Below are positions 1 to 64,000 of a stretch of DNA of 64,000 bases, in pieces (positions within the stretch are counted from its first letter, which is position 1; each line of letters starts with the position of its first letter). This DNA comes from Fragum whitleyi (Eukaryota > Mollusca > Bivalvia > Cardiida > Cardiidae). The notes below the pieces were generated by a model that did not search any database, was not told the DNA's origin, and worked only from the letters and a program-made list of their open reading frames with translations. Position numbers and translations under genes: made by a program. The DNA lies in contig OX411560.1 in NCBI GenBank assembly GCA_948146395.1, forward strand, positions 186,001 to 250,000, written 5' to 3'.

Positions 1-310
1 ACCTTATCACAGTACTCTGCAACTTTCTTGCATTTTTCTCTTTTGGAAAATAGAATAACATTCACAATTGTGGCCCATTAAATTTCTTTCTTCTCAGCAC
101 GGGCTTTTTGGGATTGGTCCATCTGTTTCAGCACGGGCTTGTTAGAATTGGTCCATCTGTTTCTGTGGTCAATGAGTCTGTGACACACTTCACTGTGACA
201 TTTAACTTTGTTAGGGATTGTCTTTATGAATAGCATAATCTTCATACAAGAATACTTTTTGAGTGGAATCTCTACTGCTTATAAATCTTACACTACGGTG
301 TCTGTTTCCT

Positions 311-1378
311 GAAAAGAGAAAACAAGAGGACCATAAAAGTCCTATATCACACACCTTCATCTCCTTGACTGCTCCTTAAGCAAATTTAAATGCTTTGGAG
401 ATCATTTAATGATCACTAAATTTTTCAAAGATACATTATTCTATCCCTATGATCAATGCATAAGCTTCTAGCATTTTCTAAGCAAGTTTCATGAAGGGAT
501 TCTTCCTTTGATAAGACGAACATACTCAAATACTGAGAAAATAACTCCTAGAGTGGAAAAAAGAGAATAAGGTTCTTTTCCTGTATTCTCTCACAGGACA
601 CTCCATTTTTCAATAGAAATTATCCTTTTGACTAGATATAAATCCTCACCAAAATTGTGGCTCCTACAGTGTAAGCAAGAAACTTGTCATTAAGACCCCA
701 TTTTCCAGTGATATCAAACAGATCCTTCCCAATTCCAAAAGGGTTTATCCTTGTGACTCAAAACAATTAGACATAGACTAGCTTCACAAAGAGTTTGTAG
801 CATCTTGAGTGTAAACAAGAAAATCTTCATCAAGTTCTCTTTTCCTGTGATATCAAATGGATCCTTCCAATTTTCTAAAGGCTTTATACTTGTGACCTGA
901 CCAATATTCTGAACAAGTTTCATAAAGATTGGGCCATTTTGTGGCCTCTTGAGTGTAAACAAGAAAAAATTCAAGAAGGCCCCTTTTACCATAACATGGC
1001 ATGAATCCTTTCCACTTTCAAAAGGATTGACCCTTGTGACCTGACCAATACTCTGACCAAGTTTCATAAAGATTAGGCAATGTTTGTGGCCTCTAGAGTG
1101 TAAAGAAGAACATTATCATTAAGGCCCCCCTTTCCTGTGATATGGCATTGATCCTTCCCATTCTCAAAGGGCTTTATCCTTGTGACCTGGCTAATATTAT
1201 GATCAAGTTTCATGAAGATTGGGCCATGTTTGTGTCCTCTAGAGTTTAACCACTTAAATTGTTGAGGCCGGCCATATGGACAACAAAGGACAGACAACAC
1301 ACAAAGCACAATAGACAAGGGACATTAAATGATCACAACAGCTCGCCTCAAGCACAATGTGCTCATGTGAGCCTGAAA
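311..1378 (+). repeat. Interspersed element with four ~145-bp internal monomers
   Basis: A unique head (motif AACAAGAGGACCATAAAAGT) leads into about four tandem units of roughly 145 bp between 655 and 1231. Each carries a phrase like GAGTGTAAACAAGAA and a later phrase like TTTCATAAAGATTGGGCCAT. A unique tail follows, with an imperfect stem (CTCGCCTCAAGCAC...GTGCTCATGTGAG). A second, shorter member of the family lies at 6610-6972. Head, short tandem monomers and a hairpin-bearing tail is the organisation reported for bivalve pearl/Helentron-type elements; that assignment is inference. No coding capacity is visible. Confidence 0.7.
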
Positions 1379-2330
1379 AGCCGTGGTTGTTAAACATTTC
1401 ACAACATAATGAACTGCCAACTATTAAAAGATTGATCTTGATTTTTGAAAGTTACTTTCAATTTTGGTTTAATTTACAGAGGAATAAATTACATGTATAT
1501 CAAAGCTCAGAATGATCAATTGATCATGTGCATGACATTAAAGCAATGGCTACTGAAAACATATTCTTATGATTTATGAATTTATTTTTTTCAATATTTC
1601 ACAAGAGTTTTAACTTATTTAAATTATTCTTGAAGAGTAAAAGTTACTGCCAGAGAAGCACTGGTTTAATCCACTGCTACCCAATTTTACACTGTGATTG
1701 GCTATTAAAAGTCTTGAAAACACCAAAATCATTGTGAAAGACATATAAATATCCATGCACATAGTCATTTTAATTGCCATATTGAAATTTTAGCTTGTAC
1801 CTTATGGTCTACATTGGCTTTGATATCAAAGAAAAACCTTATCAGTTAGAAATACAATACATTGTAATATGTTATTTTTTTCAAAGCCTAATCCCCAAAC
1901 TTTCTAGAGCTATGCTCAATGTTTAAGTGCCTACTTTTATTTCAATTATTCAGATGAACTTTCCTTCAGGATGACAAAATGCTGCATACTCTTTGCAAAT
2001 TATATTATTATATGTGCACTACCTTGCATGCAAACTTGAGTATAATCTCCAAACAGTTTGTGCTGTTTTATCCAACCTTAACACAGGGTTTGACTTAATA
2101 TCATGAAAAAGGTCCTAACATAACGATCACAATAAGTGATGAATCAAGAAAAAATGAAGGTATTTATTCTTGCTTTCCTGTGTAGCATGATCTGGCTTAC
2201 AAGGATCAAAACTTTTGTTTATTTTGTGATTCTTTGAAGTAAATTAAAAATTTAAAGAGTTGCTTCGCTTTCCTGTGACAGCTTCTGGTTGTACAAAGAG
2301 TTTTGACTGTTTTACTTGAAGAATCTATCA
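1379..2330. other. Intergenic stretch, nothing recognised
   Basis: AT-rich sequence with no open frame of note, no splice-bounded exon candidate and no repeat that I could match elsewhere in the window. Confidence 0.5.
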
Positions 2331-3015
2331 ATCAGATACCCCTTGACCCCTGCTGCCTTGATAGAATGGATATTGACCTTGTCCTTGAGCTAGATTACTG
2401 CAGATGAAGATCAAAGAAATTTATTATCTTGCTTAATGTAAGCATTGAGTTCTGAGAAGGCTTGAAGTAATTTGAAGATGATGTTTTTGATTAAGGTTTG
2501 CCTTATTTAACCTTGATAGATTGCCCTGACCTTGTCAGATAATCTTGACCTTTCTACCTGCATATATATGAGGATCAAATAGATTTATAAGCATGTAAAA
2601 TATATAGGATTGCATACTAAATAAGCTGGATACTACTTTAAAATGGTATGTTTTCTATGTCTTTAATAGATAATTGACTGACTTACTTATATGACTTTGA
2701 CATTTAGTATATGTAATCACTTGTCAATGAGATCTATAATCTTGCTGAATAAAACTGATCAAACATAGGCTGAAGTAATTGAAAATGATAAGTTTTCTCA
2801 TGTTTGACCGTGAAAGATGTTCTTGATCTTGCTAGATAACCTTGATCTTAGCACCTAAGATAATTTATATCAATTCAGTGAGATCTATCATCACACCAAA
2901 TTTGATTATTGCATCAGGAAAAGATTCAAAGTAAGTGGCAATATTAAGTTTTATGGTTGAGGTTTGCAGATAGAGCAATAGATAACCACATGGAAAGAAA
3001 AATTGACGGACAGAG
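2331..3015 (+). repeat. Diverged repeat rich in CCTTGACC phrases
   Basis: Several copies of phrases such as TTGACCTTG, GAGATCTAT and TTTGCAGA-CAGA are spaced at a few hundred bases. The same succession (CCTTGACCTTGT..., ATCATGCCAAATATGAG, TTTGCAGACAGACAGA) recurs at 6318-6610 and 7306-7512, so this is an old interspersed family. It holds no coding sequence. From 3016 to about 3840 I see nothing further. Confidence 0.45.
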
Positions 3016-3839
3016 AAACAGAAACTAACAAAACAATAAGCCAGAGATTTTAATGATATGGGATTCAAAAATATTCCTGATTCTAGAATGGGCATTCTAC
3101 CTTTCAATGAGATAATTTTCTTTTATGTATATCTGGTTGACCTCTGCTATATATAACCTCTTTTTCAAATGTTTTTAAGTACTGCAGTCCCCTGATAGTT
3201 CCTTTTCATATGGTTTGTCAAATCTAAAAGGAATTACCAAAGGTAACTTTGGTAAGGCTTTCATTCAGAACAAGCCTAAATAATGCCCATAAACAAGGCC
3301 CTTTAATCTTTCACTTGATCAAAACCTAGTATGCAAGACAAATGTAACTTAAATTTCTTACTAAGGGTTAAACTAAGCACCTTACATTGAAGAAGACTGA
3401 AATCATAATGCAGATTTGTGATTGAGAATGTCATTTCAAAAAGTAGTTGAATTTTACCTTAATTTGAGTGAATACATGTTCAAAATTATCCAAGTTTATA
3501 AAGCTCTATCATTAATTTCTGTGTGGATTAGCTCTTCAGTTCCACAATATTAAATTAGATGCCCTGATTCAAAGAACACACATGACTGTCTTAAACAAGT
3601 TTAATATTATGTTACTTCTGTTTATTTAAAAGCTAAAATCAATATGATAATATTATCAAGGCTACCACCTTACAGAAATGAAGAAGAAAATAAGACCCAA
3701 ATAAGTACAGGGTGTGTTCATATAAAACACTAATGCCTGAATGAGACTGAAACAACATTTTTTTGTTTGTTACTTTGACTTTGACCCATGACCCTGAGGG
3801 ATCGACACTAACTTCTATGAGTCAGGAGTCAATCAGACT

Positions 3840-4160
3840 CCCAACTTATTTTAATCAAGTAGTCCAATCTCAAAGTAAGGAGTCTGAATTTTAATATTTG
3901 GTGAACATACTGAAAAAAGGAAAAAATTGCTTGTCACAAGCAATTTCTTCTTTGCCTCTTCCTTGCCACAAGTTTCTTCCCCAAAGAAGTTGTTTTTCTT
4001 TGAATATACTACTAGTTCCAAGCAAAATGTCATCTTCAACAATTTATGAGGTAATTTTTAAGATCTTTTGTTTTTCAAAATACTCTCATATGATCCTGGG
4101 AGTCCATCTGAGTCCGTGCTTGCAAAATGAAGGGAGTCCCAACTGGTAAACAAGGGGTCT
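3840..4160. repeat. Degenerate relative of the hairpin-core TTAA MITE
   Basis: The central palindrome AAATTGCTTGTCACAAGCAATTTCTT around 3926-3952 is the same core found in the intact TTAA-flanked elements (for example 19407-19636). The flanks here differ and no TTAACCC ends are present. It is read as an old or related element. The two overlapping open frames across it, one per strand, are products of the palindrome and are not called as genes. Confidence 0.4.
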
Positions 4161-4798
4161 TGAACCTCTAAACTCCTAGACTAATGTCAAACCCTATGAC
4201 CTTGACCTATGAACTTGACATTGACAGAAGTGTATTGATGAGAACATTGTCTGTCAAATAGTGTTGAAGATACAGCAACATGTTTAGTTCTCAGTTTAGG
4301 TTTTCTAAGACAGACACCAGTAAATAAATATGCGCCTGATCTATTGAAGCAGGGAAAATGATACTTGTATCAATTGTCCCTTCTTTTGTATTAACTCCCA
4401 TGATTGGGTGACCAAGACTTTTACCTAGTGAATAAGTTTTTAAGTATTTTATAAAAACTAATACCAGTGATTCTTTTTATGCATAGGGGAAGGGAGTTAA
4501 GGTCCCCTAATTTCAGGGAAATTTGTTAAATGAACTTCTATGGGGAAAAAATCTTCACTTGTGTATTTTGCTTGACTACTGAAAATCTTTGAAAATATTT
4601 TTATAAACACAAAGAAAATAGATTTCAAAGGCAGTTTGAAAGCTGATAGTTAAAACTCTGTAATTGTAAACAGGAATACTATCATGAGAGAATCTTGTTA
4701 AGATTGTAAAATTGACATATCAGGGGTAAATGCAATTTTAGAAGAAATATTCTCAGAGGGCTTTATGTTGATTTCAACACTCTTTCATTTATATCTTG

Positions 4799-5020
4799 GT
4801 GGCTGAAGCAATTAACAATGGATTCCTGGATTTTCTCACACTTGTACTACCATTACACCCTTTCCTAGCCTCAAGCTGCTATCCCACAGGTCTATGATTA
4901 TAAATCCAATGGTGGGAGATAAATTCAATATAGTTGGAAAGGATGAGTGCTGACATTGGGAATCAAACCTGGGACCTTTTTAATAATATTCCAATGTGCT
5001 ACCACAGCGCTTTAATGGTT
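4799..5020 (-). mobile_element. tRNA-derived SINE (old copy)
   Basis: The reverse complement reads the common SINE body of this window: a tRNA-like B box, GGCACTCAT-type junction, GACTATTTGTC, ATAGACCTATG, AGATAGCAGCT, AGGCTAGGAAAGG, and ends near ATCCATTGTTA. It is heavily diverged and lacks the usual CAAT tail. The family has about eleven copies here, in both orientations. Confidence 0.65.
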
Positions 5021-5035
5021 GCTCTCTGCCGGCTT

Positions 5036-5253
5036 TAACCCTTGTCATACTGAACAAACAAATAGTTACTGGATGCACTAATTACAAAGAGTTTATAGTC
5101 TGAAAATTCATTTTTCTGTGTTTCTTTTCCAGTTCACAATGGAAATAAGGTAGTATAGACTAAGATCAGACTGCACATGTGTGCAGGCTGATCATGGTCT
5201 TTACCTCCTGCAAAATCAGGAAAATTACTGGTTCAGCATCCCAAGGGTTTTAT
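5036..5253. mobile_element. TTAA-type MITE, TTAACCCTTGTCAT family
   Basis: The left end TTAACCCTTGTCATACTGAA is mirrored by the right end TTCAGCATCCCAAGGGTT, giving imperfect inverted termini next to TTAA-like sites. The right half holds a foldback (AGATCAGACTGCACATGTGTGCAGGCTGATC). Partial copies lie at 36356-36456 and 61700-61797. TTAA sites with CCC...GGG ends suggest piggyBac-type mobilisation; this is inference, as no transposase is present. Confidence 0.6.
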
Positions 5254-5295
5254 AACATTGCCAGATTTGAAAAAGAAATATTAACAACTAGAACT

Positions 5296-6121
5296 GTCGC
5301 AGAGTGGACTTATACCCACACAAGCACTTTGTCAAAATGTAAGTGCTATTAGTGCAGGATGTGTTTGTAACAAATATTGAGGTCATATGCAGCATTTGCA
5401 TGAAGTTTCATGATTCTAGGTCGGTTGGTTCTTGAGTTAGAGTCCAGAAACAAAAATGGAACAAAAGTTGACTGTGACCTTTGACCTATGTGACCCAAAA
5501 ACAATAGGGCACTCCCTTGAGTCATAAGCAACATTTGCATAAAGTTTCATGATTTTAGGTTACTTGGTTTTATAGTTAAGAGTCCAGAAAAGAAAACTGA
5601 ACTAAAATTGACTGTGACCTTGACCTTTGACCTATGTGACCCAAAAACAATAGGGCACTCCCTTGAGTCATAAGCAACATTTGCATAAAGTTTCATGATT
5701 TTAGGTTACTTGGTTTTATAGTTAAGAGTCCAGAAAAGAAAACTGAACTAAAATTGACTGTGACCTTGACCTTTGATCTAAGTGACTCAAAAACAATAGG
5801 GCACTTCCTTAGGGCATTTAAGCAACATTTGCATAAAGTTTCATCATTGTAAGTCACTTGATTTTGAGTTAAGAGTCAGAAAACGAAAATTGAACAAAGG
5901 CTGACTGTGACCTGGACCTTTGACCTATGTGACCCAAAAACAATAGGGCACTTCCTTGGGTCATATGCAACATTTGTCTAAAGATTCACCATTGTAGATC
6001 TCTTGGTTCTTGAGTTAGAGTCCGGAAATGAAAAGGTCTACAGATGGACAGATGGACGGACAGACAGACATGGTGAAACCAAATTCCCCCCCCCCTTTAC
6101 ATCCCAGGTGGGGGGTATAAT
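5296..6121 (+). repeat. Element with ~146-bp tandem monomers
   Basis: The phrase CAAAAACAATAGGGCACT recurs at about 5495, 5642, 5787 and 5934, a period near 146 bp. Each unit also carries GCATAAAGTTTCAT and TGACTGTGACCTTGACC. The tail is rich in GACGGACAGACAGACA and ends in a C-run followed by GGTGGGGGGTATAATA. An inverted, shorter copy starts right after the first exon of the zinc-finger gene (about 18625-18965). Confidence 0.7.
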
Positions 6122-6317
6122 AATGAAAGATTATCAAAGTAAAGGGTCATACATCATGGAACATTCAAATTATTCAAATTCATTGAATTAGTCCAATTGA
6201 TTAGGAGGAAAAGATTTTTTTAAGTTCTCAGAGTAAAAATTGGCCCAACCCTGCCATGCCCATATTCATGTATCTATCAAAACTCCATGAATATTTAAGT
6301 GAGGGATCACAGGTTCA

Positions 6318-6610
6318 CAGTTAGTTGACCTTGACAGATAACCTTGACCTTGTGATATGACCTTGACTTTGGTATCAACAGCAGATGCATATCATTTGAG
6401 ATCTATCACCATGCCAAATATGAGTCTTGTATCTTAAAGAAGATTGATGATATTAGTTATGTATCATTGAGAATAACATCATGCCAAATATGAGCCTTGT
6501 ATCTTGAATAGGCTTATTGGCAAATATTTTTTGTTAAGTTTTGCAGACAGACAGATAGATGGACAGACAACGGACTAGGTAAAATAATATGCCCCGATCT
6601 ATCAATGTGA
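6318..6610 (+). repeat. CCTTGACC-type interspersed repeat
   Basis: Same succession of phrases as 2331-3015 and 7306-7512, ending in a GACAGACAGATAGATGGACAG tract. Non-coding. Confidence 0.45.
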
Positions 6611-6972
6611 ACAATAAACAAGAGGACTATGACGGTCCTATATCGCTCACCTTCGTCCCTTTGACTCCTCCCTTAGCAAAACTAAATGCATTTAAGATCA
6701 TTAAATTTTTCAGAGAAAGACATTATTCTATTTCTATGATCCCTGTATAAGTTTCTAGTCTTTTCTAAACAAGTTTCATGTGACCTGGCAAACATTCTGA
6801 CCAAGTTTCATGAAGATTGAACCAGATTTGTTGCCTATAGAGTGTAGACACTTATATTGTTGACGCTGGATGACATACACGCATGACATACGACGGGTGA
6901 CGGTCGACAGACATTCAAAGATCACAAAAGCTCACCTTGAGTATGATGTTCTAAGGTGAGCTAAAAAAAAAG
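6610..6972 (+). repeat. Short copy of the 311-1378 family
   Basis: The head (AACAAGAGGACTATGACGGT) and tail match the element at 311-1378, but only one monomer remains. The tail forms a clear stem, CTCACCTTGAG...CTAAGGTGAG, followed by an A-run. This hairpin at the 3' end is shared by other monomer-type elements of the window. Confidence 0.6.
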
Positions 6973-7305
6973 CCCAGCATTGCCATGCCCATGTTAAGGA
7001 TGAAATCAAATTTTCTTGAAATAATTCAGTAAAGGGTCACTCAAGGAACAATCATGCTTAGTTTTGTTGAGATTGACCTAATGGTTTGGGAGGATTAGGT
7101 TTTAAAAGATTTATATTTAAGTACTTCTTGCTATGCCCATCTTTTGGGGTCAATCTAAGGTTCTTGAACAATTGGAGTAAAGGGTCTGTCAGGGAACATC
7201 CATGCCATTGAATTTGACGACCATGAGTGGGTAGGAGAAGATTCTTAAACAAGAAATATTTGTGAAACATGAATGTCCATAAAACAGCAATTTTTTAAAA
7301 AAAAA

Positions 7306-7512
7306 ATTGACCTTGACAGATTATCTTGACCTTGTCACATGACCTTGACGTTGGTACCAGCAGATGTGTCATTTAAACATATCATTATACCAAATACGAG
7401 TATCTTGTATCTTGAATAGCCTTGAAGTAATTGGCAATGTTAAGTATGTTGTTTAAGTTTTGCAGACAGACACATGGACATGGTAAATTGATATGCACTC
7501 GATCATTTAATG
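7306..7512 (+). repeat. CCTTGACC-type interspersed repeat
   Basis: Third recognisable member of the family at 2331-3015 and 6318-6610. The stretch from 7513 to about 9070 that follows shows no exon or repeat I can match. Confidence 0.4.
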
Positions 7513-9074
7513 CGAGGGCATAAAAATTCAAAGTGAAAAAAAAGCTATCCATGCCACACCGATATTAAGGGTGAAACGTAAATTCTTGAACAATTTCAGT
7601 AAAGGGTCACACGAAAAACATTCAGGCACAAGTCTGAGGGAAAGGGGGGGGGGCAATACTTTTTTTTAACATTTTAGAAGAGGCTCACCCCAGGAACATT
7701 TTTGTCAAGTTGATTTAAGATCCACCAATTGCTTTGGGAGGAAATGATGTTGAAAGGAAATTAATGCACGCACCAACAGACACAGGATGAACACAATGCT
7801 ATGGCAATTTAACTTGCTGGGTTAGGTCAGAAGAGCTTAAAACCCTTCATTATCCATGTACAATAAGATCTCAATATTACCTTTATGTCTCTACCTCAGC
7901 CATCTTTTCTATTCTATTTAAATCATCTAACATTCAAGTCTTGAAATAGATGTCAATGTTGGATAAGGTATTCTGCAGTGTAAATGACCTGGCAAGGTGT
8001 GGCTAAGCATTGGCGAAATTTGGTGAGTTTACTTTTCAATATTTTGGATTCGTTCAAAAATTAGTCTGCAATTATCGTTTATGGGTGCAATTAACTGTAT
8101 TCTAAAAAACGATTCACATGCTTAGAGAAAGTGAACACATTTCATCGTTGGGTTACCAAAGGCTCATAACTTCAGCTGTGACAAGCTGATTAAAGGTTCC
8201 AAGTCATTCATGTCCACTATCTATATATAAAAGATGATCTACCTTAACCTTAAGTGCAACAACACGTTACTTTGGCTCCGCCCTGCCGTGGGCATACATA
8301 ATAAATTATACAGTACCTTTTATTGAAATGAAGTCAATACAATCTAGCTAAAAAGTAATTTATCAAGGACGACAAAGGGAGTATGTGTTATTTGCTATAA
8401 TTGCTCAATTTTTTCAACAATCATATACAGTCCTATTGGTTAGTATTGCACACAAAAGAAAGTCAAGTACATCAATCATGTAAATATATTGCAAATACAC
8501 AAAAAGTCAATACACAACTGAATTTATTAACTATTTTAGCAATTTACATGACATTCTATCTAGAACACACTGTCCCTTAAATTAGAGAATTGGGTGATGA
8601 TCATAGGCACCGTCAACACACTTTTTGTCGGCTAAACAAGTGCAGTTCAAAAAAGAACTTAACTTTAATACCCATAAATGAAAAAGATTGATAAAGGTCA
8701 GGAATCTTTTTTCTGTATAATTCACATGCAAACTTAAATTAGCGTTTAAAATTGGCTGAGTATGAACATGCTGAACATGATAAAACAGGTTATTTGCTTT
8801 CAGGTTTAATGGCCATTTTCTTGTGTTTCATGGTGTCATATAGCTGAGCAGCTTTAGACCATACACAGGATTACCCAATGACTTAATTGGAATTAAAAAG
8901 CATGTGCTCCATCATGTTGCTGGAAGGAAAACAACAGAGATATTCATACCGGGTTCTCCCCTATTGAGAACTGAGTAATCTTGGATACTAATTGTTGGGA
9001 GACATATGACTGGTGTCATCCACTTATCATGTCAAATGTCACATGAAAGTTAGCTGAGCCTTGAAAGTAAATTA

Positions 9075-9280
9075 AAGAAGAAAAGTTGTGCCCTACATGG
9101 GACTCAAAACCCATGACCCGCAGAACACTAGCACAGCCCTCTAACAACTGAGCTGGCCGGGTACCTGGTCATGAGTCTACCCACTGTCGATCACTAACAC
9201 TTGGTTCAAACTCTCAGCCCATGCTGTTGAAAGTCAGCCAATAGCGTTACCGGCTGAGCTTGCCAGGTTCTGCTATTCGT
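9075..9280 (-). mobile_element. tRNA-like SINE remnant
   Basis: On the minus strand a tRNA-like head is visible: CTCAGTTGTTAGAGG as D arm/A box, then ATGGGTTTTGAGTCCCAT as a T arm with 5-bp stem. It is followed by AT-rich sequence. A second tRNA-like D-arm phrase (GGCAAGCTCAGCCGGTAACG) sits at about 9244-9268. The anticodon arm does not fold well, so this is a SINE or pseudogene rather than a tRNA gene. Confidence 0.35.
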
Positions 9281-9667
9281 TGACAGGAGCAGCACTATTT
9301 ACCTAGTTTCTATAATTCTATCATTTAACAAATGTGTATAACAAGAGTACTATAGTAGGAGTGTGGTTTTATGTCACTGTCAGGATCGGAACGAAATTCG
9401 ATGGGACGAATTCAGTTTTTCATTGATTTGCAACGTATAACAACTGTTATCGCAAAAAAGTTTTTGTTCTTTAAATCTTACCGTAAATTACTGAAATCGT
9501 TGTTTAAATGACAGTTAAACTGATTTTTCGGGGTTAAAAACCGGTCGACGGTCTCCAGTATAAACAAAACAGCGCCGCAGAAAAGTACGGAAAGTACCGA
9601 AAGGCCGGGATGTAACGCGCATTCTGATTGGATAATGAGATTTCCATGAAAGGGGTCAAAAATAATT

Positions 9668-9835
9668 AGGGTATACCTGTAAAATAACGGTAAACCTCCA
9701 TTTTTTATCGGTATACTCCCATTTTTTACAGGTTTACCCTTATTTCGTAGGTTTACCCACATTTTTTATCGGTATACCGATATAATATTAGAGGTATACC
9801 TCCATTATTTTGTCGGTATAGCGGTATTCTGACTT
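9668..9835. repeat. Clustered GGTATACC/GGTTTACCC short repeats
   Basis: About seven imperfect units of 20-30 bp combine TATCGGTATAC or AGGTTTACC with CCATTTTTT. The motif GGTATACC is itself palindromic. The block is more GC-rich than its flanks. Function unknown. Confidence 0.5.
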
Positions 9836-9989
9836 TTGACCCCGTTCGCGCGCCATAACATACTGCTTTTTCTTGGCTTATGAAGTGCCCTAAATATTGG
9901 GTCTCAAACACTTTACATGAACCTTAATTAGACATATATGATTATTAAATCACAATTACAAAGTAATGATATCAATGCACTAACAAAAG

Positions 9990-10868
9990 ACAATCCCTGT
10001 ATGGTTTGCGAAACTTTTGCGAAATTGTGCCTCACTTTGCAAGTGATCTAACGTATAACGCGAAGTATTTATTCAATTGTTCTCATACTGTTTCACTTCC
10101 TGAACGCACAAAAGATCATAAATGAAATAATATTGACTCGTCTGTATCATATGAACACATGATCTGCGAAACAGATTCTTTTCGGTAGGAAAATTGTTGT
10201 TATTCCATTATCACTTTCTTTTAAAACTATCAATCTAGCTCTGCATTCACGGGTTCGTATATTTAGAGACAAACTAGAAATAGAAAATGTACATTTTATG
10301 AAAAAAACAAATATTCTGCACATGTTGAGGACTTGCAAAATGAATCTTACAGTAACAAAGCTTGTTACTTAGATAATTAAATACACCTTTATTGCTTACA
10401 ACCTTATGCACCTTTGTCCACTTGTTATTCTGTAAATCATGGTGGAAAGAAATAAAATTTCGCTGCATTCTCCCCCCTCACCCCATTTATTCCTTTTTTT
10501 TTTTTTAATTGAGGAAAATGAATATCAATATAAACACTAGAAATGTCCGTCATGTACAACCTGTTTTAGAAAGAAAAAGGCATACACATATTCTTTTTAA
10601 ATACCATATTAAAAAAATCTAAATGAAAACTAATTCACTTACCTTTTAAATGTAACCTTTGTGATAACTTCAGTATTTCAAAGCTTCATGTAGCTAAATA
10701 CATTTGAAACATAAAACAAACGTAATCAACAATTTAATGAGTTTATATCAGAATGATGCACAGATATATTTTTGGTTGCAATTGTTGTGTAAAACTTTCG
10801 TTTAGTATAAAAATAAAGTAATTGAAAATAAAAACATAAATAAAAATAGGAAAGAAAACTCACAACCT
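9990..10868. other. Intergenic, nothing firm
   Basis: AT-rich sequence. 9998-10070 holds a weak palindromic phrase (TTTGCGAAACTTTTGCGAAATTGTGCCTC) reminiscent of the GTTTGCA foldbacks at 40985 and 63059. No exon is called. Confidence 0.4.
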
Positions 10869-10879
10869 ACGCAAGTTTA

Positions 10880-11115
10880 AGGGCCCTTCATGGGTCCTTT
10901 ATGGGTAATCTTTTCAGGGACCCATATGGGAACCATAAGATATTTTGCCCACACTCTGCCCATATGAATCCCACATACACGAGGGAAATAGGCACACGGG
11001 TTCTATATGGGCCCTACATGGGCGATTGTTTTACAAACGGGACCCACATGGCCCCTTATCGCCATTTTGCCCAGATTCTGCCCATATGGGCCCCAAAACT
11101 TCATGCTTGCTGGGA
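10880..11115. repeat. CCCATATGGG-rich block leading into a satellite
   Basis: Multiple copies of the palindrome CCCATATGGG and close relatives (ATATGGGCCC, CCCACATGG, GCCCATATG) lie in 230 bp, ending directly at the start of the tetranucleotide array. The overlapping open frames here are a by-product of the repeat and the (ATCT)n array and are not genes. Confidence 0.6.
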
Positions 11116-11590
<475 letters not shown>

Positions 11591-11599
11591 CAATTTTTA

Positions 11600-12080
11600 A
11601 TTGATTCCGTGTCTCTTGACGATTACTCAACGGGTGGTGCAGGTCTAGAAAAGAATAAAGAGAAAATAAAGAAAAGTAAGAAATAGTATAACGGAAAGAA
11701 ACAGAATGATTCAGATTTCCAGCTGCATGTTCACCTCCACAACCTTAGAAGCATCTCTGGTTACGATGGTCGCTGTCGACACAGCCTTGGGAAACCTCGT
11801 GGCTACTTACAGCTTAGGTCCTGTCATTTATTAGAAAGAGATAACCCCAGTCCCCACTTAAAGGATACCAAGTCTGGAGATTCTGCTATTTCAGATGGTA
11901 GTCGGTTCCATGCTGCGATTGTCCTGGGAAAGAGTGGGTTTCTGTGGTAGGCAGTAGATGTAGACGGCATGGGTTTGTTTTTCTTGTGTGTTTATCTGAC
12001 CAGTGACACTCGGAGCAGGTGTAGGATACTTCTGTCCACAGGGATGTCTATAAGGTTGTTTGATATCCTGTAGAGGACAT
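11600..12080. other. Intergenic, nothing recognised
   Basis: Mixed-composition sequence without a splice-bounded exon. A phrase near 11700-11990 looks like decayed repeat but could not be matched within the window. Confidence 0.35.
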
Positions 12081-12500
12081 AGGCGTAACTAGGATTTTGT
12101 AATTTATACGCACTCAAAATGCGAACAACATAGAATATATAGGATAAAGGCGATATGTGGCCTGTGACAAAAGATGAATATTCTCCGCCCAATCCCCCTT
12201 TGTATAATTTTAGCGTTGAAGAACAATCAAAACATCTTAACTACAGCTTGAAAAAGCTGTATTTTCGATGTAATGATCATTCGTCAACGACATTCTTCGA
12301 AAGAGAATGGCGATATGAGAACTGTGACAAAAGATTGATGCCCTCCGTCTGCTTCCCTTTTATAATTTGAGCGTTGGTGAATAATTAGAACATCGTAACT
12401 ACAGCTTAAATGAGCTGTAGTCATTCATCAACGATATTTTACAACAGATGATTATTTCTTTTACGCACTTGCGTAAATTGCGTAATGGGAATTACGCCCT
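12078..12500 (+). mobile_element. Repeat with ATAGGCGTAACTAGGATTTTG end
   Basis: The left end ATAGGCGTAACTAGGATTTT and the right part (TACGCACTTGCGTAAATTGCG, GGAATTACGCCC) recur at 40738-40960 (plus) and 42165-42450 (minus). Internal phrases GATATGTGG-CTGTGACAAAAGATGAAT and CAGCTTGAAAAAGCTGTA are shared. Non-coding interspersed element, class unknown. The copy at 40.7 kb carries an 80-bp foldback insertion. Confidence 0.55.
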
Positions 12501-14318
12501 TGACATGCGCATGCAACGGGGTATTGGATATGGAAATAATTTCCAGTCTATAATCTAAACGAAAGTCTTAGTTTAAAACAACAACAACCACAAAAGACGC
12601 CGGATTATCCCCCTTTAATAATTCCATCTTTCTGGTGTAGAACTTTTCAAAAGTCGAAAATAAAGGTAAAACTACGCAAAATATCAACTTAAATGCTCTC
12701 TCGATTTCTTTATTACGGTTCATGTTTAAAAGCAAATAAAAAATAGGCATGAAAATCCGAGAAACGCAAATTTAACTGGATCATCGAATTCGGCAAAAAC
12801 ATGTTGAACCCACAATGTTTCAGTCACAGATTCATGGATTCAGGGGCCAAATTATTTGTCACCCGAACGGGTACCGAATTTGTTGTTTTTTCAGCCGGGT
12901 CACACATAGAAATCAGCATGTTGCATACCGCTTAATTTGAAAACGGTTTGCAAAATCTTGTCAGCCAGAACATAGCACAGGGCTTTTTTAGCGTTTTTTA
13001 TCTCTTATACTGGTTGCCCCCTTTATCGCGGACCTATCGCATCATCGTACAATTGCGAACAATTGGAAGAGATTACCATTGATCTAACATTTCTACCAGT
13101 TAAATCAACCTTTTTGATATTAAAATACTCTATAATATGCTTCTTACACTGCTTTTATAACAGGGCTCTCTACCAAATAGATAGGGCTTACTGCTTATTT
13201 AAGTGGATTTTATTATGGACGGCTAGGAGTATATAGAGTCAGTGTTTTCAGTTTTCATTCTTTAATAATGTGACATCATTTCTACTACAGGTGTTTACAA
13301 ACAAACCAACACTCTGAAATGTAAAACATGGAACAATTTTCAATAAAATCAAAGAAAGCTACTCTCAATCATAATTCGGTCACGGCTGCGTAATTTGCAA
13401 CGTGAACATTGCGGGAAAGGATTATTATGTCATTTGCTGACACAATACTCCTATTCCTATAATGTTCTGAAGTAAATAGTTTAACTCACTTTCTGTCAAT
13501 ATTACAAAAGATGCATTTAACCCTTTTCTACATAACTTTATCATTTCTCTAATCTGAACCCTTTAACAGTGAAATTACGTTTCTGCTGTACTGTTCACAA
13601 ATGTTCGCTAAACATGCTTTACATGGAAAGGATAAACATGACTTCTGTATACAATTAAAGATAACCTACCAATTTAAGGAATTAAGTGTTTCACACTCAC
13701 CAAAACATCAACACATGTCTACAATCATCGCGTGACTGTCAGTACTGAAAATATTAAAGAGTAATAGTGCGAGCTAGGGTAAAAGAAGGAATTGTTAATT
13801 AAAGGATTGCAAGCGCGCCAAAGGACTAAAAGGACCGAAATCAGAATTCGAGATATTTTAACAACCGAACTGATATCAAACCGATTGAAACAACGGAATA
13901 TCATCTCAACGTATTTCCAATTTAAGAAAACATCATAAGAAAGGGAAATATGAAATCCAAGATAACTTACAAATGAAAGTGATCCATTTCCCCCTAATTT
14001 TCTAAACAAACGATTTAAACATAGATGTTGCCTATTCAATCAATTCTGTCCAACTGAGGATTTGAAAAAGTCACATGACCAACTGACCACTTGTGGAGGG
14101 AAATGTAAAATGAAGCAAAACCGTGTTGAGCAATAGGAAAAAGTATAGTACAACTTAATTGACCTGTCCAACCAAAAGTGACCCTACAACACTTTCTTAA
14201 ATCCACATCGACAGTTTTTCATATCCATATCAAAAGTAGGTCAATTCTTGGAAGTTTCAATATTACCACAGAGTTCGATTGAAACCAGAGTAGCCATCTT
14301 ATATGCTGGGTAGTAACA
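12501..14318. other. Intergenic, nothing recognised
   Basis: No open frame with splice signals and no domain pattern on either strand. A 104-codon minus-strand frame at 13725-14039 has no recognisable domain and low-complexity composition, so I leave it uncalled. Confidence 0.4.
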
Positions 14319-14324
14319 GAATAG

Positions 14325-14546
14325 CAGACTTCACGAAATACCGCCGGTCCCACTGACATGTCTGGTAAAAATCATGCCGGTCCGGTAAGTGTCGCATGAA
14401 TACAGGACCGACTGACCTGTAAATTCTGGCCACATACACAATGTGTTAAATTGTACCGTCTGGTGAAATTTTCTTCGGTCTGGTAAAAAGTTCACGTTTA
14501 CGAGACCCACGGTCTGGTAAAAAATATGTGTATTTCGTGAAGTCTG
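14325..14546. mobile_element. 222-bp MITE with perfect 17-bp TIRs and 6-bp TSD
   Basis: The left terminus CAGACTTCACGAAATAC (14325-14341) is the exact reverse complement of the right terminus GTATTTCGTGAAGTCTG (14530-14546). The hexamer GAATAG stands immediately outside on both sides (14319-14324 and 14547-14552), as expected of a target site duplication. The interior holds four or five copies of a GGTCTGGTAAAAA-like phrase. No transposase is encoded. Perfect ends and duplication suggest a recent insertion. The class is not assigned. Confidence 0.85.
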
Positions 14547-14552
14547 GAATAG

Positions 14553-16935
14553 AACAGAAATTTTTTTAACTTTATTTTCTTCCACCAAAAAGAAAGCTTA
14601 AAATCTTTTTGCCAATTTAGAATTTCAAAAAATACAACAGTTAACATATTTTCAGTAATGATTGTGAAAACTATTTTTTATGAAGAATGAGAGGGACAAT
14701 GAGGGCACCTGAATTCATTACCCCTTCTAATCATTCGATGTCCCCATAATAATTTATTTCATGAGATCGATAAGTATTTTGGCTGGTATCTGGTGCCAAA
14801 TAGTATATTTAGTCTTAAAAGCGCCCTGGACGGACCCGTGTTGGACCAAGCAATTTCTACCCAAATGTCGCGAAACCGGCTTCTCTAGGGAGAATCCCCA
14901 AATACTTTGTTGAAAAACCACTTTGTTTTTCGCTAGATAGATATGTAAGGAGTTAGTTAAAGAAGATCTCGTGTAACTATCTTTAGAATTAACGAAGTAA
15001 CGTGTGTTTTTGTGGGGACGGGTAGATTTTTCTGAATATGTCAGTTGCATCCCTTGTTATAATATTTACATGTAAGAGATAAAAAACGCTAAAAAAGCCC
15101 TGTGGAACATAGAGCTGTTTTTTTTATTGTGGCCGGCTGAAAAACAGGGACCGATTACGCAACAAAAAAGGTTGGCCTCAGGATTTGATAACAACCTAAC
15201 AATATCACAATAATGAAAAATACACAAGAAAAAGTATATCAGGGGTTGAAAATTCCAGGTGCCCGCTCGCATTGGCAAGTAGGAATTGCTGGAGGGCGAG
15301 TAGAATTTCAGGTGAGCTAGTCTGACGGGGTGAGTATAAATTTAGGCTTTCAATCATGCAAGGAAAAGTTCATCTTAAAACAAAATACCATTACATTGTA
15401 GCAGTGTTTCTGCCAGGATCAATTTTTTTTAGGGTCATTTGTGACCCCCTGTCTTCATTTCTCGGGGTCATTTAGAATTTTAGGGGGTCATTTTTGTAAA
15501 TGACCAAATCTAGATGTTTTTTCTGAAAGAGTTATGTAACCAAAATATAGAGTGAATCACTTGAATTTTTAAGAAATAAATGAACAAAATGCAGAGGAAT
15601 CCGCTTATTTGTCAGGAGAAAGTTTGCTTTTAAGCAGAGGTTTCTAGTATCCAAAAACCACGTCTCAGTATCCCAACCTAAAAGGTGTACAAGTATATTT
15701 TCGGCATTAGAATCAACGCATATACATGTATAAATACATGTATATTTGACCAATTCTGATGAATTGCTAATTTCTGTGTCCCATTTTTATTGTATGAAAA
15801 TTGAAAATTGGGTAGTTTTGAAAATAATTTATGTCTTTATAATCAATTATCCCGAGGACCAACGGCTTTCAAATCCAAAGGTCACCGATCGGTACGAGTT
15901 AGAAGTTCCGACGTGAATTTGGTTAGCAAACATTAACGAAGGCCAGCCTATGTGTTTAATATATCACTATTTATACAATTTAGTAAAGATGTCGAGTAAA
16001 CACAAGAGAAAAGCGTGTCGTTGTGAAAACACCGACGCGTTCGACCAGGCAACGTGTTTGGCGTTGCGTTTAAATTCTGTCATTCCCTGAGAAATTTATA
16101 GAGTGCTGTCATTCCGAAAAAGGTTTTGACAAGAAAGCTAATGGTTTTCTCACGTCTTTATCACTCGGATATTTTAATTAGGATTAATATTTTAGATTTT
16201 ATGTAAGTAATTTTGGCTATGAAATGACTTCATAGCTTTTTTTTTCAAACCACAACAATATTTGCAGGCGAGATTTCTTTTTATCCCAAAGAAAGAAAAT
16301 GAAAAAAGAAGAAGAGTGCGATGAAATTAGTTGTCTGAAATACTGTCAGCAACTCTCAAAAAAAAAGAAAATGTGAAGTAGAGCATTAATTTAAACACTT
16401 AATCAACACAATCAAATAACAAAAAAGAATAGGGAAAACGTGTGATCAACATCTTAACATGTTGACGCGTCTTCGTGTACTTCAGAATCGCGGCAACGCC
16501 CGGAATGATAGTCAAACTCGTAAATTTGTATTTTGAGTATTTTTGTCCTGATGTAACCTCCTGATTGTTTCTTATATCCGATAAAATAGGTTCCCAGGGC
16601 AATAAATTTGTTTCTATTTAAACTGCAAACATCAATAGAACAACAACAACAGGGTTGACAGATATATCCGCAAAAAAAAAATATGTATAGACAATACATT
16701 TTGTAAACTTTATATCATTGATATTTCAAAGTTTTTTCAATTTATTCTTTATTTTCTTTGTATAGTAAAGATATTTTTTATTCTTCTTCAGATATATTAA
16801 GATATTCTATTGAGCTAATAAACACATCAAAATGGTTAAAAAAAAAAATCTTTTTTATTTTCTAAATGACTAAAATAACAACTATAACATGATTAAAATT
16901 TCATATACTGGTAATAACTTATTCTCCCAACTAAT
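14553..16935. other. Intergenic, no gene called
   Basis: AT-rich. At 15415-15500 the phrase GGGGTCATTT recurs a few times. At 15988-16089 a 33-codon frame opens with ATG and is lysine- and cysteine-rich but has no splice partner I can support. Nothing else is recognised. Confidence 0.35.
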
Positions 16936-16937
16936 AT

Positions 16938-17035
16938 TTTTTGGCCAAAAGGTCCTATTTTGAAAAATATTGTGGCCCAAACGTCCGTGGCCAAAACGTC
17001 CTGGCCAAAACGTCCGTGGCCTAAAATTAATGTCC
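16938..17035. repeat. Short tandem GTGGCCAAAACGTCC repeats
   Basis: About four imperfect 14-16-bp units of the type TGGCCAAAACGTCC lie in under 100 bp. The stretch to about 18290 holds no supported exon; 17790-18060 contains several ATTTGGCGA phrases, probably decayed repeat. Confidence 0.5.
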
Positions 17036-18297
17036 CTCCACCATGTAAGAGATGTGATTTGTTGGTGAGATAATCATTGCTTTAGTTTTACCTGGATTTG
17101 GTAACATTAGTTACATTTTGTCTGCACCAGACATCTATTTCAAAAAGACACTATTTTGAATTAATTTGCAGACTTCATTTGGTGATTGTCCAATCAAACT
17201 AACAATTGCAAAATTTTGTCATCTGCAAAAAGATCTGTTGAAGATGTAGTCTGATGTAAAGGCAAATCATTAATATACAGGAGAAAAAAGGATAGGGCTC
17301 AAGACAGAGCCATTTTAGTCTAGAAATACATGTAGTTGTTGCAGTTACTTCCCTTATATTCCTGCTTGAACAGGGAAGAGAAGTGTCCCTTGTGAATTCT
17401 TCAAAAATGGCCAACTTGTAAATCAATTTCTTTATTATGGTGCATCTTTTCTTATGCCACATATGCAAGATGGCTAAAACAAGAGGTACCCCCAAAAAAA
17501 CCAACACAATTTTAGTATAAATGGCAAAAATAAGACAGCGCAAAAATATCTCAAAGTACGGTATTTATACAAATTTTGCACTTTTTAAGAGACATACAGT
17601 TTTAGCCAACAGCACTTTATGTACATGTATAATAATTGAAAATTATTCAGGGGAGCCGCTTGTATTTGACTCTTAACACAGGGTTTGGACCCCCAATAAT
17701 CTGTAATTATCTTTATTTGACCCTTAATTTGACCCTTATAAATTTCTCTCAAAGGAGTAATTGTGACCACCTTGACAAAAATTTCTAAGGCTGGGCCTTC
17801 TCTGGGGGTCGCCATTGTCGCCAAATGCGAAAATGAAATGAATTTGGCGATTAAAAAATGAAATTGGCGATTAAAATATGAAATTGGCGAAATAACTGGC
17901 GACAAAAATCCAAACTTTTATCCATTAGCAATTATTGGAAGAAAAATGGCTACAAATTTGGCTCCTAAAATCCAAATTTGGCTCTTTTTTTTTTCGATTT
18001 GGCGAAAGTGTTGGTGAAAAGAAATTTCAGTCCAGAGAAGGCCCTGCTAAGGGTCAAATCTATGTGTTATCCTTCAAATTTTACATGAATGATCTTCTAT
18101 CCTATCTTATTTTTTACAAATTAATTACTTATTTCATATCTACACACGAAAAGGTGAATTGACTCTCGAAGCTGAAAATCATACTCTTGATTTGCTCTTC
18201 GTGTTGTTTTGACCCCTTTAAAATCAGTTTTGACCCCAACAATTTCATGGTTGACGAGTCAGTGACTCATTAATTTCAAACACTAACAGGAGCCCTG

Positions 18298-18357
18298 TTC
18301 ATTTTACTTTCTAGAAATACAGGTATATCAAAAGAATCATGGCAACACAGAATCCTA
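18298..18357 (+). pseudogene. Upstream duplicate of the exon-1 start region
   Basis: About 60 bp nearly match the sequence around the start codon of the zinc-finger gene at 18465-18528 (shared: TTCATTTTAC, AGAAATACAGGTA, TATCAAAAGAATCATGGC, ACACAGAATCCT). After CCT the copies diverge and this one reaches TAG after ten codons. Between the copies lies a fragment of an hAT-like terminus (18399-18452). This is read as a broken duplicate; which copy is transcribed cannot be decided from sequence. Confidence 0.6.
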
Positions 18358-18398
18358 TCTATGTTATTTAGCAAGCAACAGGGGTCGACACTTACTGG

Positions 18399-18452
18399 TA
18401 GTGTTGGGCAATCAGTTTAAAATCACAATCGATAATCGGTTTTTAGTTGTAT
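18399..18452 (+). mobile_element. hAT-like element terminus fragment
   Basis: TAGTGTTGGGCAATC followed by AATCGATAATCGGTTTTTAG matches the left end of the element at 27933-28341. Only this end is present. Confidence 0.5.
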
Positions 18453-18511
18453 AATAATTAGAAATTCATTTTACCTTTTAGAAATACAGGTACCAGTATA
18501 TCAAAAGAATC

Positions 18512-18607
18512 ATGGCGACACAGAATCCTTGTATAGACCAGTATGAGGACCACCCTCTTTATAGAGATATTCTGAAATCCATACTGAAATCCCAAATACA
18601 GACACTT
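18512..18607 (+). CDS. Zinc-finger gene, exon 1 (start codon)
   Basis: The first coding exon gives residues 1-32, beginning MATQNPCIDQYEDHPLYRDI and continuing with a short Lys/Ser/Ile-rich, possibly helical stretch. The donor CTT|GTAAGT at 18608 is consensus and leaves phase 0, matching the phase-0 acceptor of 22507. The ATG is chosen because it opens the only frame that joins in phase to exons 2-5 (total 1413 nt, 470 residues). A pyrimidine-AG (TTTTACCTTTTAG) about 30 bp upstream may mean that the 5' UTR is itself spliced. The product is not recognised. An inverted monomer-type repeat begins within 20 bp of the donor. Confidence 0.7.
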
Positions 18608-18624
18608 GTAAGTTGTAATCTATG

Positions 18625-18965
18625 TTATTATACACCCTACCTACGAGGTAGAGGGGGATATATTGGTTTCACCATGTCTGTCTGTCTGTCTGCCCGTTCA
18701 TCCATGATCTGTAGACCTTTTTGTTTCCAGACTCTTACTTAAGAACCAAGTGACCTAGAATCTCGAAACTTCATACAAATGCTGCTTATGACCCAAGGAG
18801 TGCCCAATTTTTTTTTAGTTCCCATAGATCAAAGATCAAGATCACAGTCAGCCTTTGTTCAATTTTTGTTTCTGGACTCTTAAACCAGAGCCAAACAACC
18901 TACAATCATGAAACTTCAATATCTCTTATATTTGGACAAAGCACTTGGGGGGGGGGGGGTTTATA
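18625..18965 (-). repeat. Inverted copy of the 5296-6121 family
   Basis: The minus strand reads the same monomer and GGACAGACAGACAG tail as at 5296-6121, including CCCCTCTACCTCGTAGG and the TATAATA end. It occupies the start of intron 1. 18966-19406 that follows holds no supported feature. Confidence 0.6.
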
Positions 18966-19406
18966 AGCCTGCTTTTCAAAAGCTCTAGTTTAGCAATTGA
19001 TACCAGGAAAAAAGAATAGCAGGGGCCCAGTCGCCCATGGCCCCTAGATTTTCGGCTGGGCCTGTAAACTATTAGAGAAATTGTCTATACCCCTAATGTT
19101 AAATATTGAATTTTAGAAATCTGAGCCCCTAAGTTGAAATTTTTTGTCTTTTTTCCCAGGACAGAGTTGAACACTAACATGAGTCTGAGACTCCTCATTT
19201 TCTAGACAGGAATCCTTTATTTTGTAAGTTAGGAGTCCAGTAGTCTCCTTGATTGTATGAGAATATTTTGACATACTATTTATTTTTCTCTACTCTTGGC
19301 ATTTGGCTATTGCCATTTGCCAAGCAGCTAAACATGTTAGTTTGCTAAGACTAATTTTGAACAAGTATTTGTTGACTAAGATACCAAAGATGCAACTTGT
19401 GGTCAA

Positions 19407-19636
19407 TTAACCCTTTGCTGTTTAATCCCTGCTTTTTACGTGCCTGTGATTTTATGATTGAGAAAACATTGTGAAAAAAAGAAGAAATTGCTTCTGACAA
19501 GCAATTTCTTCCTTTTCCACACTATTTTCTACCCTACTGAATGGTTATTTTTCAAAAAAAATCCACTTTTGATATTCGTCTGCAAAACATTTGAATTTGG
19601 ACAGGTCCAAAATTTTGTAAAACAGGAAAGGGTTAA
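19407..19636 (+). mobile_element. TTAA MITE with hairpin core, copy 1
   Basis: A 230-bp element begins TTAACCCTTTGCTGTTTAAT and ends ACAGGAAAGGGTTAA. The TTAACCCTTT/AAAGGGTTAA ends form a short inverted repeat with TTAA as probable target site. The centre folds perfectly (GAAGAAATTGCTTCTGACAAGCAATTTCTTC). Six further intact copies are at 34692, 38919, 48737, 55696, 59654 and 62495. TTAA plus CCC...GGG suggests piggyBac-type mobilisation (inference). Non-coding. Confidence 0.8.
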
Positions 19637-19704
19637 AAAGTAAAGAGATAAAGTCAGGAGAGGAGGAAAGAGGGAACACCAGCAGCAAAAGTAATTAAAT
19701 TTCA

Positions 19705-20860
19705 TCATATGACCGACGGTGCCGGAGTGAAATAATCCCGTTGAATATTTTTGATATTACACGGGTGTTATTACACTAGTTGAATAACTATGCAAATGAG
19801 CTCAGAGCGAATAGCAACGCTTTTTTGTAATCGCGAAAATGACATCATAATATGTTTTGTGACGTCATTTTTGAACTGTGTTATAAGTTTGGCGGAAAAT
19901 TGAAATTGAATTTCAACAATTTTGACGATTTTTTGCTAAAATTCAGGTCATATTATAAACAGAATATCAAATTTGTGCTCATAAAATACTGAATTTTTAC
20001 TCTTCAAAAAAAGTTCTTTGACACTGAATTAACGTACGATTTTTCTGAGTTAATGTAAAACTTAGATAAATATTGGTTGATTTGTGAACAGTAATAAGAA
20101 TGTATTTTATCACATGTAATTGAGAAAAATTACTTGACCACGTTTCTCAATAGAGATGTCAACGTCAAATATCGTAAAATCTCAATTCTCATTAGGCATG
20201 TGCAGTTCCAGATTAACTGAAAAGTCTTGATAGCTCTCCATTGTGTTGTGGATTAAATGCCATTGTTTAATTGCTTTTGAAATTGAACGTCTAGGCACGC
20301 ACCTGTAATGAAAACATGTCAAACATACTGAGGAACCGCGTCATAAAGTTTTTGGTCGCCACAAAGCAGGCTCTATAAGACAAGCCGTTGCAAATGACTT
20401 TGTAGTTTCCAGACAGACTATCAACATACACTTAGGTCTCCAGTCTAAGTTGGATCTCTGGTGAGAAAGTGTGGAACCAGATAAGAGAGGTCAAGTTTGC
20501 CACTATAAGACACGTGCGACGTAACGCCCTTAATCAACGTCTCTGTTACAAATCTTTGATCAGAAAAAGTAATTTTGTTTTAATACAGTGTGAAAATGCA
20601 TTGACTTCACAATCATTGATTGACTTTGCTCATACATATAGATATTTATGTCAAAATTATAATCTGTATATAGATCAAATGTCAAAGAACTTTTTTTGAA
20701 GAGTATATTAAACTCGTCATCTATAAACAGATTAAATGAGGCACAGCCTTGTTTTTATCTGTTTATAGGTGACTCGTTTGATAAATTCAGTTTTCAATGA
20801 CCACTCATTCAATATCCTCTATACCCTGTATAGGACTGTAAAAAATCTAATAAATATATA
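19705..20860 (+). mobile_element. ~1.15-kb repeat, GACGGTGCCGGAGTGAAATAA family
   Basis: The left part (GAGTGAAATAA, CCCGTTGAATATTTT, TTACACGGGTGTTATTACACTAG, ATGCAAATGAGCTCAGAG) and the right end (TGACCACTCATTCAATATCC) recur inverted and internally deleted at 34190-34606, and again at 60455-60860. The copy includes a foldback around ATCTATAAACAGATTAAATGAGG...TTTATCTGTTTATAGGTGA. Non-coding. It fills part of intron 1. Confidence 0.55.
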
Positions 20861-21477
20861 CATAAATTATATACACTTTACCACAGGGTGCTCTAACTAG
20901 CTCACAAGGATATTTTAATCTGGTTAAAGACCCAGGTAATTGATTAAATTAATTTTTGATATGGCTCAAGTTGAATAAAAAGTTTAAAAATATTTGCATT
21001 TGAAAATATACTTGGGTACTGAATACACTGGGTGTAACTTAATGCCGTGGTTCAGTATTTATTATTTCCCATGCCCCCACATGGATAAGATCTGGGACAT
21101 ATGATAAATTTGTTCTACTAGTCCCAGTCTGTCAATCTATCTGTTTGTTTGTGAAAAACATAACCTGAAAACCTAACTCGCAACTTAACATTTTCTTCTA
21201 ACTTCAACACTATTCAAGTGACAATTTAATGCATATATTTTGCATTAAGGATCCTCTTATCAAAACACATCATCTAAGGTAGAGGTAGATTATCAAGGTC
21301 AAACTTATTAAAAACAAGAGCTGTCACTGTAAGATGACAATGCCCCCGACACCGCTTTGATTTAGAAGTTATGGCCAATGTTAAAGTTTTTGGACGGAAT
21401 GACGGACGGACGGACAGACGGACGGACGGACGGACAGACGGACGGACGGACAAGTCAAATTTATGATGCCTCCCTAT

Positions 21478-21695
21478 CGGGGGCATAAAAACTGTCATTT
21501 TAGGGGCATTACCGCTTTTTATTTAATGCTTTTCGGTGGTTTATCGAGAAATAACGGTAGATTATCACTTGATAAACTCACCGCAAAAGCAGTGAAATTA
21601 TCAAAAACTTATACCCTGCTTTTGTGCATTTCACCCTATCTGACGTCATCCATGCGGGGCGAAATAAGTGACGTCACAATGAACGTTGTATAGGA
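21478..21695 (-). mobile_element. Repeat end carrying paired TGACGTCA-like sites
   Basis: The reverse complement matches 28700-28860: ACGTTCATTGTGACGTCACTT, GATGACGTCAGATAGGGTGAAATG, CAGGGTATAA, AGTGATAATCTACCGTTATTTCT. Two CRE-type palindromes (TGACGTCA/TGACGTCAC) lie within 35 bp. A GACGGACGGACAGACGG tract precedes it at 21395-21450. Confidence 0.5.
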
Positions 21696-21904
21696 ATCAC
21701 GTACTTTCTACCAAAGCAGGAATAGTCCATGTTCATCATCAGTGCTCCAGCTAGGATTTTAAAAAGGCCAGGGTGGCAGTCAGGGTTTGACACTTACCAC
21801 CTTTTGCCATCAGCCTGAAGGACTTTTCATCTCTAATATTACAGGTCCTCCATGATAACAACAGGTCCTGCATGAAAACCGTTTTTGGTTTTTTAGCAAT
21901 TTAG

Positions 21905-22000
21905 GGGATAAATTGCAAGGAAAACATTGTTTGAAAAGAAGAAATCGCTATTGACAAGCAATTTCTTCTTTTTCTACAATGTTTTCCATTTAGTTATGCA
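21905..22000 (+). mobile_element. Hairpin-core relic of the TTAA MITE
   Basis: GAAAACATTGTTTGAAAAGAAGAAATCGC...GCAATTTCTTCTTTTTCTACAATGTTTTC is a long inverted repeat of the same core as 19407-19636, but the TTAACCC ends are missing. Confidence 0.45.
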
Positions 22001-22284
22001 AAGTTTAGTACATGTATTGGGAAAGGCAATTATTTTTTAAAAATCATAAATTTGAAATACTAAGTACTGCCAATAACTACAGGCCTTTAGGACCTGCAGC
22101 ATGATTGCATCTACCAGTCCTCCGGGTCCCTAAAACCCACACTGACAGGTGTCAGGCCTGAGGACTGGTGTTAGTGTTTATTCCTGCCAGTGTCTTAGAA
22201 GGGCACTTTGCACCAGATGAGCCAGGGATCTCCTTGAATCTACTGGAATTTTAACCCTTTTCAGATTTTTAAATCTTTGTTTAG

Positions 22285-22493
22285 GTTTTAAGTGCATCAC
22301 ATAATCTGCATTTGATGTTTATCTGTAATATTTATCTCTTTTCTAGTAAATCTATTATTTGGAAACTTTACACAAGTATCTCTGACTATATGAGACTCTG
22401 GAAAAAAAATCATTGCTGTGATATTGAAGTTTTGACATTGATTTGCTATATTTTACAGGAAGCTTCGCTGTCCAACAACAGCTCATGTTCTTA
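22285..22493 (+). repeat. Single-monomer copy of the 177-bp family
   Basis: One monomer (TGTTTATCTGTAATATTTATC, GGAAACTTTACACA) plus the tail AGCTTCGCTGTCC...CAGCTCATGTT matches 31566-32915. The tail ends 13 bp before the exon-2 acceptor of the zinc-finger gene, so the pyrimidine-rich acceptor tract sits at the very edge of the element. Confidence 0.6.
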
Positions 22494-22506
22494 TTATTTT
22501 TTCAAG

Positions 22507-22663
22507 GTGAACCAACTATCTACAAAGATCGGAGAAGAAACAGTAGTATTGACAGCTAGTTTAGATAATGGAAGTATAACAGATATCGGAACTGAATGTG
22601 GCCTGGACTTTATACGGGATAATACAGACATCAAATCTCAGTTTATGGGATTTTGTATGAAAC
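22507..22663 (+). CDS. Zinc-finger gene, exon 2
   Basis: The acceptor TTATTATTTTTTCAAG|GTG opens in phase 0 and the donor AAAC|GTAAGT closes in phase 1. The exon adds residues 33-84 and the first base of residue 85 (Arg when joined to exon 3). It starts VNQLSTKIGEETVVLTASLD and ends DNTDIKSQFMGFCMK. It is a compact, mixed-charge segment with alternating hydrophobic residues, the least low-complexity part of the protein and so the best query for a family search. I do not recognise the fold. Composition is less AT-rich than the flanking intron, which supports coding. Confidence 0.7.
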
Positions 22664-22847
22664 GTAAGTAGATTTGATCAGAACTAAACGTGGACTATAT
22701 CGGTAGATGCCAATTAAGTGGGCATCGAATACAGAATTTATTAAACTATTTACGCAGAGTGGCTTCATACATGAGTGTGATTAGGTTTTTAGTCTCATAC
22801 CACCATGAAATTAAAAAAAAAATTAATACTCTTTTCATATTTATTTC

Positions 22848-23062
22848 GGCCTGTCAATCTAGAGGTCCAGGATTCAACCCCCTATGGCGGCATTCATCCT
22901 TTCTGACTATTTGTCTACCACCAATTGGTTGATAATCATAGACCTATGTAGGATAGCAGCTGGAGGCTAGGAAAGGATGTAAAGGTAGAACTGGTGTTGG
23001 AAATAAAAGGAATCCATTGTTAGGTGCTCCAGCTAACTGAAATAATGTTGAAACAAACAAAA
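22848..23062 (+). mobile_element. tRNA-derived SINE, truncated head
   Basis: The body phrases CTGTCAATCTAGAGGTCC, GACTATTTGTCTACC, ATAGACCTATG, AGGCTAGGAAAGG and ATCCATTGTTAGGTGCTCC are in order, ending AATAATGTTGAAA with an AAACAAAC tail instead of CAAT. It lies in intron 2. The flanks (22750-22840, 23075-23245) belong to another family seen at 32990-33260, with TTAGTCTCATACC and TCAGCCAATCAGAATGCACA. Confidence 0.7.
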
Positions 23063-23972
23063 CAAATTTTCAAATCTTATAATTTTTGATCATTAAGCAA
23101 TAATGGAAGAATTTCTCCATCATGTTCAGACGTATGTTTTGCGCACAAGCTTAAGAATAGCTGTGTACTCAAAATTGTTTTTAATGAAGAATAAACCCAA
23201 TTTTTCAGCCAATCAGAATGCACAAAAATTAGTGAAAACAAATTGTGAAATAATAAATTATTTATCTTATGTTAATGTTTTAATTCCTAGAATGATAAAT
23301 ATGGAATCAACATGAGCCCAATGTCTGGTAATTAGGCCTTGGTTCAATGATTTTAAAAAGTAATTAGCTTATTAATAACAGAGTGTTCTTAATTCTTAAA
23401 TGAGTTGATGAATATTTTCTCTCAAATTGTCAAAAATTGTTCGTAATGACATCTTAGAAATCATATTAAGTGGGTTTTTTCATCTGGCTCTAATGAATGT
23501 ACCTCAGATCTTAGTCTATACAGCCTGATTTTCTTTTGCTACCCAGAGAAGACTTGATAAAAAGGAAAAAAGAACTGACTAAGAGTAAGTGCATCAAGAA
23601 TTTTTAGCACTTTGATTTTATGGCATGGTTAACCATTTTGAGGAGAAGTGGAGCTTAAAATGTCATAGATATTTTCAATTTGTTTGAAATATTAAAATCT
23701 AAATCCAGCAGGATAAGGGTTGATTTGAAGCTCTGGGCCCTAGGTTATAAAACTTTTCTCTTTCTCAATTCAAACTTTTCTCAAATTACCACTTGAAATT
23801 AAAGCAGCAGTTAAGCTGTAATACTAATATAATTGTATGAAAATAACAACTTATCAATATTATCTTTAATATTCATACATTTCTTTAAAATCAAAATTTG
23901 GTAAAAATTTTAGTTGAGCCTGAGAAAAGTTTTATAATCTCAGGCCCTGATATTTGATGTATCTTTTTCCAG

Positions 23973-24032
23973 GTTATCAATCCAGACAGAAAGAAAACAA
24001 ATCCATCAGTAAGAAATCCCAAAACAATAAAG
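23973..24032 (+). CDS. Zinc-finger gene, exon 3
   Basis: A 60-nt exon, acceptor ATCTTTTTCCAG, donor AAAG|GTAAAT, phase 1 on both sides. It completes Arg85, gives residues 86-104 (YQSRQKENKSISKKSQNNK) and the first base of Ala105. It is strongly basic and Asn/Ser-rich, resembling disordered nuclear linker sequence. Being symmetric (phase 1-1), it could be skipped without a frame change. Confidence 0.6.
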
Positions 24033-24727
24033 GTAAATAGAGAACAGTCTTGTTTGTTGAAGTGTAAAATGTGATAAGTTTTATTTTGTGAACAACAAAG
24101 GTTTGAGAATAAAAGATTTATCTATTGTACAAGTAAAGCTCTCTAATGCTTAATACTGCTGAATGTCCGAGTATGAAAAACAACAAAGGGCAATAACCCA
24201 AAAATAATGCTAGGTAGAGTTTCAATTCTTCTGCACTGCATTCCATTATGTTACGATTCGAAACTGCTTACACGATAATGGCCTAAGAGCCTGACATCCC
24301 TATGTAGGTCTGCCCCTAACTCCTGTGCGTCGCCAATGCTGTCTGGCTTGATAACAAGCACACTCACCACAAAATTTTCCTATGAGGCAATGGAGACAGG
24401 TATTCTTCACAGAAGAATCCCAGTTCACTCTCTACCTTTCATACAGCCAACGTCGTGTATACAGACGTTGCGGCGAACGTTAAGCCGACATGACTGTGTG
24501 TCTTTGAACCAAATAGGTTTAGTAGTGGTTTGGTATGTGTTTGAGGCAGCATCTCCCTAAGGATTAAATCACCATTGATCATGATTGACGGTAATTAAAA
24601 CAGCATGAGGTATAGAAACAAAATCCCCGCCCAAATGCCATCCCAAGTGTGCAAGCACAAAACCTATAATTGCAGCAAGACGATGCCCGGCCCCATGTCG
24701 CCAGAGTTTGCCAGCAATTCCGCTGTC

Positions 24728-25000
24728 ATAGGGCAGTTGGTAGCGCGTCGGACTGTCAATCTAGAGTTCGCGGGTTCGATCCCTGACGGCGGCACTCATT
24801 CTTTCCGACTATTTGTCTCTCACCAATGGGTTGATAATCGTAGACCTATGTGAGATAGCGGCTGGAGGCTAGGAAAGAATGTGGTGGTTGTACTGGTGAG
24901 AGAAATACCAGGAATCCATTGTTAGGTGCTCCAGCCGCCGCGATATAACTGACATAATGTTGAAAGCGGCGTTAAACTCCATTCAATCAATCAATCAATT
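24728..25000 (+). mobile_element. tRNA-derived SINE, full-length copy
   Basis: The best-preserved copy of the family. The tRNA-like head has an A box (AGTTGGTAGCGC), a GTC anticodon-like loop (CTGTCAA) and a B box (GGGTTCGATCC), resembling tRNA-Asp. The body runs through GACTATTTGTCTCTCACC, GTGAGATAGCGGCTGG and GGTGCTCCAGCCGCCGCGA to GCGGCGTTAAACTCCATTC, with the tail (AATC)n. The tRNA-like head is a SINE promoter, not a tRNA gene. It lies in intron 3. Confidence 0.85.
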
Positions 25001-25637
25001 TGCCAGCAATTCCTTACCAACAGTAACATAACACCCACTTGATTGGCCAGCATTCAGTCCAGATTTGTCCCCAATTGAACATTTGTGAGACGAACTGGAT
25101 AAATGGGGAAGGAGACATCCAAATGCCCTGACTAGTCATATCCTGCTCACACATGCCTTGCAGGAAGAATGGAATAACATCCCCATGGCTATTATAACAC
25201 CCTGGTGAATTCCATGCATAGACAAATCAGGGCTGCCACAGCTGCGAATCGAGGACAGACTAGATACTGATATGTCAGGCCATGTTTCGCAAAACAAAAA
25301 AGGGTCATTAATAAAAAGAGGTATTTTTCACATAATCAGCATCAGAAATCAATTGAAACTTCAACAGATTGTTCCATACAGATGTCATTTCATACAAAAA
25401 TGAAAATAATTATCTATAATTTAATTAATTCCTTAAAACAATCAATTAAGGTTACCCATAGTTTCTTTTTCGTCCTAGAATATTTACAGAGTTACTCTAC
25501 TTGTGTAATAATATCAGTGTAACATCATTAATATTAGACTGAGGAAAATTGTTTGTTTCAGTTTAAGATTGATTTACATTTTATTGAATGAACAACAAAA
25601 ATGATATTTTCAAGAGTTCCTGAAATGAAATATTATA

Positions 25638-25765
25638 GGTCATTGAATTTATATGGGAATATATTGTGTCGGACGAGCTTTTTTGGCAGTGTGCCCGAGC
25701 TTGCGAGGGCAACTACGCCAAAAAACAAGTCCGACACAATATATTTCCATTTAAATTCAATAACC
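25638..25765. repeat. 128-bp imperfect foldback
   Basis: GGTCATTGAATTTATATGGG...AATATATTGTGTCGGAC on the left pairs with GTCCGACACAATATATT...TTAAATTCAATAACC on the right. The arms are close to 60 bp, with a GC-rich loop that itself reads GTGCCCGAGCTTGCGAGGGCA. It has the appearance of a foldback element within a larger repeat (25540-25640 matches 28445-28500). Confidence 0.6.
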
Positions 25766-26936
25766 TTTTATTGTATACTTTGATATTGTTGTACAATGTT
25801 CACTTCCTAATTATTAATTTCTTAAGTCACCTATACCCTAAGAACGATTTATTTTTGTTTTAATTTACACCGCTTTTTCATAACAGTTACACCATAGTCC
25901 TTTTCCCGCAAAATCCTTTCCGTTATATTTTTATGTTCGGATGAATACATCCCTTGCTATGAAGTAACAGTGTAAACAAAAAGGACAACGGACATTTTTG
26001 TGTCGATTCGCATTTTAGATCTTTAAATACGCGTTGATTTCGACTTACTTTGAATAAAAATGAAATAAATATGATGTAAAAACTTGTTCATTTGTTATTC
26101 TTACCAGCTACATGTTCCAGAACTGACTAAATCGGCGTACTTGATACCGGAGCAGACTAGCGATAGTCATGAAGGACAGGACGGAGTGAAAGACGAGAAA
26201 AAGAGAAAGATAGGGAGGAAGAGAGATAGATACTAGAATTATGATAGGCATTAGGGGATGGGCATGAATTAGTTTTGAAACAGTTATAAAATAACATAGA
26301 TAAAGGAAAAAAGGAGAAACAAAAACAGTGATTTGGAAGAAGTTTGAGGGGGGAAGGCATCTGAGTCGACGGAGAGGGGGAGGTGATGAAGTGGTTTATT
26401 TCTCAGAAAATGTTTCAAATAGATGAAAACAAAAACTTGTGTATTGCCCTTTAGGCATTTAAGTTCTAGAAAGTTATTTCTTTACTCGAACAAAACTATT
26501 TCTCGAATATTGAACGCAAAAAGAAAGCGTTGATAATGTGATTTTATGTTGACTTATGGCGAGGTAGCAACCAGAAAGTAGTCCAGTCCATTTGTGCACG
26601 TGAAAATAATCTTAGTGCAATATCAAAGTATGCAATATCAAAAAATATTGCACACTTTCCTCCCGTTCAAATACATATAGACAATATCAAAGTATATAAT
26701 AATAATTGATATTACTTGAAAAACAAATGATTGTTCTATTTCTTTAATGCAACAGAGACAAAATGTGAAAATTTGAGAACAAATTTTGCATGTCACTTAG
26801 AAGGGGATTGCTATGCGACATTCAGGATGTTGTCACATTTGGGCTCCACTTAGATAAACGTCAAATAGGGTGAAATGAAAGAAAGTGGGATACAAGTATT
26901 TGATAATCTCACTGGTTATGTAGTGAGATTATCAAA

Positions 26937-27173
26937 TGAGCCTGTGCGTGACATTTCCAACAATTTGAAACTTTCGTGAGGTACAACATTGAGTAGCGTA
27001 GAAAGCCAAATACTGTAAATATAAAGTTTTCTGATGGTCTACATATACTTTGCGACCTTATCTATCTAGTAAATGCAACGTGAAGACTTTGGTTCGACTG
27101 TGAGGATGCTCAGGCTGGCAAGAAGCTTTGGTTTGAGCATATGTGAAATTGTTGGAAATGTCATGCATTGGCT
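26937..27173 (+). mobile_element. MITE of the TGAGCCTGTGCGTGACATTT family
   Basis: The left end TGAGCCTGTGCGTGACATTTCCAACAATTTGAAA is mirrored by TGTGAAATTGTTGGAAATGTCATGCATTGGCT. Other copies: 37131-37362 and 53402-53612. Internal shared phrases: GATGGTCTAC, TGAAGAC-TTGG, ATGC-CAGGCTGG. About 240 bp, non-coding. A short GATAATCTCACT...AGTGAGATTATC hairpin lies just upstream (26901-26934). Confidence 0.6.
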
Positions 27174-27691
27174 GTAATGATAATTAACCGTTATTTATCA
27201 CTAATTCAGTGAAAAGCATTAAAGAACGCGGTAATTTCATTCCCGTGACGAAGATTATAGTATTAAAATTGATCATACACTGAAATGAACTATTGGGGCT
27301 TGTACTAGTGTTTGAAATTGATGACTCCTTTACCATGAAACTGGGGAGGGGTCAATTTTGATTTAATAGGGTTCAAAATAGCAAGATGAGTAGAGTTTTA
27401 CAGGTTAAAGAGAAAATTGACCCTTACTGTTGTAAAAAGTAAGCAATTGAAATTTTGATACTGTGATCAATGAAAATTTAAGGATTGTAAACTTATAAAT
27501 TTCTGTCAAGGGGATCATATGAAAAGGTCAAGGTCATCTGTCAAGGTCAAATTTCTAAAAAAAAAATTGCCGTTTCAGGGGCATTTGTGTTTCACAAACA
27601 CATCTTATTTTTCTTGGCGGGGGGAGGGGGATGACAAAATACTGCTTTACTGGTTAAACATCACCCCTCAGCAATTGTGTTCTATCGACAG

Positions 27692-27886
27692 CCATCAAGA
27701 CTCCAACTGGCCAAACTAATAAGTCTATAAAACAAAATCCCTCTGATGGTGTGGATGAGCCATACAGTGTTGTTAATTGTGAGGTGGATGATAAAGCTGT
27801 TGAACAAACCATTAGGGATGAATCTAGTGGAAATGTTATTGTGGACAATGATGAGAAGAATGATGGAACAAAGATGAGGAATTTAG
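27692..27886 (+). CDS. Zinc-finger gene, exon 4
   Basis: The acceptor TGTTCTATCGACAG is followed by a 195-nt open segment, and the donor TTTAG|GTAAAA closes it; phase 1 on both sides. It completes Ala105, encodes residues 106-169, and gives the first base of Gly170. Basic and polar at the start (IKTPTGQTNKSIKQN), it is then acidic (repeated Asp/Glu with VDDKAVEQ and VDNDEKND), consistent with a disordered charged region. The acceptor tract is weaker than in the other exons, so the exact left edge is the least certain in the gene. An hAT-like element begins 47 bp after the donor. Confidence 0.6.
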
Positions 27887-27932
27887 GTAAAAAATATGTA
27901 ACTGTTGCTATGAGGAAATCAATTATGGACCT

Positions 27933-28341
27933 TAGTGTTGGGCAATCCGTTTCAAATAGCAATCGATAATCGGTTTTTAGTCTGAAGAGTAAATCTACTA
28001 ATGATCAATTGTACAATCGTTTTCCTAATACAGCACTGCCAGTATTATCCTGTGAAAGTTTAGTTAAAACTCATGACCTAAAGATTCTTTCTACATATTT
28101 TTCTTCAAAATTCATGGCTCAGCATGAAACAGTTGTAACTGCATATACACATATAGGCAGTTACAACTGTTTCTCTCTGGGCCATCAAACTGCTGTCAGT
28201 TTCGAAAACAAAATAATGACTGTCAATTATGTGTTAGGAACTGCATGATTAATCGTTTATGGAATTTCTTAGTCGATTATCACAATCAGAAGCTAAAACC
28301 AACTGATTGTTGATTATAATGGATTAATCTGCCCATCACTA
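27933..28341 (+). mobile_element. hAT-like non-autonomous element, 409 bp
   Basis: The left end TAGTGTTGGGCA and the right end TGCCCATCACTA form 12-bp inverted termini with one mismatch. Octamers outside (ATGGACCT and ATAGACCC) agree at 6 of 8 positions, as expected for an aged 8-bp target duplication. Inside, CAATCGATAATCGGTTTTTAG is echoed near the right end by inverted phrases. It hosts a 72-bp foldback (28114-28185). The 79-codon frame inside has no transposase motif. Confidence 0.65.
28114..28185. mobile_element. Tiny foldback element (ATGGCTCAG family), copy 1
   Basis: A 29-nt left arm starting ATGGCTCAGCATGAAACAGT pairs with the right arm ending ...TCTGGGCCAT at about 25 of 29 positions, around a 14-nt loop. 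A second member with the same arms is at 40813-40892. Confidence 0.6.
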
Positions 28342-28439
28342 ATAGACCCTTAAAGAAGGTAAAATCTTGTGGGGTAAATACCATTCGGACATGACATGGA
28401 TGTTTCCGTAGGATGGAAAGTACCTTAGACATAAGTGTA

Positions 28440-28860
28440 GTAAATAGAGGATAATCGTTTGTTTCAGTGTAAGATCGATTTATGTTTTATTGAGTGAACA
28501 ACAAATCTATATTTTCATGAGTGGCAGAGCCACAAGTGAAAATATAGCTTTTGTTGTTAACGAAATGAAATATTTATCGATCTTACATGAAAAACAAACG
28601 ATTATTCTATTTCTTTAATGCAAAAATGAGGCAAAATGTGAAATGTCTAGGACATATTTTCGTAAAGCGCGTCATTTTGCGCAAGATTGCTATGCAACGT
28701 TCATTGTGACGTCACTTATTTCGCAGCGCATAGATGACGTCAGATAGGGTGAAATGCACAAAAGCAGGGTATAAAATTTTGATAATTTCACTGTTTTTGC
28801 TGTGAGATTATCAAGTGATAATCTACCGTTATTTCTCTATAAACCACCGAAAACAGAAAC
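28440..28860 (+). mobile_element. Repeat with foldback head and paired CRE-type sites
   Basis: It starts with a foldback (GTTTGTTTCAGTGTAAGATCG...CGATCTTACATGAAAAACAAAC), continues through TGACGTCACTTATTTCGC and GATGACGTCAGATAGGG, and ends CCGTTATTTCTCTATAAACC. Related copies: 21478-21695 (minus) and a diverged one from about 25540 to 26880. It lies in intron 4. Confidence 0.5.
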
Positions 28861-29965
28861 TTGGGCCATCTTTTGGTAATTCAGCATATAGTGGTACTTT
28901 GGTCAAAGTGCTTGAAGGATGACATATTCCTTCAATGCTTTTCCTTCGTTAGTGCTTTTGGGCATGTTATAATTTGAAATCAAAACACAGTTCAACACTG
29001 CGTTTTGTTTTAAATTGGTATTTTACCCAATTTTAACCCTTTCATTGATTTTGTTTTTTTGCATTGTCATCTTCAGTAATGTTTGTGGTGTATTTTGAAC
29101 AAACATGTGATATGACACGTTTTCAGTGCTGCACCGTTATTATTCCAAAGGTCTATTCTGTAGAATTGGCGATGGGAATTCATAGCTGGATTCTATTGTA
29201 TTAAAGATAACCATTGGTCAAATTTTTCCAAAAGTTAATCAGGATTGCTATTTCAATTAGTAAAACCCAGTGAAAGCAGATTCATAATTGAGTTTGATTA
29301 GGGTTTTAGTTTCATACCTCCATGAAATCAGTAATTACTCTTTTTATTTCTTAAAATTCAATAACATGCAGTCAGAATGCACTAATCTTGATGGGCACAA
29401 CCCAATTTAAATTGTAATCCGTCACCATAAAAGGGACCTTCTGGGAAGTGGGTAAAGTGTTGACCCGTTTCAGACTGCGCTGATTGAGCAAACTGACAAT
29501 GGTCGAAACTTTTCCAATTTTACTAATTTTCTCAATCTAAAATAATCCATTTAACTTCCTGTGAAAGAATTTTTAAAATGCAACTCTAGTTTGCCTGCTC
29601 TAAAACCAATCTCTTTTTCAAATATTTATTTAATTTTAATTTATTTATTTTATGAAGTTCCTGGATAGTCCCTTTTTGTGTGACAGGTCACAAGTATTTT
29701 TGAACAACATGTAGAGGTATATAAATTTGGATTTACTTGTTTTGTCCTTGGACAAGTAAAATATGATTTGCTACTTGTCCAGGATCAAAATTAACGTGCC
29801 CACAAAAAAGTGAATAAATAAATTTAAAGAAACATTGCTTTTAATGAATCAACATTTTCTTCTATAGAAAAAAATTTTTACCCTTTGATATTTTTATTAG
29901 AATAATTTCTCATTTAGATAAAATCAGTAGCTTTCCAAGATTTGCCATGTTATTTACTTGTCCAT

Positions 29966-30236
29966 GAACAATTGCGCAACTGGTAGTGTGTGGACAGTCA
30001 ATCTAGAGATCCCGGGTTTGATCTCAGACTGCGGCACTCATTCTCTCCGACTATATGTCTCTCACCAATGGGTTGATAATCTTAGACCTATGTGAGATAG
30101 CAGCTAGAGGCTAGGAAAGGATGTGATGGTAGTACTGGTGAGTGAAATACCAGGGATCCATTGTTAGGTGCTCCAACTGCCACAATATAACTGAAAAAAT
30201 GTTGAAAGTGGAGTAAAACTCCATTAAATCAATCAA
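29966..30236 (+). mobile_element. tRNA-derived SINE, full-length copy
   Basis: The head (GCGCAACTGGTAGTGTGTGGACAGTCAATC, GGGTTTGATC), complete body and (AATC)n tail are present. It ends about 110 bp before the last exon of the zinc-finger gene. Confidence 0.75.
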
Positions 30237-30346
30237 CCATGGACAAATGACTTAGCTCAATGTACTTGTCTGCAAGTAAAAAAGCCCTTGTTAGACAAGT
30301 CAGGCATGGGAATTACACATACCTGATATATGCTTCTTTATTACAG

Positions 30347-31251
30347 GTAATTCTAAGAGAAAAGCCTTGTCATCTCCTCCCAGTTACCAGCCAAAATCAG
30401 AACAACTCTCTGAATCATCAAAATCATTAGATATAAAACCGTCACGCAGAAAGCTAAAACCTCCAAAACGACTGAAAACCAACCATGCAGACAGTATTGA
30501 CCCAACAACGAATGATGATAAAATCAGCTCAAAAGATACCAGTGAAGAAGTGCCATTATGCAATGATCAGGGCTTAACAATATCAACGGAAAGTAAACTT
30601 ATGAAAAATGAATTTGGTGATGAAGATATGGAGGACAGGCATCCTTTGTCAGGTCGTGATAAATATTTGTGGAACTCGAATCTCATGCATGATGAACAAA
30701 TGCCGGGAAATCTGAAATATCTTGGAAATGGAGAGTTTATCATTCCTGATTCAAGCTCTAGTGACTTTGATATGGAACAGGTAAATGAGTATTCAGCGAT
30801 GTTAAATCGGATGAAAAACTCAGAAGAACTTTCCAATGACAAAACTGGCAGCTCTGATGATTGTAAAGTCGAAGATGATCTGTTAACGAGTATTGATACG
30901 CAATTAAAGGAGCGAGCGTTGTTGAAATACGATTCATTTGACTTGCCGTACAAAGTCAGCACTCCCAGTCTATCTAAGGAAGAGGTACAGGCCATGAGGA
31001 AATCCATACAGAACCCAAACACAGACGCAAACGGAAACTCTCCGGGCGCGGTATTTGATAAGAAATCTCCAGCACCCGCATCATCGAAAAATCCTGTATG
31101 TGGGCTCCTTGTGTCACGCGGTCCAGGTCGTTTAGAAAAAATGTTGAAATGTGAACAATGCGGAAAAGTTTGTAGGACGAGTAATATGGCTCGACATAAA
31201 AAACGGTATTGTCTTGGTTATCCGAAAGTGCGATTGTCATTTCCACAGTGA
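30347..31251 (+). CDS. Zinc-finger gene, last exon: C2HC protein
   Basis: The acceptor TTCTTTATTACAG opens in phase 1, followed by 300 full codons and TGA. It gives residues 170-470 of the 470-residue product. The N-terminal part holds a basic cluster at about 200-213 (KPSRRKLKPPKRLK), a likely nuclear localisation signal, then long Ser/Asp/Glu-rich, presumably disordered sequence. At the C terminus Cys438, Cys441, His453 and Cys458 form C-x2-C-x11-H-x4-C, a single C2HC zinc-finger-like site, followed by a 12-residue tail. One lone finger argues more for protein or RNA contact than for sequence-specific DNA reading (inference). The family is not recognised. This is by far the longest credible non-repeat open frame in the window and is less AT-rich than its flanks. 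Confidence 0.85.
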
Positions 31252-31288
31252 TGCAATATTTAAGTCCCATGTCACATCATAAAAAAAG

Positions 31289-31353
31289 TTATTGTCTTGG
31301 TTATCCAAAAGTACTATTGTCATTTCCGTAGTGATGGAATATTTTGGTCCCAT
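31289..31353 (+). pseudogene. Tandem duplicate of the zinc-finger gene stop region
   Basis: About 65 bp repeat 31205-31268 (TATTGTCTTGGTTATCC, ATTGTCATTTCC, AGTGATG-AATATTT, GTCCCAT) with a period of 84 bp and several substitutions. It lies in the 3' UTR, after the stop, so it is not translated in the main frame. Confidence 0.7.
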
Positions 31354-31421
31354 TAAATATGGGATTTGAAAAAGGAGCTACCCCCTCTCATCCGTGCCTC
31401 TGGACAGACAGCCTCCACCAT

Positions 31422-31547
31422 AGCACAATTGATAGCCAGAGGGACAGTCAATCTAGAGGTCCCCAGTTCAATCCCTAAGTGGCACCCATCCTCTCCAACA
31501 ATTTGTCTTCCACCAATGGGTCAATTACAGTAGACATGTGGGTTTGA
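31422..31547 (+). mobile_element. tRNA-derived SINE, 5' fragment
   Basis: The tRNA-like head with B box (AGTTCAATCCC), CTCTCCAACAATTTGTCTTCCACC and TAGACATGTGG are present. The remainder is missing where the next repeat begins. Confidence 0.55.
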
Positions 31548-31565
31548 TTTCAATGTGATTTTTTT

Positions 31566-32915
31566 GGCTCGACTATTCGAAGAATAGGGGGGCTATTCCA
31601 GTCACCCGGGCGTTGGCGTCGGCGTAATGCTTTGGTTAAGTTTTTACGTGCAAGTGTTTAAAATCTCTGTTTCTATGAAAGCTATTGCTTTGAAACTTTG
31701 CACATGCTTCTGTGACCATAATATCAGCATCTAGACAAAGATTCATTACTCTGAAATTGAATTTAGTGGAATTTTAACCCTCTACGGACTTAGAAATCTT
31801 GGTTAAGTTTTTACGTGCAAATGTTGTTTATCTGTAATATTTCTGTTTCTATAAAAGCAATTGCTTTGAAACTTTACACATGCTTCTGTGGCCATAATAT
31901 CAGCATCTTGACAAAGATTCATTACTCTGATATTGAATTTAGTGGAATTTTAACCCTTTTCGGACTTAGTAATTCTTGGTTAAGTTTTTACGTGCAAATG
32001 TTGTATTTCTGTAATATCTCTATTTCTACTAAAGCTATTGCTTTGAAACTTTGCACATGCTTCTGTGACCATAATATCAGCTTCTTGACAAATAATCAAT
32101 ACTCTGATTTTGAATTTAGTGGAATTTTAATCCTTTTCGGACTTAGAAATCTTGGTTAAGTTTTTACGTGCAAATGTTGTATGTCAGTTATAGCTCTATT
32201 TCTACCTAGGCTTTTGCTTGGAAACTCTACACATGCTTCTGTTACTATGATATTAGCCTATTGACAAACATTTATTACTCTGATATTGAATTTAGTGGAA
32301 TTTTAACCTTTTTCAGACTCAGAAATTCTTGGTTAAGTTTTTACGTGCAAATGTTGTACATCAGTCATATCTCTAATTGTATTAAAGCTATTGCTTTCAA
32401 ACTTTGCATTTGCTTCAATGATCATAACAACAGCCTCTTGATAAAGATTCAACTCTCTGGTATAGAATTTAGTGGATTTTTAACCCTTTTTGGACTTAGA
32501 AATTTTTGGTTAAGTTTTTACGTGCAAATGTTGTATTTCTGTAATATCTCTATTTCTACTATAGCTGTTGCTTTGAAACTTTATGCATGCTTCTCTGACC
32601 ATAATATTAGCCTGCAGAAAAAGATTCATTACTCTGATATTTAATTTTAGTGGAATTTTAACCCTTTTTGGCCTTAAATATCTTGGTTATGTTTTTATTT
32701 GCAACTGTTTTATGTTAGTTGTATCTCTGTTCCTACTAAAGCTATTGCTTTGAAACTCTGCACATGCTTCTGTGACCATAATATCAGCCTCTAGACAAAG
32801 ATTCTTTTCTCTTGACTTTCATTTTATTGAATTTCCAATGTTGATATTGATTTGCTGTTACTATCCAGCACTAGGAATAGTCGAGCTTCGCTGTCCTCCG
32901 ACAGCTCTTGTTTCT
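31566..32915 (+). repeat. Element with seven ~177-bp tandem monomers
   Basis: The phrase TTGGTTAAGTTTTTACGTGCAA recurs at 31632, 31799, 31976, 32152, 32329 and 32507, with a diverged seventh at 32683, a period of about 177 bp. Each unit also has AAGCTATTGCTTTGAAACTTT and TTTAGTGGAATTTTAACCC. The head contains GGCTCGACTATTCGAAGAATAG and the tail GAATAGTCGAGCTTCGCTGTCCTCCGACAGCTCTTG, which folds (GCTGTC-CTCC-GACAGC). Open frames of 114 and 127 codons here are repeat artefacts. A one-monomer copy is at 22285-22493. Confidence 0.85.
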
Positions 32916-32989
32916 TTTTGCCAAGATATTTGTGAAGAGATGAAGAGAGTATTTGTTGATTTTATGGAGGTATGAAACTTAAAACCTAA

Positions 32990-33260
32990 TTACCCTATGA
33001 ATACACAAAGCAAATACATAATGAGTGTGATTAGATTTTTAGTGTCATACCTCCATAAAATCAACAAATATTTTCGTCATACCTCAAAATTTAATATCAT
33101 TAAGCAAAAATGTAAGATTCATCAATTATGGAAACAATTCCTTTGGGACTACATTTTGTGGAAGCTTATAAAATGGCTGCATACTTGAAATTGTTTTCAT
33201 TGAGAAATAAAGCCAATCTTTCAGCCAATCAGAATGCACAAAAACTTATGGAATCATCTT
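32990..33260 (+). repeat. TCATACCTCC/TCAGCCAATCAGAATGC family repeat
   Basis: Shares GAGTGTGATTAG-TTTTTAGT-TCATACC, a middle section, and CAATCTTTCAGCCAATCAGAATGCACAAAAA with 22750-23245. Shorter pieces are at 29285-29400 and 44330-44480. Non-coding. Confidence 0.45.
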
Positions 33261-33299
33261 CATTTAAATTATTTCAGCATGACAAAGGTTAAACTACAG

Positions 33300-33610
33300 T
33301 TGTTTATCTTGTTTTCATAGTGAACTTTACCTTCCTACTATACAAATATCTGTGTGACAACATCCCATATGATATTTTTATGATAACATATGGATATTTT
33401 CAGAACAATGATATAATGTGATTATTTTTAGAAACTTGCATTTCTATTAGAAACATCGACGACCACATGGCAAATAGAGGTTATAAGTAAAATATAATAC
33501 ATACTTAGTGTATTTTATGAAAAAAGAGCATTGACAATTATCAATTCCCCTAACCTCATTCAGATATTTTTTCATACAAACACTTAGGACGTATTAAATA
33601 TATATCAATA
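33300..33610 (+). mobile_element. TATACAAATATC-GTGTGA family repeat, copy 1
   Basis: Shares ACTATACAAATATC-GTGTGA, ATATTTTTATGATA-CATATGG, AGAACAATGATAT-ATG-GATTATTTTTAGAAAC, TTTTATGAAAAAA and an ACTTAGGACGTATTA-ATATATAT end with 59935-60250. Inverted copies are at 52285-52490 and 61925-62175. Three of the four copies lie in introns of the modular gene. 33611-34190 shows nothing further. Confidence 0.55.
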
Positions 33611-34189
33611 ATAGATGAGCCTTTGTATCAATACCATAGGAGTCCTCTTGTTTTATTTCATTGTGAAATTTTTTGCTAACATGTTAAGTTATATACTGTT
33701 CACAAAAAGTAGAGGATATTGTAAGTTTGATTTGTTGTATTCTGGTCAGCTTGGGCATCCATACATCTTCAGGGCCCCGTTTTTGAATCATCAACAAAGA
33801 AGGCAATTGTTTGATATCAAGACAATATTTGACAGTTTGACAGCAGTCTGGACTCGCGTTCTTCTGGTTTCCAGTATACCATTGACTCACTTGCGGTGAG
33901 CTTTCATTAGACCTCACATTATTCCAACAAAATGTGATGCGAATACATGAAAGAGATAAACAACAAATAATTTTTCTCGAGGTTATGCTCAACTAAGGAA
34001 AGAATTTCCATTACAACATACACCATGTTAAGATAAGCGCTTTACCCCTCTCCTCTTAAATACTGAATTTGCAAGACATGTTTAGCAGAAAAAGGAATTC
34101 TATAAGTACCATATTACCATGAGACAACTGCTAGTTGGCCAAGAATGAGTTAGACTGTCCTTGATTATTTGCAACTACAGTAACCTTAT

Positions 34190-34606
34190 GAATTAAATAG
34201 AGGATATTGAATGAGTGGTCATGGAATACCGAATTTATTGAACGAGTCAACTATAAACAGATAAAAACGAGGCTGCGCCGAGTTTTTATCTGAATATAGA
34301 TGACGAGTTTAAAAAATTCGGTATTTTATGAGCACAAATTTTATATTCTATTTATTATATGACCCGAATTTTTGTGAAAATTCGTCTAAATTCTTGAAAT
34401 TCAACATTTCAATTTTCTGCGAAACTTATAACGCCGTTTAAAACTGACGTCACAATGTATACATTATGACGTCATATTGGCGGTAACAAAATAGCGTTGC
34501 TATTCTCTCTGAGCTCATTTGCATAGTTATTCCACTAGTGTAATAACACCCGTGTAATTTCGAAAATATTCAACGGGTTTATTTCACTCCCGCGACGTAG
34601 GTCATA
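34190..34606 (-). mobile_element. Internally deleted copy of the 19705-20860 family
   Basis: Read on the minus strand it starts GTATGACCTACGTCGCGGGAG, runs through the shared CCCGTTGAATATTTTC and ATGCAAATGAGCTCAGAGAG phrases, and ends in TGACCACTCATTCAATATCC. It has TGACGTCA-type sites at 34444-34475 and a foldback (AACTATAAACAGATAAAAACGAGGC...) at 34250-34310. Confidence 0.6.
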
Positions 34607-34691
34607 CTATAACAGATAATCCCCTACTTTTTGTAAGATCAACACACTTTTAACTCATATCTATTACTGTTCCATGTCTATTGGGGCTGTT

Positions 34692-34920
34692 TTAACCCTT
34701 TCCTGATTTACAAAATTTTGGACCTGTCCAAATTCAAAGGTTTTGCAGACGAAAATTTTAAGTGGATTTTATTTGAAAAATAACCATTCTGTAGGGTTGA
34801 AAATAGTGTAGAAAAAGAAGAAATTGCTTGTCAGAAGCAATTTCTTCTTTTTTCACAATGTTTTCTCAATCATAAAATCACAGGCACGTAAAAAGCAGGG
34901 ATTAAACAGCAAAGGGTTAA
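34692..34920 (-). mobile_element. TTAA MITE with hairpin core, copy 2
   Basis: TTAACCCTTTCCTGATTTAC to AGCAAAGGGTTAA. Same element as 19407-19636 in reverse orientation, with a perfect core hairpin (AGAAGAAATTGCTTGTCAGAAGCAATTTCTTCT). Confidence 0.8.
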
Positions 34921-35274
34921 GAGAATTCAAAGTCATTGCTATAGGCTTGTAGTTGTAAAATAGTTGCCTTTGTAAAAAAAAAAAAACTAGCAAAAAATGC
35001 CATTTTGTGTTAAGATTTTTTAGCAATTTTCCACTCAGATTGTTCATTTCAAGCACCCATCAGCTGAGTGCAAGCACGGGAAATTAGCGGTCTTGTTATT
35101 TACTTGAACTCTTATATCTACAATTTTTTTGCTTGCATTGTTGCTTATATTTTCATACTCCTGCATTGTTAGATGGGGGTGTTATTATTTTATTTTACCT
35201 TGTCCATCTGTCTGAGAAAACACAACCTGCAAACTCAACATTTTCTTACAACCAATTTATTTGAGCTATAATGC

Positions 35275-35935
35275 TCAAGAGGACCCATGTTCAATACCTG
35301 ATACTGGCACTCATCCTTTCCGACTATTTGTCTTCCACCAATGGGTTAATTATTATAGACCTATGAGGAATAGCAGCTGGTGGCTAGGAAAGGATACTGG
35401 TGTGAGAAATACAATTAAGTACATAGTGAAATTGACATTTAACTCAATCAAAACCATTCTAAATCGCTCACTCAGCACTCCATTTATTCATTCCAGACAC
35501 TCACTCAAACCATTCAAAAACACTCAAAACTCACTGAAAAACATATAACAACTGCGCTAAAAAAAAAAGCTGGGAAAAAAATCAGGATTTAACTTGCTAA
35601 ATTGAAATTGTAAGCTTCCAATAGGATCTTGAAGAAATAGGGAGCTTTCTATAGAACTTGCATGTATATATTTTACTCAAGGGAGGTAATCAATGTTGCT
35701 AATTTTGTTCATCCTGACAAAATTTGCAATACTGGATTACCTCCTATTAAATTCACTCACAAGTTGCTCCACACATTCATTCAATTTCATTTTTAAATCA
35801 TTCCATAATCATTTACCTTGTCAATTTCATGATGTTGTTAACTGTACCAATAATCCATTGTTAGGTGCTCCTGCCATCGCGATATAACTGAAAAGATTGT
35901 TGAAAAGGGGTTTTTAAACCGCATTCAAACAAAAC
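35275..35935 (+). mobile_element. SINE split by a MITE insertion
   Basis: The SINE body runs from 35275 to GAGAAATAC (35401-35411) and resumes at AATCCATTGTTAGGTGCTCC (35851), ending with GTTTTTAAACCGCATTC and an AAACAAAC tail at 35935. The interruption is the Tc1-like MITE at 35410-35846. In uninterrupted copies the two halves are contiguous (GAGAGAAATACCAGGAATCC). Confidence 0.8.
35410..35846 (+). mobile_element. Tc1/mariner-like MITE, best-preserved copy
   Basis: A 437-bp element between TA dinucleotides. The left terminus (TACAATTAAGTACATAGTGA, then AATTGACA) and the reverse complement of the right terminus (TACAGTTAACAACATCATGA, then AATTGACA) match over 28 bp with few mismatches. The interior has mirrored CATTC-rich arms and an inner inverted repeat (AAGGGAGGTAAT...ATTACCTCC). 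TA flanks and an ACAGTT-type terminus are typical of Tc1/mariner relatives (inference). Non-coding. Family copies: 41690, 42620, 45316, 48139, 49108, 49790 and 50807. Confidence 0.8.
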
Positions 35936-36355
35936 AAACAAATCTTAAAATACACATCATTGATTGTCAAAGCCAAAGTCAAGCTGTGAAGTTCATTTGA
36001 CAAGATTCTGTATCAAGGTCAAACTTCTAAAGAAATTGCCGTTTCTATGACATTAATGTTCTACAAATACATCTTTTTTTCTAAAGGAGTATGGCTCCAA
36101 TTAAAATGACCTTATTTTACAACATTTTTCAGTGAAAGAGTAAAATTTCCCAATTACTGCTTGAATTAAGGTTTAGTTACAGTAGTTTGCTTGCTCACTG
36201 ACAATATATTTGGTTTGATTTTACTGAATAAATTTTGGCAAAAAATTTGCAAATTGGAAACCAAAGGGCTAAAAATTTGAAAGTACCAAATGTTTGCCAA
36301 TTTTCTTTGGAAAAACTAAATCTAAAGACAAATCTGGTATGAAAGTGACATACAG

Positions 36356-36456
36356 GTGATGTAGGCCAAGATCAGACTGCACTTATGTGCAGGCTGATCT
36401 TTGTCTATACCTCCTGCTAAAGCAGGAATATTCCAGGATCAGCATGACATGGGTTA
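36356..36456. mobile_element. TTAACCCTTGTCAT family, right-half copy
   Basis: GATCAGACTGCAC-TATGTGCAGGCTGATC foldback, CCTCCTGCTAAAGCAGGAATATTCC foldback, and the end CAGCATGACATGGGTTA. The left end was not found. 35936-36355 and 36457-37130 hold no supported gene. Confidence 0.5.
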
Positions 36457-37130
36457 GGATTTGTGGATCTGGTAACCATGTTTTTGTCAAATTCAGGGAA
36501 GATGGGGTCTAACACATGCTACCTTATTTGGATCTGCACATACACATTCTGACTAGGAGCTTTATTCATATGACCTTCATGATGGTCTTTTGGTGCATGA
36601 TAAGTAACAATTGGATCTTCACTCAGTCATTTCTGTAAACTGCAGAAGACCTCAGATGTATATAAGAGGGATGGGTATGTAACAAAATTGTGCATTTTGT
36701 TAGGTGGAAACAGTGAAAACTGGCATAGAAACAACCAGCTTAGTCTTCATATTTGCATTTTTACAGAAAAAAAATGGCTGAAAAATCAGCCATGACAAAT
36801 CATTCTCATAAGTTAAATTTTTCAGCCGTTATTTAAGAATCTACAGATATTTATTTAAGGATACGATGGTTTCACATCAGTGACTTGAACAAGTAGGTTT
36901 GGCGGCGTCCACTCAAACTTTCGAGGGCTAACACTTTTTTAACTGCATCATCAAGCTTTTACAGGGTTTTCCCATAGTTTTTAAAAATAGTCCGCCTATG
37001 TACATCTGAGGTTGATCGTGAGATTGGCGGAGCGGTGTTCCAAATGGACAAGTAAAAGATTATCCCTAGATATCGGGTCTTTTCATTTTGCCAGTGCCTT
37101 TACTTTACTCTGACTTATGATAGTATCATT

Positions 37131-37362
37131 TGAGCCTGTGCGTTAAATTTCCAACGATTTGAAATGTTCATGACATTCAACTAATGACAAGAGTAGACAT
37201 TCACATACAGTAAATGTAAAGTTACATGATGGTCTACTGATGCTTTTAGACTTTATCTTCTTAGTGAATAGTGAAGACACTGGCCAGACTGCGTAGATGC
37301 ACAGGCTGGTCAGAGTCTTTGCTTTGCGCATATTTGAAATTGTTGGAAATCTCACACACTGG
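37131..37362 (+). mobile_element. MITE of the TGAGCCTGTGCG family, copy 2
   Basis: TGAGCCTGTGCGTTAAATTTCCAACGATTTGAAA at the left and TTTGAAATTGTTGGAAATCTCACACA at the right, with interior phrases shared with 26937-27173. Confidence 0.6.
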
Positions 37363-37854
37363 AAGTTGAAGATAAATCATATGATAATCTACCTTAATTT
37401 CTCGTTGATCTACCTTAATTTCTCAATAATCCACCAAAAAGCATTAAAGAAAGTGCAGGCTAACAAGAAAAGATACTTTTTTGCACTTGCTTTATGGTCC
37501 CTTCTCATTTGACAGACCACATCTATGCAAACTAAATTGAAATTATGCATTTTTAGCAAGTTTTTGTGTTTCTTCTTGAGTAAGTTTTACACTCTAATTG
37601 CTAAGATTGAGGGCATATTGTTTAACTGTTTTCTGTCGGCATAATGTTATATGTCATGGGTAAGCATCTGCTACAAAGGTTATGTGACAAGGTCATTTGT
37701 CAAGATTAGAGTTTTCATTAACACATCTTATTCATGTATGTTATAGATGGAGCAGAATTATATGGATTTACACTTAACTCTGTGAGTAAGGAGGCCATCA
37801 GACTCCCAACGTACAAAATCATTGAGTCCAAACTTAAAGTCAGGAGTTTGAGAG

Positions 37855-37930
37855 TAGAATGGTGAGAATATTGTTGAAAAAAGAAATTGCTTGTTAAAAG
37901 CATTTTTTTTCCACTATGTTCTCCCCCCAA
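37855..37930. mobile_element. Hairpin-core relic
   Basis: GAGAATATTGTTGAAAAAAGAAATTGCTTGTTAAAAGCA...CACTATGTTCTC is a decayed version of the TTAA-MITE core. No TTAA ends are present. Confidence 0.35.
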
Positions 37931-38003
37931 GAAAATATCTATTTCTTTCTATTTATTACTATATGCAATGAAATGATACTTTTAACACCTTGTTTTTCCT
38001 GAC

Positions 38004-38213
38004 AGTGGCACTCATTCTTTCCGACTATTTGTCTCTCACCAATGGGTTGATAATCGTAGACCTATGTGAGATAGCAGCTGGAGTCCAGGAAAGGATGTGG
38101 TGGTCGTAATGGATAGAGAAATAGCAGGAAACCATTGTTAGGTGTTCCAGCTTCTGCGATATTACTGAAAAAATGTTTAAAGGGGCATTAAACTCCATTC
38201 AATCAATCAATTA
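38004..38213 (+). mobile_element. tRNA-derived SINE lacking its head
   Basis: Starts at GACAGTGGCACTCATTCTTTCC and continues through the complete body to GGCATTAAACTCCATTCAATC with a short CAAT tail. Copies truncated at the 5' end fit target-primed reverse transcription. Confidence 0.75.
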
Positions 38214-38918
38214 ACAACTTTTTTAGTTAATGGATTTAAGATATTGGCAGAGAAGGGTTGTAGAGGAAACTACCTTGTACAATAGTTGTTGAAATATTCT
38301 CTCATATCATAAAGGTTTCAAGGGATTCTGATGGACTCCTCTAACTTGCAGTTAAAAGGACCCATTATTTGCAATTATACAGTGGTTTGCTATTAACAGT
38401 GTTGAAATTGGTTTAGCCTACTGTACAAACCTTATCCAAGGCAAATAGACTTTGCTTTCTAACTTACATTTTCCTTTGTTTATTGTAAAATGTACTATAT
38501 TATACATAGTATCTGATAAAAGATAACTTTTTTTTTTTGATAATTGAACAGTCTGTCTTTCTTTCAACCCATCCCATCAGTTTGTGTTCGGGACAAAAGA
38601 AGAAGAAATTTAAAATCTGACGGCGTATATTGGACAGGCATGATAGTTTTCCATTATGTTGCGAATGAAATGCCATGACTTAAACGTTGTCGGAATATAA
38701 CCTTTTGGCACATATTTGTTATAAAAAGTTATGAAACAAACGCCAGAATAACGTCATTTTGAACGGAGGAATAACGTCATTTTAGTATTGATCCCCATTA
38801 GACAGTCTCCATAAGACAAGCCAACGTTTGTCTGTTTGTTCGGGTAAGACTAACTCAAACCATTGGCGTCACCTCCAAAATTATTTGCATAGAAAAGGTG
38901 CTGTTCAAAAAGTTGGAT

Positions 38919-39146
38919 TAACCCTTTGCTGTTTAATCCCTGCTTTTTACGTGCCTGTGATTTTATTATTGAGAAAACATTGTGAAAAAAGAAGAAATTG
39001 CTTCTGATAAGCAATTTCTTCTTTTTCCACACTATTTTCTACCCTACCGGATGGTTATTTTTCAAATTGAATCCACTTTAAATTTTCGTCTGCAAAACCT
39101 TTGAATTTGGACAGGTCCAAAATTTTGTTAATCAGGAAAGGGTTAA
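38919..39146 (+). mobile_element. TTAA MITE with hairpin core, copy 3
   Basis: TTAACCCTTTGCTGTTTAAT to ATCAGGAAAGGGTTAA, 228 bp, same orientation and structure as copy 1. Confidence 0.8.
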
Positions 39147-39502
39147 ATGCTTCTGTGAATTTAAAGGAAATCAAAGTTCATTTTCTTTAGATAGTAGACC
39201 AAAAATAGTTCCACAACATTTTGGAAGAAATAAACTTTAATAGTGTTAACTGAGGTTTTCTAATGATTTTCATTGGGAAACCTCGGTCAACAATGTGAAA
39301 GATCATGAGCTCCATAATATAGCAGGACTTGTACGCTTCCACTACCTATATACCTGTTCCCACTAATTTAAAGCATTGTGTATTGTATGAAAAAAAATAT
39401 ATCTAAAAAGTGTGGCATATCTAACACAATTTTTACACTTCACAAATTTAAAAATTAAAAAAAAGTGTCCACGCAGAAAACGCTGAAAAAGGAGAGCTTC
39501 CG

Positions 39503-40330
39503 TTTTTATACGCCCGGGATCACCCGTGGTGTACGGTTGTCCGGGCGTCCAGCGGCATCCACTTCTTTGTCCGGAGCATAACTCTGTCACTTGAGGTCCG
39601 ATGGACTGATGGCCAAACTTGGCAATTGTATTCTTCTCATCATTGCGGAGTGCAGTTCACAAGAACCATAACTCAACCTGGCCTATTTTTTGAGTTATTG
39701 CCCTATGTTGTTTTTCAGACTTGAATCTTGTCCAGAGTATATCTCTTTAAGTATAATAGCTAGGATCATGAAACTTCATGGGTGTATAGATCTCACCAAG
39801 GGGGAGTGCAGTGCACAAGAACCATAACTCTACCTGGCCTATTTTTTTAGTTATTGCCCTTTGTTGTTTTTCAGACTTGAATCTTGTCCGGAGTAAATCT
39901 CTTAAAGTATAATAGCTAGGATCATGAAACTTCATGGGTGTATAGATGTCATCAAGGGGGAGTGCAGTGCACAAGAACCATAACTCTACCTGGCCTATTT
40001 TTTGAGTTATTGCTCTTTGTTGTTATTCAGACTAGAATCTTGTCCGGAGTATATCTCTCAAAGTATAATAGCTAGGATTATGAAACTTCATGGGTGTATA
40101 GATGTCATCAAGGGGGAGTGCAGTGTACAAGAACCATAATTCTACCTGGTCTATTTTTTTAGTTATTGCCCTTTGTTGTTTTTCATACTAGAATCTTGTC
40201 CGGAGTATATCTCTAAAAGTATGATAGCTAGGATTATGAAACTTTATGAGTGCAAAAAATATTCATTCAAAATAACCTCAGTTCTATTCAAACCCGCGGT
40301 TAATACTAAGCAGTGTGACGGGCGTATCTT
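39503..40330 (+). repeat. Element with four 156-bp tandem monomers
   Basis: GGAGTGCAGT-CACAAGAACC starts at 39647, 39803, 39959 and 40115, an exact 156-bp period. Each unit carries GTTATTGCCCT-TGTTGTTTTTCA and ATAGCTAGGAT-ATGAAACTT. The head contains TATACGCCCGGGATCACCCGTGG and the tail TGTGACGGGCGTATCTTGTGA, so CGCCC/GGGCG sequences face each other at the ends. Non-coding. Confidence 0.85.
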
Positions 40331-40737
40331 GTGACAATTTGGCACCTTGTTAGAGATTTAGCGGTTTTTTCAGCCAGCAGAGCGATACAGGCTCTCTTGG
40401 GCCTCTTGTCATTTACCGAATCCATGTGATCGTGAAATTAAGCAGATTAAAGTCATATGTATTTGGAGAAAAATGGGACACCCCTCTCTCTGCTCGCTTT
40501 CATAAACTCCAATAATTAGACATAATCTCTAGCGAATGAACTTGAAAACCAAAATTCAAAACTATTTAGTTGAATGTAGTTTTGACATTTGGCAAAAAAC
40601 GAGTTCCTTGTGGTTAAATGGACAATGCTTCAGAATAATGTCCATGGTCTGAGCTTCAAATCACGGGCGCGTCGCTGATCACATGGGTAGGCAAGATATT
40701 TCAAATCCGTTTGCATAGAACTTGGGATGTCCAAAAA

Positions 40738-40960
40738 CATAGGTGTTACTAGGATTTTGAAATATATGCGCACTCAGAAGGCGACCAACACAGAATATAT
40801 AGGACAAAGGTAATATCGATGGCTCAGCGCGAAACAGTTGTAACTCCCTATAAACATATAGTTACCTCTGTAACACGCTGAGCCATCGATATGTGGACTG
40901 TGACAAAAAAAATGAATGTCCTCCGTCAGCCCCCTTTTCTATGGAGCGTTGCTGAATAAT
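40738..40960 (+). mobile_element. ATAGGCGTAACTAGG family, copy with foldback insert
   Basis: Matches 12078-12300, interrupted at 40813-40892 by an 80-bp foldback. 40331-40737 shows no gene. Confidence 0.55.
40813..40892. mobile_element. Tiny foldback element (ATGGCTCAG family), copy 2
   Basis: The left arm ATATCGATGGCTCAGCG and the right arm CGCTGAGCCATCGATAT are perfect 17-bp inverted repeats, followed inward by CAGTTGTAACT / AGTTACctcTG. The homologous copy at 12.1 kb lacks this insertion, which fixes it as a discrete mobile unit. Confidence 0.7.
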
Positions 40961-40984
40961 CAAAATATCGTAACTACAGTTTCG

Positions 40985-41091
40985 ACAAAACGATGCAAAA
41001 AGTTCTCCAATTGTACCCTGCTTTTACGTGCACTTACATACAAAGCGGGGTATGTTTGGAAAACTGTTTGCACCGTTTTGTCATCCTGAAC
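40985..41091. mobile_element. ACAAAACGGTGCAAA foldback, copy 1
   Basis: The arms ACAAAACGATGCAAAAAGTT and AACTGTTTGCACCGTTTTGT pair at about 18 of 20 positions. The interior holds TACCCTGCTTTTACGTGCAC and AAAGCGGGGTATG, again complementary. A homologue lies at 63059-63156. Confidence 0.55.
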
Positions 41092-41689
41092 GCAGGGCCG
41101 GACATCAACTCAGTGTTAGAGGACCGTTTAAATGTTCGACATGTTTGAGAACGTGACTTTCTTCGATAAACCACGTGACCTCAAATCTCGATTCTCTCCG
41201 AACACTGAAATACTTTACGAACAAATTAGAGAGATAAGAATATTTTTACGCTCCTTTTAATTTATATATTTATTTATTTATTTGTGGAATTGAGGATTGA
41301 GAATGAAAATAAGTTTTTCATTTATACACCAATCGACGATCGATATTGTAGTGGGTATGTCTTTTTTGTTTAATGCCACTTTAGCTCTTATTATATTATA
41401 AGAAGTACCTCAACGCAAACAATATGGTTGATCTTGTTTTATCTTCAAGGTCAATGCTAGTAATTTGTTCAGCGACCTATTTATGATCGCTATTATGACA
41501 ATAATATTGCCAAATATCTTGTTCCAGATTTCACTTTCACATTTTTTTAATTAATAAATTTATGTATTTAGCAGATGTTGATACACATATGTGCAGTCGG
41601 ACCAGTTCAGTCTGAACCACCTGTTTTACCTTTCAATCCGGAGAAGTCTGAGAGTTCTTTTTACATGATTAATTCTGACTCACTGTTAG

Positions 41690-42125
41690 TTCACTGAAAC
41701 GCTCCCATCATTCATTCCAAACACTCACTCAAATCGATAAAAAAAACTCTCCGAAATCATTTGAAAACAGTTCGAAATCCTTCAAGAAGTTCAGCAGTTA
41801 ACTCAAATCGATATAAATAATCTGCGATGTTTTTTTGGATGGTGTAGATTTTAAAGTGTCCGGTTTGATCAAGAAGACACAAAGATAGAAAAGGTACGTA
41901 AATTTTATTAAAGGGATGTAAACAAGTATCGGTGTTTTTTTTTTTTTTTTGTTTTTTTTTTTTTGTTTGTTTTTTTTTTTTTTTTTTTAATTTTGTTCAT
42001 CTTTAACAACATGAGTGATTTTGGGTTACCTCCCTTTAAATTCACTCAAACACACTCATTCAATTTCATTCCATAATTATTCGAAATTCATTCATTTTGT
42101 CAACTTCACGATGTTTTTAATTGTA
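41690..42125 (+). mobile_element. Tc1-like MITE copy with poly-T interior
   Basis: Shares CATTCATTCCAAACACTCACTCAAATCGAT, the GTGTAGATTTTAAAGTGTCCG segment, and the right terminus TTGTCAACTTCACGATGTTTTTAATTGTA. A T-rich run (41938-41988) interrupts the centre. The left terminus is degraded. Confidence 0.6.
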
Positions 42126-42164
42126 AGGAACTCTTAAAAATGACTATTTAAGACGCAAATTCAT

Positions 42165-42450
42165 CAAGGGCGTAACTACCATGTCGCAATTTACGCAAGT
42201 GCGTAAAAGAAATAACCCTCTGTTGAAAAATATCGTTGATAAATGATCAATGATCATAACATCGACACTTCAGCTTATTCAAGCTGTACTTACGATGTTT
42301 GCTTATTCACCAATGCTGAAATCATGAAAAGGGAGCGGACAGAGGGCATTCATCTTTTGTCCCAGTCCACATATCGCCTATGCTATGCATACTTTTTGTC
42401 GCTTTCTGAGTACGTGTAAATTTCAAAGTCCTAGATACGCCTATGTTTAT
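42165..42450 (-). mobile_element. ATAGGCGTAACTAGG family, inverted copy
   Basis: GGGCGTAACTACC...CGCAATTTACGCAAGTGCGTAAAAGAAATAA through to CAAAGTCCTAGATACGCCTAT is the reverse complement of 12078-12500, with the AAAGATGAATGCCCTC phrase present. Confidence 0.6.
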
Positions 42451-42619
42451 TCTATTGAAGGTCAACCTTTAAACAAAAAATAAAGAGAGATTATTTGGTT
42501 ATTCCAGAATTGCATAAGGCGAGTAGATTTGACTGCGCAAATCGCCTAGACAGACAAGGTTTATACTTTTCGCGCTTCATGTATGGTCCCTTGTCGTCTG
42601 GTTTGTCATGACCAGAAAA

Positions 42620-43062
42620 TATAGTTAAGAACATCGTGAAATGACAAGATAGACGATTTTGTAATGAAATATGAATAAAATTGAATGATTGTGTAGAGTG
42701 AGTTTTGATTGAAATTGAAGGGAGATAATCCAGTATTGCTAATTTTGTTCAGGATCAACAAAATTAGCGATATCTGTTACCTCGCTTTAATAAAATATTC
42801 TTCCTTTTTCTGTTTGTGCGTCTTTGTGGACTAATCGGATACTTTAAAATCCACACTAGCCAATATAATCTTAGAATAATTCGATAGATTTTAATTAAAT
42901 AGTAGTCGTATTGAATTTTTTCGAAATGTTTTCAATTGATTTTGAAACGTTTTTAATCGATCTGAGTAAATGTTTGTAATGGATGAATGGAGCAATGAGT
43001 GAATGATTTACAATGAATTTGATCGGAATAGGGGCAACTTTCACGATTTTTTAAACTTTGTA
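42620..43062 (-). mobile_element. Tc1-like MITE, inverted copy
   Basis: The termini TATAGTTAAGAACATCGTGAAATGAC and CAACTTTCACGATTTTTTAAACTTTGTA frame 443 bp. The inner palindrome GCTAATTTTGTTCAGGATCAACAAAATTAGCG is nearly perfect. Same family as 35410-35846. Confidence 0.75.
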
Positions 43063-43183
43063 TAGGGTTGCTCGATTCCTAGGTTTAATTGATCCTTTCC
43101 GCGCATCTCAAGGTTTCTATTTTTGATAGAACATTAAACGTTGAGGGACCGACATTTGATTGTAAGCACTACAGAATTATCAA

Positions 43184-44095
<912 letters not shown>

Positions 44096-44109
44096 TATTA
44101 AAACGAGTT

Positions 44110-45260
44110 TGAAATTGAAACAAAATGATTTTATATGTGTGTGGTATCCACCAATTTTTTTGCATTGTAATTGATTTAAAATGTGTTTTTATTTTGTAAT
44201 TGAAACATTTTTTTTATTTTTCATCTTCTTTGTTAGTTTGCGCTCAAAGTAGTCCCACAAAAAAAATCTGTCACATCTTGGGAAAATATTTACATTTTTT
44301 GGTTTATGGTGTTAAATTTTAAGATATGAAGAGAAAATCTTTTGAATTCATCGAGGTATAAAACTAAAAAAAAACATATGACACTCATGTATGAATCCGC
44401 TTCGCAAATCCACACAGTGTGATAAGGTTTTTATTTTCATTCCGGTATGAATTAAAAAAAATCTCTTTTATAAATAACAATAAGAATATATGTCCGAGCA
44501 TTTGTTTACTTGTCTGAAAGTAAATGAAAATGGCCTGTATTCAGGATAACGAAGCAGAGCGAGCTGAACAGGGCATTCGCGGGAACCTTCGGCGATTCTA
44601 CGAAATAGACCTCGTCCTTAATGTCGCACGTGGGATAATATGACGCCACAAATATCACCGAAGATGACTTTGCGAAAAACAAAATCAACAAAAAGTTAAA
44701 ACTTGGCATTTTATTACTTGATAACTGCGTTTTGTTTTCAAATTATAACATGCCAAAAAGATGTTCACGGATGAATTAGAAAGCATTTTCAAGATGTGTT
44801 TTACTTCAAACGTATTAACCGAAGTACCCCTTGAGACCTAATTACCTTAACAATGACGCAAAATTACTACAATTACGTCCGAGGTACTTTTTAGTTTTCG
44901 GAAAAGACCGAGCGAAGTTCCAAATGCGCACAATAGTAAAAAGGAACCGTAGAGTAAATGAAATCGTGAACTGGACTGTGAAAAAACCGAAATATACGTT
45001 TTTTTTCACGATGAATGCATACGTTTACCACCAAATTCCCGACTGATGCATGAATACATGTTGAAACTGCTAGTGCGGTCGTTTTCTTTGGCGTTCAGTG
45101 TCTCGGTGTTATCATTGAACACGGTTTAGACCTCACGCTTTGGTCGCCTTCTAGAAACTGATGAACTTTGGCCGTCTAAGTCTTATATCTCGGTCAAACG
45201 TAAGGTGAACATTATTCCTTAATTCAATTTTGATTAAAAAAACACAAAGCAAATACACCT
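44110..45260. other. Intergenic, no gene called
   Basis: 44330-44480 holds a piece of the TCATACC family. A 67-codon minus-strand frame (44506-44709) begins with a hydrophobic stretch, but I cannot connect it to any further exon. Nothing else is supported. Confidence 0.35.
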
Positions 45261-45268
45261 TGTTTCAG

Positions 45269-45328
45269 TCTTGGGTTCCGAAGAGCATAGCACAAGCGAG
45301 TGTCCCAAGTGCGAAATTTGTAAAGTTG
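45269..45328 (+). pseudogene. Candidate cysteine-rich exon cut by a MITE
   Basis: The acceptor CACCTTGTTTCAG is followed in phase 1 by a short segment ending STSECPKCEICKVG, then GGTAACATCG. The Cys pattern and phase resemble the first exon of the three-finger domains downstream (phase 1 start, C-x2-C), but the sequence GTTGGTAACATCGTGAAATTGAC that cuts it off is the terminus of the Tc1-like MITE. It could be a remnant of an upstream three-finger exon or chance; no partner exons were found nearby. Confidence 0.3.
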
Positions 45329-45510
45329 GTAACATCGTGAAATTGACAGTAATTATGATCAATACCGTTCAAAATCAATCGCTCAGCGCCCCAATCATTC
45401 ATTCCGAACACTCACTGAAATCGACCAAAATCGTTCCGAAATACATTGTAGTTCAAACAAGCTTCAATCAACAATTTGAAATCAAAGCACTGAAAGTACT
45501 GATGGTGAAC
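45316..45510 (+). mobile_element. Tc1-like MITE, left half
   Basis: GTTGGTAACATCGTGAAATTGACAG, CAATCGCTCAGCGCCCCAATCATTCATTCC and ACACTCACTGAAATCGAC match the left half of the family. The right half is absent. Confidence 0.6.
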
Positions 45511-45539
45511 GAACCTGATGGTATTCTAGAGTGATATAT

Positions 45540-47880
45540 TGAATTCAATTAGAAAAGAGATATTATGAATGTAAAAAAAAAGAAAAATAAAAAAAAATAA
45601 AAAATAGGGAAATTGTCTCGACAAAATTTCCGTTATTTGCAAATTCAAAGAAAGGGAAAGAGAGGGAAAATCCTGTTAGAATAATAATTGTTAGAATATG
45701 AGTTGTTACTCTGTGAAAATTTCTTTTACACGTTTGAAATAGGTACATTTATTAATTAAACATAAATGGAAAGAAAGATTTAGTCCTTTTTAAAACTGTC
45801 TTCAACCTATATTCAATGGTGTTTGTTTTTACAAAGGTAATTGATATCATGTTTAAGCTTAATTCAATTAGATAAATTGTTGTATTTTTTTTAACTTTTT
45901 TTTATCTATCTTTGTTTCTTCTCAGAGGATGAAAAGGTCTTTGAGTACCAAGCAAAGAAACACCTATGAATATCAGTCAGTCCTGAACTTTGCTCATTGA
46001 TTAAAGTCATGATTTTTAACTTATTAATAGTATTTTAAACCATAACCTAAGAGATTTATTTTTATCATATCTGAAGCCAAAACCACTTCCGTGGTTGACA
46101 CTTATGTCGTTATTCAATTTTAAAACACATGCTATCTGCAGGATGAGAAATATTTAGGAATAGATAAAAGGAGGTCTAATGCCCTATTAGTATAATTCAT
46201 AGATAATTTCTGTTTAAGGTTTAGAAATTAAAGTATAAATTTTTATATCAAATAATTGTTTCATAGTAAATTGCATACTTAAAGTCTTTATAATTATTAT
46301 TTTTGTAATCTAATTTCCACATCAAAAGCGAATAAGAATCTTATTTAAGAAATTTATCTTTTCAAAAGGAGGTAACAATTGCATAGCTATGTCTGACAAA
46401 TAGTATAAGTATAATACAAAGTTTTTTCCTCCCGACTTTCTTCCCAATAAGAATTGAGAATCCTTACAATTGTTGGTTTATTTTTTGCACGAGAACCTAT
46501 TTTTTACTAGCTAGTTTTTGCTTAAACTGTAGTTAACCAATTCTAAACGTATTTTGGGAAGGATGGGGCCAGTTCTTTTCATCGATTAAGATTTTTATGA
46601 TTTCTGTTAAAAACGCAATGACTTTTCCAGATTAATTTAACAACTAAACTCGCCTGTCGAATTGTAAACAAGTGCATGGCAAATCTAGTCCCCCCTTGAC
46701 CACGGCAATATCTACTCGTCAATTGGAGTGGTATCTAGGGTTGAATATTTAGCTATCATTTATTTAATTTTCAAATAAAATTTTGAATTGATATGGTTTT
46801 ACAGATTGCAAAAAAAAAGTGCCTGTCCCATTTGGTATTCGCCAATGTTCGCTTCTGAGACAGACGAATACGATACGTTTTCGCTAGGATCAAGATTTTC
46901 GGTTCCCGAATATTCGAGTGTATCCTTACTGCCCTACTTCAGCCATCGCAATTTTACAGAAAAATGTTAATAGCGGCGTTCATCCCTATTCAAATAAAGG
47001 GTACAAGAAAAATTGTGCATGTAAAACACGTGTCGAATAATTCTTAAACCCGTCTCGAGACTGACTGTCGCGTGTTGAAAAGTTATGTAAAACCGTGTTA
47101 CCGTTTCTAATGACACAAGGTGTCTTGATGTGTCATTCGTCTGAACTCGGCCGATTCTGTAACCTACATTTAAATCGGAGACGTGGGAGATCGCCCGAGT
47201 ATTGCCGAATGAAAGTTCAAGAGGACATGACCTAAATAAACAAATATTTCCGGCTAATTACTACAAGTTGCACCAGCGAAGGCTTGAGTCAAAAACATAG
47301 TATCTGTCTCTACGGTGTTTAGACACAAACTTTGTTTTTGCTCTAAACTCTCGACAAGCTTACGCCGATCAAAAATTCCCTTGATAAACATTGCAAGATC
47401 ATTTTGTGTTTTTCAAGGCGAATTTTCATTATCTTCACTTGATGAAGAATACTAGAAACACGCCATTAAGGAAAAAGACCGTGGTTTTGCAGAGAAAAAT
47501 CTTGAAAGATACTAAATTGAATCTTAAGAGGCACTACTTTATTTCGAATGTATTAACATCCTACAGGATTTTCCTGACATGGTATATAACACTGGTGAAC
47601 GACGTTCGTTCACCAAAAAATGATACTTGGATGGCTTTTGATTTGCGTGATAAGAAAAAAATTGATTTATTGGAATACTTTAATATTAATCATTGGTCAC
47701 GTGTTTTTAAAATACCCATATTGAGTAGATTTTTAACATTTTTGTCGCCATACCATGCGGGCAAGGACGCTCACCATTAGCACTTTCAGCGCTTTGAATT
47801 TTCTATATGTCCGAAGACAAAATAACGTTCACGAAGTTGAGTCAGTGAATCATGTCGTCATGTGTCAGCGATAATTGAAT
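45540..47880. other. Region upstream of the modular gene, first exon not found
   Basis: AT-rich. A 129-codon plus-strand frame (47391-47780) is lysine-rich without recognisable domain or splice partner. Because the hydrophobic exon at 47904 needs an upstream exon ending in phase 1, the start codon and promoter may lie here, but I cannot pick them. Confidence 0.3.
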
Positions 47881-47903
47881 TTTTTAATTCTATAATATTT
47901 CAG

Positions 47904-47951
47904 GTTGCTTTTGTTTTCTTATTTGTGTGTCGCACCTAGTTGATTCTCTAG
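47904..47951 (+). CDS. Modular gene: probable signal-peptide exon
   Basis: A 48-nt exon between the acceptor CTATAATATTTCAG and the consensus donor CTAG|GTAAGT, phase 1 on both sides, encoding CFCFLICVSHLVDSLG when joined to the next exon. The hydrophobic run followed by a small, polar exit matches the second half of a secretory signal peptide, and it joins in phase to the first three-finger exon, whose own start is the usual N terminus of such domains. The initiator Met must come from an upstream exon that I could not locate. Signal function is inference; the splice sites and phase are visible. Confidence 0.5.
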
Positions 47952-48138
47952 GTAAGTATTTTTTATTTTAAATTATGTTTTATTCTAATTTATTCATTTA
48001 TCTTTCGACTTCATCAATTCGTAAGATAAAACACTGTCAAACATTTCGAACCACAGTTTACAGTTAAAACATCATAAAAAGAGAAACGCGTTCCAATCAA
48101 ATCATTCTAGCAGTTTCGCTGTCTATCTTTTCGAATAT

Positions 48139-48572
48139 TACAGGCAGTAATGTCGTGAAATTGGCATTTATCTAGATTAAAATAAATTCTAGAACGTTCA
48201 CTTAGCGCTCCATTTATTCATTCCAAACAACCACTCAAACCATTCAAAAACGCTCCAAAATCACTGTTAAAGAAAAGATCAACAACTACATTCGAAATAT
48301 ATATGGCTAAACAAAATCCACGGATTCACTGACATAATTGAATTTTGCAAGCTTATGGTGAGTTTGTGAAGACATAGGAAGTTTCCTGCGTGTATTTTTT
48401 ATTAAAGGGATGTGATAAATATCGCGTATATTGTTCATCCTGAACAATAGTAGGGATATTGGATACCTACCTTGAATTTCACTTAAAACTTGCACCACAC
48501 ACACATTCAATTTTATTCCAAAATCCTTCCAAAATCATTAATTTTGTCAATTTCCCGAGTTTCATAACTGTA
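48139..48572 (+). mobile_element. Tc1-like MITE in intron 1 of the modular gene
   Basis: TACAGGCAGTAATGTCGTGAAATTGGCA at the left; TTGTCAATTTCCCGAGTTTCATAACTGTA at the right; interior CATTCATTCCAAAC and AGGGATGTGATAAAT as in the family. Confidence 0.7.
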
Positions 48573-48736
48573 CGAGATTAGATGGAAGCCTTGAGCGCTT
48601 GCTTCGCAGCCAACGGGGTGTGGGATCGAATAAGGCTTCTGATCTTTGAATATCCTTGTTTTGCCACTGCAAATTTTTGAAATGATTTACGCTAAATTTC
48701 AAAGTTCAAAATGCATCATTCTGTACAATCATTCTA

Positions 48737-48971
48737 TTAACCCTCTCCTGTTTTACAAAAATTTGGACCTGTCCAAATTCAAAGGTTTTGCAGACAAAAT
48801 TTAAAGTGGATTTAATTTGAAAAATAACCATTCAGTAGGGTAGAAAATAGTGTGGAAAAAGAAGAAATTGCTTGTCAGGAGCAATTTCTTCTTTTTTCAC
48901 AATGTTTTTTTTTTTTTCAATAATAAAATCACAGACACGTAAAAAGCAGGGATTAAACAGCAAAGGGTTAA
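48737..48971 (-). mobile_element. TTAA MITE with hairpin core, copy 4
   Basis: TTAACCCTCTCCTGTTTTAC to AGCAAAGGGTTAA with an intact core palindrome and a T-run expansion on one side. It ends 54 bp before the first three-finger exon. Confidence 0.8.
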
Positions 48972-49025
48972 GATCGATTTACAGCGCTAACATCACTTTG
49001 ATTTCTATTTTACCACCATTTTCAG

Positions 49026-49102
49026 GACCTTTGTGTTTGAATTGTCAGAATATTCCATACCCACGTGACTGTAATAGAATAGTGCAGTGTGCAGACGGAG
49101 AG
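49026..49102 (+). CDS. Modular gene: three-finger domain 1, exon A
   Basis: The acceptor CACCATTTTCAG (phase 1) and donor GGAGAG|GTACTT (phase 0) bound 25 codons containing C-L-N-C, then R-D-C and V-Q-C. This is the start of a Ly6/uPAR-type three-finger domain: the paired C-x2-C just after the signal peptide, followed by the third and fourth framework cysteines, as in CD59-like proteins. The same exon shape recurs at 52508-52599 (C-L-R-C ... Q-C ... L-C). A Tc1-like MITE begins only six bases into the following intron, yet leaves the donor intact. Such domains usually act outside the cell in binding; the ligand is unknown. Confidence 0.75.
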
Positions 49103-49107
49103 GTACT

Positions 49108-49549
49108 TATAGTTAATTACATCGTGAACTTGCCACTGATTACAATCAAAACCATTCCTAATCGCTCACCCTGCGTCCCTTTCATTCATTCCAAACTCAA
49201 AATCGAACCATTCAAAAACGCTCCAAAAATTACTACAAGCGATAAGATCAACAATTAAATTCAAGATAAATATATCTAGCAAAAAAGCGCGATTTCACTG
49301 ACATAATTGAAATTTCAAACGTCTGATTGGTTCTTAAAGAAATAGGATACTTTTTATAGAACTTGTGTGCATCTTTTATTAAAGGGAGGAAGAAATAGTC
49401 GCTTATTTTGGTCATCCTGATCAAAATTAGCGATATATGATTCCTTCCCTTTAATTCACTCAAAACTCACTCAACGCATTAATTCAAATCCATTCCAAAA
49501 TCATTCAGAAATCACTCACCTTGTCAATTTCAGGATTTTGTCAACTGAA
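49108..49549 (+). mobile_element. Tc1-like MITE abutting an exon donor
   Basis: TATAGTTAATTACATCGTGAACTTG at the left, CTTGTCAATTTCAGGATTTTGTCAACTGAA at the right, inner palindrome TCATCCTGATCAAAATTAGCG. The left TA is base 6-7 of the intron after 49102. Confidence 0.7.
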
Positions 49550-49789
49550 TTCACATTCCTTAAGCAGAAAGCCCTTAATGTGAGAATTTGTAAAACGTCT
49601 CGATGTCAGCATTGCTTTTAGAATGCTTTTGATTGGAATGAGTGCCTATTTCACTATGTTTTTAAATGTATATATGACCTGCCACGCGAAAAAGGATCAT
49701 TTGGGAACTCCGTAAAATAATATTTTGAAAAGAGATGGTTTGGTTATCGTTTATCGGAGGTCTGTCTTTAAAAAATACCTATATACATG

Positions 49790-50216
49790 TACAGTTAAAA
49801 CATCATAAAATTGACACACTGTGATCAAAATCATCAATATCACTCAACGCTCTATTCATTCATTCCAAACACTCACTCAAATCGATCAAAAAACGCTCCG
49901 AAATGGTTAGAAAAAAATCGTTCAAATCGTTCAAATCGATCAACATTTTATCAAAAATGATCAAATTATTCTACAACTTTTTTGCTGGTGTGGATTTTAA
50001 AGTGTTTGATTGGCCAAGAAGACAGACGAACAGAAACTTATGTTATCATATCATTAAAGGGAGGTAATAAATATAGCTTTTTGTTATCATGAACAAAATT
50101 TGCGATATTGGATTACCTTCCTTGAACTCCATTTAAACTCTTTCTACACACAAATGCAATTTCATTCTAGAATCATTCCAAAATCATTCATTTTGTCAAT
50201 TTCATGATGTTCTCAA
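49790..50216 (+). mobile_element. Tc1-like MITE, second copy in the same intron
   Basis: TACAGTTAAAACATCATAAAATTGACA at the left, TTTGTCAATTTCATGATGTTCTCAAG at the right, with AAAGGGAGGTAATAAAT and GATTACCTTCC as inner inverted repeat. Confidence 0.75.
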
Positions 50217-50390
50217 GAAAGGTAGAATGGAAAGTCTAGAATTTGAAAAAGTTCTTGTGCGAAGAGTTTCGATATCAGTAGGATTGTGCCATTCGCGCAA
50301 TCTGACTAGAATCCACACTTTTCGGACTTTCTAGATGGTCCCTTTTCGCATGCAGGGTCTCATGTGGATAATTGTATTTATTTCTTACAG

Positions 50391-50456
50391 AAATGTGAAG
50401 CTAAAAGCTTTATAACTGGTTCAGCAAATACTTTATATAACGTGGGTTGTTCATCG
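50391..50456 (+). CDS. Modular gene: three-finger domain 1, exon B
   Basis: A 66-nt exon in phase 0 on both sides (acceptor ATTTATTTCTTACAG, donor TCATCG|GTAAGA), 22 codons starting KCEAKS and ending YNVGCSS. It supplies the fifth and sixth framework cysteines and what should be the middle finger. It matches exon B of domain 2 (53698-53766) in length, phase and the closing G-C-x-S pattern. Identity rests on position, phase and the two cysteines. Confidence 0.7.
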
Positions 50457-50806
50457 GTAAGATACTTCTTTGTTAGCAAATCTCTGCCATCAGATACAAT
50501 ACGATATCCGATACGATATAGCAATAATACAAGCAGATCAAATGATATTATATGAAACAATGTGTAAAATAAAGTTTCCTCGAAATTCTATCTCTATTAA
50601 AAACTCCTTGATAAAATTATTGCATGATATGTCTCTATTATTTCACCATTCCAACACTTAAGGTAGACCTAATATTCCGGTTTAACGAACTATTTACAAT
50701 TTTTCATCATTGTCTAAGTTAGTAGTACTAAACTGTTTAAAGCGCCTAAATATTTAAGACACTTGAAAACTGCAATGTCATCCACAAAAACAATCATATA
50801 GAAATA

Positions 50807-51556
50807 TACAGTTAACAACGTCGTGAAATAGACAAAATAAATGATTTTGGAATGAAATTGAATGAGCGTGAGGAGCGAGGTTTTAGTGTTTTTAGAGGGT
50901 GGTAAATATAATCGATAAATTCGTCCAATCGGACGAAATTAGCTATATTTTTTACCTCCCTTTATCAAAATGTACGTATTTTCCTGATTATATGTCTATA
51001 CACTCAACTGAATGATTGAATTGAATTGAATTACGCCGCTTTCAACATTTTTTAAGTAATATTGCGGCGGCTGGAGCACCTAACACTGAATTCCTGGTAT
51101 TTCTCTCACCTGTACAACCACCATAACCTTTCCTAGCCCCAGCTGCTATCTCACATAGGTCTACGATTATCAACGCATTTTTTTTTACGAGACAAATAAT
51201 AGGAAAGATTGAATGCCGCTGTCGGAGATTGAACCCGGGACCTCTAGATTGACAGTCCGACGCGCTACCAACTGCGCTATGATGGCGGCTGTCTTTACAG
51301 TCAAACCAGAGGCTTTAAAATCAGCTCCAACCATTAAAGTCATGCAATGATTTGGTCGATTTGATTAAAATATTGATCACTTTGAATGATTTCGAAGCGT
51401 AGTTGAACGATTTCGGATCGTTCTTGATTGATTGGAATGAGTGTTTGGAATGAATGATTGGAGCGCTGGTCGAAGGACTTTTAGTGTTTTTTTTGTGTGT
51501 TTTTGTTTTTTTTTAATCGAGATGAGTGGCAATTTCAAGATGTTACTTATTGTATA
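50807..51556 (-). mobile_element. Tc1-like MITE interrupted by a SINE
   Basis: TACAGTTAACAACGTCGTGAAAT at 50807 and CAATTTCAAGATGTTACTTATTGTA at 51532-51556 are the two ends. A SINE at 51011-51293 splits the right half. The inner palindrome TTCGTCCAATCGGACGAA is intact. Confidence 0.7.
51011..51293 (-). mobile_element. tRNA-derived SINE inside a MITE
   Basis: Minus strand: ATAGCGCAGTTGGTAGCGCG, GGGTTCAATC, CATTCAATC..., GTGAGATAGCAGCTGG, GGTGCTCCAGCCGCCGCAA and the AATTC-rich tail. Near full length. It lies between exons B and C of three-finger domain 1. Confidence 0.8.
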
Positions 51557-51805
51557 ATGATCACTTTTGTTTGAAAAAAATCTACGAATAAAGAAAACTT
51601 TCGACCCTACACTGTTTTTCGAGGGTCGATTCTCTTTGCTCTTCTCAGTCCAGGGAATAATCTATGCATTTTGTGCAAAGTGATAACCCTTTTTCCGACT
51701 GAGATTATTCATTTCTATCCAACATTTTGAATTCGAGTGCCGGTATTCGTACGGGGTCCTCTTAATATCTTGTTATTAATATTACACTTTATATTTCTGT
51801 AACAG

Positions 51806-51914
51806 AATTGTAAGACCAAACGTTACGTGTCCAATGCCGACGATATAACTGTTTGTGATGCGTGTTGTGTCGGTGATTACTGCAATAGAGATCTCTGTGC
51901 TTTCGGAGCTCAGC
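51806..51914 (+). CDS. Modular gene: three-finger domain 1, exon C
   Basis: The acceptor TATTTCTGTAACAG opens in phase 0 and the donor CAGC|GTAAGT closes in phase 1; 36 codons plus one base. It carries six cysteines: N-C-K near the start, then V-C-D-A-C-C, then Y-C-N-R-D-L-C. The C-C plus C-N ending is the hallmark of Ly6/uPAR domains. Compared with ten-cysteine CD59-like domains there is one extra pair, so domain 1 has twelve cysteines over exons A-C. A 103-bp near-identical copy follows at 52012-52114. Confidence is high because frame, splice sites and cysteine pattern agree and domain 2 repeats the plan. Confidence 0.85.
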
Positions 51915-52011
51915 GTAAGTGTGTTTTAACTATCAAATATCTGATGGAAAACTGGGTTCTTCTTTCGTGACGGCAGTACGTCACACAATAAAAACGCGAA
52001 AAAAAACTTCG

Positions 52012-52114
52012 AAGACCAAACGTTACGTGTCCAACGCCGATGATATAACTGTTTGTGACGCGTGTTGTTTTGGTGATTACTGCAATAGAGACCTCTGTAC
52101 TTTCGGAGCTCAGC
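52012..52114 (+). pseudogene. Tandem duplicate of three-finger exon C
   Basis: Matches 51812-51914 with seven substitutions in 103 bp, four of them synonymous; the donor CAGC|GTAAGT is retained. The first six bases including the leading Cys codon are lost, and the sequence upstream is A-rich without a pyrimidine tract. If spliced at the AG just before ACC it would lack one cysteine. Most likely a dead duplicate exon, but an alternative exon cannot be excluded. Confidence 0.75.
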
Positions 52115-52284
52115 GTAAGTGTAGTTGAACAATCAAGTTAACAATTAATTCCCTCGCCACTTGCCCACAGGAACCACAGTCTCATCCGCAACCCTTTGAA
52201 CCTCATTACCAAGGCTCCCAACCCTAACCCTAGCCCGAGGTTGAAGGAATTGATAACAGTCGAGGCTCTGTTACCCGAATTAGA

Positions 52285-52490
52285 TATTTTTTTCATATTA
52301 CTTAGTTCGTAATATATCTATCTTATAATTTTGTTAGCCTTGTTTTCTTCGATGGTACTAAAAGAAATACATTTTTTCCAAGTTACTAAGAATAACCGCA
52401 TTATGTCATTGTTCTTAAAATATACATGTGGTATCATAAAAAATATCATATGGTGTGTTATCATACGTATATTTGTATAGTTACAAGATA
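52285..52490 (-). mobile_element. TATACAAATATC family repeat, inverted copy
   Basis: Reverse complement shares GTATACAAATATACG, ATGATAACACACCATATG, AAGAACAATGACATAATGCGGTTATTCTTA and the ATATATTACGAACTAAGTA end with 59935-60250. It stops just short of the acceptor of 52508. Confidence 0.5.
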
Positions 52491-52507
52491 AATTGTTATT
52501 GTTTCAG

Positions 52508-52599
52508 CTGATTTGTCTAACCGCACGTATTGTTTACGTTGTGATGACGTGATTGATCCCATACAGTGTGAAAACACCGTGCTGTGTAAACCGAACGAA
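52508..52599 (+). CDS. Modular gene: three-finger domain 2, exon A
   Basis: The acceptor TTATTGTTTCAG (phase 1) and donor CGAA|GTAAGT (phase 0) give 30 codons: a short DLSNRTY lead, then C-L-R-C, a I-Q-C and V-L-C. It repeats the plan of exon A of domain 1 with a longer N-terminal lead that acts as inter-domain linker. The predicted N-R-T is a possible N-glycosylation sequon. Confidence 0.8.
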
Positions 52600-53401
52600 G
52601 TAAGTTTCAGTCAAATAAATAGCATGCGTTTATGAACATGAGACGTTTTTAACCAGTATCTTGGACATACTTTTGTATCGAAATGGCCATTGTAGAAATG
52701 CTTTCTGTCAGGATTCAAATTGAATATAGTGTAAACAAGTTGAATTGTTGATCACAGAATAGAATTTGGTGGTGAGTGACAGGAAAAATGTTTTCTCTGG
52801 AATGCAATCCGTTAATTAAGTAGTGGATCGTAATTAATCAACAATCTCACATAGCAGAGCTATCTTCAGAGGCACGTGTAGTAATGAGAATAATTGCTGA
52901 TTGCAGATAATCTTGACCACTATCTATCTATTCAATGTTTTAAGCTCCACTGGAGCTATTGTCACGGCCTGGTGTCCGTCGTTAGTGAGCCATTCCGTCC
53001 TGCGTCCGTAAACCTTGTCTTTAAACATCATCTTCTCTGAACCTACTGGGCTTAAATAATAGTTATATAATATTTTTTTCATTAATTGAAATTCTTACAT
53101 TGCGCTTAAATGAAGTACATTGCCAGGGATTTTATTGAAAGTAGATTTTGTGAAGATTCTAGTGTTCCTTCTGTAAGCATCAAGGAAATACAAAAAGAAA
53201 TAAGTTTCTATAAGTATTATCAGTCATACTAGCTGAAGTATTTCAAATTATCTCCAAAAGGTACCCATATTCGTTTGTGTGATTTTTTTTATCATCCGCC
53301 ATCTTGAATTAATGTACACGGAAGCTTTACTTCAATTATGGGTATCTCTTAATCAATGGTACAAAATGCCTGTCCATAGTACCAATATTTATTTTTATAA
53401 A

Positions 53402-53612
53402 TGAGCCTATGCGTGACATTTGATCAGTGTCTGAGGAGCAAACATTGAGCAGCATATATAGCAACAGGTATAATTAAAAGATTGCTTGAATGTCTCTAGA
53501 TACTTGAGAACTTATCTCTCTACAAAACGCAAAGAAAAGACTCTGGTCAGACTGTGCGAATGCTTTTCTTGGCGCACATTTGAAAATGTTGAAAATGCCA
53601 AGCAAAGGCTCA
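53402..53612 (+). mobile_element. MITE of the TGAGCCT family, copy 3
   Basis: TGAGCCTATGCGTGACATTTG at the left and AATGCCAAGCAAAGGCTCA at the right; interior GAAAAGACTCTGGTCAGACTG shared with 37131-37362. The intron from 52600 holds nothing else recognised. Confidence 0.5.
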
Positions 53613-53697
53613 AATAACAATAGTTTGTTCGTTTTTAGAGCAAAACAATCAATAATTCGAATCTAATTGTCGCAGGATCTTTGTTTTATCTCCTTAG

Positions 53698-53766
53698 ATA
53701 TGTTATACAGAGTACATAAAACGTAATGGAGAATATCGATATAGAATGGGATGTATAAGTCCGCAG
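53698..53766 (+). CDS. Modular gene: three-finger domain 2, exon B
   Basis: A 69-nt exon in phase 0 on both sides (acceptor TTATCTCCTTAG, donor CCGCAG|GTAAGT): 23 codons, ICYTEYIKRNGEYRYRMGC then ISPQ. The C-Y-x-E ... R-x-G-C pattern is typical of the centre of Ly6/uPAR domains and is closer to consensus than exon B of domain 1. Confidence 0.85.
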
Positions 53767-54062
53767 GTAAGTCCAGCTTCACATTTCATATGCCGTAGTC
53801 CTGATTCAAATTTAGCTAATGGTCCAAAATTGAATTCTTATTTTGACTAGAATTTCGTAGTCCAGATTGGAATCTAGCCAGACCTGGAATTAGACTCATC
53901 CGAATTAGAATACTGATTTGGCCTTTTTCTGAAAATTTCGGAATTTGATTGGGATCATTCCAAATGGTATTGTAGATAATGCGTCATATAGTAACTACAA
54001 AGTGACTAGTCGTGGTAGGGCTTAAAATTTCAATGACTTAAAATATTAAGAACTTCAGTTCG

Positions 54063-54335
54063 AGTCGAAAAACAGCGCAGTTGGTAGCGCGTCGGGCTGT
54101 CATTCTAGAGGTCCTGGGTTCGATCCCCGACGTTGGCTCTCATTCTTTGCGACTATATGTCTTTCACAAATGGGTCGATAATCGCAGACCTATGTGAGAT
54201 AGCAGCTTGAGGCTAGAAAGGATGAAATGGTGGAACTGGTGAGAGAAACACATGGAATCCATTGTAAGGTGATCCAGCCGCCGCGATATAGCTGAAAGAT
54301 TGTTGAAATCGGCGTAAAACCCCATTCTAACAAAG
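54063..54335 (+). mobile_element. tRNA-derived SINE in the modular gene
   Basis: Head GCGCAGTTGGTAGCGCGTCG, B box GGGTTCGATCCC, body to GGTGATCCAGCCGCCGCGA and CGGCGTAAAACCCCATTC. Full length except for the CAAT tail. Confidence 0.8.
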
Positions 54336-54944
54336 ATAGATCCAGTCGAGAAAGCTTCATATGTCTGGCGAAAATCATAACATCTATTCGGTCTAGTCCT
54401 ATTCTGAATCTGGTCATCATGACTCCGACATTATTCCAATGATTACATAACACTTTACGCTGTATTTTATTTCCGGCTCTGGGACCCGTTTTAACAAACT
54501 TCTTACGAAAAAGTAATTGAAAGTCAAAATCACAAATCGTGTCTGGTATTTTCATTCATTGTTACATTCTGCCTTCCAATATCTGATTGGAATCGTCTTT
54601 AGAAGACGGCTACAATGAGATGATGCATGGCAGAATTCCATATATAGTTATTGCTGTAGAAATAACCTGTATTTTAAACTTGCGCAAAAAATGATCGTAA
54701 GAATGTGTTTAAAGCAGAGAAATATCAACATTTCTTCAGATAAACCAATAATTCTCATTTCTTTTTATTTCTTTTCCAATGTCATACAGCTCATACAAAA
54801 TGGCCTGATCCCGTTTCAAATTATGTTGTTGTTTTATTTAAATACGTTTTTCAAGCACTGTCCTGATTGATGTGTGACTTAATCATAACATTCTTTTAGA
54901 AAGACACCAAAAGTGTATCAAAACTAGAGATTTACTGAACTGTA

Positions 54945-55331
54945 ACTAAAACTTTTCATTAGAACCAAACAACAACAACGAAAACACGTCTTCTCTCTCA
55001 AACAAATCAAACACATTTGGCCTAGCTGAGTGTGTGTATATTTCCTTTTATTTATCGTCGCTACCGTAGCACATGCCCATATGAGCGATACCCCAAGAAG
55101 ACGGTTAGTTGTTACAGGTGATAGTGCAAGGATACATGAACACTCTACTGCTGAGATCCGCCATGGTTCTTTAACCTGCTCGGTGTAAAGCACCGTCCTT
55201 CGGGACATCGGTTTAACGTCTCGTACGAAAGACAAATAGTTTTGTTAGTGTACTAGCCCGTGAATCGAACTCACGCGGTCGAACTTCAATGGTTTTGAAG
55301 TCCAGTGCTCTACCGTCTGAGCTAACCAGCT
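54945..55331 (-). mobile_element. Second SINE type with tRNA-like head and conserved core
   Basis: Minus strand from 55331: GCTGGTTAGCTCAGACGGTAGAGC (A box and D arm), CGTGAGTTCGATTCACG (B box in a perfect 5-bp T stem), then a core with CGTACGAGACGTTAAACCGA-GTCCCG and GGTTAAAGAACCATGG. A GAGACG-TAAACCGAGGTCCCG...TAAAGAACCC core is, from my knowledge, widespread in molluscan SINEs (MESC/Meta-SINE type); the assignment is not checked by search. The anticodon arm is irregular (two mismatches if the loop is CTTCAAA), so this is not a functional tRNA gene. Confidence 0.6.
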
Positions 55332-55504
55332 GAATAACAATTATTTGAATTTTAACCGGAGGTTATTTTCAACCTATCTGGTTTGTTGTTTCAATTGTTA
55401 CAAACTTAATTGGCTGAAAATAACTTCCAGTCCGTGTTTAACCAATAGTTATCTTTTATACATCTGGAGACTGAAAAACAATATTTATTTTCTACATTCT
55501 TTAG

Positions 55505-55667
55505 AGTTGTCGAGTACCGTCTCCAGCTGATTCTAGGCACAAGCGATTCCTGATAAACGCTGATGTCCGGATAGACAGTTATTGTAACCAGTGTTGTCGG
55601 GATATTACGGGAACCAGCGGAAATTGTAACCGGAAGTTATGTAATAGCCAGGAACCAAACCCTGCAA
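55505..55667 (+). CDS. Modular gene: three-finger domain 2, exon C
   Basis: The acceptor CTACATTCTTTAG opens in phase 0 and the donor GCAA|GTAAGG closes in phase 1; 54 codons plus one base. Six cysteines: S-C-R at the start, Y-C-N-Q-C-C, then N-C-N-R-K-L-C. It is longer than exon C of domain 1 because of a basic insert (SRHKRFLINADVRID) in the third finger and a Gly/Ser-rich stretch between C-C and C-N. It ends with a Pro/Asn-rich linker. Domain 2 therefore also has twelve cysteines. Confidence 0.85.
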
Positions 55668-55695
55668 GTAAGGACTCAACATGACTGTTCAATGC

Positions 55696-55923
55696 TTAAC
55701 CCTTTGCTGTTTAATCCCTGCTTTTACGTGCCTGTGATTTTATGATTGAGAAAACATGATGAAAAAAGAAGAAATTGCTTCTGACAAGCAATTTCTTCTT
55801 TTTCCACACTATTTTCTACCTTACTGATTGATTATTTTTCAATTTAAATCCACTTTTAATTTTCGTCTGCAAAACCTTTGAATTTAGACAGGTCCAAAAT
55901 TTTGCAATACAGGAAAGGGTTAA
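55696..55923 (+). mobile_element. TTAA MITE with hairpin core, copy 5
   Basis: TTAACCCTTTGCTGTTTAAT to ACAGGAAAGGGTTAA, 228 bp. Starts 28 bp after the donor of 55667. Confidence 0.8.
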
Positions 55924-56509
55924 ATGGATGTTTACCTTTTTGCAGAACACAGTTTTAATTTGTAAGAAATAAGGCTGTACGCTGAATAAGCTTATGTAAC
56001 GAAACCTTTATCTTGGATAATGGCCTCATCTCATTTGGATTTATAAGCAAGCCAAGCCTAATTAAGACTTCCTGTTGCAAAATGATCTTTTTATAAGATG
56101 TATAGCTTTTGAAACTGTATTTTGAAAATAATGAAAAATGAAGAATTACTATGAGGTAACGATTTTTTTTACTTTACTAATATCTGGGCCCGAGGATAAA
56201 ACTTTTCTTAGGGTCAATTGAGAATTTTCTCAAATTTTGAATTTAAATAAATGTATCAAAATAAAAGATAATATTATTAAGTTGTTTTTTATAACAACTT
56301 ATTTATATTATCTTTAATGTTAATGCATAAAAATTAGTATTTATACAGAATAACGGTTTTAATCTCAAATTGAAATTTGAAAAATAATGAATTTTGAACG
56401 AGAAAAGATTTATAACATTGGGCCCTGATTTTCATAATTAATTTTCTGAACAATTTTCTGATACATTCATGTTTTAACAAAGCTGATAGTTTTTATTTAT
56501 ATTTTCAAG

Positions 56510-56668
56510 ATGTTGAAATTTTAACGCTCGTCGACCCTCCAATAAGGACGGATTCGTGTGTAGACTTAACGGAGACCAGTTGTAAAATATTGGTACTTGA
56601 GGACCCAACAGAGTGTAATGTACCGGGTATAGCTAACTATGCGTGTAGGCGGACGTGTGGAACTTGTG
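56510..56668 (+). CDS. Modular gene: ShKT-type domain exon
   Basis: The acceptor TTATATTTTCAAG and donor TGTG|GTAAGT bound 159 nt, phase 1 on both sides. After a 15-residue lead come C-V-D, S-C-K, T-E-C-N, Y-A-C, R-T-C and G-T-C: six cysteines ending C-x3-C-x2-C with T-C-G-x-C, the signature of ShKT (ShK-like) domains. These are common as add-on modules in secreted enzymes and matrix proteins of invertebrates; nothing here says that this protein is a toxin. Being phase 1-1, the exon is a clean shuffling unit. Decayed partial copies of its 3' half follow at 56704-57155. Confidence 0.85.
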
Positions 56669-56703
56669 GTAAGTTTTGTGATGCGTATGTTGTATAACTT
56701 GAT

Positions 56704-57155
56704 GAATATTAGTGCTTGTTTTGACAGAGTGTAATGTATTGGGAATAGCCAACTAAGCGTGTAGCAGGGGCTAATGTTAAGGTTTTTAAAAGTGTACGGG
56801 ATAGAGCTTGTTGGTTATTGGTACTTCGGGACCCGACAGAGTTAATATACCGGGTATAGCTAACTATGCGTGTAGGCGTTCATGTGGAACGTGTGGTAAG
56901 TTGGGCGTAGCGTACGAGATTAACCTTCATAAATATTGGTACAAGAGGACCCGACAGAGTGTAATGTACCGGGTATAGCTAACTATGCGTGTAGGCGGAC
57001 GTTTGGTACTTGTGGTAAGTTTGGTGCAGTCTATTGTGTATTACTTAATGAAAATTAGTACAAGAAAACCTATCATAGTGTAATATACCTAATAAAGTAT
57101 ACGGGAGTTAAATGTTGGTACTAGAGGACCCGACAGAGTGTAATGTACCAGATAT
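56704..57155 (+). pseudogene. Five decayed partial copies of the ShKT exon
   Basis: The 3' half of the ShKT exon plus some intron is repeated with a spacing of about 112-115 bp at 56704, 56816, 56930 and 57045, and again (shorter) at 57109. The copy at 56930-57020 is nearly intact including its GTAAGT donor but has Phe in place of the fifth cysteine; others have frameshifts, stops or lost cysteines. None has the 5' half or an acceptor. These are non-functional pseudo-exons within the intron. Confidence 0.85.
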
Positions 57156-57157
57156 TG

Positions 57158-57375
57158 TTATGGTAGACCACTCTCACCACTGTCCTGCATAGCTTCGTAG
57201 GTTTAAATACAATGACTGACAACTGCGTCAGGGAAGATCTTCTTTGGCTCAGTGGTAATCGCATTGGACTTGTTAACCAAAAATTCGAATATTTCTTGTC
57301 CGCGTGGGTTCGAGGCCTGCTCACGACGGATATTTTTCAGCTATGCTTCGGTTGAGGACAGTTCGTTTATAATAT
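57158..57375 (+). mobile_element. tRNA-Thr-like repeat, unit 1
   Basis: CACTCTCACCACTGTCC leads to a tRNA-like head (TTGGCTCAGTGGTAATCGC, loop CTTGTTA with TGT, GGGTTCGAGGCC) and then CAGCTATGCTTCGGTTGAGGA. A second unit starts 351 bp downstream at 57509. A SINE-like or tRNA-pseudogene-derived repeat. Confidence 0.55.
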
Positions 57376-57508
57376 GGGACTCGTCTGAGATTTGCCATTG
57401 AGCCACTTATATCGGCTTTGTACCGACTTGGTTAGTTAAAAAAAAGCACATTACTGCCTAGATAGGTTTATCGTCATCAATATATGATGACTCTTAAGGG
57501 GGAGTGTG

Positions 57509-57722
57509 TTATGGGAGACCACTCTCACCACTGTCCAGCATAGTTTCGTAGGTTTAAACACAGTGTCTGACAACTGCGTCAGGGAAGATCTTCTTTGGCT
57601 CAGTGGTTAGTGCATTGGACTTGTAAACCAAGGATTTTGATATTACTTGTCCGCGTGGGTTCGAGGCCGGCTCACGACGGATAATTTTCAGCTATGCTTC
57701 GGTTTAGGACAGTTCGTTTATA
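57509..57722 (+). mobile_element. tRNA-Thr-like repeat, unit 2
   Basis: Same sequence as 57158-57375 with few differences (TTGGCTCAGTGGTTAGTGC, loop CTTGTAA, GGGTTCGAGGCCGG). Direct repeat of the first unit, separated by about 130 bp. Confidence 0.55.
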
Positions 57723-57835
57723 ACAATATATATGTTGTCACCTCGTCAAATATAGACTGGTTCTACAGGGTACTCGTCCAATAGAATTCTGTATTGTAGT
57801 CGATAATGTTAAATAACCTCTTAATATCCCACTTG

Positions 57836-59211
57836 TACGAGGGGTGACCCAGAAATTCGTGAACTTTTTCAATTATTCAAAAACCCAGCGTCCGATTAAA
57901 GTAAAACTCTTGAATTGACAACACATGTTTATTTGCACCAAATTGATAAAAGTTTTACGGTTTTAACAGGTTAATGTTCAGAAATACAGAAATGAAAGAC
58001 AGGCTTACAAATTTTATAGGGTAGATGCTTGAACGTCATAAGTTTCAATATTCACGAAGAGTTTGATATAAAACTAACACTGTTGAAAGCAGTGAACTTG
58101 TTACGTCACACATGTGCATTTTCATACAAATGACATTACGCATTGTGTTTTTATGGAGTTTTGTTATATCCGAGTGAAATTCAAATGTTCTGAAAATGAC
58201 GACGTCAACGTAACGCTCGGCGCACAAAATAGTTCATAATTAGGTGTGAATCGGGAAATAAGACCTATACAGACCACAAAGGAATTCTAAATGAGGAATG
58301 ACCATAACCTTATGTCGTCTACACTCATTTATCACAGTTAAAAGAGATATCAAACAGAAACTGACTTAAGGAAAGTAAGGGAAAAGGGTCGAATAAGGAA
58401 GAACCAATGCGAGGAGCGTCGATAAGGGAATAAAAGACCTTTTCTACCGACGCCAATCAGAACGCCTGATTGGATAAACAGAAACTAAGAATAAGTAAAT
58501 CAGCAGTGTATAGTTTGATATGACTTCATCACGATTCGAGCCAGTAAATGATAGGCATCGAGGCTTTAAAGAAATATGCATGTACTTTCGGCATCAACAG
58601 AGATTTGGAAACGGTACCCATGAAATCCAAGATTTCTTTGGTCTATCTCGATGAAATAAGGTGGCGGTAGTGTAATACTAGGGTATTCAAAACTAATCAG
58701 AATAATTATTTTCTGTGAGCATATTACAATAAAAGATCCACTGATGAAATGTCTTAAAATGTAACGATAGGTTATGAAATTTATGGGTTTTTTTTTTTAC
58801 TTTATTCACCCCTTCTCGGGCTTAAAAATACTATATTGCGTATCTACGCAAAAGAATGAGATTTTTTTTCAAATCAGATGCTCTATTTAATGCACAACAC
58901 AAGTCTATACATGTACCAATATTGCTTTGAGATATGTAGATACTGTTTTTTTTACAAAAGGTTCTTCGTAACAAGTCCATAGGGGACGTTTCGTGTATTA
59001 TAAAACGACTTTATCGATAGCATGCGCCGACACACATTTAATAGTGTTACGTTTTAATCTATATCTCCGCAAGTATTGGAAACAGCCCTCTGTAATTACA
59101 CCAGAACAAAGAAAAATGATCAATCCGAATTATTTGTAAGTTTCAGCTTTATTTGACATTTGATATAAAAGTTATCGCAAAAGTTCACGAATTCCTGGGA
59201 CAACCCTCGTA
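57836..59211. mobile_element. Mariner-like element, 1376 bp, no intact transposase
   Basis: The left end TACGAGGGGTGACCCAGAAA-TTCGTGAACTTTT and the reverse complement of the right end, TACGAGGGTTGTCCCAGGAA-TTCGTGAACTTTT, match at about 30 of 33 positions, with TA at both borders. CGAGGG termini, TA target and a length near 1.3-1.4 kb are typical of mariner elements. I see no open frame longer than 61 codons and no transposase motif in it, so it is non-autonomous or badly decayed. Confidence 0.75.
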
Positions 59212-59653
59212 TGTAGGCAGACATATTTATTCTGCTTTTAGGATATATGTTTTGGCGAAAAGCCTTATTTTTAGTCATGCAGGCATAAAGCTACACGATA
59301 CTGCTTGTCAGTGGTAAAAACTAAGATAATCTTATATTGTTTTCAATAAAGTTTCAGCTAGGAGGAGTCATTTCCAATTTAAATTGAACGATTTCAGATT
59401 CAGATTGGAGTCTAGCCAGATCTAGAATCAGACTAATCCGAATTGGAATTCTGATTTTTGCCCTTTTCTGAAAAAATCCGAATTCGATTAGATACAGTGG
59501 TCAATCTAAATTTTTGCTGGGGATACTCGTCGGAATATTTCCAAGACAAAAATCACCAACAACATATGAATGATCTAAATTACCATCACTGCCGCCTATC
59601 TCGAGCCCTCATTGAATTTGAGGACAAAACGTCTGTGATATGACATACTTGAT

Positions 59654-59872
59654 TTAACCCTTTCCCGTTTTACAAAATTTTGACCTGTCAAAATTCAAAG
59701 GTTTTGCAGGCGAAAATTTAAAGTGCATTTAATTGGAAAAATAACCAATCAGAAGGGTAGACAAAAAGTGTGGAAAAAGAAGAAATTGCTTGTCACATTC
59801 TTTTTCACAATGTTTTCTCAATCATAAAATGACAGGCACGTAAAAAGAAGGGATTAAACAGCAAAGGGTTAA
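59654..59872 (-). mobile_element. TTAA MITE with hairpin core, copy 6
   Basis: TTAACCCTTTCCCGTTTTAC to AGCAAAGGGTTAA, with part of the core hairpin deleted (219 bp). Confidence 0.75.
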
Positions 59873-59934
59873 ACAGTATTCAATAAAGATGAAAAAAAGT
59901 TTTGAAACGAAAGACAACATTAAACTACTTTCTT

Positions 59935-60250
59935 TTTTTTACCTTATAACTATACAAATATCCGTGTGATTACACCCCATTGGATATTTTTATGATATCA
60001 TATGGGCATTTTTAGAACAATGATATTATGCGATTATTTTTAGAAACACGGCAAAAACTTGTATTTCTGTTAGAACCATCAAAGAAAAAGTGGCTAACAA
60101 AATAATCAGATAAATACAATAAGAATTTGGTATGTTTTATGAAAAAAAGGTCTAACTCGGTTGTTGGAATTGATAATTGTCTCGGCAGTTCCTGCAACCT
60201 CGTTAGTTATTTTCTTCATACAATACAACTAAGTACGTATTATATATATC
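59935..60250 (+). mobile_element. TATACAAATATC family repeat next to the linker exon
   Basis: Matches 33300-33610 along its length. Its end (AGTACGTATTATATATATC) runs straight into the pyrimidine tract of the acceptor at 60266. Confidence 0.55.
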
Positions 60251-60266
60251 TTTTTTTACTTTTTAG

Positions 60267-60305
60267 TGGCTACCGTGAATCCAGGAACACCTTTGCCCGC
60301 CACTG
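60267..60305 (+). CDS. Modular gene: short Pro/Thr linker exon
   Basis: The acceptor CTTTTTTTACTTTTTAG and donor CACTG|GTAAGG bound 39 nt, phase 1 on both sides, encoding ATVNPGTPLPAT after the split first residue. A Pro/Thr-rich spacer between the ShKT domain and the kringles fits a flexible, possibly O-glycosylated linker. Evidence is splice sites, matching phase and composition; the exon is so short that it needs transcript support. Confidence 0.55.
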
Positions 60306-60454
60306 GTAAGGAAAATTTCAACACCGTTTTTGTATAATAATCCTTCGTTTTGGTATCAACAAAATATCTCATCGTAAGCGTTTGTTGTCCCCCTATGAAA
60401 TATAGGCCACTAAATCGAACTGAACGCATAACAAACAATTAGTTTCTCTTTATA

Positions 60455-60535
60455 ATATGTCGCGGGGGTGAAATATCGCACTAGTGGAATAACTATGCAA
60501 ATGAGCTCGATACAGTCTCATTTATTATCTATTTA
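60455..60535 (+). mobile_element. End fragment of the 19705-20860 family
   Basis: GTCGCGGGGGTGAAATA and CTAGTGGAATAACTATGCAAATGAGCTC match the left end of the family. The right-end sequence follows immediately as a tandem array. Confidence 0.55.
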
Positions 60536-60858
60536 GAGATGTTCGTTTGATAAATTCCGTATTTAATGACCACTTATTCAATGTCCTCTATACTCGGCTT
60601 TGCCTCGTTTTTATCTATATATATAGATGACTCGCTTAATAAATTCCGTATTCAATGACCACTCATTCAATATCCTCTATACTAGGCGCAGTCTCGTTTT
60701 TATCTATTTATAGATGACTCGTTTGATAAATTCGGTATTCAATGACCACTCATTCAATATCCTCTATACTCGACCTTGCCTCGTTTTTATCTTTTTATAG
60801 ATGCCTCGTTTAATAAATTCCTTATTCCATGACCACTCATTCAATATCCTCTATATAT
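60536..60858 (+). repeat. Four ~86-bp tandem repeats before the kringle exon
   Basis: The unit (GA-TCGTTTGATAAATTC, ATTCAATGACCACTCATTCA, ATATCCTCTATACT, TCGTTTTTATCT) is repeated three and a half times at a period of about 86 bp. It is the right end of the 19705-20860 family. The last unit stops 12 bp before the acceptor of the kringle exon at 60871. Confidence 0.8.
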
Positions 60859-60870
60859 TTTACACCCTAG

Positions 60871-61032
60871 ACTGTTTCTATGACAGTCAAAGATACCAAG
60901 GAGCATACGAAACTACGGTCAACGGAGCTGATTGTATAGACTGGTCGTCTGTGTTTAATGTTGACTCCATGGCGTCCATGTTTCCGGATGCCACTCTAAA
61001 AGATGCCAGAAACAGATGCAGGGATCCAGACG
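60871..61032 (+). CDS. Modular gene: kringle 1, first exon
   Basis: The acceptor ATTTTACACCCTAG and donor CAGACG|GTAAAA bound 162 nt, phase 1 on both sides. Residues start CFYDSQRYQGAYETTVNGAD, then C-I-D-W, and end N-R-C-R-D-P-D. This is the first two thirds of a kringle: opening Cys with following aromatic, Y-x-G, T-x-x-G-x-x-C-x-x-W and the C-R-D-P-D-G turn split by the intron. It joins in phase to 62413-62484. Kringles are extracellular binding modules of about 80 residues; lysine or other ligand binding cannot be judged from this. Confidence 0.9.
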
Positions 61033-61699
61033 GTAAAAACGTATTTCTGTTTTTATTCTTGAGGGGCTTCGGTCATATATCACAGCTTTAAATACAGGGG
61101 TCAATTCGGACTTCAGACTCAAATAATTATTATATTTAGAGTATATCTCAATTACAAAAATCCCAGATACTTTTGTATTCGTTTGAATCATCTCGTCGAA
61201 GCGACTTTCAGAAGAACCTTATATGATTTGGGATATGATTTTGATGTTTGTTTTTTTTAATAATATGGAACAAATTAAGTTGATGAATTGATAACTGTTT
61301 TGATTTTATAAATCCATCTGTCCATAACGGTTGGCTTTTGTTTTTGACGGACGGGCTTGTCGTAAACGACTTTTAATTATGACTATAATAGTTAGGTATA
61401 AAATACCCTTTTCTGCAATATGAGAAAAAGTGACATTCGAAATAATTAGCGATATTCCTTTTTGTACAATGTTACTGGTCAAAATAAAAAACAGTAGTTC
61501 AGATTCTTCGTGCTCGATACAAATTATCGTTGGAAAACCATTCTACATAAATACGTGTAATGCCGAATAAAATATCTTGGCAAAGCACAACCAAATGAAA
61601 GTGCTAAAGGCACTGGATGCACTAATTGTGAGTCTGTTTCCGTTTTGAAAATTAAATTTCAAAGCTTTTCTGAGCTAAACAGAGAAAAACAAGTGTTAT

Positions 61700-61797
61700 A
61701 GAGGAAGATCAGACTGCACATTTGTGCAGGCCTATGTTTGTCTATAGATTCTGTCAAGGCAGGAATATTCTGGTTTTAGCATGACAAGGGTTAAGTT
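61700..61797. mobile_element. TTAACCCTTGTCAT family, right half
   Basis: GATCAGACTGCACATTTGTGCAGGCC..., CTGTCAAGGCAGGAATATTC and TTAGCATGACAAGGGTTAA match 5036-5253. The left end is not clear. Confidence 0.5.
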
Positions 61798-61807
61798 AAA
61801 TGCCGAG

Positions 61808-61925
61808 CTCGCCGGCATTTACCTCCCAGCAATGGGCGGACAATATGTAGTGCACGTGAGTGGAATATGCAGCTGGTAGCCCGGATGAACGTTGTGGTTT
61901 TACTGGTGTGAGAAATGTATATTAC
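61808..61925 (+). mobile_element. Degenerate SINE piece
   Basis: GCCGGCATT-ACC, CAATGGGCGGA, GAATATGCAGCTGGTAGCCCGGATG and TACTGGTGTGAGAAAT follow the order of the tRNA-Asp-like SINE body, heavily diverged. Confidence 0.3.
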
Positions 61926-62175
61926 GTACTAAGTGTTTGTATGGAAAACAATATCTAACGAGAATGGGGTAATTGGTAATTGTCGAGGCTTTGCCTAGTA
62001 CGTAATATAATTAACTTATAACCTTTATTTACCCTTGTTTTCGTCGATGTTTTGAAATTGCAAGTTTCTAAAAATAACCGCACAATTTCATTGTTCTGAA
62101 ATATACACATGATATCATAAAAATAGAATTTTGGATGTTATCAAACGGATATTTGTATGGTTATAAGATAAAGAA
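61925..62175 (-). mobile_element. TATACAAATATC family repeat, second inverted copy
   Basis: Reverse complement shares CATACAAATATCCG, ATGATATCATGTG, CAGAACAATGAAATTGTGCGGTTATTTTTAGAAACTTG and the TACTAAG...ATAT end with the other three copies. Confidence 0.5.
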
Positions 62176-62412
62176 CGGAAAGCCATAGGTAGATTCACAT
62201 GCCGCCACCACAAATAACTACAAATTTCTAAAGAATTAAATGCGTTTAACCTCAATCAATTAACATTTAGTAATGTGTTTTCTACTAACCTCGATCAATC
62301 AACATTTTGTTATGTAATTTCTATTATCTCCATAAAACCAACATTTAGTTATGTGTTTTTGTACTAACCTTAACCAACCAATACTTAGTTATGTAATTTC
62401 TACATTTGACAG

Positions 62413-62484
62413 GACGTGGCCACCCGTGGTGCTTCACTTCAACCAACAATGACTGGGACTATTGTCCTGTGCCTTTTTGTGAAC
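62413..62484 (+). CDS. Modular gene: kringle 1, second exon
   Basis: The acceptor TTTCTACATTTGACAG and donor GAAC|GTAAGC bound 72 nt, phase 1 on both sides. Joined to 61032 it gives G-R-G-H-P-W-C-F-T-S, then W-D-Y-C-P-V-P-F-C-E: the P-W-C-Y/F-T, W-x-Y-C and final P-x-C of a kringle, so all six cysteines of kringle 1 are present. A TTAA MITE begins ten bases after the exon end. Confidence 0.9.
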
Positions 62485-62494
62485 GTAAGCATGC

Positions 62495-62723
62495 TTAACC
62501 ATTTGCTGTTTAATCCCTGCTTTTTACGTGCATGTGATTTTATGATTGAGAAAACATTGTGCAAAAAGAAGAAATTGCTTCTGACAAGCAATTTCCTCTT
62601 TTTCCACACTATTTTTCACCCTAATGAATGGTTATTTTTCAAATTAAATCCACTTTTAATTTTCGTCTGCAAAACCTTTGAATTTGGACAGGTCCAAAAT
62701 TTTGTAAAACAGGAAAGGGTTAA
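62495..62723 (+). mobile_element. TTAA MITE with hairpin core, copy 7
   Basis: TTAACCATTTGCTGTTTAAT to ACAGGAAAGGGTTAA, 229 bp, inserted ten bases downstream of a kringle exon. An open frame of 105 codons that runs through the exon and MITE in a shifted frame is an artefact. Confidence 0.8.
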
Positions 62724-63058
62724 GAGTCAGTAAATCCATTATCTGTTGATAGGCATTCTTTTTGAATGAGGATATCCGAGTATTAAAAGAAAGTAGTTCG
62801 GTACTCATCCCTTTTCTGATTTAAGCATTATTGGAATACCGAATTATTTTCTGATAATATTCATATATCCTTTCAATGTTAAACTGGTAGCCCGTTTGAG
62901 AGTTCTCTAGTATCAATAAATCTGGAGGGCAGTCGTCCAGTCTTTTCACATGTACAGCATCGCGTTTTACAATTTAATTTAATTTGGATAAACTGATGTG
63001 TCATCTAAGAACGTCATGAATATGCATGCACAGACAACAAACCATGCGCTTACGATGA

Positions 63059-63156
63059 CAAAACGGTGCAAAACTGTTTGCAAATCATGCCCCATTTTGC
63101 GCGTACACCGGCTTGCAAAGCGAGGTATAATTTGCAAAGACCTTGCAGCGTTTTTA
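63059..63156. mobile_element. ACAAAACGGTGCAAA foldback, copy 2
   Basis: The arms ACAAAACGGTGCAAAACTGT and ACCTTGCAGCGTTTTT pair imperfectly; the interior CCCCATTTTGCGCG and AAAGCGAGGTATAA corresponds to 40985-41091. The surrounding 62724-63446 has no exon I can support. Confidence 0.5.
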
Positions 63157-63446
63157 CATTCTGAACACTGGATTGATGAGGCACAATGATTGATTCCATG
63201 GTAAAAGTTTCATATAGATCCAGTCTATATTTTGATGAGCCATGCCTTTTCCGACTGGAGCAAGTCATTGACATTTTACGAATGGATTTTTTTTATTGAC
63301 ATTGCAGATAATGTAACAGTCAAATTTCCATAGTAACTACAAAGCGACCGATCGTCGAAGAGCTTAAAATCATATGACGTCACAATAGTAAAATAATGTA
63401 AACTCGTTTTCAAGTCGAAAATGGCCTATATGAATAACAATCTAAA

Positions 63447-63650
63447 TCAAAAGTTGACGGCGGCATTCACCTTTTCTGGCAATTTGTCATCCACCAATTA
63501 ATAATGGAAGAGCTATGTGGGATAGCAACTTTGGACAAGAAAGGATGAAATGGTTGTATTGGTGTGAGTAATACCAGGAATCCATTGTAACGTGCTCCAG
63601 TTGCGATTTAACTGAAAGGTTGTTGAAAGCCTCATAAAGCAACAAATATA
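63447..63650 (+). mobile_element. tRNA-derived SINE, diverged, headless
   Basis: GACGGCGGCATTCACC, GGCAATTTGTCATCCACC, GAATCCATTGTAACGTGCTCC and AACTGAAAGGTTGTTGAAAGC follow the family order with many changes. Confidence 0.55.
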
Positions 63651-63856
63651 TATTGCAAGCCAGTTTATGATCCTATTTAACTTGGATTTTTATACTACTA
63701 ATGTAAATAATGACCAATTTGAAAACCTTACATAACTACAACGCGGCCAATCGTGATAAGGTAATGCATTATTCTTTCGTCTTTTCTATGAGTTACCTTG
63801 TTTCATATTATAATTATATTATATTCTCTATAAAATTCTTAATTCTTTTACAACAG

Positions 63857-64000
63857 AGTGTTTCTTCGCCAATGAGAGTCGACTCTATAGTGGCTACAAG
63901 ACCACGGACCAAGAAGGTACCAAGTGTGAACCCTGGACGAGCAGCGGTTATTCGTTACCGGACGCTAACTTTGTGGACGGGTCCAAGGCCGCCGCCGGAA
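63857..64000 (+). CDS. Modular gene: kringle 2, first exon (cut by window end)
   Basis: The acceptor CTTTTACAACAG opens in phase 1: C-F-F-A, then L-Y-S-G-Y-K-T-T, G-T-K-C-E-P-W-T, and on to the last base with no stop. It repeats the kringle opening of 60871 (Cys-aromatic, Y-x-G-x, T-x-x-G-x-x-C-x-x-W). The N-x-C-R-x-P-D part should follow beyond the window. This region is markedly more GC-rich than its surroundings. At least two kringles are therefore present in series. Confidence 0.9.

Follow-up and report, generated by a model that had tools for sequence, protein, structure and literature searches.

LU (u-PAR/Ly-6, three-finger), ShKT and kringle modules are each individually well known. 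LU modules are marked by a C-x2-C start, a CC...CN end and a three-exon layout. GPI anchoring is usual but not universal among LU proteins, and GPI-anchored proteins carry a hydrophobic tail directly before the stop. In vertebrates uPAR binds uPA, which offers an analogy for contacts between LU and kringle modules. P-vulgata_14, a mosaic protein secreted in limpet pedal mucus, combines kringle and ShKT modules with peptidase M12A, ApeC, CUB, SUSHI and C-type lectin domains; LU and TSP1 are not among its listed domains (PMC7333891). ShKT modules also occur in the CAP-ShKT and M12-ShKT proteins of the snail Cumia reticulata, joined there to CAP or M12 metalloprotease domains, and the words kringle and Ly6 are absent from the main text of that source (PMC6409789). 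The gene described here, on chromosome C19 of Fragum whitleyi, shares the ShKT module with the Cumia proteins, from which their CAP or M12 domains set it apart, and the kringle and ShKT modules with the limpet protein. Like the uPAR/Ly6 family it has tandem three-exon LU modules and a possible GPI tail; unlike that family, its type of LU has twelve invariant cysteines (three modules compared) and is followed by ShKT, kringle and TSP1-like modules. No chain combining LU, ShKT and kringle was met in the open-licence PMC papers searched, in agreement with the earlier note on this DNA, which knew of no described protein with this combination.

The window, a stretch of 64,000 nucleotides, ends inside the gene, which continues to 76968 in window numbering. 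Twelve in-phase exons lie on the + strand within 47904-64000 and eight further exons in the 13 kb beyond the window end. As read from splice sites and frame, the 20 exons (A to T, the ATG exon excluded) hold 2375 coding bases and 85 cysteines. They have AG acceptors, GT donors, compatible phases and a single open frame, and the last exon closes at a stop. The module order in the first half is signal-peptide part, LU, LU, ShKT, linker, kringle, kringle, ShKT, linker and ShKT, and in the remainder a Thr/Pro stretch with a TSP1-like module, a Thr-rich stretch, three ShKT modules and a hydrophobic tail. Phase-1 introns stand at all borders between the modules called, the arrangement of a class 1-1 module mosaic assembled by exon shuffling, a concept described in PMC8001218. 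The earlier note had read ten exons with phase-1 domain edges; the edges are borne out at every called module border, and place, strand, splice sites and phases were right, but the count was not, its own list summing to twelve. It covered slightly more than half of the exons. Because the window cuts the gene, the note lacked the five later ShKT modules, two of which are weak calls, as well as the TSP1-like module, the Thr-rich regions and the tail.

The most likely product is a binding protein that is either secreted or displayed at the surface, perhaps through a GPI anchor. We consider it probable that one gene of about 29 kb, a phase-1 module mosaic belonging to a small family in the F. whitleyi genome, encodes a secreted or surface-tethered, non-enzymatic binding protein of at least 790 residues. 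A single transcript would span all 20 exons, and the chain would fold into successive modules stabilised by disulfides (two LU, ShKT, two kringles, two ShKT, TSP1-like, three ShKT). The Pro/Thr-rich spacers may form O-glycosylated stalks and the uncharged hydrophobic C-terminal tail may direct a GPI anchor, with the modules binding ligands or adjacent matrix or cell surfaces in an adhesion or recognition role. Such a protein would have grown as phase-1 modules were shuffled and duplicated in tandem.

Exon A (47904..47951, phase 1 in and out, called from splice sites and frame) appears to encode the hydrophobic part of a signal peptide, with a mean hydropathy of 2.47 over 12 residues; among 27 candidates for the ATG exon within 12 kb, none was convincing. 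LU1 is laid out over exons B (49026..49102), C (50391..50456, phase 0-0) and D (51806..51914, with the CC..D.CN end), and LU2 over exons E (52508..52599, called from splice sites, frame and LU alignment), F (53698..53766) and G (55505..55667). Two three-finger domains had been claimed here. LU1 comes near the threshold of Pfam PF00021 (22.3 bits, E 1.9e-4; cut-off 24.8), while LU2 alone has no Pfam match and aligns with LU1 and with the LU of a paralogue on chromosome C3. In the alignment of these three, twelve cysteines, the C-x2-C start and the CC...CN end are invariant, and two of the three members match the LU family at E up to 10.

ShKT modules were called in exons H (56510..56668, phase 1-1), M (65276-65383), O (68538-68645) and R (73965-74075), and ShKT-like modules in exons S (74823-74927) and T (76715-76968), all in window numbering. 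Exon O exceeds the PF01549 cut-off of 20.9 (21.2 bits), exons M (20.0 bits), H (13.5 bits, E 0.11) and R (12.4 bits) fall below it, and S and T are not matched by Pfam when scanned alone. The ShKT domain previously seen in exon H is upheld by a nine-row ShKT profile that includes it, which returned 11 hits in the PDB with E values of 10 or less, including two under 0.01; six are named ShK, ShTK or kappa-stichotoxin, and we take the other five to be ShK-type peptides. Both the six-cysteine ShKT pattern and a profile match were found. Combined with phase-1 splice sites, the pattern, which was composed after inspecting the exons, occurs at five places on the + strand of the 29 kb gene region (exons H, M, O, R and S, exon T not being matched) and nowhere on its - strand. 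Chance cysteine frames were rejected as an explanation, since 300 dinucleotide shuffles of the + strand gave no pattern with splice sites (mean 0.01 without splice sites).

Between these modules lie a short Pro/Thr linker in exon I (60267..60305, phase 1-1), the 42-base linker exon N (66861-66902), which is also present in the C3 paralogue, the Thr/Pro stretch and TSP1-like module of exon P (69963-70202) and the Thr-rich exon Q (72437-72550). Thrombospondin type 1 modules are marked by WxxW, an Arg layer and six cysteines. The TSP1-like module (51 residues) has no Pfam match; thrombospondin-1 aligned at residues 6-51 (chain E 0.012), with two immunoglobulin epsilon entries slightly above it in score. 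By profile, LU2, the TSP1-like module and the ShKT-like modules of exons S and T are weak calls and remain putative.

The tail of exon T is uncharged, has a mean hydropathy of 2.03 and runs to the stop codon, and an AATAAA lies 258 bases 3' of it. Read-through past the donors of ten exons yielded 4-28 residues, never with a tail resembling the one in exon T. Just as the tail could be due to chance, a possible donor, AAG|GTGGGT, lying before it, the last exon may have been wrongly read. The product may then be secreted entirely, as a component of matrix or mucus (shell matrix, pedal or epithelial mucus) whose many disulfide modules and Thr-rich stretches form a cross-linked, glycosylated scaffold, an alternative that is possible but, in our judgement, unlikely. 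It would account for the Thr/Pro-rich exons P and Q and for a Thr-rich exon at a third locus, and in the limpet pedal-mucus protein kringle and ShKT likewise occur alongside further modules (PMC7333891); against it, the tail is uncharged and hydrophobic and ends at a stop, and the M12A, ApeC, CUB and SUSHI domains of the limpet protein were absent from the Pfam scan of the C19 gene.

Kringle 1 is split between exons J (60871..61032) and K (62413..62484), and kringle 2 occupies the single exon L (63857..64093, C19:249857-250093), which crosses the window end at 64000. Both kringles had been noted before; the first is firm (57.2 bits with Pfam PF00051, cut-off 34.3), and the second, followed past the window to the end of its exon, reaches 31.1 bits and falls below the same cut-off. 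Among the modules named in the earlier note, kringle 1 thus passes its profile cut-off, LU1, kringle 2 and exon H stay below theirs, and LU2 is unmatched. The best PDB matches of kringle 1 are plasminogen (top) and HGF, which share the kringle fold with the C19 gene but differ from it in that the gene has no serine protease motif found and an incomplete lysine site. Compared with plasminogen kringle 4, D-G-R replaces D-A-D in kringle 1 and the C3 paralogue has D-G-K, so that the second Asp of the lysine site is presumably Arg in kringle 1 and Lys in the paralogue. In kringle 2, inspected by eye, neither acid is kept and the Trp before Cys is absent. The plasminogen-type lysine-binding residues are hence not all kept in the C19 kringles; they are not required for membership of the kringle family.

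DSGGP and [TS]AAHC are motifs of trypsin-like domains, and HExxHxxGxxH is the astacin (M12A) motif. Neither trypsin motif was found in 144 kb on both strands in six frames, nor was a kinase motif found in the 144 kb scanned, although either search would miss a motif interrupted by an intron; the astacin motif was absent from 144 kb of C19, 100 kb of C3 and C19 7.732-7.762 Mb. A protease identity was rejected on the absence of trypsin and astacin motifs from the 144 kb, and together with the incompletely kept lysine-binding residues this leaves the protease link that had been proposed unsupported. The same evidence bears on the idea that the protein acts in a kringle protease system as receptor or regulator, its LU domains engaging kringle ligands in the manner of uPAR and uPA but with both partners fused in one chain. 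The presence of LU and kringle in one chain and plasminogen as the top match of kringle 1 would suit this idea, but we consider it very improbable given the basic residue at the lysine site of kringle 1 and its paralogue, the loss of both acids and the Trp in kringle 2, and the lack of a protease motif in 144 kb.

Support for a non-enzymatic binding protein made as one chain comes from the C3 paralogue (C3:11028037-11059861), on another chromosome, where ten exon pairs are colinear with the same phases. Its order is LU, ShKT, kringle (split), kringle (one exon), ShKT, linker and ShKT, with one LU where the C19 gene has two, and in both genes kringle 1 is split and kringle 2 intact. Exons B, F and G correspond to C3:11028037-11028128, C3:11031643-11031702 and C3:11035788-11035923, and identical residues number 30/52 in exon H, 27/53 in J, 13/23 in K and 33/76 in L. 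No counterpart was identified for exons A, C, D (as a separate exon), E and I (nine of 13 queries in the search of the C3 stretch at E up to 1). Over the ten exons 192/375 residues are identical; the codon positions are 62/68/35% identical, with pN 0.34 against pS 0.86. The first half is conserved between the two genes, and from these comparisons its module order is judged to be inherited and under constraint, which points to a type of protein and not to a chance row of exons; that the C3 gene keeps this order makes the unusual protein look real. The extracellular mosaic assembled by exon shuffling, as first proposed, finds its order kept in the paralogue. Nothing resembling exons P to T was found within 45 kb after exon O on C3, so the comparison supports the first half of the C19 gene only. 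Two candidates on C3 were dropped: C3:11068732, which partly resembles exon R, lies outside a full ShKT frame, and C3:11067475, an exact seven-residue match to exon T, has no full ShKT frame and a stop codon immediately before it. At C3:11099271-11099453 lies a Sushi-like exon, which could either continue the paralogue as its next module or be part of a different gene. A decayed or unexpressed gene with relic exons, for which partial tandem copies of exons D and H in introns could be cited, is scarcely credible, as each of the 20 main exons has an open frame and splice sites and the first half is constrained between the paralogues.

The genome search gave 35 kringle matches, of which the C19 gene, the C3 gene, L035, L036 and L039 were read beyond 3.2 kb. 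No ShKT frame was found at eight kringle loci (L001-L008, about 3.2 kb each) or in the 10 kb stretches of L035 (C9) and L039 (C4), the latter by exon scan only, and one is present at L036 (C19). A third locus at C19:7736850-7748450 has, in phase 1, ShKT, a Thr-rich exon, ShKT, a short linker, a one-exon kringle and ShKT; it has one kringle where the C19 gene has two, and no LU was found in the 30 kb read. Such a locus could indicate that two or more adjoining genes have been joined in our reading, a LU-LU gene (GPI-anchored or secreted) followed by a kringle/ShKT gene. The 3.6 kb intron between exons H and I and, in the C3 gene, a signal-peptide-like candidate upstream of kringle 2 are in line with this, and block duplication of two adjacent genes would give the same colinearity. 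Against a division, no candidate for a signal-peptide-like first exon was found under the filters used between LU2 and kringle 1 (55668-60870), read-through after exon G is only five residues, exons H and I are flanked by phase-1 edges, and the same adjacency recurs in the C3 paralogue. Separate LU and kringle genes were rejected as first choice for the lack of an intervening signal-peptide candidate and the short read-through, and we hold them to be improbable.

If the C19 gene is indeed one gene for a binding protein, a bolder and rather unlikely extension would be an old, undescribed family of long GPI-anchored surface proteins with an LU tip and kringle, ShKT and TSP1-like modules on glycosylated stalks. 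These might bind themselves or their paralogues through LU-kringle contacts and serve recognition of self, tissue or microbes, with module number changing by tandem exon duplication. The C19 gene offers a test case for invertebrate kringles as binding modules outside a protease setting. Exons D and H are each partly repeated in tandem within introns of the gene, at about 52014-52114 and about 56831-57089 respectively, and such intronic partial copies of single exons look like raw steps of mosaic growth.

Exons were read by splice site and frame in window positions 44000-64000 and the next 80 kb downstream (window G000:C19:186001-250000, + strand; the genome has 38 contigs and 1.2246 Gb in total). 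The gene model on C19 runs on the + strand, in window numbering, from the first exon found (47904) to a stop at 76968, and comprises 20 exons (A to T), 2375 coding bases, 792 codons including the stop and 85 cysteines, counted from exon A, whose first codon is partial, with the ATG exon outside the model. A hydrophobic signal-peptide part (exon A, 47904-47951) is followed by two three-finger (LU) domains, LU1 (B, 49026-49102; C, 50391-50456; D, 51806-51914) and LU2 (E, 52508-52599; F, 53698-53766; G, 55505-55667), a ShKT exon (H, 56510-56668), a linker (I, 60267-60305), kringle 1 (J, 60871-61032; K, 62413-62484) and the single-exon kringle 2 (L, 63857-64093). Downstream are ShKT exons M (65276-65383) and O (68538-68645) around linker N (66861-66902), a Thr/Pro stretch with a TSP1-like module (P, 69963-70202), a Thr-rich exon (Q, 72437-72550), ShKT exon R (73965-74075), ShKT-like exon S (74823-74927), and exon T (76715-76968), which passes from a ShKT-like part through a hydrophobic tail to the stop. 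An AG acceptor precedes all 20 exons and a GT donor follows all except T. Introns are in phase 0 inside the LU domains and in phase 1 at the borders between modules, as the earlier note had proposed for the domain edges; its list of twelve exons in the window was also recovered, its stated count of ten being a slip.

The modules were scored against Pfam. Kringle 1 (57.2 bits, cut-off 34.3) and ShKT exon O (21.2 bits, cut-off 20.9) passed, while kringle 2 (31.1 bits), LU1 (22.3 bits, cut-off 24.8) and ShKT exons M, H and R (20.0, 13.5 and 12.4 bits, respectively) fell below, and LU2, exons S and T and the TSP1-like piece gave no match in the scan. Among the domains called earlier by eye, kringle 1 was confirmed, kringle 2, LU1 and exon H were sub-threshold and LU2 was unmatched. 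A ShKT profile of nine rows (six from the C19 gene, three from its paralogue) gave 11 matches among PDB sequences at E ≤ 10, of which two fell below 0.01 (best 8e-4); six bear the name ShK, ShTK or kappa-stichotoxin, and the remaining five are ShK-type peptides as well. The three-row LU profile matched two LU proteins in PDB, both weakly: SLURP-1 (E 0.2) and GPIHBP1 (E 8.8). Thrombospondin-1 aligned with the TSP1-like piece from one end to the other (E 0.012), slightly behind two immunoglobulin epsilon entries (E 0.0056 and 0.011), and for this reason the TSP1-like call, made from the spacing of Trp, Arg and Cys, is a guess.

A ShKT pattern with phase-1 splice sites occurred at five places on the + strand of the gene region (H, M, O, R and S; exon T was unmatched) and at none on the − strand. 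In 300 dinucleotide shuffles the pattern was matched 0.01 times on average and never with splice sites, a figure that overstates the surprise because the pattern was written after the exons had been seen.

Searching the genome with the LU-LU-ShKT query gave 21 matches at E ≤ 10, ten of them within the C19 gene. Outside that gene, a ShKT exon on C3 matched best (61% identity, E 1.3e-12), and two kringle matches lie directly downstream of it. By tblastn and exon scans, the order on C3 is LU (three exons, one domain), ShKT, kringle (two exons), kringle (one exon), ShKT, short linker and ShKT, the exons of the single LU being nearest to C19 exons B, F and G. Across ten exon pairs (B, F, G, H, J, K, L, M, N and O) the phases are equal and the length differences are multiples of three. 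Residues are identical at 192 of 375 positions, and codon positions 1, 2 and 3 at 233/375, 254/375 and 131/375, respectively; Nei-Gojobori estimates were pS 0.86 and pN 0.34, of which only the direction is safe since synonymous sites are near saturation. A translated gene would be expected to show this pattern, with the protein conserved and the third codon positions worn. Counterparts of exons A, C, D, E and I were not found in the C3 stretch, and nothing similar to exons P to T was found in 45 kb read downstream of C3 exon O, so the evidence for the C-terminal half of the C19 gene is its frame, splice sites and patterns.

The adjacency of modules is conserved in the C3 paralogue; if two adjacent genes had been copied together, it would be preserved equally. 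A better argument for one gene is the lack of a start between the two parts: between exons G and J the filters used picked out no ATG exon that combines a hydrophobic core with a phase-1 donor, and the three ATG-exon candidates within the whole C19 gene overlap D, K and O in frames other than theirs. When ten exons were read on beyond their donors, 4-28 residues were added, none with a tail resembling the one in exon T. In the C3 gene, one candidate start lies before kringle 2 (C3:11048707), and this gene may therefore have a second promoter there.

A third locus (C19:7736850-7748450, +) encodes ShKT, a Thr-rich part, ShKT, a short linker, a one-exon kringle and ShKT, all in phase 1, with no LU in 30 kb read. 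Among 35 kringle matches genome-wide, a minority was sampled, and no ShKT frame was present at the other sampled sites (two of 10 kb, eight of about 3.2 kb); some, not all, kringle genes of this genome seem to belong to this mosaic kind. No protein with LU, kringle and ShKT was found among the open-licence PMC papers that the searches listed, judged by title and start of abstract, in agreement with the earlier remark that none was known. Seven papers in which kringle, ShK and uPAR all occur appear, by their titles, to concern human biomedicine. The nearest found is a limpet mucus protein, which has kringle, ShKT and M12A among others (PMC7333891); it shares kringle and ShKT with the C19 gene, and no M12A (astacin) motif was found in the 144 kb of C19 scanned. 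An astacin review names kringle among domain types in a figure legend and treats ShKT (PMC9848320), and shuffling of phase-1 modules is a known process (PMC8001218).

A protease link had also been suggested, and it was not borne out: no trypsin, astacin or kinase motif was detected on either strand in 144 kb of C19, 100 kb of C3 and 30 kb of the third locus, by a scan that would miss a motif split by an intron. The acids in the D-A-D of plasminogen kringle 4 hold lysine. Opposite this D-A-D, kringle 1 aligns D-G-R and its C3 counterpart has D-G-K, and by eye kringle 2 has neither acid; plasminogen-like lysine binding is unlikely, because these acids are not all kept. The tail encoded by exon T carries no charge, has a hydropathy of 2.03 over 19 residues, ends at the stop and is compatible with a GPI signal; AATAAA lies downstream at 77226. 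We infer that the product would be a binding protein, either secreted or at the cell surface, set on spacers that would be glycosylated. Its role may be adhesion, matrix or defence, which the sequence does not separate.

Several minor features were observed. A tandem copy of exon D, almost identical to it (52014-52114), lacks the first codons and a good acceptor and keeps the donor; it may be an LU1 exon that is either dead or used alternatively. In the intron after H, that exon recurs as two or more partial tandem copies (56831-57089, period about 119), and in one of them a cysteine has become phenylalanine. Short words recur in the introns across 47904-76968 (AGAAGAAATTGCTT five times and CATCGTGAAATTGACA four times on the + strand), a sign of interspersed repeats, and tRNA-like SINE pieces were seen by eye, e.g. 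near 54070-54140. On C3, a Sushi-like phase-1 exon (L034, C3:11099271-11099453) lies 40 kb beyond the last exon found of the paralogue. Downstream of the C19 gene, on the − strand, loci L011-L012 (93873-95924, window numbering) contain another cysteine motif, CxCxCGGxYECxGxxVICTxxGCRxTCxGC, repeated in tandem units of about 165 bases, and may be part of a further secreted-protein gene. The window also holds a long open frame of 318 aa (30295-31251) with a zinc-finger-like C-terminal end (CEQCGKVCRTSNMARHKKRYC) and a predicted tRNA-Asp (GTC) at 24722-24795.
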